Assembly (NCBI GenBank): GCA_017467305.1
Contig: JAFTSM010000071.1
Location: forward strand, 42,096 to 106,095
Origin: Candidatus Gastranaerophilales bacterium
GTDB taxonomy: Bacteria > Cyanobacteriota > Vampirovibrionia > Gastranaerophilales > Gastranaerophilaceae
DNA: 64,000 nucleotides
Reading direction: 5' to 3'
A model generated the notes under the pieces. It was not told where the DNA came from. It did no database searches and was given only the letters and a program-made list of their open reading frames with translations. Positions 1 through 64,000 of the stretch are shown here, one piece after another (the first letter of the stretch is position 1; each line of letters starts with the position of its first letter). Position numbers and translations under genes: made by a program.

Positions 1-1
1 G

Positions 2-763
2 TTTAATGATTTGAATTTTAGAACAGCAATTGATTATGGTATTGATAGAAATGCAATGGTATATAATGTAGCAAATGGTGTTGCACAACCTTTATTTACA
101 GCAGAATCTTTATCTTCAATTTTCTTGAATGAAAAATTGGCTTCTGGTCACGAAAAAGATATAGAGTATGCAAAAGCTCTTTTAAAAGAGTCTGGTTTTT
201 ATTTGGATAATAAAGGTATTTTGCGTGATAAAAACGGAAATGAAGTAGAATTTGATTTATATACAAATGCAGGTAATACTGAACGTGAAGCTTGTGGTGT
301 AATGGTTAAAGAGGATTTGCGTAGTCTTGGTATAAAAGTTAATTTTAAACCAATAGAGTTTAATTCTTTAGTAAGTAAAATGATGAGTACACTAGATTGG
401 GATATGGTTTTAATGGGGTTAACTGGTTCTCCTTTAGAGCCTCATAATGGAAAAAATGTTTGGTATTCTAAGGGACATTTACATTTATTTAATATGCGTT
501 TCCCTACTGATAAATACGATAACTTACTATCTTGGGAAAAAGAACTCGATGAAATTATAGAACAAGGCGCATTAGAACTTGATTTCAATAAGAGAAAAGC
601 TTTTTATGATAAATATCAACAGATAATTTATGATGAAAGACCGATTATTTATTTGTATTCCCCATTAACAATAACTGCTGTGAGAAATAAAATAAAAAAT
701 CTATATCCAACACCATTAGGTGGTACAATGCATAATTTGGAAGAATTGTATATCAAAGAGTAA
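2..763 (+). CDS. ABC transporter substrate-binding protein, family 5 (oligopeptide/dipeptide type), C-terminal part
   Basis: The reading frame is open from base 2, so the gene runs off the left edge and only about 253 C-terminal residues are visible. The first residues (FNDLNFRTAIDYGIDR) match the conserved segment of family 5 solute-binding proteins, where a partly helical 'R.A..YAIDR' stretch starts the second lobe. The later segment with LYTNAGN, KEDLRSLGIKVNFKPIEF and the final QQIIYDERPIIYLYSPL also fits the OppA/DppA fold. In that family the protein binds peptides or other small solutes outside the membrane and passes them to an ABC permease. The rest of the transporter is not in the window. 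Substrate cannot be read from this fragment. Confidence 0.8.
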   Translation, partial: FNDLNFRTAIDYGIDRNAMVYNVANGVAQPLFTAESLSSIFLNEKLASGHEKDIEYAKALLKESGFYLDNKGILRDKNGNEVEFDLYTNAGNTEREACGVMVKEDLRSLGIKVNFKPIEFNSLVSKMMSTLDWDMVLMGLTGSPLEPHNGKNVWYSKGHLHLFNMRFPTDKYDNLLSWEKELDEIIEQGALELDFNKRKAFYDKYQQIIYDERPIIYLYSPLTITAVRNKIKNLYPTPLGGTMHNLEELYIKE

Positions 764-767
764 TTCC

Positions 768-1826
768 CTATTGTCTTTTGAATGTAAACCCTGTTGCTTC
801 TAAAGATTTAAGACCTTTTTCTATATTCTCTTTCTGTTTTTTCGTAAATTCAGATATAAAATCTTCGCTCAAATTCAATTTATTACTATGTTTATTAAAA
901 TATTCAAGTTCATAGTTAAAAGCATCTATTTCCGTTGGTCTAGGGAAATAGTTATCTCCACTTTCAAGAGACATATAATAATTAGTTAGAGTCCAAAAAT
1001 CTTCTTCTATGCTCCAATATCTATTATCATTTTTGTTTGATGAAAATTTAAATGTTGTATTTTGTGGGAATATTTTATTTTGTTTATAGCCATTATAGAG
1101 GGTTGTGTTTTCTCTTAATAGATTTTCATCTGGAGTCTTTCCTTCTTTTTTACAAGCTTGGATGTATCCTTCTTTCATTCTTTCTATAGAAGTAATTTTT
1201 TCTTCAGCTTTTTTATCGTGCTTTTCTCCTATGGTTTTAGTGGCTGCCATTAAATGTTCTTGTACAAAATGTCTTAATTCGTGCGCAATAATTGATTTAC
1301 AATAAATGTCTTGTTCATATTTTGTTAGTTCTCTAATTTCATAATTTTCTATTTCTAGTACTTTTAATTCTTTTGTCTCTGATTCAAGTTGATTTTCGTT
1401 TACAAAGTTACTAACTAAAATGTTTCCTTCTTTATCTTTAACACTTATTAAATATTTTTTATGACAAAGCGAATTATTCAGTCTTATTTCGTTTGTTTCA
1501 AAATTATAAGCAGCTTCTTGTGTATTAGAATCAAAATCGATAAAATTTAAATTTGGTTTTTGTAGAATTATTTCTTTTATTGCAGGATTTGTTTCTGATA
1601 TATCTGTCAATACTTCTTCATAGGTTTCATTGTACAACTTTTCTAAAGCTTGTTGTTCTGCTGAAAGTACAGTTTTTTTTATACTATTTGTTGCTTGTGC
1701 CTTAGTAGTTTTTATAAAACAATCATTAGTTGGTTGTGAATAGCAAGGAACTTGTGGATTTATTCCATTTTGTTGCATATTCTCCGGCATTTTAAATATT
1801 CTAATTTGTACAGGTGAAAAATTCAT
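768..1826 (-). CDS. Uncharacterised protein with zincin-type HExxH motif
   Basis: A 352-residue protein converging on the preceding transporter gene with only 4 bases between stops. An AGGAAGAG ribosome-binding site lies a few bases before the ATG. Residues 179-190 read IIAHELRHFVQE, giving H182-E183-x-x-H186, the zinc-binding helix of many metallopeptidases. The third ligand is not obvious; candidates are the acidic residues in the later WSIEEDFW segment. There is no clear signal peptide or membrane helix. The N-terminal 60 residues look disordered and the middle is charged and helical. Known: HExxH plus a following helix is typical of zincins. Inferred: a peptidase or an inactive relative. 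It could also be a chance HExxH, so function is open. Confidence 0.65.
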   Translation of the reverse strand: MNFSPVQIRIFKMPENMQQNGINPQVPCYSQPTNDCFIKTTKAQATNSIKKTVLSAEQQALEKLYNETYEEVLTDISETNPAIKEIILQKPNLNFIDFDSNTQEAAYNFETNEIRLNNSLCHKKYLISVKDKEGNILVSNFVNENQLESETKELKVLEIENYEIRELTKYEQDIYCKSIIAHELRHFVQEHLMAATKTIGEKHDKKAEEKITSIERMKEGYIQACKKEGKTPDENLLRENTTLYNGYKQNKIFPQNTTFKFSSNKNDNRYWSIEEDFWTLTNYYMSLESGDNYFPRPTEIDAFNYELEYFNKHSNKLNLSEDFISEFTKKQKENIEKGLKSLEATGFTFKRQ

Positions 1827-1940
1827 TTAAACTCTTCCTATATGTTTATATAAAAAAATTTTTGATTTTGAATTGCTAAATAGCAATTTTTCCCTGTGTT
1901 TGCTTTTATATAAATAGGTAAAGTAATAAGGTATGAATAG

Positions 1941-1967
1941 GTAGGACATTGAAATAGTCCTACTTTT
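1941..1967 (+). terminator. Terminator-like hairpin in the leader of the 1992 gene
   Basis: GTAGGAC (1941-1947) and GTCCTAC (1956-1962) form a perfect 7-bp stem with a 9-base loop followed by TTTTTATTTT. It points along the plus strand but no plus-strand gene ends nearby, so it is either a leader attenuator for the gene starting at 1992 or the end of a short RNA. A weaker hairpin (AATTGCTA/TAGCAATT, 1871-1888) precedes it. Confidence 0.5.
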
Positions 1968-1991
1968 TATTTTGTTTGATAAAATGTTTTT

Positions 1992-2783
1992 ATGAGTTAT
2001 GAATTGATAAAACTAAATACGGCACGTAATGCACTTAGGTATGTAATAAATGCTTTTGATATAAAAGAACTCTATCTGCCATATTATATTTGCCCTACTT
2101 TGCGTAGTGCTATTAATAAGGAAAATTGTAAAATTATTTTTTATCATATAGATAAAACTTTTAAACCACTACAAGACTTTCCTCATGAAGCTTTTATTTT
2201 GCATCCTAATTATTTTGGTGTTTGTTGTGAAATTGTGAATGAATTATCACTGAAATATCAAAATTTAATTGTCGATAATGCACATTCTTTTTATTCTGAA
2301 CCAAAAGGAATAGCAAGTTTTAACTCATTAAGAAAATTCTTCCCGATATTACGTAATGGTTCTTTTTTATATACCAAAAGAACTCTGGATATTGATATTG
2401 AGAAGGATGCTTATACTTATGAACCTAAAATATTAACATATGAAGAAATTTGCAAGAACGAAAATAGACTTGATACTGAGGAAATAAAATATATCTCTGA
2501 AACAACACTAAATTCATTGCCTAATCCAGATAGAGAAAAACGCATAGAAAAATTTTATTATTGGCAAAATAGATTAAATGGAAAAATAAAGCTTACAAGA
2601 GACGATGTACCTTTTGTTTATCCATATCTTGCAGCGACACAAGAAGAAGCCAATAAGCTTGTAAATGAATTAGAGAAAGAAAACATTACTATTTATAGAT
2701 ACTGGAATAATCTTCCAGATTCCTACTCTGAAAAGATTTTTTATACAAATTTAGTTGTGATACCATTAAATACTTTTGAATGA
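1992..2783 (+). CDS. DegT/DnrJ/EryC1/StrS-like PLP-fold protein (short)
   Basis: A 263-residue protein resembling the large domain of sugar aminotransferases of the DegT family. Residues 95-99 (DNAHS) correspond to the D-x-A-H motif that contacts PLP. Residues 109-125 (SFNSLRKFF followed by RNGSFL) correspond to the loop that normally carries the catalytic lysine, here possibly K115. Full family members are about 370 residues, so this one lacks much of the C-terminal domain. A role in making or modifying an amino sugar is an inference from the family. No clear ribosome-binding site precedes the ATG. Its 3' end overlaps the convergent gene ending at 2741 by 43 bases. Confidence 0.6.
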   Translation: MSYELIKLNTARNALRYVINAFDIKELYLPYYICPTLRSAINKENCKIIFYHIDKTFKPLQDFPHEAFILHPNYFGVCCEIVNELSLKYQNLIVDNAHSFYSEPKGIASFNSLRKFFPILRNGSFLYTKRTLDIDIEKDAYTYEPKILTYEEICKNENRLDTEEIKYISETTLNSLPNPDREKRIEKFYYWQNRLNGKIKLTRDDVPFVYPYLAATQEEANKLVNELEKENITIYRYWNNLPDSYSEKIFYTNLVVIPLNTFE

Positions 2784-4411
2784 TTTTTGGGTGTTTGAAT
2801 ATTATCGTATTCAAAGTACGAATAGTCGGCAAATTTTTGAGGGTTATCTAAATCTTTCATCGCTAGCATAGAAGCAATTCTTTCTGCTTTCTTTTGTTCT
2901 GCAGTAAATTTTGCTTCCATAACAGCTATAGGTAAAAATCCAATAATAGTTCCTAATGCAGTCATTAATCCTGAATATTTTGTATTACATTTTTTCCCAA
3001 GCGCATTACCTATAGCTCCACCAACAGCAGCACCTAATATATCAATTGGGTTTGTAACAGTTTCTGAAAGAGCTTCTATACCAACTGTTTGTTCTAACAT
3101 TCTTTCTCTTTGCGTATTAACAACCAAGTTAGTTTGTTTTTGTAAGAGTTTTGCTTGTCTTTCTTGCTCTGAAGTTAGATTTATTTGTTGTTTTGCTTCT
3201 AATTTTTCTTTAATTTTGGGTAATTCTTCTTCTGCAAAAGTGTCGTAGTCTTTCATATCTTTTGCCACTGTTTTTACAAATTCTACAAGGTTTTGTTTTT
3301 TATAATCTTTTGGTTGGTGATAATGTTCTGGGTTTTCTATAAATTGTTTTAAATGTTTGTATTTTGTTGCAAGGATAGCTTTATTTTCAAAATCGGAAAT
3401 ATTTTTATTTAGAAGTAAGTAAGTTAAAATTGGAACACCAAGTTTCATTGCTCCACGTAATGGTTTATTTTGTACGTGTAGAATATCTACTAATTTATCA
3501 GTAATTAGATATTCTAAAAAACCACCAGCAAAAAGAGCAGAATAACCAAGATTCGCCATTGTTTCAACTTTTTGCAATGGTTCTAAAACATCGTGTTCCA
3601 TATTCTTTAAAAGGTTTTGGAATAGTTGTTTGTCTTCTTTTGCCTGTTTTTCTTTTTGTATAGAAAGTTTTTTGTTTGGAATGGTATTTTCTTTTTTGAA
3701 ATACTCTTCTTTTCTTTGTAAGTAATCTTTTTTTGTTCTGTTGTATTCTTCAACAGCTTGGAATGATGAAGTAACATCTAATTTGTCTTTTAGTTTATCA
3801 ACGAAAGCTGTTTGATGTTTTTCATTGTGTTTTGTAATTTTATCTAATTCTTGTTCTTGCTCTGGTGTAAGTATTGCAAACATTTTGTGTTTGTTTGTTA
3901 TATTTTGAGTTGCATCAAAACTCGCTTTTCTTGTTATGCCAAGCTGCCCTTCAATAGAATTTTTAATTCCCTTAGCAAAAAATATTGCAGCACCAATTGA
4001 TGAAGCAACAGTTGTTAGTTGCGGTAATGTTACCCGTTTACCCGCAAGGTTAATACCAGCATTTTGATATTTTGTTAAAAGTTCAGACGTTTTTTTAGCA
4101 ATATTTTTATCTGCGTGTTCATTTAAAAATGGTATAGCTTTTGTTATTGTCATTGGAAGCAAGCACAGCAAACTAGTCACAGACATTAATTCTGTGTTGT
4201 AGGTTTGATAGAATGTTTCAGAGTCTTCTGCTTTCTCATGCGTATAGCTATCTAATAGCAAAATTGGTTCGGCTATTGCTTTTGCCTTTTGCTTTAATTC
4301 GTTACTTTGAGAAAGAGTAGTTGCTGGAGTGGTTAATTGTTTATCACTCCACTCCTTGTATTCATCAATATGTTCTCTATATTTAGTGTAATAAGAAAAA
4401 ATATTGTTCAT
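2741..4411 (-). CDS. Uncharacterised membrane/coiled-coil protein
   Basis: A 556-residue protein with no family I recognise. Hydrophobic stretches occur around residues 75-95 (LMSVTSLLCLLPMTITKAIPF), 140-155, 295-315 (ALFAGGFLEYLI), 325-340 (GVPILTYLLL), 455-475 (glycine-rich DILGAAVGGAIGNALG) and 480-500 (LMTALGTIIGFLPIAV). Between them are long lysine- and glutamate-rich helices likely to form coiled coil. The arrangement suggests a membrane-associated protein with large soluble helical parts. There is no signal peptide and no catalytic motif. Its stop lies inside the convergent gene ending at 2783, a 43-base overlap. I infer a lineage-specific protein of unknown function. Confidence 0.7.
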   Translation of the reverse strand: MNNIFSYYTKYREHIDEYKEWSDKQLTTPATTLSQSNELKQKAKAIAEPILLLDSYTHEKAEDSETFYQTYNTELMSVTSLLCLLPMTITKAIPFLNEHADKNIAKKTSELLTKYQNAGINLAGKRVTLPQLTTVASSIGAAIFFAKGIKNSIEGQLGITRKASFDATQNITNKHKMFAILTPEQEQELDKITKHNEKHQTAFVDKLKDKLDVTSSFQAVEEYNRTKKDYLQRKEEYFKKENTIPNKKLSIQKEKQAKEDKQLFQNLLKNMEHDVLEPLQKVETMANLGYSALFAGGFLEYLITDKLVDILHVQNKPLRGAMKLGVPILTYLLLNKNISDFENKAILATKYKHLKQFIENPEHYHQPKDYKKQNLVEFVKTVAKDMKDYDTFAEEELPKIKEKLEAKQQINLTSEQERQAKLLQKQTNLVVNTQRERMLEQTVGIEALSETVTNPIDILGAAVGGAIGNALGKKCNTKYSGLMTALGTIIGFLPIAVMEAKFTAEQKKAERIASMLAMKDLDNPQKFADYSYFEYDNIQTPKNHSKVFNGITTKFV

Positions 4412-4560
4412 TTAAACATACAAAACCTTCCATTGCCAATTGTTTAAAGTAGAAAATACTTTAAAATTGTTATTTTTTCTATAAATTATTTATATATTTT
4501 AACAAAATTAATTTTGTTTCTTGTAAAATAATAACAATGACGTAGAGAGGGATATAATTA

Positions 4561-5556
4561 ATGTCTTTAAATGCATATTTGGGTATAGATGTTGGCTCGG
4601 TTACAACAAAGGCTGCATTAGTTGATGAAAATGGCAAATTTATCGATGGCTTTATGACTAGAACTGCAGGAAAACCAGTTGTGGCTGTTCAAACATCATT
4701 AAAAAATTTAAAAGCACAAGCAAAACAAGAGTACAATATTTTAGGAGTTGGTACAACTGGTTCTGGTAGGAATTTAGCTGGTGCATTAGTTGGTGCAGAT
4801 GTTGTAAAAAATGAAATTACTGCGCATGCTGTTGCTGCTAGTACGTATGTTCCTGGTGTTCAAACTATTTTAGAAATTGGTGGACAAGATAGTAAAATTA
4901 TTATCTTACGTGACGGTATTGTTACAGATTTCGCAATGAATACTGTTTGTGCAGCTGGTACTGGCTCGTTTTTAGACCAACAAGCTTCTAGATTAAATGT
5001 TCCAATCCAAAATTTTGGTGAATTAGCATTGAAGTCTAAATCTCCTGCAAGAATTGCTGGTAGATGTGGTGTTTTTGCTGAGTCTGACCTTATTCATAAA
5101 CAACAATTAGGCTATCCTGTTGAAGATTTATTATATGGTCTTTGCCAAGCTTTAGTTAGAAACTATTTGAGTAATTTAGCTTTAGGAAAAGAAATTCTTC
5201 CTATAGTTACATTCCAAGGTGGTGTTGCAACAAACTCTGGCATGGTAAAAGCTTTTGAAGAAGCTTTAAATACAAAAGTTGTAGTTCCAGATAATCATCA
5301 AACAATGGGAGCGATTGGTGCTGCACTTCTTGCTATGGAGAACCATCAATTCAATGAAAAACCAACAACATTTAAAGGATTTAGTGTTGGTGAAATTGCA
5401 TTTAATTCATATACAAATCAGTGCTCTAGCTGTTCTAATAATTGTGAAGTTATTACAATTGTTGAAGGTGACGTTACATCAACTGAGTTGAATAATAAAC
5501 AAGATAAGATTATTGCTCGTTGGGGCGGAACTTGTGGAAGATGGGATATAGGTTAA
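4561..5556 (+). CDS. BadF/BadG/BcrA/BcrD-family ATPase (2-hydroxyacyl-CoA dehydratase activator type)
   Basis: A 331-residue ASKHA-fold ATPase. Residues 7-16 (LGIDVGSVTT) form the phosphate-1 loop and 64-70 (GTTGSGR) and 106-110 (IGGQD) are further family blocks. C130 in TVCAAGTGSFLD and C169 in GRCGVFAESD are the residues that in HgdC-type activators hold one [4Fe-4S] cluster between two subunits. The C-terminus adds C287, C290, C294 and C324, as seen in the longer activase relatives. In the family, ATP hydrolysis drives one electron onto a partner dehydratase or reductase. No partner subunit lies beside it, so the true substrate is unknown. GAGAGGG precedes the ATG. Confidence 0.88.
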   Translation: MSLNAYLGIDVGSVTTKAALVDENGKFIDGFMTRTAGKPVVAVQTSLKNLKAQAKQEYNILGVGTTGSGRNLAGALVGADVVKNEITAHAVAASTYVPGVQTILEIGGQDSKIIILRDGIVTDFAMNTVCAAGTGSFLDQQASRLNVPIQNFGELALKSKSPARIAGRCGVFAESDLIHKQQLGYPVEDLLYGLCQALVRNYLSNLALGKEILPIVTFQGGVATNSGMVKAFEEALNTKVVVPDNHQTMGAIGAALLAMENHQFNEKPTTFKGFSVGEIAFNSYTNQCSSCSNNCEVITIVEGDVTSTELNNKQDKIIARWGGTCGRWDIG

Positions 5557-5578
5557 AACACCAATAAACAAAATATTA

Positions 5579-5608
5579 AAAGCTCGTTTCAAAAAACGAG
5601 CTTTTTTT
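5579..5608 (+). terminator. Intrinsic terminator after the CoA-activase gene
   Basis: AAGCTCGTT and AACGAGCTT pair around a short A-rich loop and are followed by seven T. It begins 22 bases after the stop codon at 5556. Confidence 0.85.
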
Positions 5609-5702
5609 ATTAAGTAATGTAAACAAATACGCTCTTTTATTTAAGTTTCTTGCTTATTCAACCGATACAGTTAATACAACATATATAAAGGAGAAAATAA
5701 CA

Positions 5703-6575
5703 ATGGGACTAGCAGCATCACAAGGAAGATACCTCTGTCTTACTGCAAGAAACAGTGACTTAGTGTATGAAGGGCAACAAATTTCTCAACAAAGAATGGC
5801 TTTAGCAAAAGAAACACAAGCTGTTGCTAATGAATATAATGAAGCAATGAGCAATACTGTTATGAGAGCGCTATTGCCTGGGCAAGAATCTCAACAATTA
5901 ACTTATGATTTACTTACTAACCAAGACCCTCTTACTGGTTTATGTATGAGAGTGGTTGACTTGGATGGTAACGTTGTTATTCCAGGTGAATATCTTGAAA
6001 TTACAGAAGTTGTTGGTGAAGGTGAAGAACAAACAAAGACAACTAGTGTTGTTACATCTTCTTCTGACTTCGTTAACAGATATATGTCTGATTTAGTTGA
6101 TGGTGATACAGCTTTAAAATTAAGTATGAAATCATTAACAGAAGTTAGTGATTATTATAATCAAACATTTACAGATACAGGAATTACAACAAGAGTTGTA
6201 GATAAATCAAATTCTAATATCGTACAAGACGGTGAAAAAGTTACAACTGACCCATTTTGTTCTGACCCAGAATATTTGCAAGAAATGTTGACAACTGGTC
6301 AATATCTATTGCAACAAGCCGGCGCAAAAGGTGTATGGGAAGAGTTTGTATGGCAAGGTTCATCTGCGATTTCTGAAGAATATGATACAACTGATGACGC
6401 AGCAGCTGAAGCTAAATATGAATCAGCAATGGTTGAACTTCAAAGAAAAGATAAACTTTTAGAATTGCGTCTAGAACAAGTTCAAACTGAACAAAGTGCA
6501 GTTGAAAAAGAAATGGAATCTGTAAAAGATATTATTGGTAAAAATATCGAAAATGGATTTAAAACTTTTGCTTAA
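5703..6575 (+). CDS. Uncharacterised conserved protein with MGLAASQ-type N-terminus
   Basis: A 290-residue acidic protein behind a strong AAGGAG ribosome-binding site. The N-terminus MGLAASQGRYLCLTARNSD followed by a glutamine-rich helix (about residues 20-55) is a pattern I associate with proteins that recur in gut Gastranaerophilales genomes. The middle (95-190) is beta-rich and acidic. The last 60 residues (YESAMVELQRKDKLLELRLEQ and onward) form a heptad-like coiled coil. The helical-beta-helical layout with amphipathic ends recalls exported filament or secretion-substrate proteins, but no signal peptide is present and this is speculation. It is monocistronic, with terminators on both sides. 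Confidence 0.7.
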   Translation: MGLAASQGRYLCLTARNSDLVYEGQQISQQRMALAKETQAVANEYNEAMSNTVMRALLPGQESQQLTYDLLTNQDPLTGLCMRVVDLDGNVVIPGEYLEITEVVGEGEEQTKTTSVVTSSSDFVNRYMSDLVDGDTALKLSMKSLTEVSDYYNQTFTDTGITTRVVDKSNSNIVQDGEKVTTDPFCSDPEYLQEMLTTGQYLLQQAGAKGVWEEFVWQGSSAISEEYDTTDDAAAEAKYESAMVELQRKDKLLELRLEQVQTEQSAVEKEMESVKDIIGKNIENGFKTFA

Positions 6576-6626
6576 ACAGCTGAACAGTAAAGGGATATGT
6601 TTTTCTTATTATATATGTTGTTTTAT

Positions 6627-6656
6627 GGCTAATCTTTAAAATGGAGATTAGCCTTT
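6627..6656 (+). terminator. Intrinsic terminator after the 5703 gene
   Basis: GGCTAATCT (6627-6635) and AGATTAGCC (6645-6653) form a perfect 9-bp stem with a 9-base loop, followed by a short TTT run. Confidence 0.7.
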
Positions 6657-6716
6657 CCGTTTATAAATCAATTAATTTAAAAGTATGATTTCTCTTAATT
6701 CCTTTGCTCGTATGAT

Positions 6717-6744
6717 TTGTTTAATATTTATAATGTGGTATGAT
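6717..6744 (+). promoter_or_regulatory. Candidate sigma-70 promoter for the 6781 gene
   Basis: TTGTTT, a 16-base spacer and TATGAT end 36 bases before the ATG at 6781. Match quality is moderate. Confidence 0.35.
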
Positions 6745-6780
6745 AATTGAACGTTAGTTATAAGAGAAAATAGGTTCTTG

Positions 6781-8997
6781 ATGCAACTTTGTGAAGTTAA
6801 GAATGATATAGCTAAAATAGTTTATAATCCTGCAGAAAACCATTTGCTTCCTTCTGATTTTTTGCTAATTGAGGACTTAAATCAAAAATTAATTGCTCAA
6901 GTAGTCAATATTTCAACAACAGATGAGCCTGATAATAACATTGCAGATATTCGTTTGTCTCTTGCAATTGATAAAGAAGATAACTTGTCATATTACAATG
7001 GTTATATTCCTTCTCGTACATCAAAGATTTTGTACATTAATCCAGATGAGATAATGGAGTTAATTAAAGGCTCTGGAGATACTATTTACTTCGGAAATTT
7101 GTCTAATCATTCTGATTGTTTTGTTAAGCCTTCTATATCATTTATTAACGATAAGGTTTATATTCAATCGGATAGAGATGATAAGACTAAAACTGTTGTT
7201 CAAAATATGGTTTCTGAACTATATCAAAAGAAAAAGAAAGTTGTTCTTTTGGATTTTGATGGTCGTTATAACTCAATATACAATGTTCCACGCTTAAAAG
7301 TTTCTGATACTTTTAAATTACCTTTAAATATTGAGGCTTTTAATACTATCTTGGAATATGATATTGTTGACTGTCCTTTAGAAGATAAAGCTGTTATTCA
7401 AAGTATTGTTTTAGAATTAAGAGAGTATATAAATACATTAGAAAATAAGTTTCTGCCATTTACTCTTTTTAGAAATGTTGTAGATAATGAGTTTATGGCT
7501 AATCCTATCTCTGGATTAATGCTTTTACGAAACAAATTATGGTTATATGCTCAAGAGAGTATTTTTGCTGAAAGTAAAAGTCATTTTGACTTGATTAATA
7601 ATATCTTAGAAAAACAAGATGTATTAGTTATTGATGCCTCTACATTGGATGAAAAATGGCATAAGTTTACTATACAAACTTTAGTTGGATTAATACAAAA
7701 GCATTGTTATTTAGTTCTTTCTTTGAACGATGTTCCAATGGATAAAAAATCAATAATATCACTATACAATACACCAAATATTATACCGATTGTATCTACA
7801 TCATACGATAGTAATTATAGGGCATTATTGAAATCTGTTTGTAAAAATCAAATTTTATTCAAGCCAGCATATTTGATAAATGATGAAGAAGCGTATAATG
7901 CTCTACTTCCAAAAATGAATTCTGGTGAGTTTATTTTATATGGTGAATCAACCTTGTATTTACCAATGGTTTTAGAATTACAATCTTTTAATTCTTCTAC
8001 TTCTGAAGATGTTATTCAAAATGAAATAAAAAAAGACGTTGATAAATTTTTGAGTCAACCAAAGTCGTTGCTTCCTCAAGATACTGTTTTAAAACAAGAT
8101 GTTGATACTGTTGTTGCAACAGCTTCTAAAACAGCAGAAGAAACAATAGAAAATTTAGTTGATGATTTAGAAGATGACGATTTGGCGTTCCTTGATGATC
8201 AAAATATTGCAAATGAAACTATAACAATCGATGATATTAGAAAACCAAAATCAGTACAGCCTGTTTCTGAAGAACAATATGATATCTTTGTTCCAATGGG
8301 AGTTAGTTATTCAGAGCCAGAATCAATATTGAATGAAGATGTTGATGATTATAATAAGGCCAGCGTTCTAGATAGTATTGATTCGGATTTGGAATTAATT
8401 AATAATCAAGAGAGCCTTGAAATACAAACTATTCAAGATAATTCTGAAAATTTAGAAGAGTTACTTACTGATGTAACAATATCTTCTGGTGATGATGAAG
8501 GTATTATTCTTGGTGATGTTGATAATGATGATATTGTTTCTGATGTTTTAGCTGAAATATCTAGTGAATATGTTATTCTTGTTCAAGAAAATGAAGAAAC
8601 TAAAGAAGAAGTTGATGTTGATGCGTTATTACAAGATGATTTGTTGTTAGATAATAATGTTCCTCAATCTGCAGATGATAAAGATGATGGTGAGAAGAAT
8701 ATTGATATTGAATTAGAGTCTGATGAACAAGAAATCCAACCTCCTCCAATAAAAGAGCAAATAAATACTAAATCTTCAACAACTCTTCCAGAGTATGAGT
8801 CCGGAAACTTATCGGAAGTTATGATAAATGATGTTCCTTTTAAAATTGGAGAAAAAATTTTTCATCCAAAATATGGAGAAGGAGTAATTGAAGGTTTTGC
8901 AAACTATAGCAATAAAATTTTGTTCTGTACAATCGATTTTGACGGTCAGAGAAAAATTTTAGACCCTAGAATTTCTTCAATGCAAAAAATACAATAG
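6781..8997 (+). CDS. HerA-like ATPase-fold protein with acidic linker and C-terminal Tudor-like domain
   Basis: A protein of about 738 residues. I chose the ATG at 6781 over the adjacent TTG because AGG sits seven bases before it. The N-terminal 90 residues look like the HAS-type beta barrel of HerA ATPases. Residues about 125-400 carry beta strands such as KVVLLDFDGRY (Walker-B-like) and VLVIDAS, but I see no clean P-loop GKT/S, so ATPase activity is doubtful. Residues about 420-660 are a long Asp/Glu-rich disordered linker. The last 55 residues (KIGEKIFHPKYGEGVI and FDGQRKILDP) match the Tudor-like tail of UvrD/PcrA helicases, which binds RNA polymerase. Inferred: a nucleic-acid- or polymerase-associated adaptor. 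Confidence 0.6.
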   Translation: MQLCEVKNDIAKIVYNPAENHLLPSDFLLIEDLNQKLIAQVVNISTTDEPDNNIADIRLSLAIDKEDNLSYYNGYIPSRTSKILYINPDEIMELIKGSGDTIYFGNLSNHSDCFVKPSISFINDKVYIQSDRDDKTKTVVQNMVSELYQKKKKVVLLDFDGRYNSIYNVPRLKVSDTFKLPLNIEAFNTILEYDIVDCPLEDKAVIQSIVLELREYINTLENKFLPFTLFRNVVDNEFMANPISGLMLLRNKLWLYAQESIFAESKSHFDLINNILEKQDVLVIDASTLDEKWHKFTIQTLVGLIQKHCYLVLSLNDVPMDKKSIISLYNTPNIIPIVSTSYDSNYRALLKSVCKNQILFKPAYLINDEEAYNALLPKMNSGEFILYGESTLYLPMVLELQSFNSSTSEDVIQNEIKKDVDKFLSQPKSLLPQDTVLKQDVDTVVATASKTAEETIENLVDDLEDDDLAFLDDQNIANETITIDDIRKPKSVQPVSEEQYDIFVPMGVSYSEPESILNEDVDDYNKASVLDSIDSDLELINNQESLEIQTIQDNSENLEELLTDVTISSGDDEGIILGDVDNDDIVSDVLAEISSEYVILVQENEETKEEVDVDALLQDDLLLDNNVPQSADDKDDGEKNIDIELESDEQEIQPPPIKEQINTKSSTTLPEYESGNLSEVMINDVPFKIGEKIFHPKYGEGVIEGFANYSNKILFCTIDFDGQRKILDPRISSMQKIQ

Positions 8998-8998
8998 A

Positions 8999-9030
8999 AA
9001 AGAAGCTAATTTCTTAGCTTCTTTTTATTT
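8999..9030. terminator. Bidirectional terminator between convergent genes
   Basis: AGAAGCTAA (9001-9009) and TTAGCTTCT (9014-9022) make a 9-bp stem with a TTTC loop. T-rich sequence follows on the plus strand, and the A-rich left side serves the minus-strand gene. Confidence 0.75.
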
Positions 9031-9055
9031 GTTAGTAATTAAGTTTGTGTTTATT

Positions 9056-10186
9056 TTATTTCGCTAATGCTTCTAAAGCTTTAGTTGCAGCTTCTTGAAC
9101 TCTTGCATCTTCATCAGATTTAGCTAATTCAAATATTGTAGTTAAATCAGCTTTGTATTCTGGTCTAGCGATGTGAGAAAGAGCTGCTAGAGCGCCAATT
9201 CTTAACATTGGGTTTGGATTTTCTTTAGCTGTTGTAATTACGTTTTCGATGCAAGGAAGATCTTTTAGTTCAAGAGCAGAACCGTTTCTCTTTTCTAATT
9301 CGTTATTTAAACGTTCTTGCATATAAGCGATTGTATATAAAGCATATTGTTTGTTAATTTCAGCTTTTTCTAATTCTGAAGGTGTACCAGCTTTTACTTT
9401 ATCTGCTTCTGATAATTGGCTTGGGTCTTTTTCTCTTAAAGCAATAACTTCTGGAGAAGGGCCTTCAAGAGCTGAAGTATCTTTGTTAATAACTTCTACT
9501 AAGCCATCAAAGATTTGAGTATCTAATAAAATTGGTCCAGCAGTTTCGTTATTTTTTACAGTTACTGCAATTTCTTCAATAGCAGTTTTTTGAGCATCTA
9601 AATCAGTTGTTTTTAATTTACCAGCAAATGCTTCTGGAGTAACAGAAGGGTCTGGTGCAACAGCTTGGTCAACAACTGGAGCAGCTGCTTGTGGAGCTTC
9701 TGCTACTGGTGCTGATTGGATAACTGGTGCTGGAACTTCAACTGGTTGTTGTGCAACTGGAGCTGCTGCTACTGTGTTTACAGGTTGTTCCATTTGTACT
9801 GTAGGTTGTGTCACAACTGGTTGTTCAACTTGTGGTTGAGGTTGTGGATTTACAACAACTTGTGAAGTTGGAGCTGATGGGTATGTTGCAGGCATCACAA
9901 CTGGTTGAATTGGCATATATGTTGGTTGTGGAACAAATTGTGCTGGCATTTGGCAAGCATTTGGGTTTGCTCCTTGACCTTGTGGATTAATAATCTCAAT
10001 ATTTACACCATTATATTGTGATTTTGCAGGATTACTTGCTGGCATATAGCAGCTAGAAGTTGGGTAATTATAAATAACACCTGGTGTTTGTTGTTGATAT
10101 TGCACTGGCTGTTGCATAGCAGGTTGTTGATATGTAGCAGGCATCATAACGGCCGGTGTATATGCTGACATAGGTGCTTGAATCAT
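9056..10186 (-). CDS. Proline/glutamine-rich protein with C-terminal HEAT-like repeats
   Basis: A 376-residue protein in two parts. Residues 1-180 are low-complexity, rich in Pro, Gln, Val and Ala, with repeated PVQ, QQP and VVxP units and no charged core. Residues 185-376 are helical. The last 65 residues (PMLRIGALAALSHIA and DARVQEAATKALEALAK) are clear HEAT-type helix pairs. HEAT repeats are protein-binding scaffolds. The start is supported by AAGGAG before the ATG. No signal peptide or membrane helix is seen. The antisense frame shows a long leucine-rich open reading frame, which I treat as a by-product of the repetitive codons. Probable lineage-specific scaffold protein. Confidence 0.7.
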   Translation of the reverse strand: MIQAPMSAYTPAVMMPATYQQPAMQQPVQYQQQTPGVIYNYPTSSCYMPASNPAKSQYNGVNIEIINPQGQGANPNACQMPAQFVPQPTYMPIQPVVMPATYPSAPTSQVVVNPQPQPQVEQPVVTQPTVQMEQPVNTVAAAPVAQQPVEVPAPVIQSAPVAEAPQAAAPVVDQAVAPDPSVTPEAFAGKLKTTDLDAQKTAIEEIAVTVKNNETAGPILLDTQIFDGLVEVINKDTSALEGPSPEVIALREKDPSQLSEADKVKAGTPSELEKAEINKQYALYTIAYMQERLNNELEKRNGSALELKDLPCIENVITTAKENPNPMLRIGALAALSHIARPEYKADLTTIFELAKSDEDARVQEAATKALEALAK

Positions 10187-10422
10187 TGTTTACTCCTTAT
10201 TTACTATCTTAATTACTAACATTAACGTATTCGCTAGTGTACACAGTCATAAATGCTACTGATAAAAAAAAATTGCTAGAATATTTTTGTTTACATAATA
10301 AAAAAACTAAAAAAATACTTAAAAATCAAGTCTTTATTATTAAAGAGCTACTTTACATTACTTAATACTATGTCCGTAAATACAAAATATTAACTAATTA
10401 ATTCTGATTTTATGGTCTTTTT

Positions 10423-10452
10423 TTGTACAAAAATTTTTATTTAATGTAAAAT
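10423..10452 (+). promoter_or_regulatory. Candidate promoter for the sigma factor gene
   Basis: TTGTAC, an 18-base spacer and TAAAAT place the start of transcription about 23 bases before the ATG at 10482. Confidence 0.4.
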
Positions 10453-10481
10453 ATGTCATGTAGAGTTTATTCGTTTCGGAT

Positions 10482-11108
10482 ATGAGCATAGATAATAAAA
10501 CAACGACTAAATTTAATATAAAAGACTATCAAGAGTTAATCGATACTCTAGCTAAAGTTGAGTATAAGAAGTTGTCGTCAAAACATTTAATTGACTTTTC
10601 TGAGTTAGTTAATATTGGTACACAGGTTGTGCATAAATTGTGTTCAAATTCTGAGCCAGATAAGTATAATAAGTCTTATTTATCTACTGCTATAAAATGG
10701 GCTATACGTAATGAAGTAAGACGTAGATACAAGTGGTATGTTCTAAAAAATCAGCAAGAAAATGCTGTCTTTGATGAAGAAAGTCAATCAAATATTAGAG
10801 AAGCTGTTTATAAAACTATATTATCGGTTGATGAAATGGCAGAGGGAGATAATCCTACTCAAATAAGGGATTTTAAGAAAAATCCAGAGGAAAAGATTAT
10901 TTTTTCTGAGTTGAGTGATAGTATAAAGCATGCCATTAAAACTTTACCGCCTCGGGAAAGAGAACTTATTGAGTGTAAATTTTTTAAAGATAAGAAATTA
11001 AGAGAAATATCAGAAGAGTTTAATTTATCCCCTTCTAGAATATCAAGGATAATACAATCTGGTTTAAATAAGATTAGAAAAGAATTAGTTAAACAAAATT
11101 TAGTATAG
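10482..11108 (+). CDS. RNA polymerase sigma factor, sigma-70 family (FliA/SigF-like size)
   Basis: A 208-residue protein with a region 2-like N-terminal half (STAIKWAIRNEVRRRYKWY around residues 67-86, the core-binding and -10 recognition helices). The region 4 C-terminal half includes LPPRERELIECKFFKDKKLREI, followed by the helix-turn-helix around 170-200 (SEEFNLSPSRISRIIQSGLNKIRKEL). The region between is acidic and variable. The length and lack of regions 1 and 3 place it among alternative sigma factors of the stress/flagellar kind. No anti-sigma gene is adjacent. Its stop is followed at once by a terminator, so the phosphate genes downstream are probably expressed separately. Confidence 0.85.
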   Translation: MSIDNKTTTKFNIKDYQELIDTLAKVEYKKLSSKHLIDFSELVNIGTQVVHKLCSNSEPDKYNKSYLSTAIKWAIRNEVRRRYKWYVLKNQQENAVFDEESQSNIREAVYKTILSVDEMAEGDNPTQIRDFKKNPEEKIIFSELSDSIKHAIKTLPPRERELIECKFFKDKKLREISEEFNLSPSRISRIIQSGLNKIRKELVKQNLV

Positions 11109-11140
11109 AAACGGTGCTTTCGCATTGTTTCTATTTTTTT
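11107..11140 (+). terminator. Intrinsic terminator after the sigma factor gene
   Basis: AGAAACGGTGC (11107-11117) pairs with GCATTGTTTCT (11122-11132), including two G-U pairs, around a TTTC loop. It is followed by ATTTTTTT. Confidence 0.8.
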
Positions 11141-11158
11141 AGTAAAGGAGAAAGAAAA

Positions 11159-11803
11159 ATGTCAAAGTTAGTATCAGGAATTATGTCTTATATTTTGCCA
11201 CCTTCAAATGATGTTTTTTATTCATTATTTGAAGAAGGAACAAAATCTTGTAAACAAGCTGCTGAATTGTTAAGTGAAATATTAGAAAGCTCAATGACAG
11301 AAGAACATGTTGCAAGAGCAAGACAGTATAAGCATGCAAGTAATAAAAATATTAAAAAGACATTAGAAGTACTAGATACATCTTTTGTAACTCCAATTGA
11401 TAGAGAAGATATTCAAGAAATAGCTACTTTATTAAACAAAATTACAAAGAAGATTGTTAAAGCAACATTGAATTTAAGAGTTTATAAATTAGATAAATTT
11501 ACTGATAATTTGAAAAATCAAGCTCAAACATTAATTGCAGCTGCTTCTGAATTAGAACAAATTTTTGCTCACTTTGAAAAGCCAACCATTTCTGATATGA
11601 CAGCAAGAAATTTGAAAATGAAAGAAATTGAATCTAGAGGGGATGAAATTTTATACGCTGCAACAGAATCGTTGTTCTCTGGCAAATATGATGCGTTAAA
11701 TGTTATTAAATTAAAAGACTTACATAAAGATTTAGAAAATGCTTTAGATGCGTGTTACAGTGTTTCAGATAAAGTTGTAAGTGTTGTATTAAAAATGAGT
11801 TAA
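11159..11803 (+). CDS. DUF47/PhoU-like phosphate transport regulator
   Basis: The true start is the ATG at 11159, preceded by AAAGGAG. An in-frame ATG upstream at 11114 lies inside the terminator and is rejected. The 214-residue product is an all-helical DUF47 protein (relative of PhoU) with the family's acidic helix pairs, for example FYSLFEEGTKSCKQAAELL near the start and EIESRGDEILYAATESLF near residue 160. DUF47 proteins are almost always encoded next to PiT transporters and modulate phosphate flux. That is the case here, with the pit gene starting 13 bases after this stop. Confidence 0.87.
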   Translation: MSKLVSGIMSYILPPSNDVFYSLFEEGTKSCKQAAELLSEILESSMTEEHVARARQYKHASNKNIKKTLEVLDTSFVTPIDREDIQEIATLLNKITKKIVKATLNLRVYKLDKFTDNLKNQAQTLIAAASELEQIFAHFEKPTISDMTARNLKMKEIESRGDEILYAATESLFSGKYDALNVIKLKDLHKDLENALDACYSVSDKVVSVVLKMS

Positions 11804-11816
11804 TGAGGTTTAAATT

Positions 11817-12827
11817 ATGACATTTGCAATATTATTATTAATTGCGGTAATCGTAATAGCGTTAGTTTTTGAGTACATCAATGGCTTTCATGATTGTGCA
11901 AACTCAATTGCATCAATTGTATCTACAAAAGTTCTTTCTCCTCGCCAAGCTGTACTATTTGGTGCTGTGTTAGAGTGCGTTGGTGCTTTGTTAGGTGTAA
12001 ATGTAGCTAAAACTATTGGTTCTGGTATTATCGCAAGTGATGCTGTTACATTACAAGTAATATTTTGTGCTTTATTAGCTGCTGTAATTTGGAACTTAAT
12101 TACTTGGTGGTTTGGTTTACCTTCTAGCTCTTCACATGCCTTAATTGGTGGTCTATTGGGTGCTACATTTATTCACGCCGGTTTAGATCCTATTCATTTT
12201 GCAGTTTTAATTAAAAAGATTATAATTCCAATGTTTACATCTCCTGTTATCGGATGTTTGATTGGTTTTATGGTTATGTGCGCATTTTTAAGAATGTTCT
12301 ATAAGATAAAACCTGATATTATAAATAGACGATTTAAAAGAGTCCAATTAATTACATCTGGCATGATGGCATTAAGTCATGGTTTGAATGATGCTCAAAA
12401 AACTATGGGTGTTATAACTATGGCACTTGTTACAAGTGGTGTTTTAGTTATGCAATCTGGTCATTTTGATATACCAATATATGTAAAATTAGTTTGTGCG
12501 GCTACAATGGCTGCTGGTACCATGTCTGGTGGTTGGAAAATTATTAAAACAATGGGTAGTAAAATTATCAAATTAAAACCAATTAGCGGTGCTGCTGCTG
12601 ATTTCTCTGCTGCTGTAATTGTATTAGTTGCTTCTTGGTTTGGTATTCCATTGAGTACTACACACGTTGTATCAACATCTATTATGGGTGTTGGTATGGC
12701 TATTAAAGGTGGTAGAGTTAGAACAAACATTATCGGTAATATTGTAACTGCATGGGTATTAACAATTCCTTGTTGTGTTGTTCTATCAATGTTGTTATAC
12801 TGGTCATTAAAACATATTCCACACTAA
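11817..12827 (+). CDS. Inorganic phosphate transporter, PiT family
   Basis: A 336-residue membrane protein with about ten hydrophobic segments and the two inverted PiT signature repeats. The first is FEYINGFHDCANSIASIVSTKVLSP near residue 20, and the second is MALSHGLNDAQKTMGVITMAL near 185. A further conserved block is WWFGLPSSSSHALIGG and its second copy is WFGIPLSTTHVVSTSIMG. The family imports phosphate with a cation. It is translated 13 bases after the DUF47 gene with a GAGG ribosome-binding site, forming an operon. The next gene starts 14 bases downstream and may be co-transcribed. Confidence 0.93.
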   Translation: MTFAILLLIAVIVIALVFEYINGFHDCANSIASIVSTKVLSPRQAVLFGAVLECVGALLGVNVAKTIGSGIIASDAVTLQVIFCALLAAVIWNLITWWFGLPSSSSHALIGGLLGATFIHAGLDPIHFAVLIKKIIIPMFTSPVIGCLIGFMVMCAFLRMFYKIKPDIINRRFKRVQLITSGMMALSHGLNDAQKTMGVITMALVTSGVLVMQSGHFDIPIYVKLVCAATMAAGTMSGGWKIIKTMGSKIIKLKPISGAAADFSAAVIVLVASWFGIPLSTTHVVSTSIMGVGMAIKGGRVRTNIIGNIVTAWVLTIPCCVVLSMLLYWSLKHIPH

Positions 12828-12841
12828 TAAAGGATTTTTAA

Positions 12842-13120
12842 ATGGCATTAAAAACAATTCAGTATAGAACACAAGGCACATGTTGTGCACTTATGAATAT
12901 AGTTTTAGATGATAATAAAATTTATGATGTAGAATTTCTTGGGGGTTGTAATGGCAACCTTCAAGGTATTCGTAAACTTGTAATTGGAATGAATATTGAT
13001 GATGTTATAGATAAACTTCAAGGTATTAGATGCGGGGCAAAACAAACAAGTTGTCCTGACCAATTATCTCAATGTTTATTACAATACAAAGAACAAGTAG
13101 CTCAAGAAATTGTAAAATAG
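12842..13120 (+). CDS. TSCPD domain protein (TIGR03905-type)
   Basis: A 92-residue protein with cysteines C14, C15, C36, C64, C71 and C78 and the diagnostic TSCPD at residues 69-73. This is the small stand-alone TSCPD family, which resembles the C-terminal domain of B12-dependent ribonucleotide reductases and probably binds a metal. It starts 14 bases after the phosphate transporter stop with an AAAGGA site. The biological role is not established. Confidence 0.82.
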   Translation: MALKTIQYRTQGTCCALMNIVLDDNKIYDVEFLGGCNGNLQGIRKLVIGMNIDDVIDKLQGIRCGAKQTSCPDQLSQCLLQYKEQVAQEIVK

Positions 13121-13176
13121 TATTATAAATATTTGATTTTTATCCTATAATATATTTATAGATGAGAGGGATTATT

Positions 13177-13992
13177 GTGTCTTTAGAATTAGATAATAAA
13201 CAAGGTTTAATAGCAGGTGATGGATTATTACCTGTTCAGTTAGCAAAAAATGCAAAGGAAAATGGATTTGAAGTTGTTGCAATTGCTTTATCACCAGATA
13301 ATAGAAATGAATTAAAAAAATATTGTTCAAAAGTTTATGATTCTGCACCTGGTGAACTTTTGAAAATTAAAAATATACTTGAAACTGAACAAATAAAACA
13401 GTTAACCTTTATTGGTAAAGTATCAAAAAGCCTTGTGGTAAGAAGACCAAGATTTGACTCTTTAGCTGTTGAATTTTTAAAGCAAGCTACAAGATTGAAT
13501 GATGATGCAATTATGCTATTTTTAGTTGCAGAATTGGCAAAACTAGGAATTACAGTTCTTGACCAAACAATTTTTATTAAAAACTTGATGGTTCCACGTG
13601 GTGTTTTAGGAAAAATTCAACCAACTGAAGCTCAAATTTCTGATGTTGAATACGGCTATAAGATTGCTAAAGAAATGGGAGATTTAGATATTGGTCAATC
13701 TGTTGTTATTAAAGATAGAATGATTATGGCAATTGAAGCTATTGAAGGTACTGACAAATGCATTAAACGTGGCTGTAAATTAGGTAAAAAAGATGCTGTA
13801 GTTGTTAAGGTTGCTAAACCAAAGCAAGATAAACGTTTTGATATTCCTGCTTTTGGTTTGAGGACTTTAAAAACTATGAAAAAATATAAGGCAAAATTAA
13901 TTGCAGTAGAAGCAAATGAAACTATTTTAGTTGATGCTCAAAAAACAATTGATTATGCAAATAAAAATGGCATTATTGTAATGGCAGTGTAG
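13177..13992 (+). CDS. lpxI: UDP-2,3-diacylglucosamine pyrophosphatase LpxI
   Basis: About 271 residues, DUF1009/LpxI family. The enzyme hydrolyses UDP-2,3-diacylglucosamine to lipid X and UMP in lipid A synthesis at the inner membrane. Recognisable blocks are GLIAGDGLLPVQLAKNA near the N-terminus, a central DAIMLFLVAELAKLGI stretch and the C-terminal GQSVVIKDRMIMAIEAIEGTD. I choose the GTG at 13177 because GAGAGGG sits seven bases before it. An in-frame ATG at 13162 would add five residues but has no ribosome-binding site. lpxB follows after a single base, which supports the assignment. Confidence 0.9.
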   Translation: MSLELDNKQGLIAGDGLLPVQLAKNAKENGFEVVAIALSPDNRNELKKYCSKVYDSAPGELLKIKNILETEQIKQLTFIGKVSKSLVVRRPRFDSLAVEFLKQATRLNDDAIMLFLVAELAKLGITVLDQTIFIKNLMVPRGVLGKIQPTEAQISDVEYGYKIAKEMGDLDIGQSVVIKDRMIMAIEAIEGTDKCIKRGCKLGKKDAVVVKVAKPKQDKRFDIPAFGLRTLKTMKKYKAKLIAVEANETILVDAQKTIDYANKNGIIVMAV

Positions 13993-13993
13993 A

Positions 13994-15121
13994 ATGAAAA
14001 AACTTTTTATCATAACTGGTGAATATTCTGGCGATAAGCATGCCTCAGATGTTGTCAGAGAAATTAGAAAGCTGAATCCTAATATTGAAATAGAAGGTGT
14101 TGGTGGTTCTAATCTTGCAGCAGAAGGTGTTAAATTATTTTGTGACCATTCTAAAATGTCTGCAATAGGCTTTAATACAAAAATTATTCTTACTCATATT
14201 CAATTGGGGCAAAAAGTTGCAAAATATATTAAAGAAGACTTTAAACCGGATATGGTATTAATGGTTGACTATGGTGGTTTTAACCTTAATTTATCAAAAG
14301 TTCTTTCACATAATGGAATAAAATTATATTATTACATTCCACCTCAAATATGGGCTTCTAGAAAATGGCGTATTCATACTGTAAAAAAACATATTGATAA
14401 AGTTCTTACTATTTTCCCATTTGAGAAAAAAATGTATGATGAATATGGTATAGATTCTGAATTTGTTGGACATCCTCTTTTAACTCAAATTCCACCTAAA
14501 GCTGATAAATCTTCTTTTTTTCTTGAACAGGGCTTAGATAAGAATAAAAAACTAATATCTATATTCCCGGGTTCTAGAGTTTTTGAAATAAAAAATCTTC
14601 TGAAATTATTCTTAGATTCTGCAAGACTTATTAAGTCAAAAGAAAAAAATGTACAATTTTTAATTGCGCAAGCACCAACTATAAAAGATGAATTAATTCA
14701 GCCTATTATCAATGAGTATAGCGATTTAGATATTAAGGTATTAAAAAAGAAGAATTATGATTTGTTAGCAGTTTCAGATGCTTTGATTTTAGCTTCTGGC
14801 ACTGTTGCTCTTGAGGCGGCTATTTATGAAACACCAATGATTATTAGTTATCGTGGTCCTTTATATTTATTTTTAGTTTATAGATTGGTTCGTTGCATTA
14901 AAAGGGTTTGTTTACCCAATATTATTATGGACAAAGATATTGTTCCAGAAATTCTTCAATATTCAGCTAAACCAAGTATTATATCTTCAAATATTTTGAA
15001 AATACTTTCAGATGAAAATTATAGACAAGAAATGATTAATTCTTTGAAAAATGTTAAGCAAATGTTAAAGACATCTGGTTCTGCTCAAAATGTGGCGCAA
15101 ATAGTTGTAAACAATATCTAA
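13994..15121 (+). CDS. lpxB: Lipid-A-disaccharide synthase LpxB
   Basis: A 375-residue GT-B glycosyltransferase (family GT19) that joins lipid X to UDP-diacylglucosamine to form the lipid A disaccharide. The N-terminal ITGEYSGDKHASDVV, VDYGGFNLNLS and YYIPPQIWASRKWR, then FVGHPL and FPGSRVFEIKNLL, are in family order. SGTVALEAAIYETPMI forms the C-terminal nucleotide-binding region. It starts one base after lpxI, so the two are an operon. Their presence is direct evidence for a lipid A-type outer membrane. Confidence 0.94.
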   Translation: MKKLFIITGEYSGDKHASDVVREIRKLNPNIEIEGVGGSNLAAEGVKLFCDHSKMSAIGFNTKIILTHIQLGQKVAKYIKEDFKPDMVLMVDYGGFNLNLSKVLSHNGIKLYYYIPPQIWASRKWRIHTVKKHIDKVLTIFPFEKKMYDEYGIDSEFVGHPLLTQIPPKADKSSFFLEQGLDKNKKLISIFPGSRVFEIKNLLKLFLDSARLIKSKEKNVQFLIAQAPTIKDELIQPIINEYSDLDIKVLKKKNYDLLAVSDALILASGTVALEAAIYETPMIISYRGPLYLFLVYRLVRCIKRVCLPNIIMDKDIVPEILQYSAKPSIISSNILKILSDENYRQEMINSLKNVKQMLKTSGSAQNVAQIVVNNI

Positions 15122-15251
15122 AGGATATATTTAATATTTTATTTTTTACAAAAAATATTACTTATGTTAAGATATTTTTGTAACACTTTATTACAAAAAG
15201 GCAAAAAAACTGCTTTATGGTTTTATAATTAAACGTATTCAGGATTGGTTA

Positions 15252-17114
15252 ATGCAAAGACAAGATAATAGACAAGATTCATATAAAAGTAAAAACTCTC
15301 TCTCCCAGAAAAATTCAATAACAACAAATCCGATTGATAAGACCGGTTTGGTTGCGCAAATAAATATACTAGGAAGTGGGATGAGTTCTGGAAAAGTTTC
15401 TCATTCGGTTATAAACCATCATAATGAGAAAGCATCTGGGCTTGTTGATTATTCTGGTTTTATAAATGAAACAAATAGTATTATTAAAAACCACACATCA
15501 TTAAGTGAGTCCTTAAATGCGTTTCATAGTTTATTTACAAATAGATTAAACTGTGGATATACTGCTTTTGGATTAATAGGTGAACAGTCTAACTCAGTAA
15601 ATGTTAGGTTGTTAGATAGAAACTCTAATGTATATTCATTTAAAGTTTTTATGAATGATAAAGAGAATGAAATTGTAAAAGCAATAGAATCTGGTGAAGC
15701 TATTATTTTAAATAATTCTTCTTACTTGAAACTTCCTTCTTTTGCAAATTTGCCAAGTGTTATTTTACCTATACAAATCCAAGGTAAAACGATTTGTATT
15801 GCTTTAGCTAGTGATTATAATATTCAAAATCACATTAGTTTATATCAGTTGGCTGCAACAAATTTAGGTTTATTAGTTCATAATTCTAATTTGAATGATA
15901 AGGTGGCTCAAAGCTCTTATATGGATAGTTTGACGAACTTATATTCTCATAGAAGATTTCATGAATTTTTATCTCAAGAAATATCATCAGCAGAGCAATC
16001 TAAAACAAAATTGTCTGTAATTATTTTTGATATTAATGATATGGGACAAATTAATAGAGAATATGGTCACTCAAAGGGTGATGAAGTAATTAAAGTTGTG
16101 GCTAGTAAGATTAATCAGAATATCAAAAAGCAAGATATTGCTGCTAGATACGGTGGTGATAAAATTTCTGTAATATTGAAAAATACAAATTCAGATGAAG
16201 CAAAATATATGGCTGAGTATCTAACATATTCTCTTTCTTGTTGCCTTGTAGATGATATTGGACCTGTTAATAAGGTTTCTGTTGGTATTTCTACTTATCC
16301 AGATGACTCAACTGATAAAGAAAAATTGTTGATTTTAGCTGAACAAGCTGTTCTTGTTTCTAAAACAAAAGGTTCTGATAATGGACGTTCTGTAATTGTT
16401 TCAACTCAAGATTATGATTTTTGGGATGATGCTTCATTGAACTCTTTTGCGACTGTAATGGCAAAAAGACATTCTCAAATTGGTTTAAATTTCGAAGAAG
16501 CATTAGTTGAAAAATTCCAAAGTGAAAATATTTTATCTCAAAATCATTTGATTGAGGTTGTTACTTCATTGGCAAGTGCCATTGATGCGAAGGATGAATA
16601 TACAAAAGACCATTCGTCATCTGTTTCAAGATATTCTGTTTCACTTGCTAATGCAATAAATCTTCCACAAAAAGATGTTGAAAGAATTAAATTAGGTGCA
16701 CTGTTGCACGATATCGGTAAAATTGGTATTCCAGAAGATGTATTAACAAAACCTTCTAGATTAACAGATGAAGAATTTAAAATTATTCAACAACATCCAA
16801 CCATTGGTGTTGAAAAGATTTTGGAACCAAACCCATTATTACATGATTTAATTCCTATAGTTAAATATCACCATGAACAATGGAACGGTAAAGGTTATCC
16901 TTGTGGTTTGAAAGGTGAAGAAATTCCTTTAGCAGCAAGAATTGTAGCAATTGCTGACACTTACCATGCTTTAATTAGCGATAGACCATATCGTAAAGGT
17001 ATGAGTGTTGAAAAAGCTTGTTCTATCTTGGAAGAAGGCGCTGGTATTCAATGGGATAAAGAGCTTGTAAGACAATTTATCTCAATAGCACCAGCATTAG
17101 CAACTAAAATTTAG
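15252..17114 (+). CDS. Signalling protein: GAF-like, degenerate GGDEF and HD-GYP domains
   Basis: A 620-residue soluble protein. Residues about 75-210 resemble a GAF sensor. Residues about 225-380 are a GGDEF domain in which the active-site loop reads GGDKI (301-305), so cyclase activity is probably lost and it may only bind GTP or c-di-GMP. Residues about 430-610 are an HD-GYP phosphodiesterase with H486-D487 in LLHDIGKIGIP, the later HH of KYHHEQW, and G548-Y549-P550. The HD-GYP part looks complete, so the likely net activity is c-di-GMP breakdown. A TTTTTGTAA/TTACAAAAA hairpin lies in the leader (15175-15199). It converges on the next gene with a 4-base overlap. Confidence 0.88.
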   Translation: MQRQDNRQDSYKSKNSLSQKNSITTNPIDKTGLVAQINILGSGMSSGKVSHSVINHHNEKASGLVDYSGFINETNSIIKNHTSLSESLNAFHSLFTNRLNCGYTAFGLIGEQSNSVNVRLLDRNSNVYSFKVFMNDKENEIVKAIESGEAIILNNSSYLKLPSFANLPSVILPIQIQGKTICIALASDYNIQNHISLYQLAATNLGLLVHNSNLNDKVAQSSYMDSLTNLYSHRRFHEFLSQEISSAEQSKTKLSVIIFDINDMGQINREYGHSKGDEVIKVVASKINQNIKKQDIAARYGGDKISVILKNTNSDEAKYMAEYLTYSLSCCLVDDIGPVNKVSVGISTYPDDSTDKEKLLILAEQAVLVSKTKGSDNGRSVIVSTQDYDFWDDASLNSFATVMAKRHSQIGLNFEEALVEKFQSENILSQNHLIEVVTSLASAIDAKDEYTKDHSSSVSRYSVSLANAINLPQKDVERIKLGALLHDIGKIGIPEDVLTKPSRLTDEEFKIIQQHPTIGVEKILEPNPLLHDLIPIVKYHHEQWNGKGYPCGLKGEEIPLAARIVAIADTYHALISDRPYRKGMSVEKACSILEEGAGIQWDKELVRQFISIAPALATKI

Positions 17115-17908
17115 TTATTTTCTGTTTTGTGGTAATAAGGTAAATCTGAATTTATATCAAGTTTGCGTGCAGACTTTTTGAATATTTTAGATTTATATAT
17201 TCCAGTGTATGCTAAGAAATATTTAAGACTTACCCCAAGAACGCCAAATCCATATTTGCAAGAACGTGCAAAATTTATTGAAGAAGCTTCTGGAAAGTAT
17301 TTTGTAGGACAGCTTAACTCACCTATTTTGTAACCATGGTAAGCAACTAAAGCAAGCATCTCATTATCAAATACAAAGTCCTCATCACATTCTTCGAGGG
17401 GAAGGTTTTCTAAAACATTTCTTTTGAAACCTCTAAATCCAGTGTGGTATTCAGAAAGGTGTTGGCCAAGGAATAAATTTTCAAAAGCTGTTAAGAATTT
17501 GTTTGCAACATATTTATATAGTGGCATACCACCTTCAAGCGCATTAGATAACATTCTTGAAGCTATTACTGCATCATATTCTTCAAAAGCTAGCATTGAA
17601 GCTATTGCTGGAATTAGTTTTGGAGTGTATTGATAATCTGGATGCAACATAATTACAATATCTGCATTTGATTTTAATGCAGCAGTATAACAAGATTTTT
17701 GGTTTCCACCATAACCTCTATTTTCTTTATGTACAATAGTTGTTATGTTTAAGTCTTTAGCTAAATCCTTTGTGTTATCGCTAGATTTATCATCTGTAAG
17801 AATAATTTCATCTACAATATCTTTATAAATTTCATTGTATGTTTTTTCTAATGTTTTTTCTGCGTTGTATGCAGGCATAACTACTACAACTTTTTTCCCG
17901 TTTAACAT
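17111..17908 (-). CDS. Family 2 glycosyltransferase
   Basis: About 265 residues. The start is placed at the ATG at 17908 because GAGAGGG precedes it by three bases; a TTG 12 bases upstream would absorb that site. GT2 features are VVVVMPAYNAEKTLEKTY at the N-terminus, LTDDKSSDNT (nucleotide-binding Asp), MLHPDYQY (DxD-like) and HTGFRGFKRNVLE. It resembles dolichol-phosphate mannosyltransferase-type enzymes that move a sugar from a nucleotide donor to a lipid or glycan acceptor. No C-terminal membrane helices are present. It lies alone between two HD-GYP genes; a link to c-di-GMP control is possible but only positional. Confidence 0.87.
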   Translation of the reverse strand: MLNGKKVVVVMPAYNAEKTLEKTYNEIYKDIVDEIILTDDKSSDNTKDLAKDLNITTIVHKENRGYGGNQKSCYTAALKSNADIVIMLHPDYQYTPKLIPAIASMLAFEEYDAVIASRMLSNALEGGMPLYKYVANKFLTAFENLFLGQHLSEYHTGFRGFKRNVLENLPLEECDEDFVFDNEMLALVAYHGYKIGELSCPTKYFPEASSINFARSCKYGFGVLGVSLKYFLAYTGIYKSKIFKKSARKLDINSDLPYYHKTENN

Positions 17909-17997
17909 AATCCCTCTCAAAGTTATCTATAATTTTATTTTATAATTTAGTTTATGAAAATGCAAAATGTATTTAAAAATTAATATTTTTAGCCTAC

Positions 17998-18027
17998 TTG
18001 TTAACTTTTGTAAATTAATGTTATAAT
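17998..18027 (+). promoter_or_regulatory. Candidate sigma-70 promoter for the response regulator gene
   Basis: TTGTTA, an 18-base spacer and a perfect TATAAT lie about 64 bases before the ATG at 18091. Confidence 0.5.
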
Positions 18028-18090
18028 GTATTAAAGTTAGCTAGCAATATAGTCGATAGTCGAATTGAAGAGTAAAATTGGTGGTAGTTG

Positions 18091-19215
18091 ATGAGTTCTT
18101 GTGAATTAAAAGAGAGTTTAGAAGTAGTCTTGAACTTAGCTCAAGACGAAAAACAGACGGTTCTTATCGTAGATGACGAAGAGAACAACCTTCAGCTATT
18201 GAAAAGAACATTTAGAGGTAAATATAATCTGTTAACAGCGTCTAATGGTTTACAAGCTTTGCAGGTTGTAAAAGAACACGGTGACAAAATAGCTCTGATT
18301 GTTTCTGACCAAAAAATGCCTGAAATGGAAGGTACTGATTTCTTCAAACAAGTTAGAGAAATGCATCCACAAATTGTTAAAATTCTTTTAACTGGTCACG
18401 TTGATACAGATATTTTGGTTTCTGCAATTAATGACTGTGATTTATTCCAATATATTTTAAAACCTTTTGAACCAGAAGAACTTAAAATTGCTGTAGAAAA
18501 TGGTATTTCTAAGTATTCAATGGCTTCAAATAATAAGCTTTTCTATAATGAATTAAGAGAATTATTTTATAAGACAATTAGAGCAATTTCAAATGCTTTA
18601 GATACAAAAGATGCTTATACAAATGGTCATTCATTGAGAGTTACTTTATATTCTATGATTTTAGCAAATGAGCTAAATTTAGATGATGACTATATGGAAG
18701 ATATCGAAATTGCAGGTTTGTTGCATGATATTGGTAAGATTGCAATGCCAAAGAGTATTTTGTGTAAAAATGGAAAGCTTACTGATGAAGAATTTGGTGT
18801 AATGAAATCACATCCAATTAGGGGTGAAAAAATTGTAATCAATATCAAAAAATTGCAAATGATTTCTGGCTGGGTAAAAACACACCATGAAAAATGGAAT
18901 GGTACTGGTTATCCAGATGCTTTGAAAGGAGAAGAAATACCACTTCCAGGACGTATAATAGCTTTAGCAGATACTTATGATGCAATGACTTCAACTCGTC
19001 CATATAGAACAGCTTTGCCTCATGAAGTTGCTATAAATGAAATTAAGCGTTGCGCTGGTACTCAATTTGATCCAAAACTTGCTGAGTTGTTTGTTAAGGT
19101 TGCTCCTATTATTGATGAAGCAAGAAAAAATCCAGAATTGTATTATCAAAGATATTCATTCCTTGTTCAAAATATTGATTTCAAAATTATTTCAGAAGCT
19201 ACTCAAGGGAATTAA
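18091..19215 (+). CDS. Response regulator with HD-GYP phosphodiesterase output
   Basis: 374 residues from the ATG at 18091, which has GGTGG upstream; a TTG one codon earlier is possible. Residues about 23-140 are a receiver domain: VDDEE acidic pocket, D73 in VSDQKMPEMEG as phosphoacceptor, LTGH and the K of YILKPFEPEEL. Residues about 160-350 are HD-GYP, with H212-D213 in LLHDIGKIAMP, THHEKW, and G273-Y274-P275. It is an RpfG-type protein, expected to hydrolyse c-di-GMP when phosphorylated. The cognate histidine kinase is not in the window. Its 3' end overlaps the convergent dnaE gene by 17 bases. Confidence 0.92.
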   Translation: MSSCELKESLEVVLNLAQDEKQTVLIVDDEENNLQLLKRTFRGKYNLLTASNGLQALQVVKEHGDKIALIVSDQKMPEMEGTDFFKQVREMHPQIVKILLTGHVDTDILVSAINDCDLFQYILKPFEPEELKIAVENGISKYSMASNNKLFYNELRELFYKTIRAISNALDTKDAYTNGHSLRVTLYSMILANELNLDDDYMEDIEIAGLLHDIGKIAMPKSILCKNGKLTDEEFGVMKSHPIRGEKIVINIKKLQMISGWVKTHHEKWNGTGYPDALKGEEIPLPGRIIALADTYDAMTSTRPYRTALPHEVAINEIKRCAGTQFDPKLAELFVKVAPIIDEARKNPELYYQRYSFLVQNIDFKIISEATQGN

Positions 19216-22200
19216 TTGAAATATTTAAAACATTTCCAAATTGGCGTTCTATAGCTTGAACCATATCGTTTGTTGCGTTTAACCAGAAGTTTGAAGACGC
19301 TAAAATTCTTTGTTTTATTCCGTTGTTATCTGCAACTATAACAAGTGGGTCACTACCTTTGAAGTTAGCTAGTATTGATTTTAGTGCCATAACTGTTTCA
19401 AATGGAAGTTCTTCTTTAAACTCTAATGTTATTATGTTACTGTTTTCAACTGGTTTAATACTTTCAACAATAATTTGTGGGTTACTTTCTTCTCTTTTTT
19501 GAAGTTTTCCAGACATAATTACTTTTTTCTCTTGTTCAATTAAAGAGTTACATTCTTGCAATGTTTTATGGAAAGCTACATATGCTATTTCACCAGTTAA
19601 GTCTTCAATTACACCAGCTTTTAAAAACTTTGTAGGGTCTTTTTTTGTTGGTATTTGTCTTACAGATGTTAAAAGTCCACAAACTGTTACAAATGTGTCG
19701 TTTGGTATTTCTGTTAAAGAATTTATGTCGTGAGTAGTCAAGAAAGGCAACTTGTCACGAATAGATTCTAGAGGGTGGCTTGTTACATAGAAACCTAGAT
19801 ATTCTTTTTCAAATTCTTGAATTTCTTTATCAGTAAACTCTTCATCTGTTCCATATAATTCAAAAGATTGCATTTGATAGCTACTTGTAGCGTTTGCGCC
19901 ACCTAAACTTGCAAACAAGCTAACTTGACCTAGTTCTTTTGCTTCATTTTCTCTTGCTGCTGAATTTAAAATGTTATCAATATTGTTAAATAATTTCTTG
20001 CGGCAAGGTTCTAAACAAGTCATTGCACCGGCTTTAGTAAAGTTTTCAAGTGCTTTTCTGTTTACAATTCTTGGGTTTATTCTTTGTGTAAAATCAGCTA
20101 CGGATTTAAATTCGCCGTCTTTTCCACGTTCTTCTTCAATATATTTAAGAACAGCTTCACCAATACCTTTAATAGAGTTTAATCCAAAGCGAATGTTATC
20201 ACCGTCTGGAGTAAATTCTGAATTTGATTTATTTATATCTGGGGGAAGAACTTTAATACCAAGTTTTTGAGCTTCAGAAATGTATAGTTGAGTTTTTTCC
20301 TGTGAGTCTTTTGAGTTTGTTAACATTGCTGAAATGTATTCAACAGGGTAGTGTGCTTTTAAATATGCAGTTTGATAGGCAACAAACGCATAACAAGCAG
20401 AGTGAGCTCTATTAAAACAGTACGCAGCGAAGCTACCAATCTGGTCAAACAGAGTTTTTGCGTCTTGTTCTGACATACCTTTACCAACAGCTTTTTCAAT
20501 AAATGGACCTTCAAGCTTTACTAAGTCTTCTGGGTGCTTTTTCGCCATGATACGACGTACACCGTCAGCACCACCTAGTGTATAGTCTGCCAAGATTTGG
20601 AAGATTTGCATAATCTGTTCTTGATATACAAGTGTTCCATATGTATCTTTTAAAACTGGTTCTAAAGAAGGGTGAGCATATTTAATTTCTTGTCTACCGT
20701 GTTTTCTTTCTACGAAGTCTTTAACCATGCCAGAACCTAGTGGACCTGGACGGAATAGTGCAACTAACGCACCTAAGTCTTCAAATACAGAAGGGCGAAG
20801 GTCTTTTACTAGTTGTTTCATACCTGCAGATTCTAACTGGAATACACCATCTGTAGCCCCTGTCATTAGCATTTTGTATGTGGCTTCGTCATCTAGTGGA
20901 ATATTGTTTATATCAATTTCTACACCGTGGCGTTGTTTTATCATTTCAAGCGTTTGAACAATGATAGTTAAGTTCTTTAATCCCAAAAAGTCCATTTTAA
21001 GAAGACCAACTTTTTCACAGTCTTCTTTTGGATATTCAGTAATTACGTTTCCTTCTTTAGCGTACTGAACTGGTACAATTTGGTCTAATGGGTGGTGAGA
21101 GATAATTACACCAGCTGCGTGCATGCCTGTATTTTGCTTTAAGCCTTCAATATTTCTAGCTTCATCAACAATTTGTTTGATTAGGGAATCTTCATCATAG
21201 ACTTTTTTAAAGTCTGGTGATTCTTCTAGTGCTTCATCAATAGTAATACCTGGTGTTGAGGGTACTAATTGGCTAACTTTGTTTGATATTTCAAATGGGA
21301 TATCCATAACACGTGCTACGGCTTTAATTGCGTTTTTTGCAGCAAGTGTACCAAATGTGATAATTTGGCATACTTTGTCTTTACCGTATTTTTGAGTAAC
21401 GTATTCAATAACACGTTCACGACCGTCACCAAAGTCAATATCGACATCGGGCATTGATATACGTTCTGGGTTTAAGAAACGTTCAAAGAATAAGTGGTGC
21501 TTAATTGGGTCTAAATCTGTAATTCCAAGTGCATATGCGATTAAACTACCAGCGGCAGAACCTCTGCCGGGGCCTACTGGAACACCGTGAGTTTTTGCGT
21601 AGTTGATGAAGTCCCAAACAATAACGAAATATGCGTCAAAACCCATTGTGTGAATAACATCAAGTTCATATTTGCAACGTTCTTCAATTTCTGGAGTTAT
21701 TTCTTCATATCTTTTATGTAAGCCATTTCTAACTAGGTGTGCCAAGTATGATGTAATATCATAACCTTCTGGAACTGGGAATGAAGGAAGAATACTCTTG
21801 CCAAGTTCAAGTATAACGTGGCATTTATCAGCAATGCGAGCTGTATTTTCAATTGCTTCTTCAAATGTTTCTGCATCCAACCAACGGAAAGCTTCACGTA
21901 GTTCTTCTGGGGTTTTTACATAAAATTCACTGCTTGAAAATTTAAATCTATTTTCATCTTTTTTTAGTGCATTTGTTTGAATACATAACAATGTATCGTG
22001 CCAAGAAGCATCACTTTTCTTTAGGTAGTGGCTATCGTTAGTGATTACTAATGGAATATCCATTTCTTTAGCTATTTTAATAAGTTCTGGGTTAGAACGT
22101 TTTTGTTCTTCTAAACCGTGGTCTTGGATTTCTATGTAGTAATCATCTTTAAATAGGTCTTTGTACCATTTAGCAGTTTCACGTGCTTTTTCTTTGTCTC

Positions 22201-22642
22201 CGTTTAAAACATCTTGAGCAAGTTCACCAGCAATACAAGCAGATAAACAGATTAGACCTTCTGAGTGTTTTTCTAAAATTTTTCTATTAATACGTGGTTT
22301 ATAGTAAAAACCATCTATGTGTGCGATGCTAACAAGCTTTACAAGGTTTTTGTAGCCAGTATTATTTTTTGCTAATAGCACTAAGTGGAAAAGTTCTCTA
22401 TTAGTTGAATCTTTTTGTGTTATGTCGCCGTGCAGAACATAAAATTCACAACCAATAATGGTTTTGAATTGCATGTCTTTACCGAGTCTATAAAATTCTA
22501 ATGCACCATACATTACACCGTGGTCAGTAATTGCAACGGCTTCAAAGTTGTTTTCTTTAGCAAACTTGATGTATTGCTTGTTTCTAATAGCACCGTCTAA
22601 TAAACTATATTCAGTATGTACATGCAACGGTACATAACGCAT
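19199..22642 (-). CDS. dnaE: DNA polymerase III alpha subunit
   Basis: 1147 residues, full length for DnaE. The N-terminal PHP domain begins PLHVHTEYSLLDGAIR, with ITDHGVMYGALEFY. The palm carries GPGRGSAAGSLIAYALGITDLDP and the catalytic MPDVDIDFGDGRE near residue 398, with a second catalytic aspartate expected in KMDFLGLKNL. The fingers, helix-hairpin-helix and OB-fold region follow (IPTKKDPTKFLKAGVIEDLTG). It replicates the chromosome as part of the holoenzyme. AAAGGG precedes the ATG. It is the last gene of the minus-strand arg-mtaB-dnaE series, 85 bases after mtaB. Confidence 0.96.
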   Translation of the reverse strand: MRYVPLHVHTEYSLLDGAIRNKQYIKFAKENNFEAVAITDHGVMYGALEFYRLGKDMQFKTIIGCEFYVLHGDITQKDSTNRELFHLVLLAKNNTGYKNLVKLVSIAHIDGFYYKPRINRKILEKHSEGLICLSACIAGELAQDVLNGDKEKARETAKWYKDLFKDDYYIEIQDHGLEEQKRSNPELIKIAKEMDIPLVITNDSHYLKKSDASWHDTLLCIQTNALKKDENRFKFSSSEFYVKTPEELREAFRWLDAETFEEAIENTARIADKCHVILELGKSILPSFPVPEGYDITSYLAHLVRNGLHKRYEEITPEIEERCKYELDVIHTMGFDAYFVIVWDFINYAKTHGVPVGPGRGSAAGSLIAYALGITDLDPIKHHLFFERFLNPERISMPDVDIDFGDGRERVIEYVTQKYGKDKVCQIITFGTLAAKNAIKAVARVMDIPFEISNKVSQLVPSTPGITIDEALEESPDFKKVYDEDSLIKQIVDEARNIEGLKQNTGMHAAGVIISHHPLDQIVPVQYAKEGNVITEYPKEDCEKVGLLKMDFLGLKNLTIIVQTLEMIKQRHGVEIDINNIPLDDEATYKMLMTGATDGVFQLESAGMKQLVKDLRPSVFEDLGALVALFRPGPLGSGMVKDFVERKHGRQEIKYAHPSLEPVLKDTYGTLVYQEQIMQIFQILADYTLGGADGVRRIMAKKHPEDLVKLEGPFIEKAVGKGMSEQDAKTLFDQIGSFAAYCFNRAHSACYAFVAYQTAYLKAHYPVEYISAMLTNSKDSQEKTQLYISEAQKLGIKVLPPDINKSNSEFTPDGDNIRFGLNSIKGIGEAVLKYIEEERGKDGEFKSVADFTQRINPRIVNRKALENFTKAGAMTCLEPCRKKLFNNIDNILNSAARENEAKELGQVSLFASLGGANATSSYQMQSFELYGTDEEFTDKEIQEFEKEYLGFYVTSHPLESIRDKLPFLTTHDINSLTEIPNDTFVTVCGLLTSVRQIPTKKDPTKFLKAGVIEDLTGEIAYVAFHKTLQECNSLIEQEKKVIMSGKLQKREESNPQIIVESIKPVENSNIITLEFKEELPFETVMALKSILANFKGSDPLVIVADNNGIKQRILASSNFWLNATNDMVQAIERQFGNVLNISINSLE

Positions 22643-22727
22643 TTAATATTCCCTTTTCTCGACCCGTAATCTGTTATTTAATCGTATCACATTGATGTTT
22701 TACATGTAAATTAATGGTGATGATATG

Positions 22728-24020
22728 TTAAGTTGAAATTTCCGCTATCATCTTTTCATTGTATTCTGATAAGCTTGTTAATTTTACTTTTACAAGTTTA
22801 TCCTTGTAGGTGTCAGCTGCATCAATTAATACGTTAATGTAGTTCTTTGTTACACCTTTTAAAAATCCAGACTTTTTATCTCGTACTTTTTCGATGATTA
22901 CTTCGTTTTCTGTTCCAATATTTTGTTTGAAGAAATTTTCTATTTTTTCATCTGATAATTCTTGTACTAGTGTAACTCGTCTTTTCTTTTCTTCTTGAGA
23001 AATTTGTCCTGTCATTTTATCTGCTGGTGTTCCTTTTCTTCTTGAATATGGGAAAACGTGTATTCTTGTTAATTCTAGCTCTTTTAAATTGTTGTAGGTC
23101 ACATCAAAATCTTCTTCAGTTTCATTTGGGAAACCAACAATAATATCATTTCCAATAAATGCGTTTGTGAATTTAGTATTGATATATTTAACTAAATCTT
23201 TTATTTGTTCAGCAGAATACTTTCTATTCATAGCTTTTAGAGTTTTGTCGCAAACAGATTGTAATGAAAGGTGGAAATGTGGGCAGAATTTTTCACTTTT
23301 AGATAAAAAGTCTATGAATTCTGGGGTTAATTCTAACGGGTTTAGTGAGCCTAATCTATATCTTTTTATTTTAGAATTTTCGATTTCTTCTAATAAGTTT
23401 TGAAGTTTTAATTGAGGTTTAAAATCTTCTCCCCATTGCCCAATGTGAATACCAGTTAAAACAGTTTCAAAATATCCTTCATCTGCGAATAAATTAACTT
23501 GTTCTATGACATTTTCTATAGAGTTAGAACGGTTTTTCCCTCTCGCATAAGGAATTGTACAGTATGAACATCTATTATTACATCCGTCTTGAATTTTAAC
23601 AGAGGCTCTTGTTCTATGTGTTTGATGTAGTTTTTCGTATCTAAAATTGTCGTGAGAAAAAATATCTGAAACACAGATGTTTTCTTCTTTTTCTATGATT
23701 TTTACAATATCTGCTTTTTCGTTGTTTCCTATAACAAAATCAGCAATGTTATCTTTTAAAAGATTTTCTTTTTCTAGTTGTGCCATACAGCCAGTTACAA
23801 CTATTTTTAAATTTGGATTTTCTCTTCTTGCACGTCTTAAATATGATAGGTTTTTTGTATCTGCAATGTGAGTTACTGAACAAGAGTTTAAAATATAATA
23901 ATTAGCATCTTCAATACTATTTGTTTCGATGTAATTGTTGCTTGTCAAAATCTCTGCAATTAATGCAGATTCTACTTGATTTGTTTTGCATCCCAGTGTT
24001 TTGATTATAAACTTTTTCAT
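22728..24020 (-). CDS. mtaB: tRNA t6A37 methylthiotransferase MtaB
   Basis: About 430 residues from the ATG at 24020. An upstream in-frame TTG adds five residues; neither start has a convincing ribosome-binding site. The N-terminal MTTase domain contains TLGCKTNQVES, LNSCSVTHIAD and VTGCMAQ, giving the three cysteines of the auxiliary cluster. The radical SAM core has KIQDGCNNRCSYCTIPYARG. A TRAM-like C-terminal domain follows (ENEVIIEKVRDKKSGFLKGVTKNYINV). The 'GCKTNQ' and 'PYARG' variants fit MtaB rather than MiaB or RimO. It converts t6A37 to ms2t6A37 in tRNAs reading ANN codons. It starts 26 bases after argD. Confidence 0.92.
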   Translation of the reverse strand: MKKFIIKTLGCKTNQVESALIAEILTSNNYIETNSIEDANYYILNSCSVTHIADTKNLSYLRRARRENPNLKIVVTGCMAQLEKENLLKDNIADFVIGNNEKADIVKIIEKEENICVSDIFSHDNFRYEKLHQTHRTRASVKIQDGCNNRCSYCTIPYARGKNRSNSIENVIEQVNLFADEGYFETVLTGIHIGQWGEDFKPQLKLQNLLEEIENSKIKRYRLGSLNPLELTPEFIDFLSKSEKFCPHFHLSLQSVCDKTLKAMNRKYSAEQIKDLVKYINTKFTNAFIGNDIIVGFPNETEEDFDVTYNNLKELELTRIHVFPYSRRKGTPADKMTGQISQEEKKRRVTLVQELSDEKIENFFKQNIGTENEVIIEKVRDKKSGFLKGVTKNYINVLIDAADTYKDKLVKVKLTSLSEYNEKMIAEIST

Positions 24021-24046
24021 ATTTTTATTATACAAGAAATTTTTAT

Positions 24047-25210
24047 TTAAATAACTTCTTTTAAAATAGAAATAGCTTTATCAACATCGGCCTTTGTAAT
24101 TACTAATGGTGGAACAAATCTTATAACTTTTGCACCTGCATTAATTACAAGTAAACCCTTTTCCATACATTTTATAACAACATCTTTAACTTCGGTATTC
24201 AATTCAATACCAACCATTAAACCAAGACCTCTAATATCTTTTATATTAGGTGAGTTAATTGTTTTTAGTTGTTCAATTAAATATACGCCAACTTCATTTA
24301 CATTTGATAGAATATCTTTTTCATCAAACTCATCAATCAGTGCATTTGCACAAGCACATGCTACTGGGTTACCACCAAATGTTGAAGCGTGATTACCAGG
24401 TTCAAATGCATTCGCTACAAAATCTTTAGCCATCATTGCACCAATTGGCATACCACAACCAAGTGCTTTAGCTGATGTTAAAATGTCTGGCTCTACATCA
24501 TAGTTTTGGTAACAATACAATTTGCCAGTTCTACCAACACCAGTTTGAACTTCATCAAAAATTAAAAGAATATTATTATCATCACAAATTTGTCTTAATT
24601 CTTTTAAAAATTCTGGCTTCGCTGGTAATAAACCACCTTCACCTTGAATTGGTTCAACAAATATTGCACAAACATCATCTGATATTAATTCTTTTACAGA
24701 CTCTATGTTGTTAAAAGTTGCATATAAAACATTTTCAACAAGTGGAGAAAATCCTTTTTGATATTTTTCTTGACCTGTTAATGTAACAGTTGCAAGTGTT
24801 CTACCGTGAAAAGAATTTTTCATAGAAATGATTTTAGAAGCACCATTTTTATTTAGATAACCATATTTTCTTGCTAGTTTAAAGGCTGCCTCATTTGCTT
24901 CTGCACCAGAATTAGCATAAAATACTTTATCAAAACAAGTTTTTTCTACTAATTTTTGAGCTAATTTTGCCATTGGCTCTGTGTAATACAAATTAGAAGT
25001 ATGGAAGAATTTTTCCATTTGTTCTTTTGCCGCATTTAATACTGCTTCGTTGCTATAACCCAATGCATTTACTGCAATACCTGATGTAAAATCTAGATAT
25101 TCTTTCCCGTTTTCGTCGTAAAGACATACACCTTTAGCATCAACAAAGGTAAGAGGAAATCTTGAATATGTATTCATTACAAAGTTATCAGCTAGTTGTT
25201 TTATATTCAT
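24047..25210 (-). CDS. argD: Acetylornithine aminotransferase
   Basis: A 387-residue class III PLP aminotransferase. It converts N-acetylglutamate semialdehyde to N-acetylornithine. Family marks are the N-terminal NTYSRFPLTFVDAKG, FTSGIAVNALGYS, YANSGAEANEAAFKLAR, the EPIQGEGGLLP block, DEVQTGVGRTGK, and SAKALGCGMPIGAMM with the PLP lysine, then STFGGNPVACA. The ATG overlaps the argB stop by one base (TAATG), implying coupled translation. It could also act on other omega-amino substrates, but the operon makes the arginine role secure. Confidence 0.95.
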   Translation of the reverse strand: MNIKQLADNFVMNTYSRFPLTFVDAKGVCLYDENGKEYLDFTSGIAVNALGYSNEAVLNAAKEQMEKFFHTSNLYYTEPMAKLAQKLVEKTCFDKVFYANSGAEANEAAFKLARKYGYLNKNGASKIISMKNSFHGRTLATVTLTGQEKYQKGFSPLVENVLYATFNNIESVKELISDDVCAIFVEPIQGEGGLLPAKPEFLKELRQICDDNNILLIFDEVQTGVGRTGKLYCYQNYDVEPDILTSAKALGCGMPIGAMMAKDFVANAFEPGNHASTFGGNPVACACANALIDEFDEKDILSNVNEVGVYLIEQLKTINSPNIKDIRGLGLMVGIELNTEVKDVVIKCMEKGLLVINAGAKVIRFVPPLVITKADVDKAISILKEVI

Positions 25211-26085
25211 TATTCCTCCTCAATAACAGTACCAATACCGTCTTTAGTATAAATTTCAAGAAGTATAGAGTGGCTGATTTTTCCATTAATAATGTGAACA
25301 GAATCAACACCATTTTGAACTGCTTTTACACAACATTCTGTCTTTGGAATCATTCCGCCTTTAATATTTCCTTTTTTAATTAAATCTAAAGCTGCTTGTG
25401 GTTTTATTTTTGATATTAAACTATCAGGATTGTTCTCATCCATTCTTATACCTTCAATATCAGTTAAGAATACTAATTTTGCTGCATTCAACTTAATTGC
25501 AATTTCAACCGCTGCAACGTCTGCATTGATATTATAAGTATTTCCGTCTTTATCACCACCAACTGGAGAAATAACTGGAATGAAATCGTTTTCAATTAAT
25601 GAATTAATTATCTCTGGATTAACATCTTTAATATCGCCTACAAAACCAAAATCAACATTGCCTTCAGTCTTTTTTACTGCTTCAATTAATAAACCATCTT
25701 TACCAGAAATACCAACTGCTTTTGTATTATTTTTTTGAAATTCTGAAACAATAGACTTATTAATTTGACCAGATAGAACCATTTCCACTGTTTTCATTGT
25801 TTTTTCGTCTGTAACTCTAATTCCATTAACAAAGTTTGGTTCGATATTAGATAGTTTTAATTGTGCATTAATTTCTGGTCCACCACCATGAACAATAACA
25901 GGTTTAATTCCAACCATTTTCATAAATGCAATATCAGAAATAGTTGATTCTTTTATTTTTTCATCAGTCATTGCACTACCACCGTATTTCACAACAACTA
26001 TTTTGTTATGAAATTTGTTTATATATGGCATTGCCTCAATTAAAATATCTGCTTTCTTTACGGCTGTTTCTATATAATTAATCAT
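25210..26085 (-). CDS. argB: Acetylglutamate kinase
   Basis: A 291-residue amino acid kinase. It phosphorylates N-acetylglutamate, the step commonly inhibited by arginine. Motifs are VVKYGGSAM (phosphate-binding lysine), VIVHGGGPEINAQL, NGIRVTDEKTM, VGISGKDG and NINADVAAVEIAIKL. The long N-terminal helix (YIETAVKKADILIEAMPYIN) is the extension found in hexameric, arginine-sensitive enzymes, so feedback inhibition is expected. Gene spacing is 7 bases from argJ, with a 1-base overlap into argD. Confidence 0.95.
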   Translation of the reverse strand: MINYIETAVKKADILIEAMPYINKFHNKIVVVKYGGSAMTDEKIKESTISDIAFMKMVGIKPVIVHGGGPEINAQLKLSNIEPNFVNGIRVTDEKTMKTVEMVLSGQINKSIVSEFQKNNTKAVGISGKDGLLIEAVKKTEGNVDFGFVGDIKDVNPEIINSLIENDFIPVISPVGGDKDGNTYNINADVAAVEIAIKLNAAKLVFLTDIEGIRMDENNPDSLISKIKPQAALDLIKKGNIKGGMIPKTECCVKAVQNGVDSVHIINGKISHSILLEIYTKDGIGTVIEEE

Positions 26086-26092
26086 GTTTCAC

Positions 26093-27337
26093 CTAGCTTC
26101 TATATTCTGCATTGATTTTTACGTAGTCGTAAGTTAAGTCACTACCCCAACCAATTGTTTTTGCATCACCATCTTGAAGTTCTACAATAACTTTTATTTC
26201 ATTTTCGCTTAAGATTTTAAAAGCAAAATCTTCATCAAAAGCAATTGGTGCACCATTTTCGAACAATGTAATTTCACCTTGATTGCTAATAAAAGTTATT
26301 TTTGCTTTTGTTGGATCAAAATCTAAACAAGTAGCACCCATTGCAGAAATGATTCTGCCCCAGTTAGCATCTTGTCCAAAGAAGGCAGTTTTAACAAGGT
26401 TTGAATTCAAAATAGCCTTACACAAAACTCTTGCATCTTGTTTATTTTTAGCACCTTTGATGTGGCACTCAATCATTTTTGTAGCGCCTTCACCATCTTT
26501 AACAATGCTTTTTGCTAGATATTTTAAAACAAATTCTAATGCGTTTTTGAATTTAACGTAGTTTTCATCTTCTTTATTGATGATTTCATTGTTTGCACAA
26601 CCATTTGCAAGAATAATAGCCATATCGTTTGTACTTGTTTCACCATCAACTGTAATCATATTAAAACTATCATCAATATTAGATTTAAATGCTTTATCTA
26701 AAAGTTCTTTTTCTATATTTACGTCAGTTGTGATGAAGTTCAACATTGTAGCCATATTAGGGTGTATCATGCCAGAACCTTTTGCAATACCAGCAATTTT
26801 AACCTCTACACCATCAATATCTAATTTAACTGTGATTTCTTTAGTAAAAGTATCTGTAGTCATAATTGCCATAGCACAATCAATAGCAGAATCTCTATCT
26901 GATGAAATTGTTTTTGCTGTTTCTACAATACCTTTTCTCATAACATCCATAGGCAAATAAACACCAATAACACCAGTTGATGTTACTAAAACTGATTCTT
27001 CACTAATATTTAATGAATATGCCAAAAGTTTTGCACATTCTACAGCATTTTCATAACCTTTTTCACCAGTACAAGCATTAGCATTACCTGAGTTAATACC
27101 TATAGCTTGAATTTTTTTACCTGAATTAATTAATTTTTCACACCAATATAATGGTGGTGCTTTAACGATGTTTTTAGTAAATACGCCACTTGCTAAAGCT
27201 GGTACTTGTGAATAAATAATTGCAAAATCTTTTTTTGCTTTTTTAATCCCTATATGTTTTCCCGCTGCTTGAAATCCCTTTGGCGCAGTAATACCACCAG
27301 TTATAATTTCAAAATTTTGTTTATTGTTTGTTATCAT
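26093..27337 (-). CDS. argJ: Bifunctional glutamate N-acetyltransferase / ornithine acetyltransferase
   Basis: A 414-residue ArgJ. It moves the acetyl group from N-acetylornithine back to glutamate, closing the cyclic pathway and removing the need for ArgE and largely for ArgA. The N-terminus ITAPKGFQAAGKHIGIKK and the block SGNANACTGEKGYENA are typical. The self-cleavage site is IAKGSGMIHPNMATMLNF, where the Thr of MATML becomes the new N-terminus and nucleophile. KDGEGATKMIE is the later signature. An AAGGAG site precedes the ATG. Whether it is mono- or bifunctional cannot be read from sequence alone. Confidence 0.94.
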   Translation of the reverse strand: MITNNKQNFEIITGGITAPKGFQAAGKHIGIKKAKKDFAIIYSQVPALASGVFTKNIVKAPPLYWCEKLINSGKKIQAIGINSGNANACTGEKGYENAVECAKLLAYSLNISEESVLVTSTGVIGVYLPMDVMRKGIVETAKTISSDRDSAIDCAMAIMTTDTFTKEITVKLDIDGVEVKIAGIAKGSGMIHPNMATMLNFITTDVNIEKELLDKAFKSNIDDSFNMITVDGETSTNDMAIILANGCANNEIINKEDENYVKFKNALEFVLKYLAKSIVKDGEGATKMIECHIKGAKNKQDARVLCKAILNSNLVKTAFFGQDANWGRIISAMGATCLDFDPTKAKITFISNQGEITLFENGAPIAFDEDFAFKILSENEIKVIVELQDGDAKTIGWGSDLTYDYVKINAEYRS

Positions 27338-27373
27338 TGTTTCTCCTTAAATATCGTTGTTATTTTCTACTAA

Positions 27374-28423
27374 TTAAACTGGGAAAATCCCTGCGGTATT
27401 TAAGCCACATCGTTCGTCTAGTCCAAATAAAATATTCATATTTTGTACGGCTTGGCCGGCTGCACCTTTAACTAAGTTATCTAATGCACCAAGCACTATT
27501 AATTTATTACATCTTTCATCAATTTCGAATCCGATATCAATAAAATTAGAACCCTTTACCCATTTTGTTTCTGGGAAGTTTCCTTTTTTCATTAATCTAA
27601 CAAAATATTCATCTTTAAAATGTTTTTCATAAGCTTGTTTAACATCTTCATATGTAACACCAGCTTTTAAGTTTGCATAACAAGTTGCAAGGATACCTCT
27701 ATTCATTGGTGTTAAATGAGGTGTAAATGTTAATTTAATATCTTTATTTCCTGCTTTTGAAAGTTCTTGTTCTATTTCTGGAGTATGTCTGTGTGAAGCC
27801 ACTTTATAAGCTTTCATATTTTCATTTGTTTCACAATAGTGAGTATTTAAACTTACGCCTCTACCAGCACCAGTTACACCTGACTTTGCGTCAATTGTAA
27901 TTGTATTAGTATCAATCAAATTTTCTTTTACAACTGGGTATAAACTTAAAATACTTGTTGTTGTGTAGCAACCTGGGTTTGCAACTAGTTTAGCATTTTT
28001 GATTTTATCTCTATGAACTTCGCATAAACCATATACAACTTCTTCCATTAATTCAAAAGATATATGTTCAGTTGCATACCATTTTTCATAAACATCTTTA
28101 TCTTCAATTCTAAAGTCTGCTCCTAAATCAATAATTTTGCAGTTGTTTAGAATTTCTTTTGTTACTTTTTTGCTTAAAATACCATGTGGCAATGCAACAA
28201 AAATAACATCAACCTCTTTTGATATTTTTTCTAAATCATCATCCTGAAGAATATCTTCAGTTATATGACTAAAATTAGAATAAATATCAGTGTAGTTTTC
28301 ACCTAAGTAGCTTTTAGAAGTTATAACTTTTACATCAACTTCTGGATGATTGTATAAAAGTCTAACAAGTTCTTGACCTGCGTAGCCTGTTGCCCCTATA
28401 ACTGCTGCTTTAATTGATTTCAT
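27374..28423 (-). CDS. argC: N-acetyl-gamma-glutamyl-phosphate reductase
   Basis: About 349 residues from the ATG at 28423, which matches the usual ArgC start ([19 protein letters not shown]). An in-frame ATG at 28444 adds seven residues. The catalytic cysteine lies in [11 protein letters not shown], and the substrate-binding histidine is in [12 protein letters not shown]; other family blocks include SGVTGAGRG and [11 protein letters not shown]. It reduces acetylglutamyl phosphate to the semialdehyde with NADPH. The start lies inside the 3' end of argH, a 14-base overlap. Confidence 0.95.
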
Positions 28424-29798
28424 TATCCTTAATCCATTTCTCATTAATTGTTATTACTGTTTCAACTGCTTGTTTTGAACAAGCACCTAGTGATTTTTTC
28501 GCTTCAACTGAATTTTCAGGTTTGATTTTCTCATAAATATCATTTTCAAAACCATCAAATTGTTCTTTGTATTTTTCAAGAGTTACATCTTGAAGAGTTA
28601 TATTTTGACTTTCGCAATATTTTACTAAGTTACCGGAAATCTCGTGTGCTTTTCTAAAAGGAACTCCTTTATCTACTAAATAATCAGCAACATCTGTAGC
28701 ATTCAAAAAGCCTTTGTGAACTGCATTTAGCATATTTTCTTTGTTTACTTTCATAGTTTCTAGCATACAAGGTAGAATTTCCAAGCAAACTTTTACTGTG
28801 TCTACTGCGTCAAACAATGGTTCTTTATCTTCTTGCATATCTTTGTTATAAGCAAGTGGTAGTGATTTCATAACTGTTAGAAGTGTGAATAAATCACCAT
28901 AAACTCTACCAGTTTTACCTCTGATTAATTCAGCAACATCTGGGTTTTTCTTTTGAGGCATTATAGAACTACCTGTTGCATAAGAATCATCAAGTTCAAT
29001 GAACTTAAATTCAAAACTAGCCCAGAGTATAATCTCCTCACAAAATCTTGATAGATGAGTCATTATTATTGAAAGACTAGAAAGTGCTTCAATAATAAAA
29101 TCTCTATCTGACACTCCATCTATTGAATTTAAACAAACCCCATCAAATCCCAAGATTTCTGCAGTTTTCTCTCTATCAATATTGTGAGGAGTACCCGCTA
29201 AGGCACAAGAGCCTAGTGGTAAAATATTTACTCTTTTGAAAGTATCATTTAATCTTTCAAAATCTCTTTTAAACATCTCAACATATGCACCTAAGTGGTG
29301 TGCAAATGTTATTGCTTGCGCTCTTTGCAAGTGAGTATACCCAGGCATAATTGTTGTAGTATTTTCCTTTTGCATGTTTACTAAGGTAGATACTGTTTTT
29401 ACTAATAATTTTTGAATGTTTTTAATTTCAGCTTTTAAGTAAAGTCTAATATCTAATGCAACTTGGTCGTTTCTACTTCTTGCAGTGTGGAGTTTTTTTC
29501 CAACTTCTCCAATTTTTTCAACTAAGAATTTTTCAACATTTGTATGAATGTCTTCATATTCAACATTAAATTCAAGCTTACCTTCATTAATTTCAGCCAA
29601 GATTTCATTTAATGTGTTGATTATTTGTTCAGTTTCTTCACAAGATAAAATCCCTTGAAAACTAAGCATTTTTGCATGAGCAATACTTCCCTCTATATCA
29701 TATTGATACAATTTAGAATCAAATGATAAAGATGAATTAAAGTCACTAACTATTTTTTCTGGAGATTTAGAAAATCTTGAACCCCACAACTGTTGCAT
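28410..29798 (-). CDS. argH: Argininosuccinate lyase
   Basis: A 462-residue member of the fumarase/aspartase superfamily that splits argininosuccinate into arginine and fumarate. Blocks in order are [12 protein letters not shown] at the N-terminus, [26 protein letters not shown], and the mobile catalytic loop [16 protein letters not shown] with its serine. It lies 10 bases after argG and overlaps argC. Confidence 0.96.
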
Positions 29799-29808
29799 AA
29801 TCTACCTC

Positions 29809-31041
29809 TTATTTTTCTTCCGGCTTAAATTCTACACCATTTAGCTTTTTAACTAATGCGTTAACCTTTAAAGGTAAACCAAACAAGTTGATAAAACCTT
29901 CAGCATCTTTGTGATTGTATAAATCACCTGTTGTAAAGCTAGCTAAGCTTTCATTATACAATGAATACTTAGATTCTGCACCTGCTGGAATGATATTTCC
30001 TTTATAAAGTTTTAGTTTTACTTTACCTGTTACAGTTTTTTGAGTGCTTTCAACAAATGCTAATAATGCTTCAAATAATGGTGTAAACCATTCACCAGAA
30101 TATACTAATTCTGCAAATTTGTTTGAAACAATGCTCTTAAATGATTGAGTTTGTTTATCTAAACATAAATATTCAAGTTCCTTGTGTGCTGCATAAAGGA
30201 TTGTTCCGCCAGGAGTTTCGTAAACACCTCTAGATTTCATACCAACAACTCTATTTTCTACAAGGTCGATGATACCAATAGCATTTTTTCCACCAAGTTC
30301 ATTTAATTTTTTAAGCATTGTTGCTGGTGACATTTTTTCACCATCTAAAGTTACTGGAGTTCCTTGTTCAAACTCAATTTCTACGTAAGTTGCTTTATCT
30401 GGTGCTTTTTCTGGTGTTACAGATAAATGCAATAACTTATCATAGTTTGGCTCATTTGCTGGGTCTTCTAACTCTAAACCTTCGTGGCTTAAGTGCCATA
30501 GGTTTTTATCTCTAGAGTATGAATCATCCTTTTTCATAGGTACTTCAATTCCTCTTTTTTCAAGATATTCGATTTCATCTTCTCTTGATTGAATATCCCA
30601 AATTCTCCAAGGTGCAATGATTTTTAAGTGTGGTGCTAATGCTTTAATACCAAGTTCAAATCTTACTTGGTCGTTACCTTTACCAGTAGCACCGTGACAG
30701 ATTGCAACTGCACCTTCTTTTAAAGCGATTTCAACTAATTTTTTTGCAATTAATGGTCTTGCAATACTTGTACCTAATAAGTATTTACCTTCATAAACTG
30801 CACCAGCTTTCATTGTTGGATATACATAATCAGAAACAAATTCTTCTTCACATTCAACTAAATAGTATTTGCTAGCACCAGTCTTTAATGCTTTTTCTTC
30901 TAAACCATCTGTTTCTGTACCTTGACCAACGTCGATACAAGCAGCGATTACTTCATAATCATAATTTTCTTTTAACCAAGGGATGATAACTGTAGTATCA
31001 AGTCCACCTGAATAAGCTAAAACAACTTTTTCTTTTCCCAT
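29809..31041 (-). CDS. argG: Argininosuccinate synthase
   Basis: A 410-residue enzyme that joins citrulline and aspartate using ATP. The PP-loop [17 protein letters not shown] is at residues 7-23. [33 protein letters not shown] and the later [19 protein letters not shown] are diagnostic. An AAGGAG ribosome-binding site precedes the ATG. It is the second gene of the operon, 14 bases after argF. Confidence 0.96.
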
Positions 31042-31055
31042 TTTTATATCTCCTT

Positions 31056-31994
31056 TTATGCCATTATTGTTGCTAATATTGCCATTTGTGCATACATTCT
31101 ATTTTGTGCTTGGTTGAATATATGCTTTGCGTTCTTTTCAAAAGTTTCACCTGTGATTTCTTCACTTTTGTGTGCAGGTAGGCAGTGTAAAACTATATGA
31201 TTTTTATCTGCATTTGCACATAAGCCATCATTTATTTGATAACCTTTGAATATTTCTTTTCTTTGCTCGTATTCTGCCTCTTGACCCATACTTGTCCAAA
31301 CGTCACCATAAATTACATGAGCATTTTTTACTGCTTCATATGGGCTATCAATAATTTGAATTTTACTACCAGTTTTTTCTGCAATAGATTGTGCGATTTT
31401 TATTTGGTTTTCATTCGGTTTGTAATCGTTAGGACAACCAACTGAAATATCTGCGCCAACTAATGCAGCACCTTTTAAAAGACTGTTTGTTACGTTATTT
31501 CCATCACCAACATAAGAAAATTTTAAACCTTTAAATGTTCCAAAAGTTTCTTTGATAGTCATTAAGTCTGCCATAATTTGGCAAGGATGTGATAAATCTG
31601 TTAATGCATTTACTACTGGAATTGACGCATATTTTGCAAATAATTCAACGTCTTCGTGTTTAAAAGTTCTAAGTGTAACTGCATCAGCGTATTGAGAAAT
31701 AACTCTAGCAGTATCTTCAATACTTTCTCTTGCGCCGAGAATGATTTCTTCTTGCTTAATAACAACGGCATTAGCACCTAATTTTTTTGCTCCAATTTCA
31801 AAACTTAATCTTGTTCTTAAACTTGGTTTGGCAAAATACATTACTAAGTTTTTGCCTTTTAAAAGATTTAAGTCTTTGTTATTTTTTGTTTTCTTTTTTA
31901 GTTTTATACCTAAATCAACTAATTCTAAAATTTGTTTTGAAGTAAAATCTTCAAGATTTATAAAATCTTTTCCCTTTAATTCTGCTAGTGACAT
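31056..31994 (-). CDS. argF: Ornithine carbamoyltransferase
   Basis: A 312-residue transcarbamylase. It forms citrulline from ornithine and carbamoyl phosphate. The carbamoyl phosphate site [16 protein letters not shown], the central [14 protein letters not shown], and the ornithine/catalytic [11 protein letters not shown] are all present. DVWTSMGQE fits ornithine rather than acetylornithine specificity. It is the first gene of the arg operon. The leader upstream (32000-32190) contains an attenuator-like hairpin, a structured element and an operator-like dyad. AAGGAG precedes the ATG. Confidence 0.95.
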
Positions 31995-32024
31995 TTTTTC
32001 TCCTTAATCTAAAAACTATAAACT

Positions 32025-32064
32025 AAAACACCTTGCATGTATGTGACACAAACAAGGTGCTTTA
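32025..32064 (-). terminator. Attenuator-like hairpin before argF
   Basis: On the minus strand CACCUUG (32059-32053) pairs with CAAGGUG (32035-32029). The stem is extended by AAAG against UUUU and is followed by UUUUAGUUU. It lies about 30 bases before the argF start rather than after a gene, so it is placed to control read-through into the arg operon. Confidence 0.6.
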
Positions 32065-32095
32065 ATTAATTCTTTTATAATATGAACTTAAAACA

Positions 32096-32151
32096 CAACA
32101 AATTTAGCCACATATAAGGCTTGCGCGTCGGCTATCGCGTCGAATTTGTTG
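32096..32151 (-). promoter_or_regulatory. Structured GC-rich leader element of the arg operon (candidate cis-regulatory RNA)
   Basis: Reading the minus strand, CAACAAATT (32151-32143) and AATTTGTTG (32104-32096) form a perfect 9-bp closing stem. Inside, a CGCG/CGCG helix and an AGCC/GGCT helix can form, giving a three-way junction. The interior includes a repeated CGACGCG, strikingly GC-rich against an AT-rich background. It lies between the promoter and the attenuator hairpin. I do not match it to a named riboswitch. Ligand or protein sensing is inference. Confidence 0.5.
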
Positions 32152-32153
32152 GT

Positions 32154-32172
32154 ATGAAATTGTTAAATTCAT
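32154..32172 (-). promoter_or_regulatory. Dyad resembling an arginine-repressor operator
   Basis: The 19-base sequence is an imperfect palindrome with outer arms ATGAA and TTCAT and inner TT/AA, 14 of 19 positions symmetric. It lies about 10-28 bases downstream of the predicted transcription start of the arg operon. It resembles ARG boxes (TGAAT/ATTCA), but the half-site spacing is three bases longer than in E. coli, so identity is tentative. Confidence 0.35.
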
Positions 32173-32187
32173 GTTCATCATATTTTT

Positions 32188-32215
32188 ATTATATAGTTTT
32201 GCGAGAATTTTGCAA
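32188..32215 (-). promoter_or_regulatory. Promoter of the arg operon
   Basis: On the minus strand TTGCAA (32215-32210), a 16-base spacer and a perfect TATAAT (32193-32188) predict a transcript starting near 32181, giving a leader of about 190 bases before argF. Confidence 0.6.
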
Positions 32216-32307
32216 GTGTTTTAAATACAATTAATGTTTGTTTTCAAAAATTTATCTATAATTTCAGCCAAACAAACAGATTCTTCATTTTTAAATTTTT
32301 TAGAGAG

Positions 32308-33357
32308 TTAGTAATTTTTTTCAATGATATCGTGCTTTGACAATCTAAGAATTGATTTTCTGAAAAATGTCTTTAGTAAGTCATATGGTTTTATAAACCA
32401 TTGAATATATTTCGCATAATCATTGTAAACATACCTCATTGAATTAAGTAAATTCATAATAATAAAATCTTCATTCTCGATATCTTCTAATGAAGATTTT
32501 TTACTGTCATAACCAGTAAAATCTTTACAACGAGCAATTAAATCGTTTCTTATCTCGAGATATGAGGTTGGATTAGATGGTGGAATTTCAAAGTCATAAA
32601 TATTCGGATTTTTCATAAAATCATCTTCTGAAATATGATTGCACAAATTTTTTAAACCTTCATATCTTCCATCATTTGATAATAATTTATCATTTGTTTC
32701 TATCATCAAAACTGGTGTTTCAAGTGCTAATGATGGCATACAAACATGTAGACGTGAAGAAACTACACAATGAGCACTTTGATATAAATATAACATTGAC
32801 TTTGCAACATTCATTCTCTTTTCAGTTTTATTTGGTAATAACATCCTAGATAATGAATAAACTGGTCTATTCGTTCTTTTTTTTATTTCATTTACTATTA
32901 TTTCTGGCAGGTCAACAGTTAAAATATAATCTTTTCTTTTTAATTTGGGATTTCTTTGCAATGTTAAAGTAAGACAACCACTAAAATATGCGGGAATACC
33001 ATTATTGTTTAAATATTCAGCAGTAAATTTATCTCTACAACCAACTGGACCATTTTCAATCAAATATTTTTTTGTTTTGTCTTGTAAAAATTTGTTTCGA
33101 ATATCTGTATTTATGTACATAGAAATAAGTAATGGCTCAATATCTTTTGAGGGTGGAAAAAAGTTTGGTCTCCACATCCACCAAGCATTCATTATTAATT
33201 TAGTTTTTTTATCTGCTCTATATTTGCTAATACTTTCACGATGAACTAATTTATCAATTGATGGAAGAAAACGAAGTGCCGCAATTGACTGAATTTCATC
33301 TCCAATGTTTATAGACGAATATTTAAGTAAACCATAATAAAAATCTTTTTCGCTCAT
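32308..33357 (-). CDS. Polysaccharide pyruvyl transferase family protein
   Basis: About 349 residues from the ATG at 33357, chosen because TGAGG lies seven bases upstream; an in-frame TTG at 33369 is possible. The N-terminal YYGLLKYSSINIGDEIQSIAALRFL is the family's NxGDe.q motif. PVGCRDKFTAEYL and SSRLHVCMPSLALETPVLMIE are the later conserved blocks with the RLH catalytic/nucleotide region. Family members add pyruvate ketals to surface glycans or act as related transferases. It is the last gene of the minus-strand surface-polymer operon, and an AT-rich terminator hairpin (33386-33430) separates it from the preceding gene. Confidence 0.8.
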   Translation of the reverse strand: MSEKDFYYGLLKYSSINIGDEIQSIAALRFLPSIDKLVHRESISKYRADKKTKLIMNAWWMWRPNFFPPSKDIEPLLISMYINTDIRNKFLQDKTKKYLIENGPVGCRDKFTAEYLNNNGIPAYFSGCLTLTLQRNPKLKRKDYILTVDLPEIIVNEIKKRTNRPVYSLSRMLLPNKTEKRMNVAKSMLYLYQSAHCVVSSRLHVCMPSLALETPVLMIETNDKLLSNDGRYEGLKNLCNHISEDDFMKNPNIYDFEIPPSNPTSYLEIRNDLIARCKDFTGYDSKKSSLEDIENEDFIIMNLLNSMRYVYNDYAKYIQWFIKPYDLLKTFFRKSILRLSKHDIIEKNY

Positions 33358-33385
33358 TATATACCTCAAAAATTATTACAAAGAC

Positions 33386-33430
33386 AATAAAAAACTTTCA
33401 TAAAGTTTAAATTAAAATTTATGAAAGTTT
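33386..33430 (-). terminator. Intrinsic terminator between the two pyruvyltransferase-family genes
   Basis: On the minus strand AAACTTTCATAAA (33430-33418) and TTTATGAAAGTTT (33404-33392) form a perfect 13-bp stem with a 13-base loop. The T run continues past the stem to about 33389, making six T in total. It begins 26 bases after the current stop of the upstream gene, inside the operon, so read-through is probably partial or controlled. Confidence 0.65.
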
Positions 33431-33456
33431 CCTTTATAAATCTATTTATAGGGTGT

Positions 33457-34605
33457 TTAAGGGTTACCCCCCCCCCCGAGAATTTTTTCTTTTAGTGCAT
33501 CTTCAATAAATAATTTAGATTTTTGAATAATTTCGGTAGCAAAATTTTTTGCTGAAATATAATCAATATTACAAGGCATTATTTCTTTATCATTTATTAA
33601 ACGATTTTCTAAATTGAACAAACGCAAAACAGTAAGTATTTTTTCATTATTTGCTTTTCTTGAAAATGCAAAAAATTCCTTTTCAAAAATTATTCCAAAA
33701 CAAATTCCATGATATGAATTTGTAAACAAAAACTTACAATTTTTGATAAGACCAAGAACTTTTTCGATACCAATTAATGTAGGATAAGAGTCTTCTATTT
33801 TTTGATAGTTATTCATAAAGCAATTGATGATTTTTACATCAAGAGAATTTTCTTTTGCATATTTATATGCTTTTTCAATCATTTCTGTATTATTTTCTTG
33901 ACAGTTATAAACGAGAACATAATCTTTTTCATACTTTATTTCTTCTGCTATTTTTACATAATCTGTACTATCAATAAGAAATACAGGGTCTATGGTAATA
34001 GTAATATCATTTCTATCAACAATATTTTTAAAATAATCCAACTTGAAAATATTTCTAATGGAAATTTTATCAAAGTTCTTTGCATATTTTTTTAATAAAA
34101 TTGCATCATTAAAAGATATATCTTTAGAACCAAAATCAACTGAATATGCAACATTTTTTTTGTTTTTCATATTTGGTAAATCACACAAAAACCCTCTATC
34201 ATACCCTCCTTTTAAATGAGCCCAAGTAACGTCTGTTTCGCATACAAAACGAGATATTGTGTTCAATTTTTCGAGCGATTTAACATTATATTGTTTATTT
34301 GTGATATTACAATTTCTCTTAAAAAAATTATGAAATTTTTTCTTCTTTATTAAGATAAAAAATAACTTTATTATATTTTTGAACATAGAGATAAATTGGA
34401 ATTTTATTATGTTCATAAAAATGTCATTCAGAACACAATTACGCCAAACACTTTTGGGAAAGTAATTTATTATAACGTTGTCTACACCAATTTTATCTAA
34501 ATATTTTTGAAATGCAAATGAGTGTAGAGCAGCACCAAAATTGTAGCCATCAGAATGAAGAGAAAATGAAATTATACCTACATCACTAATTTTTTCTTTT
34601 TTCAT
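33457..34605 (-). CDS. Polysaccharide pyruvyl transferase family protein with 3' poly-G tract
   Basis: A 382-residue protein of the WcaK/AmsJ type. SLHSDGYNFGAALHSFAFQKYL near the N-terminus is the NxGaaLq.yA motif. YDRGFLCDLPNMKNKKNVAYSVDFGS and the later TNSYHGICFGIIF (the [ST]SYHG/RLH equivalent) complete the pattern. The coding end contains an 11-base G tract encoding four glycines just before the stop. One G fewer would read through 33 more codons, across the downstream terminator, to a TGA that overlaps the next gene's ribosome-binding site. One G more would stop at once. The catalytic body is not affected by the tract. Its start lies one base after the upstream fusion gene ends. Confidence 0.8.
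   Translation of the reverse strand: MKKEKISDVGIISFSLHSDGYNFGAALHSFAFQKYLDKIGVDNVIINYFPKSVWRNCVLNDIFMNIIKFQFISMFKNIIKLFFILIKKKKFHNFFKRNCNITNKQYNVKSLEKLNTISRFVCETDVTWAHLKGGYDRGFLCDLPNMKNKKNVAYSVDFGSKDISFNDAILLKKYAKNFDKISIRNIFKLDYFKNIVDRNDITITIDPVFLIDSTDYVKIAEEIKYEKDYVLVYNCQENNTEMIEKAYKYAKENSLDVKIINCFMNNYQKIEDSYPTLIGIEKVLGLIKNCKFLFTNSYHGICFGIIFEKEFFAFSRKANNEKILTVLRLFNLENRLINDKEIMPCNIDYISAKNFATEIIQKSKLFIEDALKEKILGGGGNP
33467..33477 (-). repeat. Homopolymer tract, 11 C on plus strand (G11 in the gene)
   Basis: Eleven consecutive C at the 3' end of the gene ending at 33457. Runs this long of C or G are otherwise absent from this AT-rich window apart from two nine-base tracts, both also in glycan-type genes. 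Slipped-strand mispairing is the expected behaviour. Confidence 0.85.
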
Positions 34606-34606
34606 A

Positions 34607-36913
34607 TTAATATCCCATAATTTTTTGAATGAGCAAAACTACTCTTTCAGTTGCTTTCCCATCTTCAATACAACCTACTGAAGTTAAGAAGGTTTCAATT
34701 CTATTTTGATAGTTTTCACAATTAAACTGTTTGATATTATCAATAAATTCTTCATTTGTTTTCCCAATAGGGAAAGGTGTATTTTCCAAAGGATAGTAAA
34801 AACCTCTATCATTATTGTATTTTTGAATATCTGTAGCATAAATGAATGCAGGTCTTTTGGTTAAAAGAAAATCAAAAATACAACTTGAATAATCTGTAAT
34901 CATAAAATCAGAAACTGCCATAAGTTCCTGAATATCACTGTACTTATTGCCATTAATAATTTTGGGATTATTTCCAAATAAATACTGACATTTATTTAAA
35001 GCCCATGGATGGAAACGGAGAACAAATACACATTCACAGTTGAATTTTTTCTCAAATTCGCAAAGAACTTTTTCATATTCCATACTATAACAAGTTGTAT
35101 CATTATCATCTCTAAATGTTGGTGCGTAAAAAATTATTTTTTTATTTATATCAATACCTAATTTATTGAATACAATTTCTTTTAACTTAGAATTATCTTT
35201 AAATAAAATATCATTTCTTGGATGTCCTAATAATAAAGAATTACCTTGTCCCCAAAATATTCCACGATAAACATTTGTCTCAAAATCACTATTAGAAATT
35301 GTATAATCAAGCATTAAAGAATCTCTTTTTGCTAATTTCATCCAATCTTCTTCTTTTGTTGGGTGAATATCAAACCCTACTTTTTTAATACCTAAACTAC
35401 CGTGCCAAAGTTGAATATAGAATTGTTTATCTTTTTTGAATAAACCTTTGCGTAACATATTATTATTACGTTGAGTGGCTAGCCAAATTTTTGCTGATGC
35501 TAATTCTTTTGCTGCTTCTTCTGTTTCTATTTGAACTTTCTTTATTTGTTTTGGGAAAGTATCTTCAGTGTTATTAGTAAATTTATCTATCCATACAATT
35601 TCACAATTGATATTTTGTTTTATTAATTCATCTGCAATATATTTTAAATGTCCCGAATAGCCTTCATTGTGATTATCAATTAAAACTATTTTGTTTTGTA
35701 CTACTTCTGTATTTTTGCATATTTCATAGTATTCTTGTTCTAATTTTCTTTCAAAAGAAAAACCTAGTATTGTTATTTTTTTACTATCTGTAGTTTTTTT
35801 TGAATTAAATAAAAAATGTAGGATTTTTTTAGATAAAGGTTTTCTATCAGAAACTCTTGAAACTAAAGGTTTTTCTCTTAAATATAAATCTTGAATTAAT
35901 CTATTGAACATTTCTTCTAATGAAACTATAGGTTCCCATTCTAACTCTTTCAATTTTGAACAATTTAGGACAGTTTTTAATTTTGGAAGATAAAAACTAT
36001 TCATATTGTTTTCAAGTTCAAAAACTAATTTAGAACTAGTATATTTTTTACATAACATTTCTGCCATTTGTTTGATTGAACAAGTTGTTTGTTCATTAGA
36101 AACATTATAAAACTCACCAGTTTTTCCACGTTGTAATAATACCAAAATAGAACTTATAACATCAGTAATGTAGCAATAACTTCTAATTGTTTCTCCAGTT
36201 GTATGTAAAATAATATCTTTTCGTTCAACTATATTTCGTGCAAATTGTGCAAAAACTCTATTGTCATTATAATCAACACCAGCACCAATAGTTTGCACTA
36301 ATCGTGCTACTTTTACTGGCACATTGTATTCTTTTGCATACGCTACACACATATTTTCTGCTAAGCGTTTACTCTCTGGATATGAACTCCTAAGTTCAGA
36401 AATATCAATAAAACCATAATCATTTTCTTTTAATGGTTCTTCTCTATCAAATGAGGTTTGACCAAAAACTTCCATTGAAGAAAGATATACAATGCCTTTT
36501 ACATTTTTGTTTCTTGCAAATTCTAATATATTTTTTGTTCCTTCAACAATTGAATTTATTGTTTCAACTGGTTCTTCAACAAAACTTTTTGATGAAGTAG
36601 AATTCGCAGTATGTATTATAAAATCAATTTTTTTATTTGTTTTTAAAGGCTTTATAATATCTTGAACAATATAATCAACTGAATTTCCGAATTTTTTAAT
36701 TGCTTTGTTTTTATTTCTAATTAGAATTGAAACTTTTATATTTGTTTTCAAAAGTTCATTAGCGTACAAAATAGATTTAACAATTGAAGAACCAATAAGA
36801 CCAGTTGCTCCAGTTATAAGAATTGTTGAATTTTTAAAATATTTCCAATTAATAAACTTAGAATTTACAATTTCTGTTATATCTTGTTTTTCAATTTTCG
36901 TTGTAAAATTCAT
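34607..36913 (-). CDS. Fusion of NAD-dependent epimerase/dehydratase and CDP-glycerol glycerophosphotransferase-like domain
   Basis: 768 residues in two enzymes. Residues about 25-345 are an extended SDR: the nucleotide motif ITGATGLIGSSIV near 33, IHTANSTSS, LSSMEVFG and YPESKRLAE (YxxxK catalytic pair). Residues about 370-768 are a TagF/TagB-type GT-B domain with YIQLWHGSLGIKKVGFD, YTISNSDFETNVYR, LGHPRNDILF, IFYAPTFRDD, FVLRFHP and MITDYSSCIFDFLL. The second domain polymerises glycerol- or ribitol-phosphate from a CDP donor. The first would modify a sugar or polyol precursor. With the adjacent IspD/TarI-like and TagD genes, a polyol-phosphate surface polymer is implied. The next gene's stop overlaps this ATG by one base. 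Confidence 0.88.
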   Translation of the reverse strand: MNFTTKIEKQDITEIVNSKFINWKYFKNSTILITGATGLIGSSIVKSILYANELLKTNIKVSILIRNKNKAIKKFGNSVDYIVQDIIKPLKTNKKIDFIIHTANSTSSKSFVEEPVETINSIVEGTKNILEFARNKNVKGIVYLSSMEVFGQTSFDREEPLKENDYGFIDISELRSSYPESKRLAENMCVAYAKEYNVPVKVARLVQTIGAGVDYNDNRVFAQFARNIVERKDIILHTTGETIRSYCYITDVISSILVLLQRGKTGEFYNVSNEQTTCSIKQMAEMLCKKYTSSKLVFELENNMNSFYLPKLKTVLNCSKLKELEWEPIVSLEEMFNRLIQDLYLREKPLVSRVSDRKPLSKKILHFLFNSKKTTDSKKITILGFSFERKLEQEYYEICKNTEVVQNKIVLIDNHNEGYSGHLKYIADELIKQNINCEIVWIDKFTNNTEDTFPKQIKKVQIETEEAAKELASAKIWLATQRNNNMLRKGLFKKDKQFYIQLWHGSLGIKKVGFDIHPTKEEDWMKLAKRDSLMLDYTISNSDFETNVYRGIFWGQGNSLLLGHPRNDILFKDNSKLKEIVFNKLGIDINKKIIFYAPTFRDDNDTTCYSMEYEKVLCEFEKKFNCECVFVLRFHPWALNKCQYLFGNNPKIINGNKYSDIQELMAVSDFMITDYSSCIFDFLLTKRPAFIYATDIQKYNNDRGFYYPLENTPFPIGKTNEEFIDNIKQFNCENYQNRIETFLTSVGCIEDGKATERVVLLIQKIMGY

Positions 36914-37668
36914 TATCCACCTATTTTATCAATTCCCAATGCATTCATATCTTCTTTACAAATAATCAAAGCACGAAGAACGTATAAATCTTCAATTGTT
37001 GTAATCTTTATATTTCCAAAGTTTCCTCTAATCATATATGTTGGTTTTCCTTGTTTAGTAAATAAAGTACAAGAATCAACAATATCTGTATAATTAGGAT
37101 TTGTTTTTCTTTCTTGCTCGTGAGCTTGAACTATTTCACCTAGTTTAAAAGTTTGTGGTGCTTGTGCTGCAAATGTTTGTCTTCGATATGGAACACTTGT
37201 TGGTGTTTGTCCGTTTTCGCTAAATAGAATTGTTTCGTATGCAGGTGTTGAAGTTATTGATGAACCTTTTAATTTTGCGTTCTCAATATTTAAATTGATA
37301 ACTTCTTGTGTGATATTTGGTCTAACTCCATCATGAATAAGCACTAAAGAATCTTTATCATTTTCTTTTTCTGCCATTTTTAATGCTTTATAAATGGAAT
37401 CTTGACCAGTTGTTCCACCTGTTGTAATACCAGCAACTTTTGTTAAATGATAATATTCAACAAGTTCTTTTATATAATCAAGATGTGATTCAACAATAGA
37501 AATATAGATTTTGTTAATATTTTCATTTTGTTGAAAGAGTTCTAGAGTATGAATAATAATTGGCTTATTGTATACCTTTAAAAATTGTTTAGGAGTAGAA
37601 TTAACATCATTGTTAAGTCTTTGACCAACACCACCAGCGAATATTATAGCAATATTATTTGTTTGCAT
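36913..37668 (-). CDS. IspD/TarI-like cytidylyltransferase
   Basis: A 251-residue nucleotidyltransferase with the N-terminal loop IAIIFAGGVGQRL and PKQFLKVYNKPIIIHTLE, then LVLIHDGVRPNI and the late YTDIVDSCTLFTKQG. It resembles both IspD (CDP-methylerythritol) and TarI (CDP-ribitol). The FAGGVGQR variant and the location between tagD and a CDP-polyol polymerase favour a TarI-like role making a CDP-polyol. No TarJ dehydrogenase is adjacent, though the fused epimerase/dehydratase domain next door may act in that step. One-base overlaps with both neighbours indicate coupled translation. Confidence 0.82.
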   Translation of the reverse strand: MQTNNIAIIFAGGVGQRLNNDVNSTPKQFLKVYNKPIIIHTLELFQQNENINKIYISIVESHLDYIKELVEYYHLTKVAGITTGGTTGQDSIYKALKMAEKENDKDSLVLIHDGVRPNITQEVINLNIENAKLKGSSITSTPAYETILFSENGQTPTSVPYRRQTFAAQAPQTFKLGEIVQAHEQERKTNPNYTDIVDSCTLFTKQGKPTYMIRGNFGNIKITTIEDLYVLRALIICKEDMNALGIDKIGG

Positions 37669-38066
37669 TATTGCATGCTTCCTTTATTTAAATATTTTTT
37701 AGTTTCAGTTGAACATACATCAGGAGTTCTTGGAAGATATACAACTTCGCAATAGTCTTTTAAAAAATCAAATTTGCCTTCCCAGTCATCTCCCATAACA
37801 AAAATATCTGCTTGATATTTTTGCACATCTGAAACTTTTTGTTCCCAGTTATCTTCTGGAATTACTAAATCAACATAGCGACAAGCTTCTAATATCATTT
37901 TACGTTGTTCATAAGTATAAAATGATTTTTTATTTTTTATTTGATTAAATTCATCAGAAGACAAAGCAACAATTAAATAATCACCTAATGCTCTAGCACG
38001 TTTTAATAAATTTATATGACCATAATGCAAAACATCAAATGTTCCGTACGTTATAACTCTTTTCAC
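37668..38066 (-). CDS. tagD: Glycerol-3-phosphate cytidylyltransferase
   Basis: A 132-residue protein of standard TagD length. It has TYGTFDVLHYGHINLLKRA (the HxGH motif, residues about 6-24), the middle block ALSSDEFNQIKNKKSFY, YEQRKMILEACRYVD and MGDDWEGKFDFLKDYCEVVYLPRTPDVCSTE. The enzyme makes CDP-glycerol from CTP and glycerol-3-phosphate, the donor for glycerophosphate polymers. Its presence supports a glycerol-phosphate-containing capsule or lipopolysaccharide decoration in this lipid A-bearing cell. An 82-base gap separates it from the Caps_synth gene upstream. Confidence 0.93.
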   Translation of the reverse strand: MKRVITYGTFDVLHYGHINLLKRARALGDYLIVALSSDEFNQIKNKKSFYTYEQRKMILEACRYVDLVIPEDNWEQKVSDVQKYQADIFVMGDDWEGKFDFLKDYCEVVYLPRTPDVCSTETKKYLNKGSMQ

Positions 38067-38147
38067 AACTATAACCTTTTACTCTTGATTCCATTAAACA
38101 TGTAATCATGAATAGAGATAGAAATACACTATTATTCACAAATCTTA

Positions 38148-39131
38148 TTATATTGAGAAATTTTGAAATTTACCTTTTGTTTCATTAAAATCCAAGTTGT
38201 AAACTCTATCTAACCATTGTTGGTCTTGTTTTTCTAAATATCTATAAGTTAATTTATGAATACAAGACATTGAAATAATTTTATCAAAAATTTCTTTGTT
38301 ATATTTTGTTTTTCCAAACTCGTGAAGTAGAAATGCATATTTATGTGGAATTGAATACATTTGTTCATAAAAGTTAGAACATTCAACATCATTTTCAAAA
38401 CAATATCTAACAAAGGAATGGAACATAAAATAATGTTTTAATTCATTTTCTTTCTTCCAATACTCATTAAAGAAATATAAAGTTGCTAATATAACCTTAT
38501 TGTTTGGGACTGTATGTATGAACCAACTTGAAATTGACTTTGTTTTTTCAAGTTTCTTTGGGAAGAATCTGAATTTTTTCTTTTGTGGAACAATTTCTTT
38601 AATATTTTCAATAACATCATCAAAATTATTAGCAGATTTGAAGAAAAACAACTTTTCCATAAAAATTTTATCTGGAATTTTGTCAGTTAATAGTACTGTT
38701 GAATCAATCCAAGTTCCACCATACTTGGCAAGTAAACATAATCTTATATAATCAGAAAAATTTGCGTGTGGAATTATTCCTTTTTCATATTTTTCTTGAA
38801 TATAATTAGGTATTTCAATATAGTTTTTTAAGTTATCTAAATCTAAAACAATAATTTGTTTATCAGAGTGGAAATGACGAACACTATCAATACACTTTTT
38901 CACTATTTCTGGCGCATTTTCTTTGCCTTGAAACCACAATATCCATATGGCATCTTGAAATTTGTCTGAAGTTTCAAGATTAGGAAGATTATTAAGAACG
39001 TATTTATAATCATTTAATGATTTGTAAAAATCAGACCTGATAATCTTTTTGAGGCTTATCTTTTTCTTTTTACCCCCCCCCAGTGAAATATAGATGTTTA
39101 TGTGTGTTGAATTGGTTTTTATTTCAAACAT
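38148..39131 (-). CDS. Capsular polysaccharide synthesis-type glycosyltransferase with N-terminal poly-G tract
   Basis: A 327-residue protein of the Caps_synth (GT32-like) group. WILWFQGKENAPEIVKKCIDS near residue 63 and HANFSDYIRLCLLAKYGGTWIDSTVLL near 122, with the DxD-like WIDST, are the core motifs. The G9 tract at codons 17-20 (LGGG) lies upstream of the catalytic domain, so any change not a multiple of three would stop translation early. As sequenced the frame is on. The product probably adds a sugar to the surface polymer. The start overlaps the end of the upstream gene by 13 bases. Confidence 0.83.
   Translation of the reverse strand: MFEIKTNSTHINIYISLGGGKKKKISLKKIIRSDFYKSLNDYKYVLNNLPNLETSDKFQDAIWILWFQGKENAPEIVKKCIDSVRHFHSDKQIIVLDLDNLKNYIEIPNYIQEKYEKGIIPHANFSDYIRLCLLAKYGGTWIDSTVLLTDKIPDKIFMEKLFFFKSANNFDDVIENIKEIVPQKKKFRFFPKKLEKTKSISSWFIHTVPNNKVILATLYFFNEYWKKENELKHYFMFHSFVRYCFENDVECSNFYEQMYSIPHKYAFLLHEFGKTKYNKEIFDKIISMSCIHKLTYRYLEKQDQQWLDRVYNLDFNETKGKFQNFSI
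39073..39081 (-). repeat. Homopolymer tract, nine C on plus strand (G9 in the gene)
   Basis: Nine consecutive C, inside the first 20 codons of the Caps_synth gene and followed in the coding strand by an A-rich stretch. The position is that of a classic on/off contingency switch. Confidence 0.85.
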
Positions 39132-40447
39132 TTTAGCTTTCTTTCAAAATAATCAATTATTGTTTGTGAAACATTCGGATAATTATACATAACAACTTCT
39201 TTAGCAAATTTTTCACGTTGTTCTTTTTTTGTATCTTCACCTTTTAAAATTACATTATCAATAAAATCTGTTATTGCTTTTTCATCATAGGCAATATAGC
39301 AGTTCTCTAAGCATTGCTTTCCTAATGGTGTGAATTTATCTTCAATATCTTTTTCTGATTTTAACATATAACAATGTGGTTTCATTGTATAAAAATACTC
39401 TACAAGATATGAGGCACAATCCTGAATGATTCCATCACTATTAGCAAAATCAATAAAATAATCACCTTTAGTGCTATATTCAACGTTTGGCTTAGAAATT
39501 ATTCTGTTTAAATACTCATCAACCTTTTTTTGTCCCCAATATTTTGGTGATGAAAGTAAGAAAAATAATGCTGGGTGTGGTCTAAATATAAAACTGATAT
39601 CTGGATACATATCAGGTAATTTTAAAAACAATTCTGCATAGTTATAAAAATTAGAAAGACCTAATGCGTCATTAAATCCACCTTTTACACTATGGTGTGG
39701 TGCAATCATTATAGTTGTTTTATCTGTAGTTTTTTTATAATTTTTGTAACTATCCATTTTTGAATAACCAGATAAAAACGTATTCTCGCCTTTTATTTTT
39801 TGGAAATTATTGTATTCTTCTTGATTTAATTCTGTTTCTGTAAATACTTTCCAATACAATGAACATCTATCATTACCAATTAAATCTCTATCATATTTTG
39901 AACGATAAAAACCATAATTTACTAATACTGGTAACATACCATTTTTTATTATGTTTTCAAGTTTATATTGTTCGTGCGAAACGTCATAAGGAAGTGAACA
40001 CACTACGATATCTGCAATATCTTTTAAAACAAGTCTATCCGCTTTTTCTGTAATAGGAACAATGTTCATTATATTTTTGTATTGAATAAGCTCTTGACCA
40101 GTTTTATCTAAATTTTCTTGTGTTTTTTGTGGGAAACGCATATCAGGAATTACAACAAGAGATACTTCAAAATTATCGTTTTTAAGCATTCTTTCAAACA
40201 ACGCTTTTGCTGAAAACATTGATGCAAGTGGAACTAGAAACGCTACTTTTATTTTTTCGTCTTTTTTCTCTTTTATAGTTTGAACCAATTTTTCATAACC
40301 AGAATGAATTTTTTCAAAATCTTTCATTGTATATGTTTTAGGCTTTTTTTTCATTTTAAGCTTTAAACCACAAAATCTAATTTCAGTATGAGATTTATCC
40401 CAAGACTTTTTAATCGAAAAAATTTGTTCTAAAAACTGTTTATCCAC
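39119..40447 (-). CDS. GT-B-like glycosyl/glycerophosphotransferase family protein
   Basis: A 442-residue protein. Residues 10-32 (FSIKKSWDKSHTEIRFCGLKLKMK) form the small N-terminal cap often seen on capsule glycosyltransferases of gut bacteria. The remainder looks like a CDP-glycerol glycerophosphotransferase-type GT-B fold: FLVPLASMFSAKALFERML, TIMIAPHHSV, ISFIFRPHPALFFLL and DGIIQDCASYLVEYFYTMKPHCYM (comparable to the TDYSS region). The exact donor is unclear. It is the first gene of the long minus-strand surface operon, about 30 bases downstream of a good promoter, and shares 13 bases with the Caps_synth gene. Confidence 0.72.
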   Translation of the reverse strand: MDKQFLEQIFSIKKSWDKSHTEIRFCGLKLKMKKKPKTYTMKDFEKIHSGYEKLVQTIKEKKDEKIKVAFLVPLASMFSAKALFERMLKNDNFEVSLVVIPDMRFPQKTQENLDKTGQELIQYKNIMNIVPITEKADRLVLKDIADIVVCSLPYDVSHEQYKLENIIKNGMLPVLVNYGFYRSKYDRDLIGNDRCSLYWKVFTETELNQEEYNNFQKIKGENTFLSGYSKMDSYKNYKKTTDKTTIMIAPHHSVKGGFNDALGLSNFYNYAELFLKLPDMYPDISFIFRPHPALFFLLSSPKYWGQKKVDEYLNRIISKPNVEYSTKGDYFIDFANSDGIIQDCASYLVEYFYTMKPHCYMLKSEKDIEDKFTPLGKQCLENCYIAYDEKAITDFIDNVILKGEDTKKEQREKFAKEVVMYNYPNVSQTIIDYFERKLKCLK

Positions 40448-40475
40448 TTAACTTAATTCCTAAATTTATGTTTTA

Positions 40476-40504
40476 ATTTTACGCTAAAAACAAGTCTTAT
40501 ACAA
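40476..40504 (-). promoter_or_regulatory. Promoter of the surface-polymer operon
   Basis: On the minus strand TTGTAT (40504-40499), a 17-base spacer and TAAAAT (40481-40476) lie 29 bases before the ATG at 40447. Confidence 0.5.
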
Positions 40505-40522
40505 CTCTTATATATTTTAAGT

Positions 40523-40528
40523 TATAAT
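40523..40528 (+). promoter_or_regulatory. TATAAT box immediately before the alcohol dehydrogenase start
   Basis: A perfect TATAAT ends seven bases before the ATG at 40535, which would put the transcription start at the A of the start codon. No ribosome-binding site is present, which fits a leaderless transcript. The -35 region is weak. Confidence 0.4.
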
Positions 40529-40534
40529 AGGTTT

Positions 40535-41575
40535 ATGAAAGCACTTGTGTACAATACTTTATTTGATAATAGAATCGCATTAATAGACAGAGATATGCCA
40601 AAAATCGTATCAAATACTGATGCTATCGTTAAAGTTACAATGTCTTCAATTTGTACAAGTGATTTACACATTATGCACGGACTTGTTCCAAGAGCAAAAA
40701 ACAATCTAACTTTAGGACACGAATTTGTTGGTGAAGTAGTTGCAGTTGGTAAAGACGTAAAACAAATAAGAAAAGGGGATAGGGTTGCAGCAAATTGCAT
40801 TACTTTTTGCGGTGAATGTTATTTCTGTAAGCGTGGTTTTATAAATAATTGCCAAAATGGCGGTTGGGAGCTAGGTTGCAGAATTGACGGTTGCCAAGCA
40901 GAATATGTTAGGGTTCCATTTGCTGATATGGGGTTAACAAGAATACCTATTAGCGTTACAAATGAAGCTGCATTATTTGTTGGCGATGTTCTTTCTAGTG
41001 GTTATTTTGGTGCTGAAATGTGCGAAATAAAACAAGGTGATACAGTCGCTGTAATCGGTGCTGGACCAGTTGGTCTATGCGCTATGATGTGTGCAAATTA
41101 TATGGGAGCATCAAATGTTATTGCTATAGATATCAATAATGAACGTTTAAAAATCGCACAAGAACAAGGTTTATCTAACTGTACACTAAACCCAAATGAA
41201 GTTGATATTGAAGATATAATTAAAAAGCTTACAAATAATATTGGTGTTGATAGTGTTATTGAAGCAGCTGGCACTAAAGAAACATTTGAAATGGCGTGGA
41301 AAATAGCAAGGCCTAACGCAATAGTTGGCATAGTTGCAATGTATGATAGAAATATGGTTTTGCCTCTACCAGATATGTATGGTAAAAATTTAACTTTTAA
41401 AACTGGAGGAGTTGATGCTATTCACTGTAAAAAACTTTTAGACTTAATTGATGAAAAAGAAATTTCTACAGGTTTTTTAATTACACATAAATTCCCATTA
41501 AAAGAAATTGAAACAGCTTATAAGCTGTTTCAATCTAAGCCTAATAATTGCTTAAAAATAGCAATTACACATTAA
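40535..41575 (+). CDS. Zinc-dependent alcohol dehydrogenase family protein (MDR)
   Basis: 346 residues. C40 and the following TSDLHIMHG plus GHEFVGEVVAVG supply the catalytic zinc ligands. CGECYFCKRGFINNC gives the four structural-zinc cysteines, and VIGAGPVGLCAMMCANYMGA is the NAD(P)-binding Rossmann loop. The substrate is unknown; members oxidise alcohols, polyols or aldehydes. It is divergent from the surface-polymer operon, so a role in polyol metabolism is possible but only positional. Its stop overlaps the convergent gene by 4 bases. The TATAAT placement suggests leaderless translation. Confidence 0.9.
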   Translation: MKALVYNTLFDNRIALIDRDMPKIVSNTDAIVKVTMSSICTSDLHIMHGLVPRAKNNLTLGHEFVGEVVAVGKDVKQIRKGDRVAANCITFCGECYFCKRGFINNCQNGGWELGCRIDGCQAEYVRVPFADMGLTRIPISVTNEAALFVGDVLSSGYFGAEMCEIKQGDTVAVIGAGPVGLCAMMCANYMGASNVIAIDINNERLKIAQEQGLSNCTLNPNEVDIEDIIKKLTNNIGVDSVIEAAGTKETFEMAWKIARPNAIVGIVAMYDRNMVLPLPDMYGKNLTFKTGGVDAIHCKKLLDLIDEKEISTGFLITHKFPLKEIETAYKLFQSKPNNCLKIAITH

Positions 41576-42084
41576 TTAACATGTGCTTTATTTATCATAT
41601 CAGTTACTTCATAAGCTTCTTGTTTAGAAGTGAATTTTGAATAGTCGCCATCATTTAAAAAGCCTCTTGCGTGAGCTGTTTTATTTGCACGTGATTTATT
41701 TACAGAATCAATAATTGCAGAAGAAACAAGGGCAACGCTAGATACAACATTCGCTACAACGCCAACTTTAATTGTGTTAGCTAAACCTTTTGCTGCTTTA
41801 TCTGTTAATTTACCAACTTGGTCAAGTGCAATAGACTTATTAGCTGCACCTCTCATTAATAATTGAGAACCAACTAATCCAACAAGACCACCAAGGAACG
41901 CTTTTGCTGATGCTGATTTTAATTTACCGTCTTCAACTTCTCTTCCAACAGACATTTTTAACGCATCATTAGCATTAACTTGGCTTAAATACTTAAAATA
42001 TTGCTCTTTATTTGCTTTTTTCATAGCTTTTGCTTCTGGATTTCTTGCAGAAAATGAAACATTATTCACAGAATTAATTGTCAT
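41572..42084 (-). CDS. Uncharacterised small protein with hydrophobic helices
   Basis: About 170 residues. The ATG at 42084 is chosen because AGAGG lies eight bases before it; the longer frame to 42111 lacks such a site. The N-terminus TINSVNNVSFSARNPEAK contains a short VSFSA segment similar in style to the ISFKG at the start of the protein encoded at 57758-58747. Two hydrophobic alanine- and glycine-rich stretches follow (KAFLGGLVGLVGSQLLM near 65-85 and GVVANVVSSVALVSSAIID near 115-135), so it may insert in a membrane. The rest is lysine-rich. No recognised family. Confidence 0.6.
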   Translation of the reverse strand: MTINSVNNVSFSARNPEAKAMKKANKEQYFKYLSQVNANDALKMSVGREVEDGKLKSASAKAFLGGLVGLVGSQLLMRGAANKSIALDQVGKLTDKAAKGLANTIKVGVVANVVSSVALVSSAIIDSVNKSRANKTAHARGFLNDGDYSKFTSKQEAYEVTDMINKAHVN

Positions 42085-42143
42085 GTTAAATACCTCTTTT
42101 ACTACCGTCATATTTGTCTAAAACACAAACTATTATTTTTTTG

Positions 42144-42845
42144 CTAGTACATAGAAATAATTTTTTGTATTGCATCATTTGCTAGGTTATATATTTCATC
42201 TAATTGAGCTTTTTCAAATGGTGCGCCTTCTGCTGTTGTTTGGAACTCAATGATTTTAGATGATTTTGTCATTACAACATTGCTATCAACTTGAGCAGTT
42301 GAATCTTCAGAGTAGTCTAAATCTAGTTTTACTTCACCGTCAATTAGACCGACTGAAATAGCAGCTATTGGTTCTATAACTGGGTTCTCTTGTAGTAAGC
42401 CTTGTTCAATTAATCTTTCAAAAGCTAAATTCATTGCAACAAAACCACCACAAATAGAAGCACATCTTGTTCCTCCATCTGCTTGGATAACATCGGCATC
42501 AACTGTTACTGTTCTATCTCCTAATTTTTCTAAATTAACGCAAGAACGAAGGCTTCTACCAATTAAGCGTTGAATTTCTTGAGTTCTACCAGAAATTTTA
42601 TTTCTTTCTCTTTGGCATCTTGTATGAGTTGCTGATGGTAACAAAGAATATTCAGCCGTTACCCAACCTCTTGGGTCTGCTTTGTCCATCCATCTTGGTT
42701 TTGTTTCTTCAACAGATGCTGTAACAATAACTTTTGTATCCCCAAACTCCACTAAAACAGAACCTAATGCGTGCTTTGTATAATCTTTTGTTATTTTTAT
42801 ATTTCTTAGTTCATTATTTTTTCTATTATTTAATCGTTCACTCAT
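42144..42845 (-). CDS. rph: Ribonuclease PH
   Basis: A 233-residue phosphate-dependent 3'-to-5' exoribonuclease that trims tRNA 3' ends. The order ALGSVLVEFGDTKVIVTA, PRGWVTAEYSLLPSATHTR, GRTQEIQRLIGRSLR and TVDADVIQADGGTRCASICG is full family. It is slightly shorter than the usual 238-256 residues but no catalytic block is missing. It is divergent from metG, 72 bases away. Confidence 0.95.
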   Translation of the reverse strand: MSERLNNRKNNELRNIKITKDYTKHALGSVLVEFGDTKVIVTASVEETKPRWMDKADPRGWVTAEYSLLPSATHTRCQRERNKISGRTQEIQRLIGRSLRSCVNLEKLGDRTVTVDADVIQADGGTRCASICGGFVAMNLAFERLIEQGLLQENPVIEPIAAISVGLIDGEVKLDLDYSEDSTAQVDSNVVMTKSSKIIEFQTTAEGAPFEKAQLDEIYNLANDAIQKIISMY

Positions 42846-42917
42846 ATTAGCCCCTTTTTTATAAAACTCCTTTGTGATAAATTAATTCTATCATATTTGT
42901 TTAAAGGTGTATAAATT

Positions 42918-44489
42918 ATGCAAGAAAAATTTTATTTAACTACCGCAATAGATTACGTAAACGGGGCTCCACATATTGGTCATGCTTATGAGAAAATTTT
43001 ATCTGATGTAATAATTAGACATAAAAGACAGTTGACTGATAAGGCTTATATGCTTACTGGTACTGATGAGCACGGTGTTAAAATTCAAAAAACTGCAGCT
43101 TCAAAAGGGATGACACCTAAAGAACTTTGTGATGAAAACTTTTCAAAATTTGAAAAAGCTTGGGCAGAATTAGAAATTAGTTATGACCAAATTATTAGAA
43201 CTACTGATGAACAACATAAAAAGGTTGTTAAACAAATTTTTAAAAAATTATATGAAAATGGTGATATTTATAAGCACTCATATACTGGTTTATATTGTAG
43301 TGGATGTGAAGCTTTTTTAAATCCTAAAGATTTAACAGAAGATGGTTTATGCCCAGATCACCAAAGAAAACCAGAAGAAGTTACTGAGGAAAACTACTTC
43401 TTCAAATTAACAAAATACAAAGATAAAATTGCTGAATACATTAAGTCTAATCCGGAATTTATTCAACCTGCAATTAGAGTTAATGAAATTTTAAACCAAT
43501 TAGAAAACATTGAAGATATTTCTGTATCAAGAACTAAAGCATCTGTACAGTGGGGTATTGGTGTAGATGGTGATGATACTCAAACAATTTATGTTTGGAT
43601 TGATGCTTTGTCAAACTACATTACTGCTATTGGTTATGATTTAGAAAATCCTTCTGAAAAATTCAATGAATTATGGCCTGCAAATGTTCATGTAATTGGT
43701 AAAGATATAATTAAATTTCACTCTATTTATTGGAGCGCTATTTTAATGGCTTTAGGTTTACCTTTAGCAAAATCAATTTATGCACACGGTTGGATTACAA
43801 TTGACCAATCTAAAATGAGTAAATCTTTAGGTAATGTTATTGCACCACACGATGTGTTAAAAGCATTTAATTTAGATAAGCCGGATGCGTTCAGATATTA
43901 TATGGCTTCTGCTGCATTAACAGGTAAAGATGGAAATTATTCTGATGAAGACTTCAAAGAAAAAGTTAATGCAGATTTAGCTAACAATATTGGTAACTTA
44001 TTAAATAGAACGCTAAATATGTTAGTTAAATATTTTGACGGTGAAATTAAACCAGAATTTGTATCAGATAAAAATGATAAAATCGCAGTTTTGGCTAACA
44101 ACACCAAAACTCAAATTATCGAACACTTCAATAAATTTGAAGTTGCAGAAGCAGCAAATTTAATTGTTTCTTTTGCTGATAGTGTTAATAAATACGTAAC
44201 AGACAATGCACCTTGGACTCTTGCAAAAGAAGAAAAAATGCTTGAATGTGGAAAAGTTTTATATAACGTATTAGAAGCGATGCGTCATATAGCTATTATG
44301 TTATATCCATATTGCCCAAATATTGCAACGGATATTTTGACTCAACTAAATGAAACTGTTGATTTTAAATATGATAATCTTGCTTGGGGCGGTTTAAAAC
44401 CTAATAAAATTACAGAAAAAGAAAAAATCAAACCTGTTTTCTTAAGATTAGATTCTGAATTTGCTACAGACAAGAAAAAAGGGCAATAA
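42918..44489 (+). CDS. metG: Methionine--tRNA ligase
   Basis: 523 residues. HIGH-type PHIGHAYEKILSD near residue 19, the zinc knuckle CSGCEAF with the later CPDH, VYVWIDALSNYITA-type block, and KMSKSLGN in the catalytic domain. The anticodon-binding helical domain follows. The C-terminal tRNA-binding (EMAP-like) domain is absent, consistent with the short form. AAAGGTG precedes the ATG. prfB follows after 3 bases, so the two genes are co-transcribed. Confidence 0.96.
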   Translation: MQEKFYLTTAIDYVNGAPHIGHAYEKILSDVIIRHKRQLTDKAYMLTGTDEHGVKIQKTAASKGMTPKELCDENFSKFEKAWAELEISYDQIIRTTDEQHKKVVKQIFKKLYENGDIYKHSYTGLYCSGCEAFLNPKDLTEDGLCPDHQRKPEEVTEENYFFKLTKYKDKIAEYIKSNPEFIQPAIRVNEILNQLENIEDISVSRTKASVQWGIGVDGDDTQTIYVWIDALSNYITAIGYDLENPSEKFNELWPANVHVIGKDIIKFHSIYWSAILMALGLPLAKSIYAHGWITIDQSKMSKSLGNVIAPHDVLKAFNLDKPDAFRYYMASAALTGKDGNYSDEDFKEKVNADLANNIGNLLNRTLNMLVKYFDGEIKPEFVSDKNDKIAVLANNTKTQIIEHFNKFEVAEAANLIVSFADSVNKYVTDNAPWTLAKEEKMLECGKVLYNVLEAMRHIAIMLYPYCPNIATDILTQLNETVDFKYDNLAWGGLKPNKITEKEKIKPVFLRLDSEFATDKKKGQ

Positions 44490-44492
44490 GTA

Positions 44493-45602
44493 TTGATATA
44501 CGTTGACATTAAACAAGCTTATACACCTGTTAAAAAGATGTTTGAAAAAGCATTGAAGATTTTTAATGTTCAATCTCTTAAAAATTCAATAAAAGAGAAT
44601 GAGGCAAAGTTGCAGGATAGCGATGTTTGGTCAAACCCAGAAGTATCTTCAAAACTTGCACAAGAAATAAAAGAAGATAAAGATAATCTTGAAAAGATAA
44701 ACCGTTGGGAAACTTTAGTTAGCGATATTGATACTCTTTTTGAACTTTATGAAGAAACAAAAGATGAATCAATGCTATATGAAGTTGATAAGACAATAAA
44801 AGTTTTAAAAGCAGAATTAGAAACTTGGGAAGTAGAGTCAACATTAAGTGGTGAATACGATAAATCTGATGCAATTATCACAATCAATGCTGGTGCTGGT
44901 GGTACAGATGCCCAAGATTGGGCTCAAATGCTTTTAAGAATGTATATGCGTTGGGCCGAAGATAAACACTGGAAAATTGATATGATTGAACACTCTGACG
45001 GCGAAGAAGCTGGGATTAAATCAGCAACAATCAAAGTTTGCGGAAAGTATGCTTATGGCTTGGCAAAAGCAGAAAAAGGTGTTCATAGATTAGTTAGAAT
45101 TTCTCCATTTAATGCTAATGGGAAACGCCAGACAAGTTTTGCTAGTTTAGAAGTTTCACCGGTTATTGAAGACTTTAGTAAAAAAATTGTAATTCCACAA
45201 GAAGATATTGTTGTAGATACAATGCGTTCTGGTGGTGCTGGTGGTCAAAACGTAAATAAAGTTGAAACTGCTGTTAGAATTTTACATAAACCAACGGGAA
45301 TTGTTGTTCGCTGTCAACAACAACGTTCACAACTTCAAAATAAAGAAACTGCAATGCAAATTTTGGCTTCTAAATTATTAGCTATAAAACAAGCTGAGCA
45401 TGAAGAAAAACTAATGAGGCTAAAAGGTCAAAATGTAGATATTAATTTTGGTTCACAAATTCGTTCATACGTTTTCCACCCATATAAAATGGTTAAAGAC
45501 CATAGAACAAACTTTGAAGTTGGTAATGTAGATTCTGTTATGGATGGTCATATTGACGGATTTATAGAAGCATTTTTAAAACAAGATATAAGAATTGAGT
45601 AA
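44493..45602 (+). CDS. prfB: Peptide chain release factor 2
   Basis: 369 residues with an in-frame TTG start at 44493, three bases after metG, and AGGG upstream. The catalytic GGQ is in [18 protein letters not shown], and the C-terminal block [20 protein letters not shown] marks RF2 rather than RF1. RF2 releases proteins at UGA and UAA. Many prfB genes carry an in-frame UGA with a programmed +1 frameshift near codon 25; here the frame is continuous and no CTTTGA slip site is visible. The start could also be the ATG at 44538, which would shorten the N-terminus by 15 residues. Confidence 0.94.
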
Positions 45603-45630
45603 AAAGAAGCCCCTATTTCTAGGGGCTTCT
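45601..45630 (-). terminator. Terminator between prfB and the 45649 gene
   Basis: AGAAGCCCCT (45605-45614) and AGGGGCTTCT (45621-45630) form a perfect 10-bp stem. The T run follows the stem in the minus-strand direction, so it mainly ends the small minus-strand gene but can also stop prfB transcripts. Confidence 0.8.
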
Positions 45631-45648
45631 CTGATATATTATATAAAA

Positions 45649-45915
45649 TTATTCAATAAGGTATTCATCATTTCTGCAAAAGCTAGAAAATAGTTGTGAT
45701 ATTTCATCGTTCATTTCAATCGAATCTTTTCCGGATGCACAATTAATAAAATTCTGTATATTTTCCTCTTTACAATTTCCAAAACCAAAAATAGAGTTTT
45801 CTTTAATTATTTTGTTTTCATTGAACGTCTGAATATTATCATATAAATTTAATGAAGTACATTGATATTCATTAGACATCAAATATTCAGATATTAAGTT
45901 TTTATTTATCACCAC
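45649..45915 (-). CDS. Small uncharacterised protein
   Basis: 88 residues starting at GTG with AAGGG six bases upstream and a strong terminator just after the stop, so it is probably a real gene. The product is acidic, with four cysteines (near residues 19, 48, 59 and 80), no membrane helix and no signal peptide. I recognise no family. The spacing of the cysteines does not form a CxxC pair. Confidence 0.55.
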   Translation of the reverse strand: MVINKNLISEYLMSNEYQCTSLNLYDNIQTFNENKIIKENSIFGFGNCKEENIQNFINCASGKDSIEMNDEISQLFSSFCRNDEYLIE

Positions 45916-46069
45916 AAATCCCTTTTGTTTGTTATATAAGTGTTATCGGATAATAAAATTAAAACTTTAGTTTTTCTTTCATATTTTAACAAATATTAAA
46001 CTATTTATATTTAGAAACAAGTATGTTTTTGTTATTATTTTACTGATATAGAGATTAGAAAGGTAGAGT

Positions 46070-47395
46070 ATGGAACAATTTTACACGTTGGTTCAAAACA
46101 ACGCAGTAGCGATTTCCGCAGTGGTTTTAATACTTGCGTATGTTTTTATTGCTCTTGAAAAAATACCTAAAGTTACAATTGCACTACTAGGTGCGGCTGT
46201 CGTTGTATTTTCAGGACTTGTGAGCCAAGAAAAAATAGCTGAAGCAGGTTTAAATGAATTTTATTTCATTAACTTTGTTGACTTTAATGTAATCTTCTTG
46301 TTAGTTTCAATGATGATTATTGTAAACATTACAACTAGATGTGGTGTATTTAAATGGATGGCTATAGAACTTTTAAAAATGACAAAAGGTAAACCATTAA
46401 TGGTTATGATTACATTAGCATTTTTAACAGCGGTTCTATCAGCATTTTTAGATAATGTAACAACTGTTATCTTAGTTATGCCAATCACATTTGTAGTTGC
46501 AAAACAATTAGATTTAAACCCAGTACCATTATTAGTTACAGAAATTTTTGCTTCTAATATTGGTGGTACAGCAACATTAATTGGTGACCCACCAAACATC
46601 ATTATTGGTAGTGCAGCAGGTTTTTCTTTTATGGACTTCATTAGAGAATTAACTTTAATCTGCTTTATTATTATGGTTGCTGTTGTTGCTTTCTTGTACT
46701 TATGCTACAGAAAACAACTTGTTACTACTCCAGAAAAAATGTCTAGTATTCAAGAAATTGATAACTCTAAAACTATTACAGATTACCCATTATTAAAAAG
46801 AAGTATGACTGTTTTACTTTTAGTTATCTTAGGATTCTTAACACACGATATCACTCATATTGCAACTTGTATTATTGCTTTTATCGGTGCTAGTATCTTG
46901 TTGTTATTTGAAAACCCAGAAGAAACATTTAAAGAAGTTGAATGGAATACTATCTTCTTCTTTATTGGTTTATTCATTATTATTGGTGGCTTTGAAGCTG
47001 CTGGTGGTATTAAATTAATGGCTGATTGGTTATTAAAAGTTACTGCTGGTTCTCAACAAATTGCTTCATTTGTTATTCTTTGGGCTTCTGGTATTTTATC
47101 AGGTATCATTGATAACATTCCTTACACGGCAACTATGGCACCTATGATTCATGAAATCGAATTATCTCAAGGTAGAGATTTTGTTCTTCCACTATGGTGG
47201 AGTTTAGCACTTGGTGCTTGTTTAGGTGGTAACCTTACAATTATCGGTGCTGCAGCAAACGTAATTGTTTCTGAAAATGCTGCAAAACACGGCTATGTAA
47301 TTAAATTCTTAGAATTTATGAAATATGGTGCAGTTGTTGTATTTATTTCATTAACATTATCTTCAGCATACATTTGGGTAAGACATTTTATGTAA
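46070..47395 (+). CDS. Ion transporter superfamily permease (ArsB/NhaD/P-protein type)
   Basis: 441 residues with about 11-12 hydrophobic helices. FLTAVLSAFLDNVTTVILVMPITF and the GGTATLIGDPPNIIIGSAAG block, repeated later as ASGILSGIIDNIPYTATMAPMI and GACLGGNLTIIGAAANVI, form the two re-entrant repeats typical of the IT superfamily. The DNVTT and DPPN motifs fit the ArsB/NhaD branch, which exports arsenite or exchanges Na+ and H+, rather than citrate carriers. No arsenic genes are adjacent, so Na+/H+ exchange or anion transport is more likely. A strong terminator follows. Confidence 0.85.
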   Translation: MEQFYTLVQNNAVAISAVVLILAYVFIALEKIPKVTIALLGAAVVVFSGLVSQEKIAEAGLNEFYFINFVDFNVIFLLVSMMIIVNITTRCGVFKWMAIELLKMTKGKPLMVMITLAFLTAVLSAFLDNVTTVILVMPITFVVAKQLDLNPVPLLVTEIFASNIGGTATLIGDPPNIIIGSAAGFSFMDFIRELTLICFIIMVAVVAFLYLCYRKQLVTTPEKMSSIQEIDNSKTITDYPLLKRSMTVLLLVILGFLTHDITHIATCIIAFIGASILLLFENPEETFKEVEWNTIFFFIGLFIIIGGFEAAGGIKLMADWLLKVTAGSQQIASFVILWASGILSGIIDNIPYTATMAPMIHEIELSQGRDFVLPLWWSLALGACLGGNLTIIGAAANVIVSENAAKHGYVIKFLEFMKYGAVVVFISLTLSSAYIWVRHFM

Positions 47396-47412
47396 TTGCT
47401 ATTACAAAAGGA

Positions 47413-47442
47413 AAGAAGCGGTTTAAAACCGCTTCTTTTTTT
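47413..47442 (+). terminator. Terminator after the permease gene
   Basis: GAAGCGGTTT and AAACCGCTTC (47415-47435) form a long stem followed by seven T. Its A-rich left side also fits termination of the convergent LptA-like gene. Confidence 0.85.
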
Positions 47443-47453
47443 ATATTTATTTT

Positions 47454-48404
47454 TTAATTTCCGATATTAGGAATAACTGATTTTACATTGCCCTCTGCTT
47501 TAAAATCTTTAGGGTTCATTGTTATTGTAATTCTATCAGCCTCAATGGTTCTTCCTTTTGTTTCAATTTTAGAACGTCCAACAAAGACAGCTTCATTAAG
47601 TTTTTTTGTAGCTTTGTCTGAAAATACGTTTAATTTGGGTCCATAAGCATAATAATCTTCATATTTGATTTTTGTAGAACCTGATGCACTAACAAAATTA
47701 TCTTTCTTATCATATGTTTGGTAATCTGACCAAACTTCGATTCTCTTGTTGTCTTCTGTCGTAATATCAGTGTGAACATTGCCAGTTGCAACAGCATTTT
47801 GTGTTATATTATCGTATGTTAATTTATCAGCGTGAATTTTGTTCTTACCTTGATGTAGTTTCGCATTTCCTAGTAAGTCTATTTTTTTTACATCATTTTT
47901 ATCATTCAAGTTAACAAATGCTTGTGATGAAAATGTCTCAATATTTTTATAAAGAATATTAACGTTTCCAGACGCTTTCATTGTATTTGTAACTTTGTTA
48001 TATTCTTGTTTATCAGCTGTAACTATAACAACCGGTTTATCAGATTCTGTAATCGAAGAAATAGTATTTCCTTCAGCAGAAACTACTTTATTTAAAAGTG
48101 ACATCTCTAAAATTTGAGCTTTAATCTCATGTTTCTTGCCGTCTTTTAATTGGTAAGAATATGCATTATCAGTAAATTCAACCTTATTTACTTTATTATT
48201 TTTAGGGTCAACCTCAACAACAGCTCTAGGACTTAATACGTTAACATCATCTGTTTTAACTTTAACGTTGCCTTCTAAATAAATTTTTCTGTCACTATCT
48301 TTAAATTCTTGTGTATCAGATTCTACAGTTAAAGATGCACCATAAGAAATACTTGATGTTGCAAACACTAATATTAATATTGAATTTATTATTTTCTTTG
48401 TCAT
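47454..48404 (-). CDS. LptA/OstA-like periplasmic protein
   Basis: 316 residues with a signal peptide (ILILVFATSSISYGA, cleavage expected after residue 23). The mature part is made of repeated beta-strand units of the OstA-N/jelly-roll type, for example KIYLEGNVKVKTDDVNV, TMKASGNVNILYKN, NAVATGNVHTDI and FVSASGSTKIKYED. It is about 1.7 times longer than E. coli LptA (185 residues), so it may span more of the periplasm. By family it carries lipopolysaccharide from the inner membrane to the outer membrane. It starts 14 bases after lptC, in the same operon. Confidence 0.85.
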   Translation of the reverse strand: MTKKIINSILILVFATSSISYGASLTVESDTQEFKDSDRKIYLEGNVKVKTDDVNVLSPRAVVEVDPKNNKVNKVEFTDNAYSYQLKDGKKHEIKAQILEMSLLNKVVSAEGNTISSITESDKPVVIVTADKQEYNKVTNTMKASGNVNILYKNIETFSSQAFVNLNDKNDVKKIDLLGNAKLHQGKNKIHADKLTYDNITQNAVATGNVHTDITTEDNKRIEVWSDYQTYDKKDNFVSASGSTKIKYEDYYAYGPKLNVFSDKATKKLNEAVFVGRSKIETKGRTIEADRITITMNPKDFKAEGNVKSVIPNIGN

Positions 48405-48418
48405 AACTTACCTATTTC

Positions 48419-48997
48419 TTACATATAGAATTGAGTCTTTGTTCTACCTTTAATGTGGAAATCTGAATGATCACCTTCTAAAACGGCATCAGATCCCATA
48501 ATAACAGCTTCATTTGGTTTTTCTATTCTAACATTTCCTTTTGCTAGAATATCCTTGTTTTTTCCGGAATATATAAGCATATCTGTTGATATATTTATTC
48601 CGTCTTCATATACAATTAGTACATTTTCTTTTAAAATTATTTGCTTTGTTGTTGTATTATATGTGCCTTGATCTGCTTTAAAACTAGCTTTTACTTTGTT
48701 CCCGTCGTAAAAGTTTCCTAATAAATCAAGCAACAGAACTATGTTATCTGTATCTGTATATCTGCCTTTTTCTGCATATAACTCAAATAACTTTTCACCG
48801 TCTTTTGTTTCTGTTACTAATAAACTTTCAATATTAGCTTCTTTATTTTTGTATGTTTGTTCAATTATTTTTGTTTTAAAAGATTTTGTTATCATACCAG
48901 CTGAAACAAAAGCCCAAATACATAGAAAAACAACAGCTAGAAAGCCAATAATAATTGCTATATTTTTTTTATTTTTTAAAAATTTTTCTAGTACCAT
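48419..48997 (-). CDS. lptC: LPS export protein LptC
   Basis: 192 residues, the usual LptC size. A single N-terminal membrane helix (IAIIIGFLAVVFLCIWAFVSAG, residues about 13-34) is followed by a beta-jelly-roll domain: IESLLVTETKDGEKLFELYAEKG, ASFKADQGTYNTTTKQIIL and ISTDMLIYSGKNKDILAKGNV. LptC links the LptB2FG exporter to LptA. LptF, G and B are not in the window. Confidence 0.86.
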   Translation of the reverse strand: MVLEKFLKNKKNIAIIIGFLAVVFLCIWAFVSAGMITKSFKTKIIEQTYKNKEANIESLLVTETKDGEKLFELYAEKGRYTDTDNIVLLLDLLGNFYDGNKVKASFKADQGTYNTTTKQIILKENVLIVYEDGINISTDMLIYSGKNKDILAKGNVRIEKPNEAVIMGSDAVLEGDHSDFHIKGRTKTQFYM

Positions 48998-49069
48998 AAC
49001 TATAAATTATCATATAATTAAATTCAAAATGCAATTGTATGAAGTCCTATTTTGTAAGATAATTTAACT

Positions 49070-50098
49070 ATGGAAACAATAAAAGAAGAAGTATATAAAT
49101 GTTCTAAATGTGGATTATGCCAAAGTGTTTGTCCTATTTATTTAGCAACAAAAAATGAAATGTATCTTTCTCGTGGTAGATATATTGTTTTGAATAACTT
49201 TTTCAATAACAATAAAAAAATAAGTAAAAAATTCATAAATAATTTAGATATATGTTTGAATTGTAATGCTTGTAAGAATTTTTGTCCTAGTAACATTGAT
49301 GCAAAATCAATTTTTACTAAGTTAAAGAATAAATATAACTATAGATACGGTATTATTCCTTTTTCTATAAACTACTTTTTTAATCTATTTATAAAATCTT
49401 TTAAGAAAAAAACACCAGTTGTCAAAAGAAATAAAAAAATAAGTAACTATACAAAGGAAAAAGTTTTATATTTTCAAGGTTGCGTGAATAGATTTGTAAA
49501 TTCATCAGATAAGAATGCGACTTTAAATATATTAGAAAATCTCGGATATCAAGTTATTAACGTAAGTAATAATTGTTGTGGTTTGCCATATTTGAGTGAC
49601 GGTAATTTTAAAGAATTTGATAGAAATTCTTTAAAAATTCTCAAATCAATCCCACCGGAAATAAAATATATTGTTTGTTCTTGTGATTCTTGTTATAAAA
49701 CTCTTAAAAATATAAATACAATTTCTGATAAATTAATAACACTTGATGAATTATTATCTTTAAATAACTACAAAATAAAAACAGAAAATAATATTGTTTA
49801 TCACAAACCATTATCTAAAAAAGAAAATTCGTTTATTAATTTACCAATGATAAATAGAAAAGGCAGTTGTTCTACAATGGAAAATTTCTTTTTACTTAAA
49901 CATCCAGAATTTATAGAAGAACTTATAGAAAAAATATTCTATAAAAAAGAGGAAATAGATAACAAAACGATAATAACTACATGCCAGCTAGATAAAGTTG
50001 GACTAAAAAAAGGTATAAAAACTATCAATAGTAATGCCAATTTATACAGTTTAGCAGAGTATATATGCCTATCGGACAAGGATTTTCAAGAAAAATAG
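49070..50098 (+). CDS. Fe-S oxidoreductase, GlcF-like
   Basis: 342 residues. The N-terminus has two four-cysteine ferredoxin-like clusters, CSKCGLCQSVCP near residue 11 and CLNCNACKNFCP near residue 64. They are followed by CCG-type motifs (FQGCVN; NNCCGLPY; CSCDSCYK), which bind a noncubane cluster in the heterodisulfide reductase and glycolate oxidase families. Only one full and one shortened CCG region are seen, so the protein is shorter than GlcF (about 400). It probably passes electrons for a 2-hydroxyacid dehydrogenase whose flavin subunit is not adjacent. Confidence 0.8.
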   Translation: METIKEEVYKCSKCGLCQSVCPIYLATKNEMYLSRGRYIVLNNFFNNNKKISKKFINNLDICLNCNACKNFCPSNIDAKSIFTKLKNKYNYRYGIIPFSINYFFNLFIKSFKKKTPVVKRNKKISNYTKEKVLYFQGCVNRFVNSSDKNATLNILENLGYQVINVSNNCCGLPYLSDGNFKEFDRNSLKILKSIPPEIKYIVCSCDSCYKTLKNINTISDKLITLDELLSLNNYKIKTENNIVYHKPLSKKENSFINLPMINRKGSCSTMENFFLLKHPEFIEELIEKIFYKKEEIDNKTIITTCQLDKVGLKKGIKTINSNANLYSLAEYICLSDKDFQEK

Positions 50099-50107
50099 AA
50101 AAAACTG

Positions 50108-50138
50108 TTGACTATTAGTATTTAGTTGATATTATAAA
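50108..50138 (+). promoter_or_regulatory. Promoter of the tRNA-Phe gene
   Basis: TTGACT followed after 16 bases by TATTAT (or after 19 by TATAAA) lies directly before the tRNA, predicting a transcript start near 50142. Confidence 0.5.
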
Positions 50139-50150
50139 TACAGAAGGTGA

Positions 50151-50226
50151 GCCACGTTAGCTCAGTTGGTAGAGCAAGGGACTGAAAATCCCTGTGTCCT
50201 TGGTTCGATTCCGAGACGTGGCACCA
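50151..50226 (+). tRNA. tRNA-Phe (anticodon GAA)
   Basis: A complete cloverleaf: acceptor stem GCCACGT pairs with ACGTGGC, the D arm is GCTC/GAGC, the anticodon stem AGGGA/TCCCT encloses loop CTGAAAA, and the T arm is CTTGG TTCGATT CCGAG. The GAA anticodon reads phenylalanine. The 3' CCA is encoded (50224-50226). Confidence 0.97.
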
Positions 50227-50233
50227 TTTAGAA

Positions 50234-50258
50234 AGAGGCAGTTAGGCCTCTTTTTTTT
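50234..50258 (+). terminator. Terminator after tRNA-Phe
   Basis: AGAGGC (50234-50239) and GCCTCT (50246-50251) pair around AGTTAG and are followed by eight T. Confidence 0.85.
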
Positions 50259-50516
50259 GTCTCGAAATCGAACCCTTGGTTCTCCCCTCTCACAAAACGA
50301 TATTTAATCGTTTTGTTCGGCAGAGTAATAATCTTCTTGCAGGCTAAAAATTTCTGACAGAAAATGAGAATTTTTCTTTTGAATTTAAAATGTCCGACAG
50401 TTTAAAATCTCAAAATAAACCATAAAAAAGTAATTGAAAGAATTTATATTATTTTTAAATCCTTAAAATTCTTTTAGACAAAATAATTACTGCAAAGGAA
50501 TTTTTACAATAATAGT
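50259..50516. other. Non-coding segment downstream of tRNA-Phe with inverted T-arm copy
   Basis: No plausible gene is seen. Bases 50259-50274 are an inverted copy of the tRNA T-arm region 50202-50217 with one mismatch in 16. A nine-base direct echo (CCTTGGTTC) of the tRNA follows at once. ACAAAACGAT/ATCGTTTTGT (50292-50316) is a perfect 10-bp inverted repeat. The segment marks the left border of the radical SAM-rich island and could be an old integration scar. Confidence 0.45.
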
Positions 50517-51611
50517 TTATAATAATTCCTTTATTTTTTTTGCACAGTCATAGCAATAAACACATTCTACTCCGCACACGGAAGAACAGAAATGTCCATT
50601 TTCAATGAAATGTGAAATTTTAGGAAGATATGGTTTTATTTCTTTTATTTTGATTTTTATTTCTTTTCTTGACATTATATAATGATTTAAAAATCTAAAT
50701 TCTTCATCTTTTATATAGTTAGGATCATCAATGCCTTTTAAGTACATTTTATATATTTTGAGGTAGTTTCCATTTGAAAATTCAGGACAATTTCTACCAA
50801 CTAATTTGAATTTATTAATGCCAATATCAGAATATGATTCTATATCCCAAGGATAAATAATTGTTGCTTTGCAAATTTCATCAAGCAAATTTGAGTAACT
50901 ATATTTTTTACAAGTTGAATTGAAAAATTCAGCAGTTAATTTATTATCCCTTTTTAAATATGTTTCTGTTTGTATGTATGGTAGACTTAAATTGTGTTGA
51001 TATCTAAGCGGACATCCAAAAATACAACCTTCATTTACCATTAATTCTATTTCTAAATTCGGATATAAACTTTTTAAATTTTTTAACAACTTAAAATTTC
51101 TGTTTACATTATAAGAAGGAACAATACTTTCTATATATGGTTGTATTTTTAAAAAATTTATATATTGATTTATTTCTGTATATTCTAGAGAAGTAGAAAC
51201 ATTTATTTTAAATTTTGGGTATTTAATTCTAATATATTCCATTAATTGGATATTTGTGATTCTTAATTTATTACATCCAGACTTCTGTAATTTTTTTAAT
51301 AATTTATCAAGTTTTTCAAGTTGTTTATCAAGTAAATTGCTTTCAGAAAAAAATGGTTTTGGTGTATTGAGAAGATAAACAAGTTCTAAATCATTTTTTT
51401 GAGTATATTCAAATAAATGTTCCCAATCAGAATAATTGGTTTTAATATGATTTGTTGTTCTGAGTTGTTCAAAACCAGAGTTGTCAGAACAATTATTCGG
51501 TAAAGAAAAATATACCTCTGATATTTTACTTTTTTCAACTTCTTTATTTATTTCAACTAAATCATCAATAAATCTAGTTTCAAATGGCATTGGCACAGAA
51601 AATTTGTACAT
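50517..51611 (-). CDS. U32 peptidase-like TIM-barrel protein with cysteine-rich C-terminus
   Basis: 364 residues from the ATG at 51611, which has GGAAGAG upstream and lies one base after the previous stop; the longer open frame overlaps that gene and is rejected. The central IELMVNEGCIFGCPLRYQHN is the hallmark of the U32/UbiU-UbiV family, in which cysteines bind an Fe-S cluster. The late segment contains CSSVCGVECVYCYDC, another possible metal site. U32 relatives take part in oxygen-independent hydroxylation and other tRNA or quinone modification. Tight pairing with a radical SAM gene suggests joint modification of one substrate, unknown here. Confidence 0.68.
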   Translation of the reverse strand: MYKFSVPMPFETRFIDDLVEINKEVEKSKISEVYFSLPNNCSDNSGFEQLRTTNHIKTNYSDWEHLFEYTQKNDLELVYLLNTPKPFFSESNLLDKQLEKLDKLLKKLQKSGCNKLRITNIQLMEYIRIKYPKFKINVSTSLEYTEINQYINFLKIQPYIESIVPSYNVNRNFKLLKNLKSLYPNLEIELMVNEGCIFGCPLRYQHNLSLPYIQTETYLKRDNKLTAEFFNSTCKKYSYSNLLDEICKATIIYPWDIESYSDIGINKFKLVGRNCPEFSNGNYLKIYKMYLKGIDDPNYIKDEEFRFLNHYIMSRKEIKIKIKEIKPYLPKISHFIENGHFCSSVCGVECVYCYDCAKKIKELL

Positions 51612-51612
51612 A

Positions 51613-52611
51613 TTACTCTTCCGATAAAATATAATTTTTAATTTTTTTAATTTTTGAAAGTTTATAGGCAAAACAAATACCACATTTATTAAGTATTCTC
51701 ATTTTGCAATTTTCACACATTGGTATAACATAACTTATTTTGGCAAATATATCAATTTTGGCATAATAATATCTTTTTAATTGTTCTAAATTATCAAAAT
51801 CTGAGATATTTATTTTTGAAAAATCTGAAAGTCCAAAACATCTTATTGCAGATAAATCAGGGAAAATATCAATAACAGGATTACATGTTCTACAAGAACT
51901 TATTGGGCTATCAACATCGTATTTTTCTGCTAATTGTTTTATTTTTACAAGTAAAATTTTTTCTTCATTTGTGAATATGCAGTCTGGAAAACTATTACAA
52001 TCGTATGAAGGAACAATGTTTCTAATAAGACAAGCATTAAAAAAATCAAATAAAAGAGATTTTTGTTTTTTGAACTCTTCTATTATATTACTATTATTAA
52101 CTTTTTTATCATTTTGAATTGCATATGAAAATCGTAAATCATTGCGATTTATAAGTTTTAACAGTTCAAAAATATAAGCAAAATTTGAATTCCATAGGTT
52201 TAACCCAAGTTTAAAAGTTAAATTTGCCTTTTTGAGTAGTAATAAATTGTTTTTCAGTTTTACATAGTTTTCCCCTAATTGTTCTGGAGAATTACAATTT
52301 AATAATAACGAATATTTCTTTGGGTTTAAGTGATTAATATATTTATCAATTTCAATGCCATTTGTATATATTATTACATCTTTAACTTTATTATTTTTAT
52401 CTAAAATTTTAATAAGTTCTCTAAACTTGCTATATAAAGTTGGTTCCCCACCAATTAAACCAATTCTAGATGTTCCATCTTTTGTTATAAAGTTAATAAC
52501 TTTAATTAGGTTTTCAATTGAAAATTCTTCTTGATTTTTGTTGACAAATTCATTTGCAAAACAATAAGGACACTTCAGATTGCACTTCTTTGTCAAAAAT
52601 ATATTCGCCAT
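51613..52611 (-). CDS. Radical SAM protein with SPASM-like C-terminal cysteines
   Basis: 332 residues from the ATG at 52611, with GGAG eight bases upstream. C10, C14 and C17 in KKCNLKCPYC bind the SAM [4Fe-4S] cluster. RIGLIGGEPTLY is the glycine-rich SAM-binding strand. The C-terminal third holds CRTC, CFG and CENCKMRILNKCGICF, enough cysteines for auxiliary clusters in a SPASM/twitch arrangement. Family members modify peptides or proteins. It is translated one base before the U32-like gene, so the pair works together. No precursor-like peptide lies next to it on this strand. Confidence 0.8.
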   Translation of the reverse strand: MANIFLTKKCNLKCPYCFANEFVNKNQEEFSIENLIKVINFITKDGTSRIGLIGGEPTLYSKFRELIKILDKNNKVKDVIIYTNGIEIDKYINHLNPKKYSLLLNCNSPEQLGENYVKLKNNLLLLKKANLTFKLGLNLWNSNFAYIFELLKLINRNDLRFSYAIQNDKKVNNSNIIEEFKKQKSLLFDFFNACLIRNIVPSYDCNSFPDCIFTNEEKILLVKIKQLAEKYDVDSPISSCRTCNPVIDIFPDLSAIRCFGLSDFSKINISDFDNLEQLKRYYYAKIDIFAKISYVIPMCENCKMRILNKCGICFAYKLSKIKKIKNYILSEE

Positions 52612-52638
52612 ATAAAATCTCCAAATATGAATTACCAA

Positions 52639-52666
52639 AATATAACATTTATATTAAAAAAGTCAA
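52639..52666 (-). promoter_or_regulatory. Promoter of the radical SAM/U32 pair
   Basis: On the minus strand TTGACT (52666-52661), a 16-base spacer and TATATT (52644-52639) lie about 27 bases before the ATG at 52611. Confidence 0.5.
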
Positions 52667-52729
52667 TATACTATACTTTTCTATAATTTGTGCTAAAATA
52701 TATATTGCAGTTTAAGAAGTAGGACAATA

Positions 52730-53596
52730 ATGCGATATAATTACTCTTTTTTTGAAAATTTACCAGAAAAACTTTATCCTGCCTATATGTCTAAATTTTA
52801 TAATGAAATCATGAAAGAAAAACTTGATTTAAGAAAACCAAAGACATTTACACAAAAAATACAGTGGTTAAAATTGTACGATTCCCCCCCCCTAAAAACA
52901 TATTGTGCTGATAAACTTACTGTTATTAACTATGTTCGAGAAAGAGTTCCAGAATTAAAATTTGCCCAAATTTACTCAACTGCTAGTTGCTTTGAAAATT
53001 TGGATTTTTCTAATTGTCCAAAAAAGTTTGTTATAAAGACTAATCATGCTTGTAAACAAATGATTAGAGTTGAAAACAAAGATGTTTTATTTTCCACAGA
53101 AAAAGGTAAAAAAGATTTATTAGAATATAAAAAAATTATAAATGAATACCTTTCAAAACATTTTGCTTTTGATTATGTATTTGAGTTACATTACAAAAAT
53201 ATTCCTCGTAGGGTTTTTTTACAAGAATATATAGAGTCTGAAGATGAAAAAGATGGATACTTGGAATATAAAGTAAATTGTTTTAATGGAAGAGCCGTAT
53301 ATATGGAATACTATAAGAATAATGAGTGTTTTGTGTGCGACAGAAATCAAAAACAATTAGATTTTACCTATCTTCCATTTGAAAAAATGACAAATTTCAC
53401 TTTTCCTAAAAATTTTGATAAAATGATAAATTTTGCTGAAATTTTATCAAAGGATTTTAAATTTGTTAGAATTGATTTTTTTGAACATAACAATGAATTA
53501 TATTTTGGTGAAATGACGTTTACTCCATATAGTGGATTTATGAGGTTTTCACCACCTGAATATGATTTAGAAATTGGGAAATTACTAAAAATATAG
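52730..53596 (+). CDS. TupA-like ATP-grasp protein with C9 tract
   Basis: A 288-residue protein of the TupA-like ATP-grasp group (named from teichuronic acid synthesis). The pattern MKEKLDLRKPKTFTQKIQWLKLYD, FVIKTNHACKQMI (ATP-binding lysine), VFLQEYIE and FVRIDFFEHNNELYFGEMTFTPYSGF runs in family order. The C9 tract falls at codons 52-55 (SPPL), before the ATP-binding parts, so frameshifts would abolish the protein. The family is usually linked to surface glycans, but here the stop is 8 bases from a small precursor-like peptide gene and the same pairing recurs at 58787-61174. A peptide ligase or tailoring role is therefore possible. Confidence 0.82.
   Translation: MRYNYSFFENLPEKLYPAYMSKFYNEIMKEKLDLRKPKTFTQKIQWLKLYDSPPLKTYCADKLTVINYVRERVPELKFAQIYSTASCFENLDFSNCPKKFVIKTNHACKQMIRVENKDVLFSTEKGKKDLLEYKKIINEYLSKHFAFDYVFELHYKNIPRRVFLQEYIESEDEKDGYLEYKVNCFNGRAVYMEYYKNNECFVCDRNQKQLDFTYLPFEKMTNFTFPKNFDKMINFAEILSKDFKFVRIDFFEHNNELYFGEMTFTPYSGFMRFSPPEYDLEIGKLLKI
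52884..52892 (+). repeat. Homopolymer tract of nine C
   Basis: Nine C encoding consecutive proline codons CCC CCC, which is unusual codon choice for this AT-rich genome. It lies inside the first fifth of the TupA-like gene. Confidence 0.85.
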
Positions 53597-53604
53597 GAGG
53601 TTTT

Positions 53605-53778
53605 ATGTTTGATAATTTAAAGAATTTTATAAAAGAAAAATCTGATGAAAAAGCAATAGAAGAGTACGAAAAATCTATTGAAAACTCTGATGTGCTAAAT
53701 GAGTTTGATAATGATTTTTATGATTGGAGCAAATTGTCAGCAACCTGCAAAGGTCCAGGTCTTTGGTATTATTGTTAG
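53605..53778 (+). CDS. Small precursor-like peptide (57 residues), candidate RiPP substrate
   Basis: An ATG with AGGAGG four bases upstream opens a 57-codon gene. The first 40 residues are an acidic, helical leader (starts MFDNLKNFIKEK; many Asp, Glu, Lys). The end is LSATCKGPGLWYYC, with C48 and C57 bracketing a Gly-Pro-aromatic segment. That leader/core contrast is typical of ribosomally made, post-translationally modified peptides. The stop codon TAG is followed with no gap by the ATG of the glycosyltransferase-radical SAM fusion, and the ATP-grasp gene ends 8 bases before. No known precursor family is recognised. The modification chemistry is not predictable from sequence. Confidence 0.72.
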   Translation: MFDNLKNFIKEKSDEKAIEEYEKSIENSDVLNEFDNDFYDWSKLSATCKGPGLWYYC

Positions 53779-55749
53779 ATGATTGAGATTTGTTATACAT
53801 TTGACAGCAATTATATACAACACGTTGCAGCATCTATTCATTCATTGTTTAAATATCATAATAAAGATGAAATAAAATTTCATCTTTTATATAGCAGTGT
53901 GTCAAAATCGAAACTAAAAGTTTTGACAAAATGGATCGACATACAAGGTTATGACTACAAATTGTACGCTATAGAACCCCAAAAATTTAATAATTGTCCT
54001 TTAAAATTAAATGATAGGTTGACTAGAGTTGCGTATTACAGAATTGCATTATCAAGTGTTTTGCCTAAAGAATGCACAAAGGTTTTATATTTAGACCCAG
54101 ATACTATAATACAAAGTAATCTGTCAGATCTATTTGATACTGATATATCATCATATTCTTTGGGTGCAGTATGTATGTTAGATAATTATTTTAACTCTGG
54201 CGTCTTATTGATTAATTTAGATTATTGGAGAAAACATAATATTCAAGATATGTTTTTTCAATCAATTTCTTCGAATTCTTCAGAAATTGATTGTCATGAT
54301 CAAGATGTTTTAAATAATGTTTTGGCGGGAACTTGGTTCAAATTACAACTAAAATATAATGCTGGAAATAATATATTTAGAATACTAAATCGTTCTAAAG
54401 CAAATAGTGAACCTCTTGTATATAAAGATGAAGAAATAAGAGAAGCAAAAGAAAATCCTGTAATTATTCATTATGCTGGTTCTTTTCATTATAAACCTTG
54501 GTATAAAAATTGTATTCATTGGTGGCAAAATTTATATCTTGAAAATTTACGAGAAACACCATATAAAAACTATAAATTGAAGTACCATTACATATTAGAT
54601 TTAATGAAGAAAGAAGAATGTCCATATCACGATATTCATCAGGATATATATAATATCGTAAAAGATTCTTTTTCAATTAAAAAAAAATATTCACCTTGGA
54701 ACTTATTTGTAAGAAAAATGTATTTGAATAGGAAAAAAAGAAATTTTCTTTTTGATATACTGTCGCTGATTTTATTTTATAAGAAAACTTTCAAGTTTAA
54801 TACATTGCAAAAAGTGGAGCCAGTTCAGGTAATAATAGATATTAGTGGTTATTGTAATGCAAAATGTCCATTTTGTATTCGACAATTATCTGAATGTAAA
54901 TCACAGATGTTTATGAAGAAAGAAATTTTTTATGAAATAATAAAACAGATAAAACAAATTAAATCAATTAAAGTTATATCCTTATCTGCTTATGGAGAGC
55001 CACTGTTGCATCCTGATTTTGACGAGTTTGTTCATTATCTTAGAAAATTGAAATATAATGTTCTCGTTACGACAAATATGTCGCTGGCTCACAAACATTT
55101 TGATAGTTTACTTGAATTGACACATATTATGTTTTCTGTTGAAGGTTGGGATAAAGAATCATATGAAAAATATCGTCAAAATTTATGTTTTGAAAAAGTA
55201 TATAGTAACATTAAGGAATTTGATAAATTAGTTAATGAACGAAGACTCAGAAGAAGACACACACCAAGCAGAACAATTAATTTTTTATTAACAAAGAAAT
55301 CTAAAATTAAAAAATTCTTAAGTTTATGGCAACCATATTCTGATCTTATTCATTTTGGGTTAATGAAAAATCCTTTGGTTTGGAACAATAGAACAATGAA
55401 ATTTGAGACAGTGGAGTCTTCGCTGTTAAAAGATGAAATTATCCCTTTATTAAACAAAAATAATACAAATTCTTGTATTCAACCGTTTAATGTTATATCA
55501 ATAAATCCAAATGGTGATGTTAAACTCTGTTGTAATGATTCTAATTGTAATTTTGACTTTGGTTCTTATAAAAATATTAAAAAATCTTTTTTTTCAAACA
55601 AGTTTTTTAATACAATTAGACAAGAATTAGCAAGAAAAAAAATATATATTTGTGAAAATTGTAGTTGGAACTACGATACTTCCATTGATTATTTAAAAAA
55701 GTATCTTCCTGAACTAAATGAAATAAGTATAAATAACAAATATCTGTGA
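53779..55749 (+). CDS. Fusion of GT8 glycosyltransferase and radical SAM/SPASM enzyme
   Basis: 656 residues. Residues 1-270 are a GT8 domain: ICYTFDSNYIQHVAASIHSL at the start, D106-P-D108 in LYLDPDT for metal and nucleotide-sugar binding, FNSGVLLINLDYW, HDQDVLNNVLAG and HYAGSFHYKPW. Residues about 335-650 are a radical SAM domain with C359, C363 and C366 in CNAKCPFC and SLSAYGEPLLHPDF. The SPASM-like tail has CIQPFNVISINPNGDVKLCC, then CENC. The start codon directly abuts the precursor stop, so translation is coupled. Inferred: one protein that both glycosylates and radically modifies the same peptide. A frameshift-created fusion is unlikely because the linker is long and in frame. Confidence 0.85.
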   Translation: MIEICYTFDSNYIQHVAASIHSLFKYHNKDEIKFHLLYSSVSKSKLKVLTKWIDIQGYDYKLYAIEPQKFNNCPLKLNDRLTRVAYYRIALSSVLPKECTKVLYLDPDTIIQSNLSDLFDTDISSYSLGAVCMLDNYFNSGVLLINLDYWRKHNIQDMFFQSISSNSSEIDCHDQDVLNNVLAGTWFKLQLKYNAGNNIFRILNRSKANSEPLVYKDEEIREAKENPVIIHYAGSFHYKPWYKNCIHWWQNLYLENLRETPYKNYKLKYHYILDLMKKEECPYHDIHQDIYNIVKDSFSIKKKYSPWNLFVRKMYLNRKKRNFLFDILSLILFYKKTFKFNTLQKVEPVQVIIDISGYCNAKCPFCIRQLSECKSQMFMKKEIFYEIIKQIKQIKSIKVISLSAYGEPLLHPDFDEFVHYLRKLKYNVLVTTNMSLAHKHFDSLLELTHIMFSVEGWDKESYEKYRQNLCFEKVYSNIKEFDKLVNERRLRRRHTPSRTINFLLTKKSKIKKFLSLWQPYSDLIHFGLMKNPLVWNNRTMKFETVESSLLKDEIIPLLNKNNTNSCIQPFNVISINPNGDVKLCCNDSNCNFDFGSYKNIKKSFFSNKFFNTIRQELARKKIYICENCSWNYDTSIDYLKKYLPELNEISINNKYL

Positions 55750-55758
55750 GAGGAAATA

Positions 55759-56427
55759 ATGAAATATTTTTTTGTATATCCGCCTTTAATAATGAATTTT
55801 TCACCAATTATTGGGATACCTCAATTAGTTAGTATCCTAGAAAATAATAATGTCAAATCAAAGATCTTTGATTTGAATTCTGATTTCTTTTCAAATTATA
55901 TAAATAAAGATTTTTTTGAAAAATTTATTACTAAAAATAATTATAAGTTAAGTGATGAATTTCTATCTGAATTTCCAAAGGACTTTCAAGACATAATATG
56001 CAAAAATAAATATACAAATAGCGTTTTAGAAGGAAAAATAAGTAAATTTACTGAAAATATAGATTTTTGTAATTATATTTTGAAAAATAAAAAATACTTT
56101 TATAATCAAATTTTATCACATTATGCTATCAGTATTATCTCTGATATAGTCGATATAACGTTACATAATGAGAGAGTTTTAATTGAAAAATTTTTACCAG
56201 GGTTTTTAAGTTTTTTTTCTAATAATAAAAGACAAGAACATTCACTAGATGTGGGATTATTTTTAAAATATGTACTTTCTCATGCAAATCCTTTTTATGA
56301 ATATATTCAATCTGCTGCAAATAAGATTGTTGAAGAAGAACCAGATTGTATTGGTATTTCAATTAATCTGTATAGCCAATTTTTTACTGGTTTGTTATTG
56401 GGATATCTAATAAAGAAAAAAAAATAA
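55759..56427 (+). CDS. B12-binding radical SAM protein, N-terminal part (frameshifted)
   Basis: 222 residues from an ATG with GAGG upstream, 9 bases after the fusion gene. The start KYFFVYPPLIMNFSPIIGIPQLVSILE is the Rossmann-type strand-loop of cobalamin-binding domains in RiPP-maturation and BchE-like radical SAM enzymes. The later EEEPDCIGISINLYSQFFTGLLLG matches the next conserved strand of that domain. The frame stops inside an A-run (A9, 56416-56424). Removing one A joins it to the following frame as KKNKKIHINIGGSVFS, which is exactly the expected B12-domain continuation. It is therefore half of one gene. Confidence 0.72.
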   Translation: MKYFFVYPPLIMNFSPIIGIPQLVSILENNNVKSKIFDLNSDFFSNYINKDFFEKFITKNNYKLSDEFLSEFPKDFQDIICKNKYTNSVLEGKISKFTENIDFCNYILKNKKYFYNQILSHYAISIISDIVDITLHNERVLIEKFLPGFLSFFSNNKRQEHSLDVGLFLKYVLSHANPFYEYIQSAANKIVEEEPDCIGISINLYSQFFTGLLLGYLIKKKK

Positions 56428-56497
56428 AAAAATACATATTAATATTGGGGGTTCTGTATTTAGTACTTCATATAATGAATTTACAAATCTTTCGGAA

Positions 56498-57568
56498 TTG
56501 ATTGGTGTTTTTTTTGATACTATTACATATGGTAATGGGGATAGTACAGTACTTGAAATTATTGAGTACATAAAAGGGGAAAAAAATATAGAAGATATTC
56601 ACAATATTATATATTTTGATAAAAATAAAAATACTTTAAAAGTAAATAAAAGAGATAATGGTCTAAAAATTAGTGATTGGCCGGTACCGTCATTTAGTGG
56701 GATTGATAAAAAATTGTTTTTGAGTCCAGAGTTAGTTTTGCCCATACAGTCTTCAGTCTCTTGCTATTGGGGAAAATGCAAATTCTGTGTTGCAAGTCGT
56801 GATAGAAAATATCAAACAAAAACAGCAGAACAAATTATTTCTGAAATTGAAATACTAATAAAAAAATATAATACCAAATATTTCTACTTTTGGGATAATG
56901 CTATTTCACCAACATTTTTAAAAGTCTTTTCTGATTTGTTATTAAAAAGGAAAATTAAAATAATATATTCTATATATGCTCGTTTTGAAAAAGAATTTGA
57001 TACTGAATTGTTAAAAAAACTTAGAAAATCTGGATGTATAAAAATAAATTGGGGAATTGATTCCGTTTCAAAAAGGATGATTAGTTTTATTGATAAAGGC
57101 ATAGAACTAGATAATGTAAAAAAAATATTAAAAAAATCAAAAAAAGCAAATATTTCTAACACAGTTTCTATAATTTTAGGTTATCCAACAGAAACATATG
57201 ATGATTTAAACGAAAATAAACATTTCTTTATAAAAGAAAAAAACAATATAGATGTGGTATTAATTGCTCCAGAAGTTCTTTTTTTAGAAGGTTCTATCTT
57301 TACAAAAGATATAGAAAAGTATCAATCTCTAATTTTAACAAATTTATCTGAACGAATTAAAATAGCTGATGAAATAAAACATTATTATGAAAGTAAATCT
57401 GAATATTGTAATTTTATTGCAGCACATAATTTATTATATGAAGATTATTATTCAAAACCCTATAATAAAATTAAATTAAAAATATATTCTATAATGATGA
57501 AAAACCAGTTTGTTTTTAGACTTTTTATAAATATGTATAAAAAGAAATTTAATAATGGTTTATTATAA
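56498..57568 (+). CDS. B12-binding radical SAM protein, C-terminal part (frameshifted)
   Basis: 356 residues from the TTG listed; the frame is open back to the A9 run near 56423, so the TTG is not a real start unless the gene has split. C89, C94 and C97 in SCYWGKCKFC form the C-x4-C-x2-C radical SAM cluster in the form seen in B12-type peptide-modifying enzymes. YFYFWDNAISPTFL, INWGIDSVSKRMISFIDKG and SIILGYPTETYDD are the usual later strands. If restored, the whole protein is about 600 residues and would likely methylate or otherwise alter an unactivated carbon in the precursor. Confidence 0.75.
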   Translation: MIGVFFDTITYGNGDSTVLEIIEYIKGEKNIEDIHNIIYFDKNKNTLKVNKRDNGLKISDWPVPSFSGIDKKLFLSPELVLPIQSSVSCYWGKCKFCVASRDRKYQTKTAEQIISEIEILIKKYNTKYFYFWDNAISPTFLKVFSDLLLKRKIKIIYSIYARFEKEFDTELLKKLRKSGCIKINWGIDSVSKRMISFIDKGIELDNVKKILKKSKKANISNTVSIILGYPTETYDDLNENKHFFIKEKNNIDVVLIAPEVLFLEGSIFTKDIEKYQSLILTNLSERIKIADEIKHYYESKSEYCNFIAAHNLLYEDYYSKPYNKIKLKIYSIMMKNQFVFRLFINMYKKKFNNGLL

Positions 57569-57593
57569 CTTTATTGTTTGATATTTTAGTAGT

Positions 57594-57706
57594 CGTTTGG
57601 GTGGAATGTAATGAAACCCAACAATGTACTTTTTATATTATGTGATGTTTTTAGTTATTTAATGTTTCTGTTGGATTACGCTTTACTAACCAATCCTACA
57701 GACTTG
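57594..57706. repeat. REP-pair-like intergenic element
   Basis: Two oppositely oriented short palindromes face each other. The left holds TTGGGT (57597-57602) and ACCCAA (57616-57621). The right holds TTGGATT and AATCC (57671-57696). The cores GTTGGGTTTC and GTTGGATTACGC are wording I recognise from REP-type repeats of cyanobacteria and gut bacteria. No coding frame spans the element. It sits between the two peptide modules. Confidence 0.45.
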
Positions 57707-57757
57707 CAGAAGCATTTGAAATACCACTTGCAACTCTTTTCAAACATTATAATGACT

Positions 57758-58747
57758 TTACCCCCAAATTTCAAAATTAGGTTCTTCTAAACTCATACAA
57801 TGGATTCCACCGCCACGTGATTGTAAGTTGTTCATCATATAATTTTTGTTATAACTATCAACTTCATCTTCTCCTGAAATAAAATAAATATCTCTTACAT
57901 TAGGAACTTTTTGTCTTAATTCCTTTTCAAAATCATCTTGTATTTGTGAGATAAATGGACTATCACAAGTGGTTGAATTAGTAATATACGAAATTGTGCC
58001 ATCTTGGTGTTTATTTATTATTGCATTTAAAAAATTTATTCCAGAGCCAAATACCCCAGCAATTTCTATTGGTTTAAAACCAGCTTTTTTTAGTGCTTTT
58101 ACAGTGTCTTCACAAGAAGAATATCCAGAATCTTTTCTTTGTCTTTCAAATTGATTGAAACTACTTCTTAATTGTATTGCTTCATATGGTGACTTTGAAA
58201 ATGACATCCTATCTAGTTTTTTCTTTACTAGTGTTGGACTATCTACAAGCACATATGGATAGCCAATTGGTCTTATGAACATATCTAAATGATAGTATTG
58301 TTGAGGAATAGTAAAAATATTCTTTTCATCTATTCCATATTCTTTTGATATATCTGCTTTTGTTTTTTTGGGGCGAACTTCATCTTCTCCAATTAGTAAC
58401 CATTTTCTCCCACTAGGATATTTGCCTATAAAACTATTTCCCCCAGTTACAAATGTTTTTGCATATGAAGAAGGAATTCCGTGCATTTTTTCTATATCAT
58501 GCATAAATCCTTCATCCAAGCGTAGATTTCCTATTAGATGTGGTCTATCATTTCTTTCTATTATTGTTTTATCGTCTTGTGCCCACTTTAAATAGTCAGT
58601 TGCCAGTTTTAAATCAAAGTTTTCTGATTTAGAAATTTTTTTCATTTCTTCTCTAATTGGTGAACAAGTTGCTTTTTCAATAAACACACTTTTTAATGGA
58701 ACTGCATCATAGCCTTTAAAACTTATTTTCGTAGGAATTGTTTTCAT
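57758..58747 (-). CDS. Pentein-fold protein resembling arginine/agmatine deiminases
   Basis: 329 residues. H153-L-D155 in YYHLDMFIRP and the C-terminal RGGGIHCMS with H316 and C317 match the His, Asp and nucleophilic Cys of guanidino-modifying penteins (arginine deiminase, agmatine deiminase, peptidyl-arginine deiminase). FVTGGNSFIG near 100 corresponds to the GGN substrate loop. The N-terminus contains ISFKG, similar to the VSFSA of the small protein encoded at 41572-42084. Exact substrate is uncertain: free arginine, agmatine or a peptidyl arginine. Location in the peptide island makes a peptide substrate worth testing. It ends the minus-strand group, 39 bases after the second TupA-like gene. 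Confidence 0.65.
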   Translation of the reverse strand: MKTIPTKISFKGYDAVPLKSVFIEKATCSPIREEMKKISKSENFDLKLATDYLKWAQDDKTIIERNDRPHLIGNLRLDEGFMHDIEKMHGIPSSYAKTFVTGGNSFIGKYPSGRKWLLIGEDEVRPKKTKADISKEYGIDEKNIFTIPQQYYHLDMFIRPIGYPYVLVDSPTLVKKKLDRMSFSKSPYEAIQLRSSFNQFERQRKDSGYSSCEDTVKALKKAGFKPIEIAGVFGSGINFLNAIINKHQDGTISYITNSTTCDSPFISQIQDDFEKELRQKVPNVRDIYFISGEDEVDSYNKNYMMNNLQSRGGGIHCMSLEEPNFEIWG

Positions 58748-58786
58748 ACTAGAATAAAATACAAATATTATATTTTTTGCTTATAT

Positions 58787-59686
58787 TTATTTGTATTTTA
58801 AGTATAATTTATGCCCATAATATAAATCAAAAATATTTGGCTTGAAATTTAAAAATCCAGAAGCTGGTGTGAAAGTCATTTCACAAAAATAAAGTTCGTT
58901 ATTACACTCCATGTAATCTATTCTTACAAAATTAAAGTCTTTAGATAAAATTTCTGAATATTCAATCATTTTATGTAGAAATTTAGGCTTTGGAAAATAA
59001 TCTAAATTTCCCCATGAAATATCAAATTGTAACTTATCCCAATTTGTACTATAAACACACTGCTTTATTGATTCATTTGGATTTGCTGTTCTAATTTGTA
59101 TAAATTCTGGAACACCACTAAAGCAATAAACTTCATAGTTGTTTATTCCAACGGTTTTATCTATTTGTACAAGAAGCTCTTCAGCAAAAATTTTTGGAGT
59201 TATATTTTCATAATGCATTTCATAATATGACCAATATGCATAATTTATTTTTAGAACATTGTCGTAAGATTTCCTATAAAAAATTAATTCATCTTTGCTA
59301 ATCTTAAACTTATCTTCAACATACCAATTTGTTTTCCAAGCGTGATTGGTTTTTAAAATAAAAGATGTAGGAAGAGATTCAAAATCAATATCTTTAAAAC
59401 ATTTCCCTACTTGATAAACTTTTGCAAATTTTAATTCTGGTAGAATAGTGGATATATATTTTTTTACTTCAAGCTTATCAGATAATAACGTCTTTTGGCG
59501 ATTTTTTTCATTTAGTTTTAAATACTGAATTTTTTCACTAAGTCTTAATGGTCTTTCAAAATCTAGATGTTTGTTCAAAATATTCTTATATTTTTGCTGT
59601 AAAACAAATTGCCAAAAGAACTTTGGTATAGTTCTAAATGATAAATAGCGTAGCAGATATTTTATGCTTAAATAATCACTATTCAT
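58787..59686 (-). CDS. TupA-like ATP-grasp protein (second copy)
   Basis: 299 residues, paralogue of the protein at 52730. Shared blocks are LDFERPLRLSEKIQYLKLNEKN, FILKTNHAWKTN, FAEELLV and FVRIDYMECNNELYFCEMTFTPASGF. It lacks the poly-C tract. Its ATG lies inside the end of the radical SAM gene (8-base overlap), so both are translated together. In both copies an ATP-grasp gene sits in the same transcription unit as a small precursor-like peptide and a SPASM-type radical SAM gene, which argues for a role in that pathway rather than in general capsule synthesis. Confidence 0.8.
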   Translation of the reverse strand: MNSDYLSIKYLLRYLSFRTIPKFFWQFVLQQKYKNILNKHLDFERPLRLSEKIQYLKLNEKNRQKTLLSDKLEVKKYISTILPELKFAKVYQVGKCFKDIDFESLPTSFILKTNHAWKTNWYVEDKFKISKDELIFYRKSYDNVLKINYAYWSYYEMHYENITPKIFAEELLVQIDKTVGINNYEVYCFSGVPEFIQIRTANPNESIKQCVYSTNWDKLQFDISWGNLDYFPKPKFLHKMIEYSEILSKDFNFVRIDYMECNNELYFCEMTFTPASGFLNFKPNIFDLYYGHKLYLKYK

Positions 59687-61007
59687 ATTCTTTTGCTATA
59701 TTCATTTTAATTTTTGCATTTTTGCAAAGAATATTGACTTTTGTATGTTCGTCTGTACATTTCCCAGGACAAAAGTTGCAATATTTGCAGTAATCATATT
59801 TAAAACATTCAGTGAAATCTTTTCTCTTGATACTAGACCACTTATTTAATGGCGAATTTTTATCATTGCTTTCCCAAAGTTCTTTTAATGTGATTTTACG
59901 TAGGTTTGCAAAATTAAAATTTGCTGTAGGACAAGATGTGACATTTAAAAATGGGTCAATATCCAATGTGGTTCGTCCGGACAAACATGGAAAGTCATTT
60001 AAGAATTTTTCATTAATTACATTATTAACTTTAATTAACTTATTTTTAATTTGAAATCTATAAAGTTTTTCAAGCTGTTTTTCTTCTATTTGAGTATATA
60101 AATTTGAGTAATCAGGATTTGGAAGAAGACACTCATCTACTCCATAGCGGAAGTTGTGAGTTATAGCATAGTTCACTACATCTTGATAATTATTTGCGTT
60201 ATATTTTGTAAGAAATATTTTTACTTCAACTGGAACATTGTTTTCTTCTAACTTTTCAATAACTTTTAGTGTTTTATGGTGAGAACCTTTTACACGTGTA
60301 ATTTTTTCATGAATATCTGAATTCATACTATATAAGCTTAATCCAATATAATGAGGATAAAGCTTTATAATTTCATCAAAGAATTTGGGGTCATCATACA
60401 TTTTTTGCCCATTTGTGAAAAATACTAATTCAATTCTTTTTGATTTAATGTACTTTGCAATATCTAAAAAATCATCAATTAAAGTGCATTCTCCTCCAGA
60501 TAAAACAATTTGAGTAACGCCTAATTCATAAGCTTCATCAATTATTGGTTTTATATCTGAAAAAGAAATCTGGACATCGTTTACTGTTTTGTCATTAAAA
60601 CAGTGAACACAGTTTAAATTGCATTTATAAGTAACATCAAATTGAATACGTGTTAATTTTTGCTCTTTTATATTCTGTTGTGACCAAAGTTTTAGAAAAT
60701 CAGAATCTTTACTTACAAAACTATTTTGTCTTTTTTGTTGTATATCTTTTTGTTCTTCTAATGTTAAAAATAATCCCTTTTGTTTTAATAATAAAAGAAA
60801 ATCTGATAATTCATTTTCTAAATTCTTTTCTTTTGCATAGGAAAGAATTTGACCCATATTTTTTGAGTTTAAAATAACATACCACAAATCACTTGAATCT
60901 TTTTGTAACCAAAACAGTTCAAATGTTTTTCTATTGGAAATATATGCTCTTGATTTCTCTGTTTCGAAGTTAAGAACATTTGATGAAATCCATTCTGGAA
61001 CAAACAT
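59679..61007 (-). CDS. Radical SAM/SPASM peptide maturase with N-terminal PqqD-like domain
   Basis: 442 residues. Residues 1-100 resemble a PqqD-type peptide-recognition (RRE) fold: an N-terminal strand region followed by SDFLLLLKQKGLFLT. The radical SAM core has C129, C133 and C136 in YKCNLNCVHC and QIVLSGGECTLI. The SPASM tail contains CLSGRTTLDIDPFLNVTSC, then CFKYDYCKYCNFCPGKC, enough for two auxiliary clusters. This is the architecture of enzymes that form thioether or carbon-carbon links in RiPPs. Its ATG is 11 bases after the stop of the cysteine-rich peptide gene, which is its probable substrate. Confidence 0.87.
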   Translation of the reverse strand: MFVPEWISSNVLNFETEKSRAYISNRKTFELFWLQKDSSDLWYVILNSKNMGQILSYAKEKNLENELSDFLLLLKQKGLFLTLEEQKDIQQKRQNSFVSKDSDFLKLWSQQNIKEQKLTRIQFDVTYKCNLNCVHCFNDKTVNDVQISFSDIKPIIDEAYELGVTQIVLSGGECTLIDDFLDIAKYIKSKRIELVFFTNGQKMYDDPKFFDEIIKLYPHYIGLSLYSMNSDIHEKITRVKGSHHKTLKVIEKLEENNVPVEVKIFLTKYNANNYQDVVNYAITHNFRYGVDECLLPNPDYSNLYTQIEEKQLEKLYRFQIKNKLIKVNNVINEKFLNDFPCLSGRTTLDIDPFLNVTSCPTANFNFANLRKITLKELWESNDKNSPLNKWSSIKRKDFTECFKYDYCKYCNFCPGKCTDEHTKVNILCKNAKIKMNIAKEYE

Positions 61008-61018
61008 TAGACCTCAAA

Positions 61019-61174
61019 CTAGCAACAGCATGTTCCACAACAAGTTTGTACTGATGTAAGTGCCCTACTTGAACAACCTCCCATTGAAACAATAATAGTA
61101 CCTTCTTTATAAAAACCTAACTTTTTTGAGGAAAAATTTCTATTTTTTTTACTATTTGATAATTTAATTTTCAT
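61019..61174 (-). CDS. Cysteine-rich precursor-like peptide (51 residues), candidate RiPP substrate
   Basis: A 51-codon gene with GGAG eight bases before the ATG. The leader is basic (MKIKLSNSKKNRNFSSKKLG), then a GTIIVSMGG segment and a C-terminus SVQTCCGTCCC. Cysteines are C34, C45, C46, C49, C50 and C51: six in total, five within the last seven residues. It directly precedes the radical SAM/SPASM maturase and shares its promoter. The cysteine cluster fits a radical-formed thioether peptide. It does not match the spacing of the known SCIFF family, which also has six cysteines. A metal-binding peptide is an alternative. Confidence 0.75.
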   Translation of the reverse strand: MKIKLSNSKKNRNFSSKKLGFYKEGTIIVSMGGCSSRALTSVQTCCGTCCC

Positions 61175-61233
61175 ATTAATGCTCCAATTTTCTTAAAATA
61201 TTTTAACAACACATTCCGCCTAGAACAAAAAGT

Positions 61234-61247
61234 TGTCTTGTACGACA
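61234..61247. promoter_or_regulatory. Candidate operator over the start site of the cysteine-rich peptide operon
   Basis: TGTCTTGTACGACA is a partial dyad (TGTC/GACA arms) centred on the predicted transcription start of the minus-strand operon. The divergent HTH gene at 61309 is a natural candidate to bind it. Confidence 0.25.
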
Positions 61248-61250
61248 TAT

Positions 61251-61280
61251 ATACTAGCATAATAAATTTAAATTAGTCAA
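61251..61280 (-). promoter_or_regulatory. Promoter of the cysteine-rich peptide operon
   Basis: On the minus strand TTGACT (61280-61275), an 18-base spacer and TAGTAT (61256-61251), giving a leader of about 70 bases before the ATG at 61174. Confidence 0.45.
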
Positions 61281-61308
61281 TAAAATATTTAAGAAGTAAA
61301 ATTTTAAA

Positions 61309-61536
61309 ATGAAGTTATTGGCAAAAGAACAAATAAAAACATTACTGTCACAGAAAGGAAAAAAACAAAAAGACCTAGTCGAAAAATTATCCGAAATGAC
61401 AGGAGAAAAATACACTTCAAATGGGCTTTCACATAAAATGAGAAGAGGAAGTGTTACTTATAATGAAATGCTTCTTATTGCCGAAATATTAGGATATGAA
61501 ATAAATTTTTCAAATAATAATAACGAACTCATTTAA
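61309..61536 (+). CDS. Small HTH DNA-binding protein (DUF6471/Cro-like)
   Basis: 75 residues, all helical. The pattern KQKDLVEKLSEMTGEKYTSNGLSHKMRRG, followed by TYNEMLLIAEILGYEINF, is that of short Cro/CI-type or DUF6471-type helix-turn-helix proteins, with the recognition helix in the SNGLSHKM part. Such proteins are single-domain repressors. It is divergent from the cysteine-rich peptide operon across a 134-base region that contains the operator candidate, so it may control that operon. It has its own terminator. Confidence 0.75.
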   Translation: MKLLAKEQIKTLLSQKGKKQKDLVEKLSEMTGEKYTSNGLSHKMRRGSVTYNEMLLIAEILGYEINFSNNNNELI

Positions 61537-61574
61537 AAAACTTTAGTTTTAATACAAAAGCCTAAAGTTTTTTT
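61537..61574 (+). terminator. Terminator after the HTH gene
   Basis: AAACTTTAG (61538-61546) and CTAAAGTTT (61562-61570) form a 9-bp stem followed by a run of T. Confidence 0.7.
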
Positions 61575-61619
61575 CATTTAAACCGATACTAATAATGTAT
61601 TAGTAGTGCAAGGAAAAAA

Positions 61620-63779
61620 ATGAGTATTAACTTTGAAGCCCTAAAAATGGGGTTTAAAGCATACCTAGAAAGTTTAGCAAAAGAATCTGGTTCTTCATCA
61701 AATGAAAGTGAAGTTTCAGATGTTTCTGATGTTAGTATTTTCATGCACGCAGAAGAATTTAAAGAATATGTAAGTGATGAACTAAATATTGACATGTCTG
61801 ATATTCCAATGGATATTTCAGAATTAATGAATATGGAAATTGTTAATGGGAAATTAGTTGAGAAAGAGAAAACAAATGATAAAGACACTAATGATACAGA
61901 AAATTTGGAAGTAGATTCTAAAAATGGCGAAGATGCAATAATGTCAGACTTGCTTAATGATTTGCTTAAAGATTCTGAAGTTATCAAAGCCATTGATAAA
62001 GATGGAGATAATGCTGTTAATACAGAAGAATCAACTAACTTCTTTAAGTTTATAAGTGAAAATGATAAAAATGCAGATGATATTTCTCTTGAAGATATTT
62101 TTATGGGAATAGAACAGCTTAAAAAGGGAGAATATGACCCCACTAAAATTGAAACTGTAGAAGATGAAAAATTAGAAGAAGCAGAAAGTCAAAAAGAAAC
62201 AAAATCGTCTTCTAGCAGTAGTGGAGGTGGTGGTTCTTACAATTACAACAGTTCAAGTAATACAAATAAAACTGATGTAAAAGAAAAATCTTATGAAGAC
62301 ATGTCTTTAGATGAGCTTTCTACATTAAAAACAGATTATGAAACTAAAAAAGAAGAAACTAAAGGTTTAATAAATGATGTACATTCTGGAGCAAATGCTG
62401 CTGTTAAATCTGCACAGGAAAGCCTTGATGAGAAGAAATCTGCTTATGATGAAGCTGTAAAAAATGATGAAAAAATTTCTAATGAATTAAAAGCAGAAAG
62501 AGATGAAAATTTAAATTCAATATCTGATAAAGAGTCTTCAATTAGTAACCTAAAGATTAGTATTAACGATAAAAATAATGCGATTTATGATACAACTAGT
62601 CAAATAACAGCTAAAAACTCTGAATTGTCTGCTTTGAATTCTTCATTAAGTAGTCTTCAGTCATCTTCTTCAGACGACCCTGAAATACAAGCTCAAATTC
62701 AAACTCAAAGACAAGCTGTACAAGCACAAATAACTCAAACTCAAGAAAGTATTAATCAGCTTGAAGAGCAAAAGACAAAGCTTGAAGAAGAAAAGAAAGG
62801 GCTTGAAGATAAGCTTACTACGCAAGAAGATGAGCTGACTGCTCTTGAAAGTGCAAGAAGTGACATTGAAACTAGAATTGCTGAGAATGGTGGCGAAGAA
62901 ACAAAGCTTGCGCTAAAAGAATTTAATGATGCAAAAACAAATGTTCAAACTGTTAAAAGCCAACAACTTGAACTTGCTGAAGACTTCTTATCTCAATTTG
63001 AAACTGAAATAGATAAAATTAGTGATGTATATAATGAAAAGAATTCGGATAAAATACAAAAGGATAACCACGTTTCAACTAGTAAATTATTTGATGGAAA
63101 ATCTAATTTAGTAGCACAAAAAATAAATGAAGATGGAACTATCCCATACATTCTAATTGGTCCAGAAAATGTTGACCCAAATGAAGAGTTGCCAGTTTTA
63201 GTATATATGCATGGTTCTGGTGAAGTTGGACTTGGTCAAGATGCCTTATTAAATGTGGGTCCAGGAGGAATTATTCCAAATTGGAACTTAGAAGATTTTA
63301 ATGGTTATATTTTATGTCCTCAATTGACTGGTAGTTACAATGTTGGTAGTTGGAATAATGAAAAAGCAGAAACATACATTAGGGATATGCTTGCTGATTT
63401 CCAAGAAACACACGCAGTTGATACTAATAATATAGCAGTAGCAGGTCATAGCCTTGGTGGTATGGGGGCTATTTATATGGCAAAACACATGGATGATGTT
63501 TTTACTAAAGCTGCTGTTATAAGTGGTTATGATGTAGGAATAGATACTTCAGATATCAATATTCCAATTATGGGGTATGTTGGTACTGGTGAATCTAATG
63601 GACCTATGAATCAACTATTCAAAGATAAACTTGGTGAAGAATACCTTGTAAAAGTTGATGCTAATCATGGTGGTGCTCCTAAAAAAGTATTTGAAAGAGA
63701 TACTGACGGCAATGGTCGCTCTGATTTCTTTGAATGGTTGTTTAATGATAAAGATTATGAAAAAGAACTCCCAGATTAA
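61620..63779 (+). CDS. Large coiled-coil protein with EF-hand-like loops and alpha/beta-hydrolase domain
   Basis: 719 residues. Residues 1-190 are acidic, with an EF-hand-like loop at D126 (DKDGDNAVNTEE). Residues about 195-225 are a Ser/Gly/Asn linker. Residues about 225-475 are a long coiled coil with SMC-like heptads. Residues about 495-719 are an esterase-type alpha/beta hydrolase: LPVLVYMHGSGEVGLG (oxyanion region), S611 in VAGHSLGG as nucleophile and the histidine in DANHGG. A final EF-hand-like DTDGNGRSDFFE follows. It resembles PHB-depolymerase-like or feruloyl-esterase-like hydrolases. No signal peptide is seen, yet the calcium-type loops suggest an exported or surface protein. AAGGA precedes the ATG. 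Confidence 0.8.
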   Translation: MSINFEALKMGFKAYLESLAKESGSSSNESEVSDVSDVSIFMHAEEFKEYVSDELNIDMSDIPMDISELMNMEIVNGKLVEKEKTNDKDTNDTENLEVDSKNGEDAIMSDLLNDLLKDSEVIKAIDKDGDNAVNTEESTNFFKFISENDKNADDISLEDIFMGIEQLKKGEYDPTKIETVEDEKLEEAESQKETKSSSSSSGGGGSYNYNSSSNTNKTDVKEKSYEDMSLDELSTLKTDYETKKEETKGLINDVHSGANAAVKSAQESLDEKKSAYDEAVKNDEKISNELKAERDENLNSISDKESSISNLKISINDKNNAIYDTTSQITAKNSELSALNSSLSSLQSSSSDDPEIQAQIQTQRQAVQAQITQTQESINQLEEQKTKLEEEKKGLEDKLTTQEDELTALESARSDIETRIAENGGEETKLALKEFNDAKTNVQTVKSQQLELAEDFLSQFETEIDKISDVYNEKNSDKIQKDNHVSTSKLFDGKSNLVAQKINEDGTIPYILIGPENVDPNEELPVLVYMHGSGEVGLGQDALLNVGPGGIIPNWNLEDFNGYILCPQLTGSYNVGSWNNEKAETYIRDMLADFQETHAVDTNNIAVAGHSLGGMGAIYMAKHMDDVFTKAAVISGYDVGIDTSDINIPIMGYVGTGESNGPMNQLFKDKLGEEYLVKVDANHGGAPKKVFERDTDGNGRSDFFEWLFNDKDYEKELPD

Positions 63780-63796
63780 TCTGGGAGTTCTTTTTC
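63764..63796 (+). terminator. Terminator overlapping the hydrolase stop codon
   Basis: A 28-base perfect palindrome with arms AGAACTCCCAGATT and AATCTGGGAGTTCT spans the stop codon and is followed by TTTTT. Confidence 0.85.
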
Positions 63797-63821
63797 TTAT
63801 TTTAATGAAATAAAAATAAAC

Positions 63822-63907
63822 CACCTACTATGCAGGTGAGTTCCCAGAAGTGTTAGGAAAGTATAATATAAAATGTCATGCTGAGGAGCAAAGCGAGCTC
63901 AGTATCT
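63822..63907. repeat. REP-like or insertion-sequence end repeat
   Basis: CACCT/AGGTG (63822-63838) forms a small hairpin like those at the ends of IS200/IS605 elements. GTCATGCTGAGGAGCAAAGC and the following bases to 63907 carry CTGAG/CTCAG arms and resemble a widespread intergenic repeat motif. The window ends before any transposase could be seen. The remaining bases to 64000 hold no recognisable gene. Confidence 0.4.
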
Positions 63908-64000
63908 AACCAACTTTAAGATTAAATATAATATTGGTAAGATCTTGAACAGTTTGAAAAGCTACTATTTATATCTTGCTTTTCTAATCTTTCAAGATGA

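Follow-up and report, generated by a model that had tools for sequence, protein, structure and literature searches.

The 57-codon gene lodged between a TupA-like ATP-grasp gene and a gene for a fused GT8 glycosyltransferase and radical SAM/SPASM protein very probably encodes a RiPP precursor. It is found in the window, i.e. the whole 64,000-nucleotide stretch of a Candidatus Gastranaerophilales contig analysed here. In the same proposal the TupA-like ATP-grasp enzyme serves as the shared maturase for a family of such peptides that extends across the genus, and the window locus is a type III cassette with further tailoring enzymes. The observations behind this proposal are the conserved linkage of ligase and peptide genes, the conserved leader and hypervariable core of the type I peptides found elsewhere in the genus, and the conserved residues and predicted fold of the ATP-grasp enzymes.

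Organization of the window cassette

A preliminary description of this region had reported the 57-codon frame with a strong ribosome-binding site, a peptide end TCKGPGLWYYC, a TupA-like ATP-grasp gene 8 bases ahead, a GT8-radical SAM/SPASM fusion following with no gap, and a B12-type radical SAM gene 9 bases further on. The layout bears out nearly all of this: the ATG is preceded by TATAGGAGGTTTT, the peptide end is read directly from the sequence, and both flanking genes have the expected spacing and Pfam matches (Table 1). The last gene does open with an ATG at the described spacing, but it is spread over two frames rather than one. The enzyme set was also drawn too narrowly, as the cassette continues on the minus strand (50517-52611) into genes for a U32-like protein and a second radical SAM protein, and its full form in relatives additionally includes YcaO. 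The leader of the peptide ends in EFDNDFYDWSKLSA, with the probable leader/core cut placed just before TCKGPGLWYYC. The N-terminal ~45 residues, with the conserved block EFDxDFYxW, would recruit the enzymes, and the last ~11 residues would be the core.

Table 1. Features of the two cassettes in the window
Feature	Position	Strand	Evidence
TupA-like ATP-grasp ligase	52730..53596	+	PF14305, E 4e-29; invariant residues; model pLDDT 93.2, predicted ATP-grasp ligase fold
57-aa putative precursor peptide	53605..53778	+	ORF with AGGAGG site; same-slot relatives in G021 (two) and G053
GT8 glycosyltransferase fused to radical SAM/SPASM, 656 aa	53779..55749	+	PF01501, E 1.4e-34; Radical_SAM, E 8.5e-15; SPASM, E 1.7e-4
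B12 radical SAM protein, N-terminal part, first frame, 222 aa	55759..56427	+	32% identity to G053 B12 radical SAM; no Pfam match at E 0.01
B12 radical SAM protein, C-terminal radical SAM part, shifted frame	56498..57568	+	PF04055, E 6.7e-16; TIGR03975, E 9e-24, below cut-off
Radical SAM protein 2, encoded divergently from the first ATP-grasp ligase	51613..52611	-	PF04055, E 8.3e-15; ORF listed from 52638, with the probable ATG at 52611
U32-like protein	50517..51611	-	Seven invariant Cys (C196, C200, C234, C342, C346, C350, C353) in eight sequences
Second peptide resembling a precursor (51 aa), with a basic leader and the Cys-rich end GGCSSRALTSVQTCCGTCCC	61019..61174	-	Short ORF located upstream of the genes for radical SAM and TupA
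Radical SAM protein, second cassette	59679..61007	-	PF04055, E 3.3e-22
TupA-like ATP-grasp, second cassette	58787..59686	-	PF14305, E 1.9e-31; sister clade of the first TupA in the TupA tree

Conservation of the type III peptide

Relatives of the window peptide were recovered in two other genomes at three loci, two in G021 (45% identity, E 1.3e-12) and one in G053 (33%, E 1.2e-4), in each case in the slot between a TupA-like ATP-grasp gene and the GT8 and radical SAM genes. The type III peptide is thus found in three genomes only, and the alignment, which comprises just three distinct sequences, places 10 of its 12 invariant positions ahead of the core. The gene set in G053 and G021 reads YcaO-TupA-peptide-GT8-radical SAM-B12 radical SAM-radical SAM 2-U32. 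There GT8 and the radical SAM protein are encoded by two separate, adjacent genes, the complete fusion being confined to the window genome among the 195 genomes. These three are the only other loci in which GT8 adjoins this radical SAM protein, and because the leader and the placement of the peptide are conserved at all of them, the possibility raised at the outset, that the frame might degenerate to random codons in close relatives, does not apply. A second possibility raised then, that fusion homologues occur without a neighbouring short peptide, holds only for the radical SAM half, whose relatives in G003, G102, G100, G034, L162 and L164 lack TupA, such a peptide and a directly adjoining GT8. 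A weak GT8 match lies two genes on from the relative in L164.

Peptide homology, together with the background frequency of short frames given below, rules out a chance frame. Weaker peptide matches were not counted: in a first search, many of the hits between E 5e-4 and 1 lay inside long frames, and in a later search each of the ten hits between E 6.8e-5 and 0.0095 fell in a frame of at least 674 residues. None of the peptides tried matched a known precursor family in Pfam or NCBIfam above cut-off, the best sub-threshold hit, of GP17 to the G021 peptide (E 0.0013; 19.3 bits against 25), being taken as chance.

Genus-wide type I peptides beside TupA-like ligases

A divergent type of TupA-like ATP-grasp has multiplied in this genus, with short peptides encoded downstream that combine a conserved acidic leader with a hypervariable Cys/Tyr-rich core (type I). 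The initial proposal of a peptide-modification module with its own precursor, supported by the same-slot peptides, was hence too narrow, the constant enzyme across the genus being the TupA-like ATP-grasp rather than GT8 or this radical SAM protein. A profile of the type I leader scored 127 places, which are spread over 24 of the 195 genomes and belong without exception to one genus, with up to two dozen precursors in a single genome; the remaining 18 of the 42 genomes of the genus had no place at E 0.001. Sixty-four of the 127 places lie within 500 bp of one of the 110 TupA places used in this comparison, all 64 downstream and on the same strand. Among the 63 places that lack a TupA place within this distance, 35 belong to G009 and G022, whose TupA genes were only partly scored, and 8 of the other 28 start within 200 bases of the beginning of a contig. 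A further 18 TupA places of the same genus were added afterwards, none of them on the contigs of these 28 places outside G009 and G022.

At the loci examined, with TupA genes labelled by BLAST to five chosen references, an SD-preceded short frame lies directly downstream of 30 of 51 TupA genes, against 35 of 518 unlabelled genes by the same permissive SD pattern; the count omits the identical TupA copies L064, L074, L097 and L098 as well as genes ending less than 260 bases from the end of a stretch. Inspection by hand, which followed no fixed rule, left ten of the 51 with no peptide (L087, L099, L104, L117, L118, L120, L133, L134, L137 and L138), L137 and L138 being high-scoring TupA genes. 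On the TupA tree, where 40 rows carry the peptide label (L079, whose peptide was recognized later, is still scored as lacking one), the label is clustered, requiring 8 changes against a shuffled mean of 24.3, with none of 500 shufflings as low. At eleven of the 30 strict TupA-peptide pairs, the genes up to three places away include no further member of the reference set; therefore the ligase, rather than its variable partners, is the common element. Minimal type I pairs include TupA with a 56-aa peptide at G029:C77 and TupA with a 64-aa peptide at G035:C23.

Among the four closest TupA pairs (71-84% identity), leaders are 48-76% identical (mean 58.6%) and cores 21-33% (mean 26.3%), no higher than shuffled cores (mean 29%). 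In the wider survey of cores, the core was taken as the part after a cut motif, or as the whole peptide where that motif is missing (10 of 29 type I peptides), which dilutes the contrast. On the whole, these loci display two features by which RiPPs are recognized, namely a short encoded precursor that adjoins modifying enzymes and is conserved across genomes, and a leader conserved more than the core.

These counts also bear on a quite different reading, in which TupA, GT8 and radical SAM proteins act on sugars in the decoration of a cell-surface polysaccharide, with the short frame accessory or fortuitous. Such a role has a precedent in the C-terminal TupA-like domain of Cj1438, which forms an amide at the C6-carboxylate of glucuronic acid in the capsule (PMC11800379, partial text), and high-scoring TupA genes and relatives of the radical SAM protein (G100, G102, L162, L164) lie, as judged by eye, among glycan-like genes. 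However, the downstream peptide is absent from all 24 high-scoring TupA genes, while the genus holds more than 100 related short peptides, half of them scored next to TupA. This, taken together with the peptide kept in its slot at the three other GT8-adjoined loci and the 11 pairs standing apart from any other labelled gene, makes action on polysaccharide highly improbable.

The ATP-grasp enzyme and its probable reaction

PF14305 is the only Pfam match of the ATP-grasp enzymes of the window and G053, and the two window enzymes exceed its curated cut-off of 25 bits with scores of 102.3 and 109.9. All 20 TupA sequences compared share K103, N105, E152, R247, D249 and E261, among them candidate nucleotide- and metal-binding residues. 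Sequence searches recovered no TupA relative among solved structures; the predicted model adopts an ATP-grasp ligase fold, with best fold matches of the D-Ala-D-Ala ligase type. Other matches include LysX, ArgX, RimK, amino-acid ligases and, as one of many ATP-grasp proteins, the graspetide ligase PsnB. We infer that the enzyme, within the preferred RiPP reading, most likely activates a carboxylate, either an Asp/Glu side chain or the C-terminus of the peptide, as an acyl phosphate, which would then be joined to an amine or hydroxyl group from within the peptide or from outside.

Two versions of this reaction differ in plausibility. Addition of an amino acid or amine to the peptide C-terminus or a side chain in the manner of LysX, ArgX or RimK, giving extended or capped peptides, is a real possibility, if short of an even chance: it accords with the fold matches to these ligases and with the amide formed by Cj1438, and it could operate via the C-terminus on cores devoid of acidic residues such as that of the window peptide, but the C-termini vary widely. 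Side-chain lactone or lactam cross-links of the kind made in microviridins, with the other enzymes as extra tailoring, appear doubtful. The carboxylate ligase fold, the match to PsnB and the many type I cores containing Asp/Glu and Ser/Thr/Lys would be compatible with such links, but the best fold matches lie elsewhere, and TupA does not appear in the main text, as partially available, of the graspetide survey PMC8939145. Moreover, TCKGPGLWYYC contains no Asp or Glu, and therefore cross-links between core side chains cannot account for the window peptide.

Proposed tailoring enzymes and the second cassette

The families of the remaining enzymes suggest further modifications, including the glycosylation and radical chemistry envisaged in the preliminary description. 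GT8 might attach a sugar to Ser, Thr or Tyr, the radical SAM/SPASM protein might form a C-H derived bond, the B12 radical SAM protein might C-methylate, radical SAM 2 and the U32-like protein might possibly carry out oxygen-independent hydroxylation, and YcaO, in relatives, might introduce a thioamide or azoline. The product would presumably be exported, with a putative role in competition or signalling, although no transporter or leader protease stood out by eye among the genes of the G053 and G021 loci. GT8 enzymes have characteristic DxD and HxxGxxKPW motifs, and the window protein contains LDPD and HYAGSFHYKPW. The U32-like protein matches the U32 family profile and fold; UbiU/UbiV, U32 proteins, are reportedly the subject of a separate study. 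Radical SAM 2 has relatives, 42-52% identical, both within the cassettes of G053 and G021 and next to other TupA/peptide pairs.

The cassettes of G053 and G021 include YcaO, the window locus lacks it, and two YcaO genes elsewhere in the window genome each lie beside their own peptide; YcaO was rejected as a marker of the system. The window also contains a second cassette (58787-61174), whose peptide resembles, by eye, those of cassettes in G000:C49, G029, G030 and G001. A PqqD domain, labelled by eye in its radical SAM protein, was dropped, the N-termini of three such proteins giving no Pfam match.

The G053 homologue of the B12 radical SAM protein is an intact 616-residue protein, to which the first and second window frames are 32% and 42% identical respectively, and the reading passes into another frame across nine A (56416-56424), a type of run in which assembly errors or slippage often arise. 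Because this gene is shifted in frame and YcaO is missing from the locus, the cassette in the window may be a reduced or decaying one. The stronger version, in which the product is no longer made, could also draw on the fusion of GT8 with the radical SAM protein, but it seems unlikely, given the position of the shift in the nine-A run and the open frames of TupA, the fusion, radical SAM 2 and U32, with conserved residues kept.

Relationship to known systems

Graspetides such as microviridin and plesiocin share the placement of a short precursor beside an ATP-grasp carboxylate ligase, but the ligase here is TupA-like and its partners are radical SAM, U32-like and YcaO proteins. The complex Branch 6 RiPP loci with YcaO/TfuA likewise combine ATP-grasp, YcaO and radical SAM/SPASM proteins (PMC8939145, partial text); they differ from the present loci in their ATP-grasp and in that the YcaO here best matches the E. 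coli YcaO model. Four cassette YcaOs have NF040716 as best NCBIfam match (E 3e-51 to 4e-61, below cut-off), and E. coli YcaO is the uL16 thioamidase (PMC13063428, partial text), whereas the cassette versions lie beside a short peptide and an ATP-grasp gene. Cj1438 shares the TupA-like ATP-grasp fold and a likely amide-forming reaction, but acts on glucuronic acid of the capsule, while the enzyme here goes with peptides. Within NCBIfam, the B12 radical SAM protein best matches the RiPP radical SAM C-methyltransferases of TIGR03975 (G053, E 1.1e-29), yet scores of 103.4 bits (G053) and 83.9 bits (second window frame) against a cut-off of 281.85 make it a non-member by that model.

In the papers searched, as partial texts, no description of such a peptide family and no described peptide product of these gut-type bacteria were found; among the matches listed, one set lacked TupA and another lacked peptidase U32, and the sole match in a further search was the capsule paper. 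We consider it somewhat probable that the system is a new RiPP class, expanded in one Gastranaerophilaceae-like genus, with the TupA-like ATP-grasp as common maturase and with hypervariable cores. Of the forms seen here the window cassette would be the most elaborate, with peptide ligation, glycosylation, radical SAM, B12 methylation and U32-type chemistry all acting on a single short peptide, joined in relatives by that of YcaO. If so, it would provide a new ligase family for ribosomal peptides, minimal two-gene loci of ligase and peptide that are directly testable, and, as a natural library, the well over a hundred precursors of these gut-type bacteria. The U32-like and E. coli-like YcaO proteins beside small peptides would offer a lead on their substrates.

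A contig search with the radical SAM half yielded seven loci (L159-L165), of which L159-L161 appear to be those of G053 and G021, and L163 that of G003. L162, L164 and L165 are new, and inspection of L162-L165 by eye showed neither a TupA label nor a short frame resembling type III. Viral contigs contained three distant radical SAM matches.

The window cassette and its counterparts in related genomes

The window lies on contig 44 of a draft genome (G000; 1.85 Mb, 89% complete). The frames claimed for its cassette are borne out by the sequence with the exception of the B12 radical SAM gene, which the preliminary description gave as one frame and which is broken by a frame shift in a run of nine A residues; error, decay and slippage are all retained as readings of its cause. 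The GT8 and radical SAM parts form a single 656-residue frame in the window, but they are two overlapping genes in G053, a member of the same family, and in G021, of the same genus; the fusion is thus local. With the fusion as query against 195 related genomes, matches were recovered in 58 at E ≤1e-20, chiefly to GT8 alone, and the radical SAM half was recovered at E ≤1e-50 in six other genomes. Two of these, G053 and G021, share the gene order YcaO, TupA-like ATP-grasp, peptide, GT8, radical SAM/SPASM, B12 radical SAM, radical SAM 2 and U32-like gene, here termed type III, whereas the four remaining loci (G003, G102, G100 and G034) have neither an adjoining GT8 nor a type III-like peptide. 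G021 carries two tandem copies 10.72 kb apart on contig 7 (L064/L065), both with an additional opposed B12 radical SAM gene inside and a split U32-like frame, and one with a truncated YcaO. Unlike these cassettes, that of the window has no YcaO; its radical SAM 2 and U32-like genes lie on the opposite strand, and 118 bases separate their start from the ATP-grasp gene. The type III peptides can be aligned over their full length, with 12 positions, including F34, D35, D37, F38, Y39 and W41, invariant among three distinct sequences; a profile of them matched only G000 and G021 among the 42 genomes of the genus that were searched. A second window cassette (type II; see table) falls outside the preliminary description, and ahead of the window on the same contig lies a possible repeat peptide (L074).

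Features located in the window and in fetched loci
Locus	Coordinates	Strand	Feature
Window	56416-56424		Nine-A run with the B12 radical SAM frame shift
Window	58787-61174	-	TupA-like ATP-grasp, radical SAM and 51-residue Cys-rich peptide
L074 (G000:C44)	13297-13587	-	96-residue frame, acidic leader-like start, SGNGL repeats
L087 (G002:C5)	1744-8562		Four tandem B12 radical SAM-like genes
L100 (G000:C28)	6771-8039		GARS-type ATP-grasp (PF01071, E 1.3e-34)
L106	downstream of 6774		Type I peptide, then TupA C-terminal fragment and shortened second leader copy
L131	7214-7708		164-residue type I peptide, two similar Cys-rich halves; U32-like gene next

Linkage of short peptides to TupA-like ligases

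In 40 additional TupA regions and the earlier TupA loci, 30 of 51 TupA genes are followed by a frame of 30-170 codons that is preceded by an SD site and begins -20 to +100 bases from the gene's stop; among the unlabelled genes in those loci the figure is 35 of 518. By a looser hand count, eleven further TupA genes are accompanied by a cassette peptide (L065, L103, L106, L110, L124, L072, L079, L080, L088, L100 and the second window cassette). Under the strict rule no peptide accompanies any of the 24 high-scoring TupA genes examined (22 from 20 new loci, at places ≥143 bits, plus L137 and L138, also counted among the 51). The score alone cannot split the two kinds, since a place at 126 bits (G016:C50) has type I peptides behind it.

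A type I profile built from 16 peptides has at least 127 places in 24 of the 195 genomes, all of one genus (24 of its 42), with the highest count, at least 24, in G022; the total is a lower bound through G009, G013 and G022. Sixty-four of the 127 are no more than 500 bp from a TupA place, all 64 downstream on the same strand, and because the profile's own 16 peptides were chosen beside TupA, independent TupA-adjoining places amount to at most 48 of 111. The arrangement at L106 looks like a decayed duplication of a ligase-peptide unit.

A quick-method tree of 73 TupA proteins, with SH-aLRT support only and two long branches flagged, places the G053 and G021 ATP-grasps with that of the window (95); this group's neighbour is the clade that holds the ligase of the second window cassette (96 for both together). 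The type I clade (100) holds 33 rows, 30 with a peptide, and a separate clade (96) unites L137 and L138 with 18 of the 22 rows labelled canonical. The peptide label, assigned to 40 rows, changes 8 times on the tree against a shuffled mean of 24.3, with none of 500 shuffles as low.

Leaders, cores and probable function

Type I leaders approximate the consensus MEx..LSxxEIxxxYxDIIExG..(L/I)A and are followed by Cys-, Tyr- and Gly-rich cores; under a script-made cut, Cys makes up 0.1% of the first 30 residues and 9.3% of the rest in 27 peptides. In four pairs at 71-84% TupA identity, leaders are 48-76% identical and cores 21-33%, which is what shuffled cores give (mean 29.2, sd 20.1; 25 peptides). 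In the full set of pairs, cores are conserved about as well as leaders wherever the TupA proteins are less than 55% identical, and one pair reaches 100% because L121 has almost no core left. Type II peptides combine basic leaders with Cys-rich ends. The longer peptide of L131 appears in the table.

Taken with the leader/core pattern and the existence of minimal ligase-peptide loci, the linkage makes RiPP biosynthesis a much more likely reading of the cassettes than glycan decoration. Among candidate ligase reactions, attachment of a small amine or amino acid would rank first, ahead of cross-linking. Since the window core is without an acidic side chain, the C-terminus is the only core carboxylate open to the ligase, if it uses one there at all; the carboxylate could instead come from a leader residue or from an external acid. 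Of the forms seen, the window cassette is the most elaborate and may also be the least intact. No description of such peptides was found in the literature searched, with most subscription papers and bioRxiv's own holdings outside it, and any claim of novelty rests on that scope.

YcaO genes and multiplication of the ligase

The lower-scoring TupA-like type has multiplied in the genus, with up to 14 matches per genome. Elsewhere in G000 two YcaO genes each adjoin a radical SAM gene and a TupA-like ATP-grasp, with a further short frame alongside. YcaO was rejected as a diagnostic marker: at 27 YcaO places from 19 same-family genomes, the inspected stretch held a TupA gene at 9. The tandem genes of L087, 26-28% identical to the G053 B12 radical SAM, lie just ahead of a YcaO gene, and in L100 the GARS-type ATP-grasp separates a TupA gene from a 47-residue acidic peptide.
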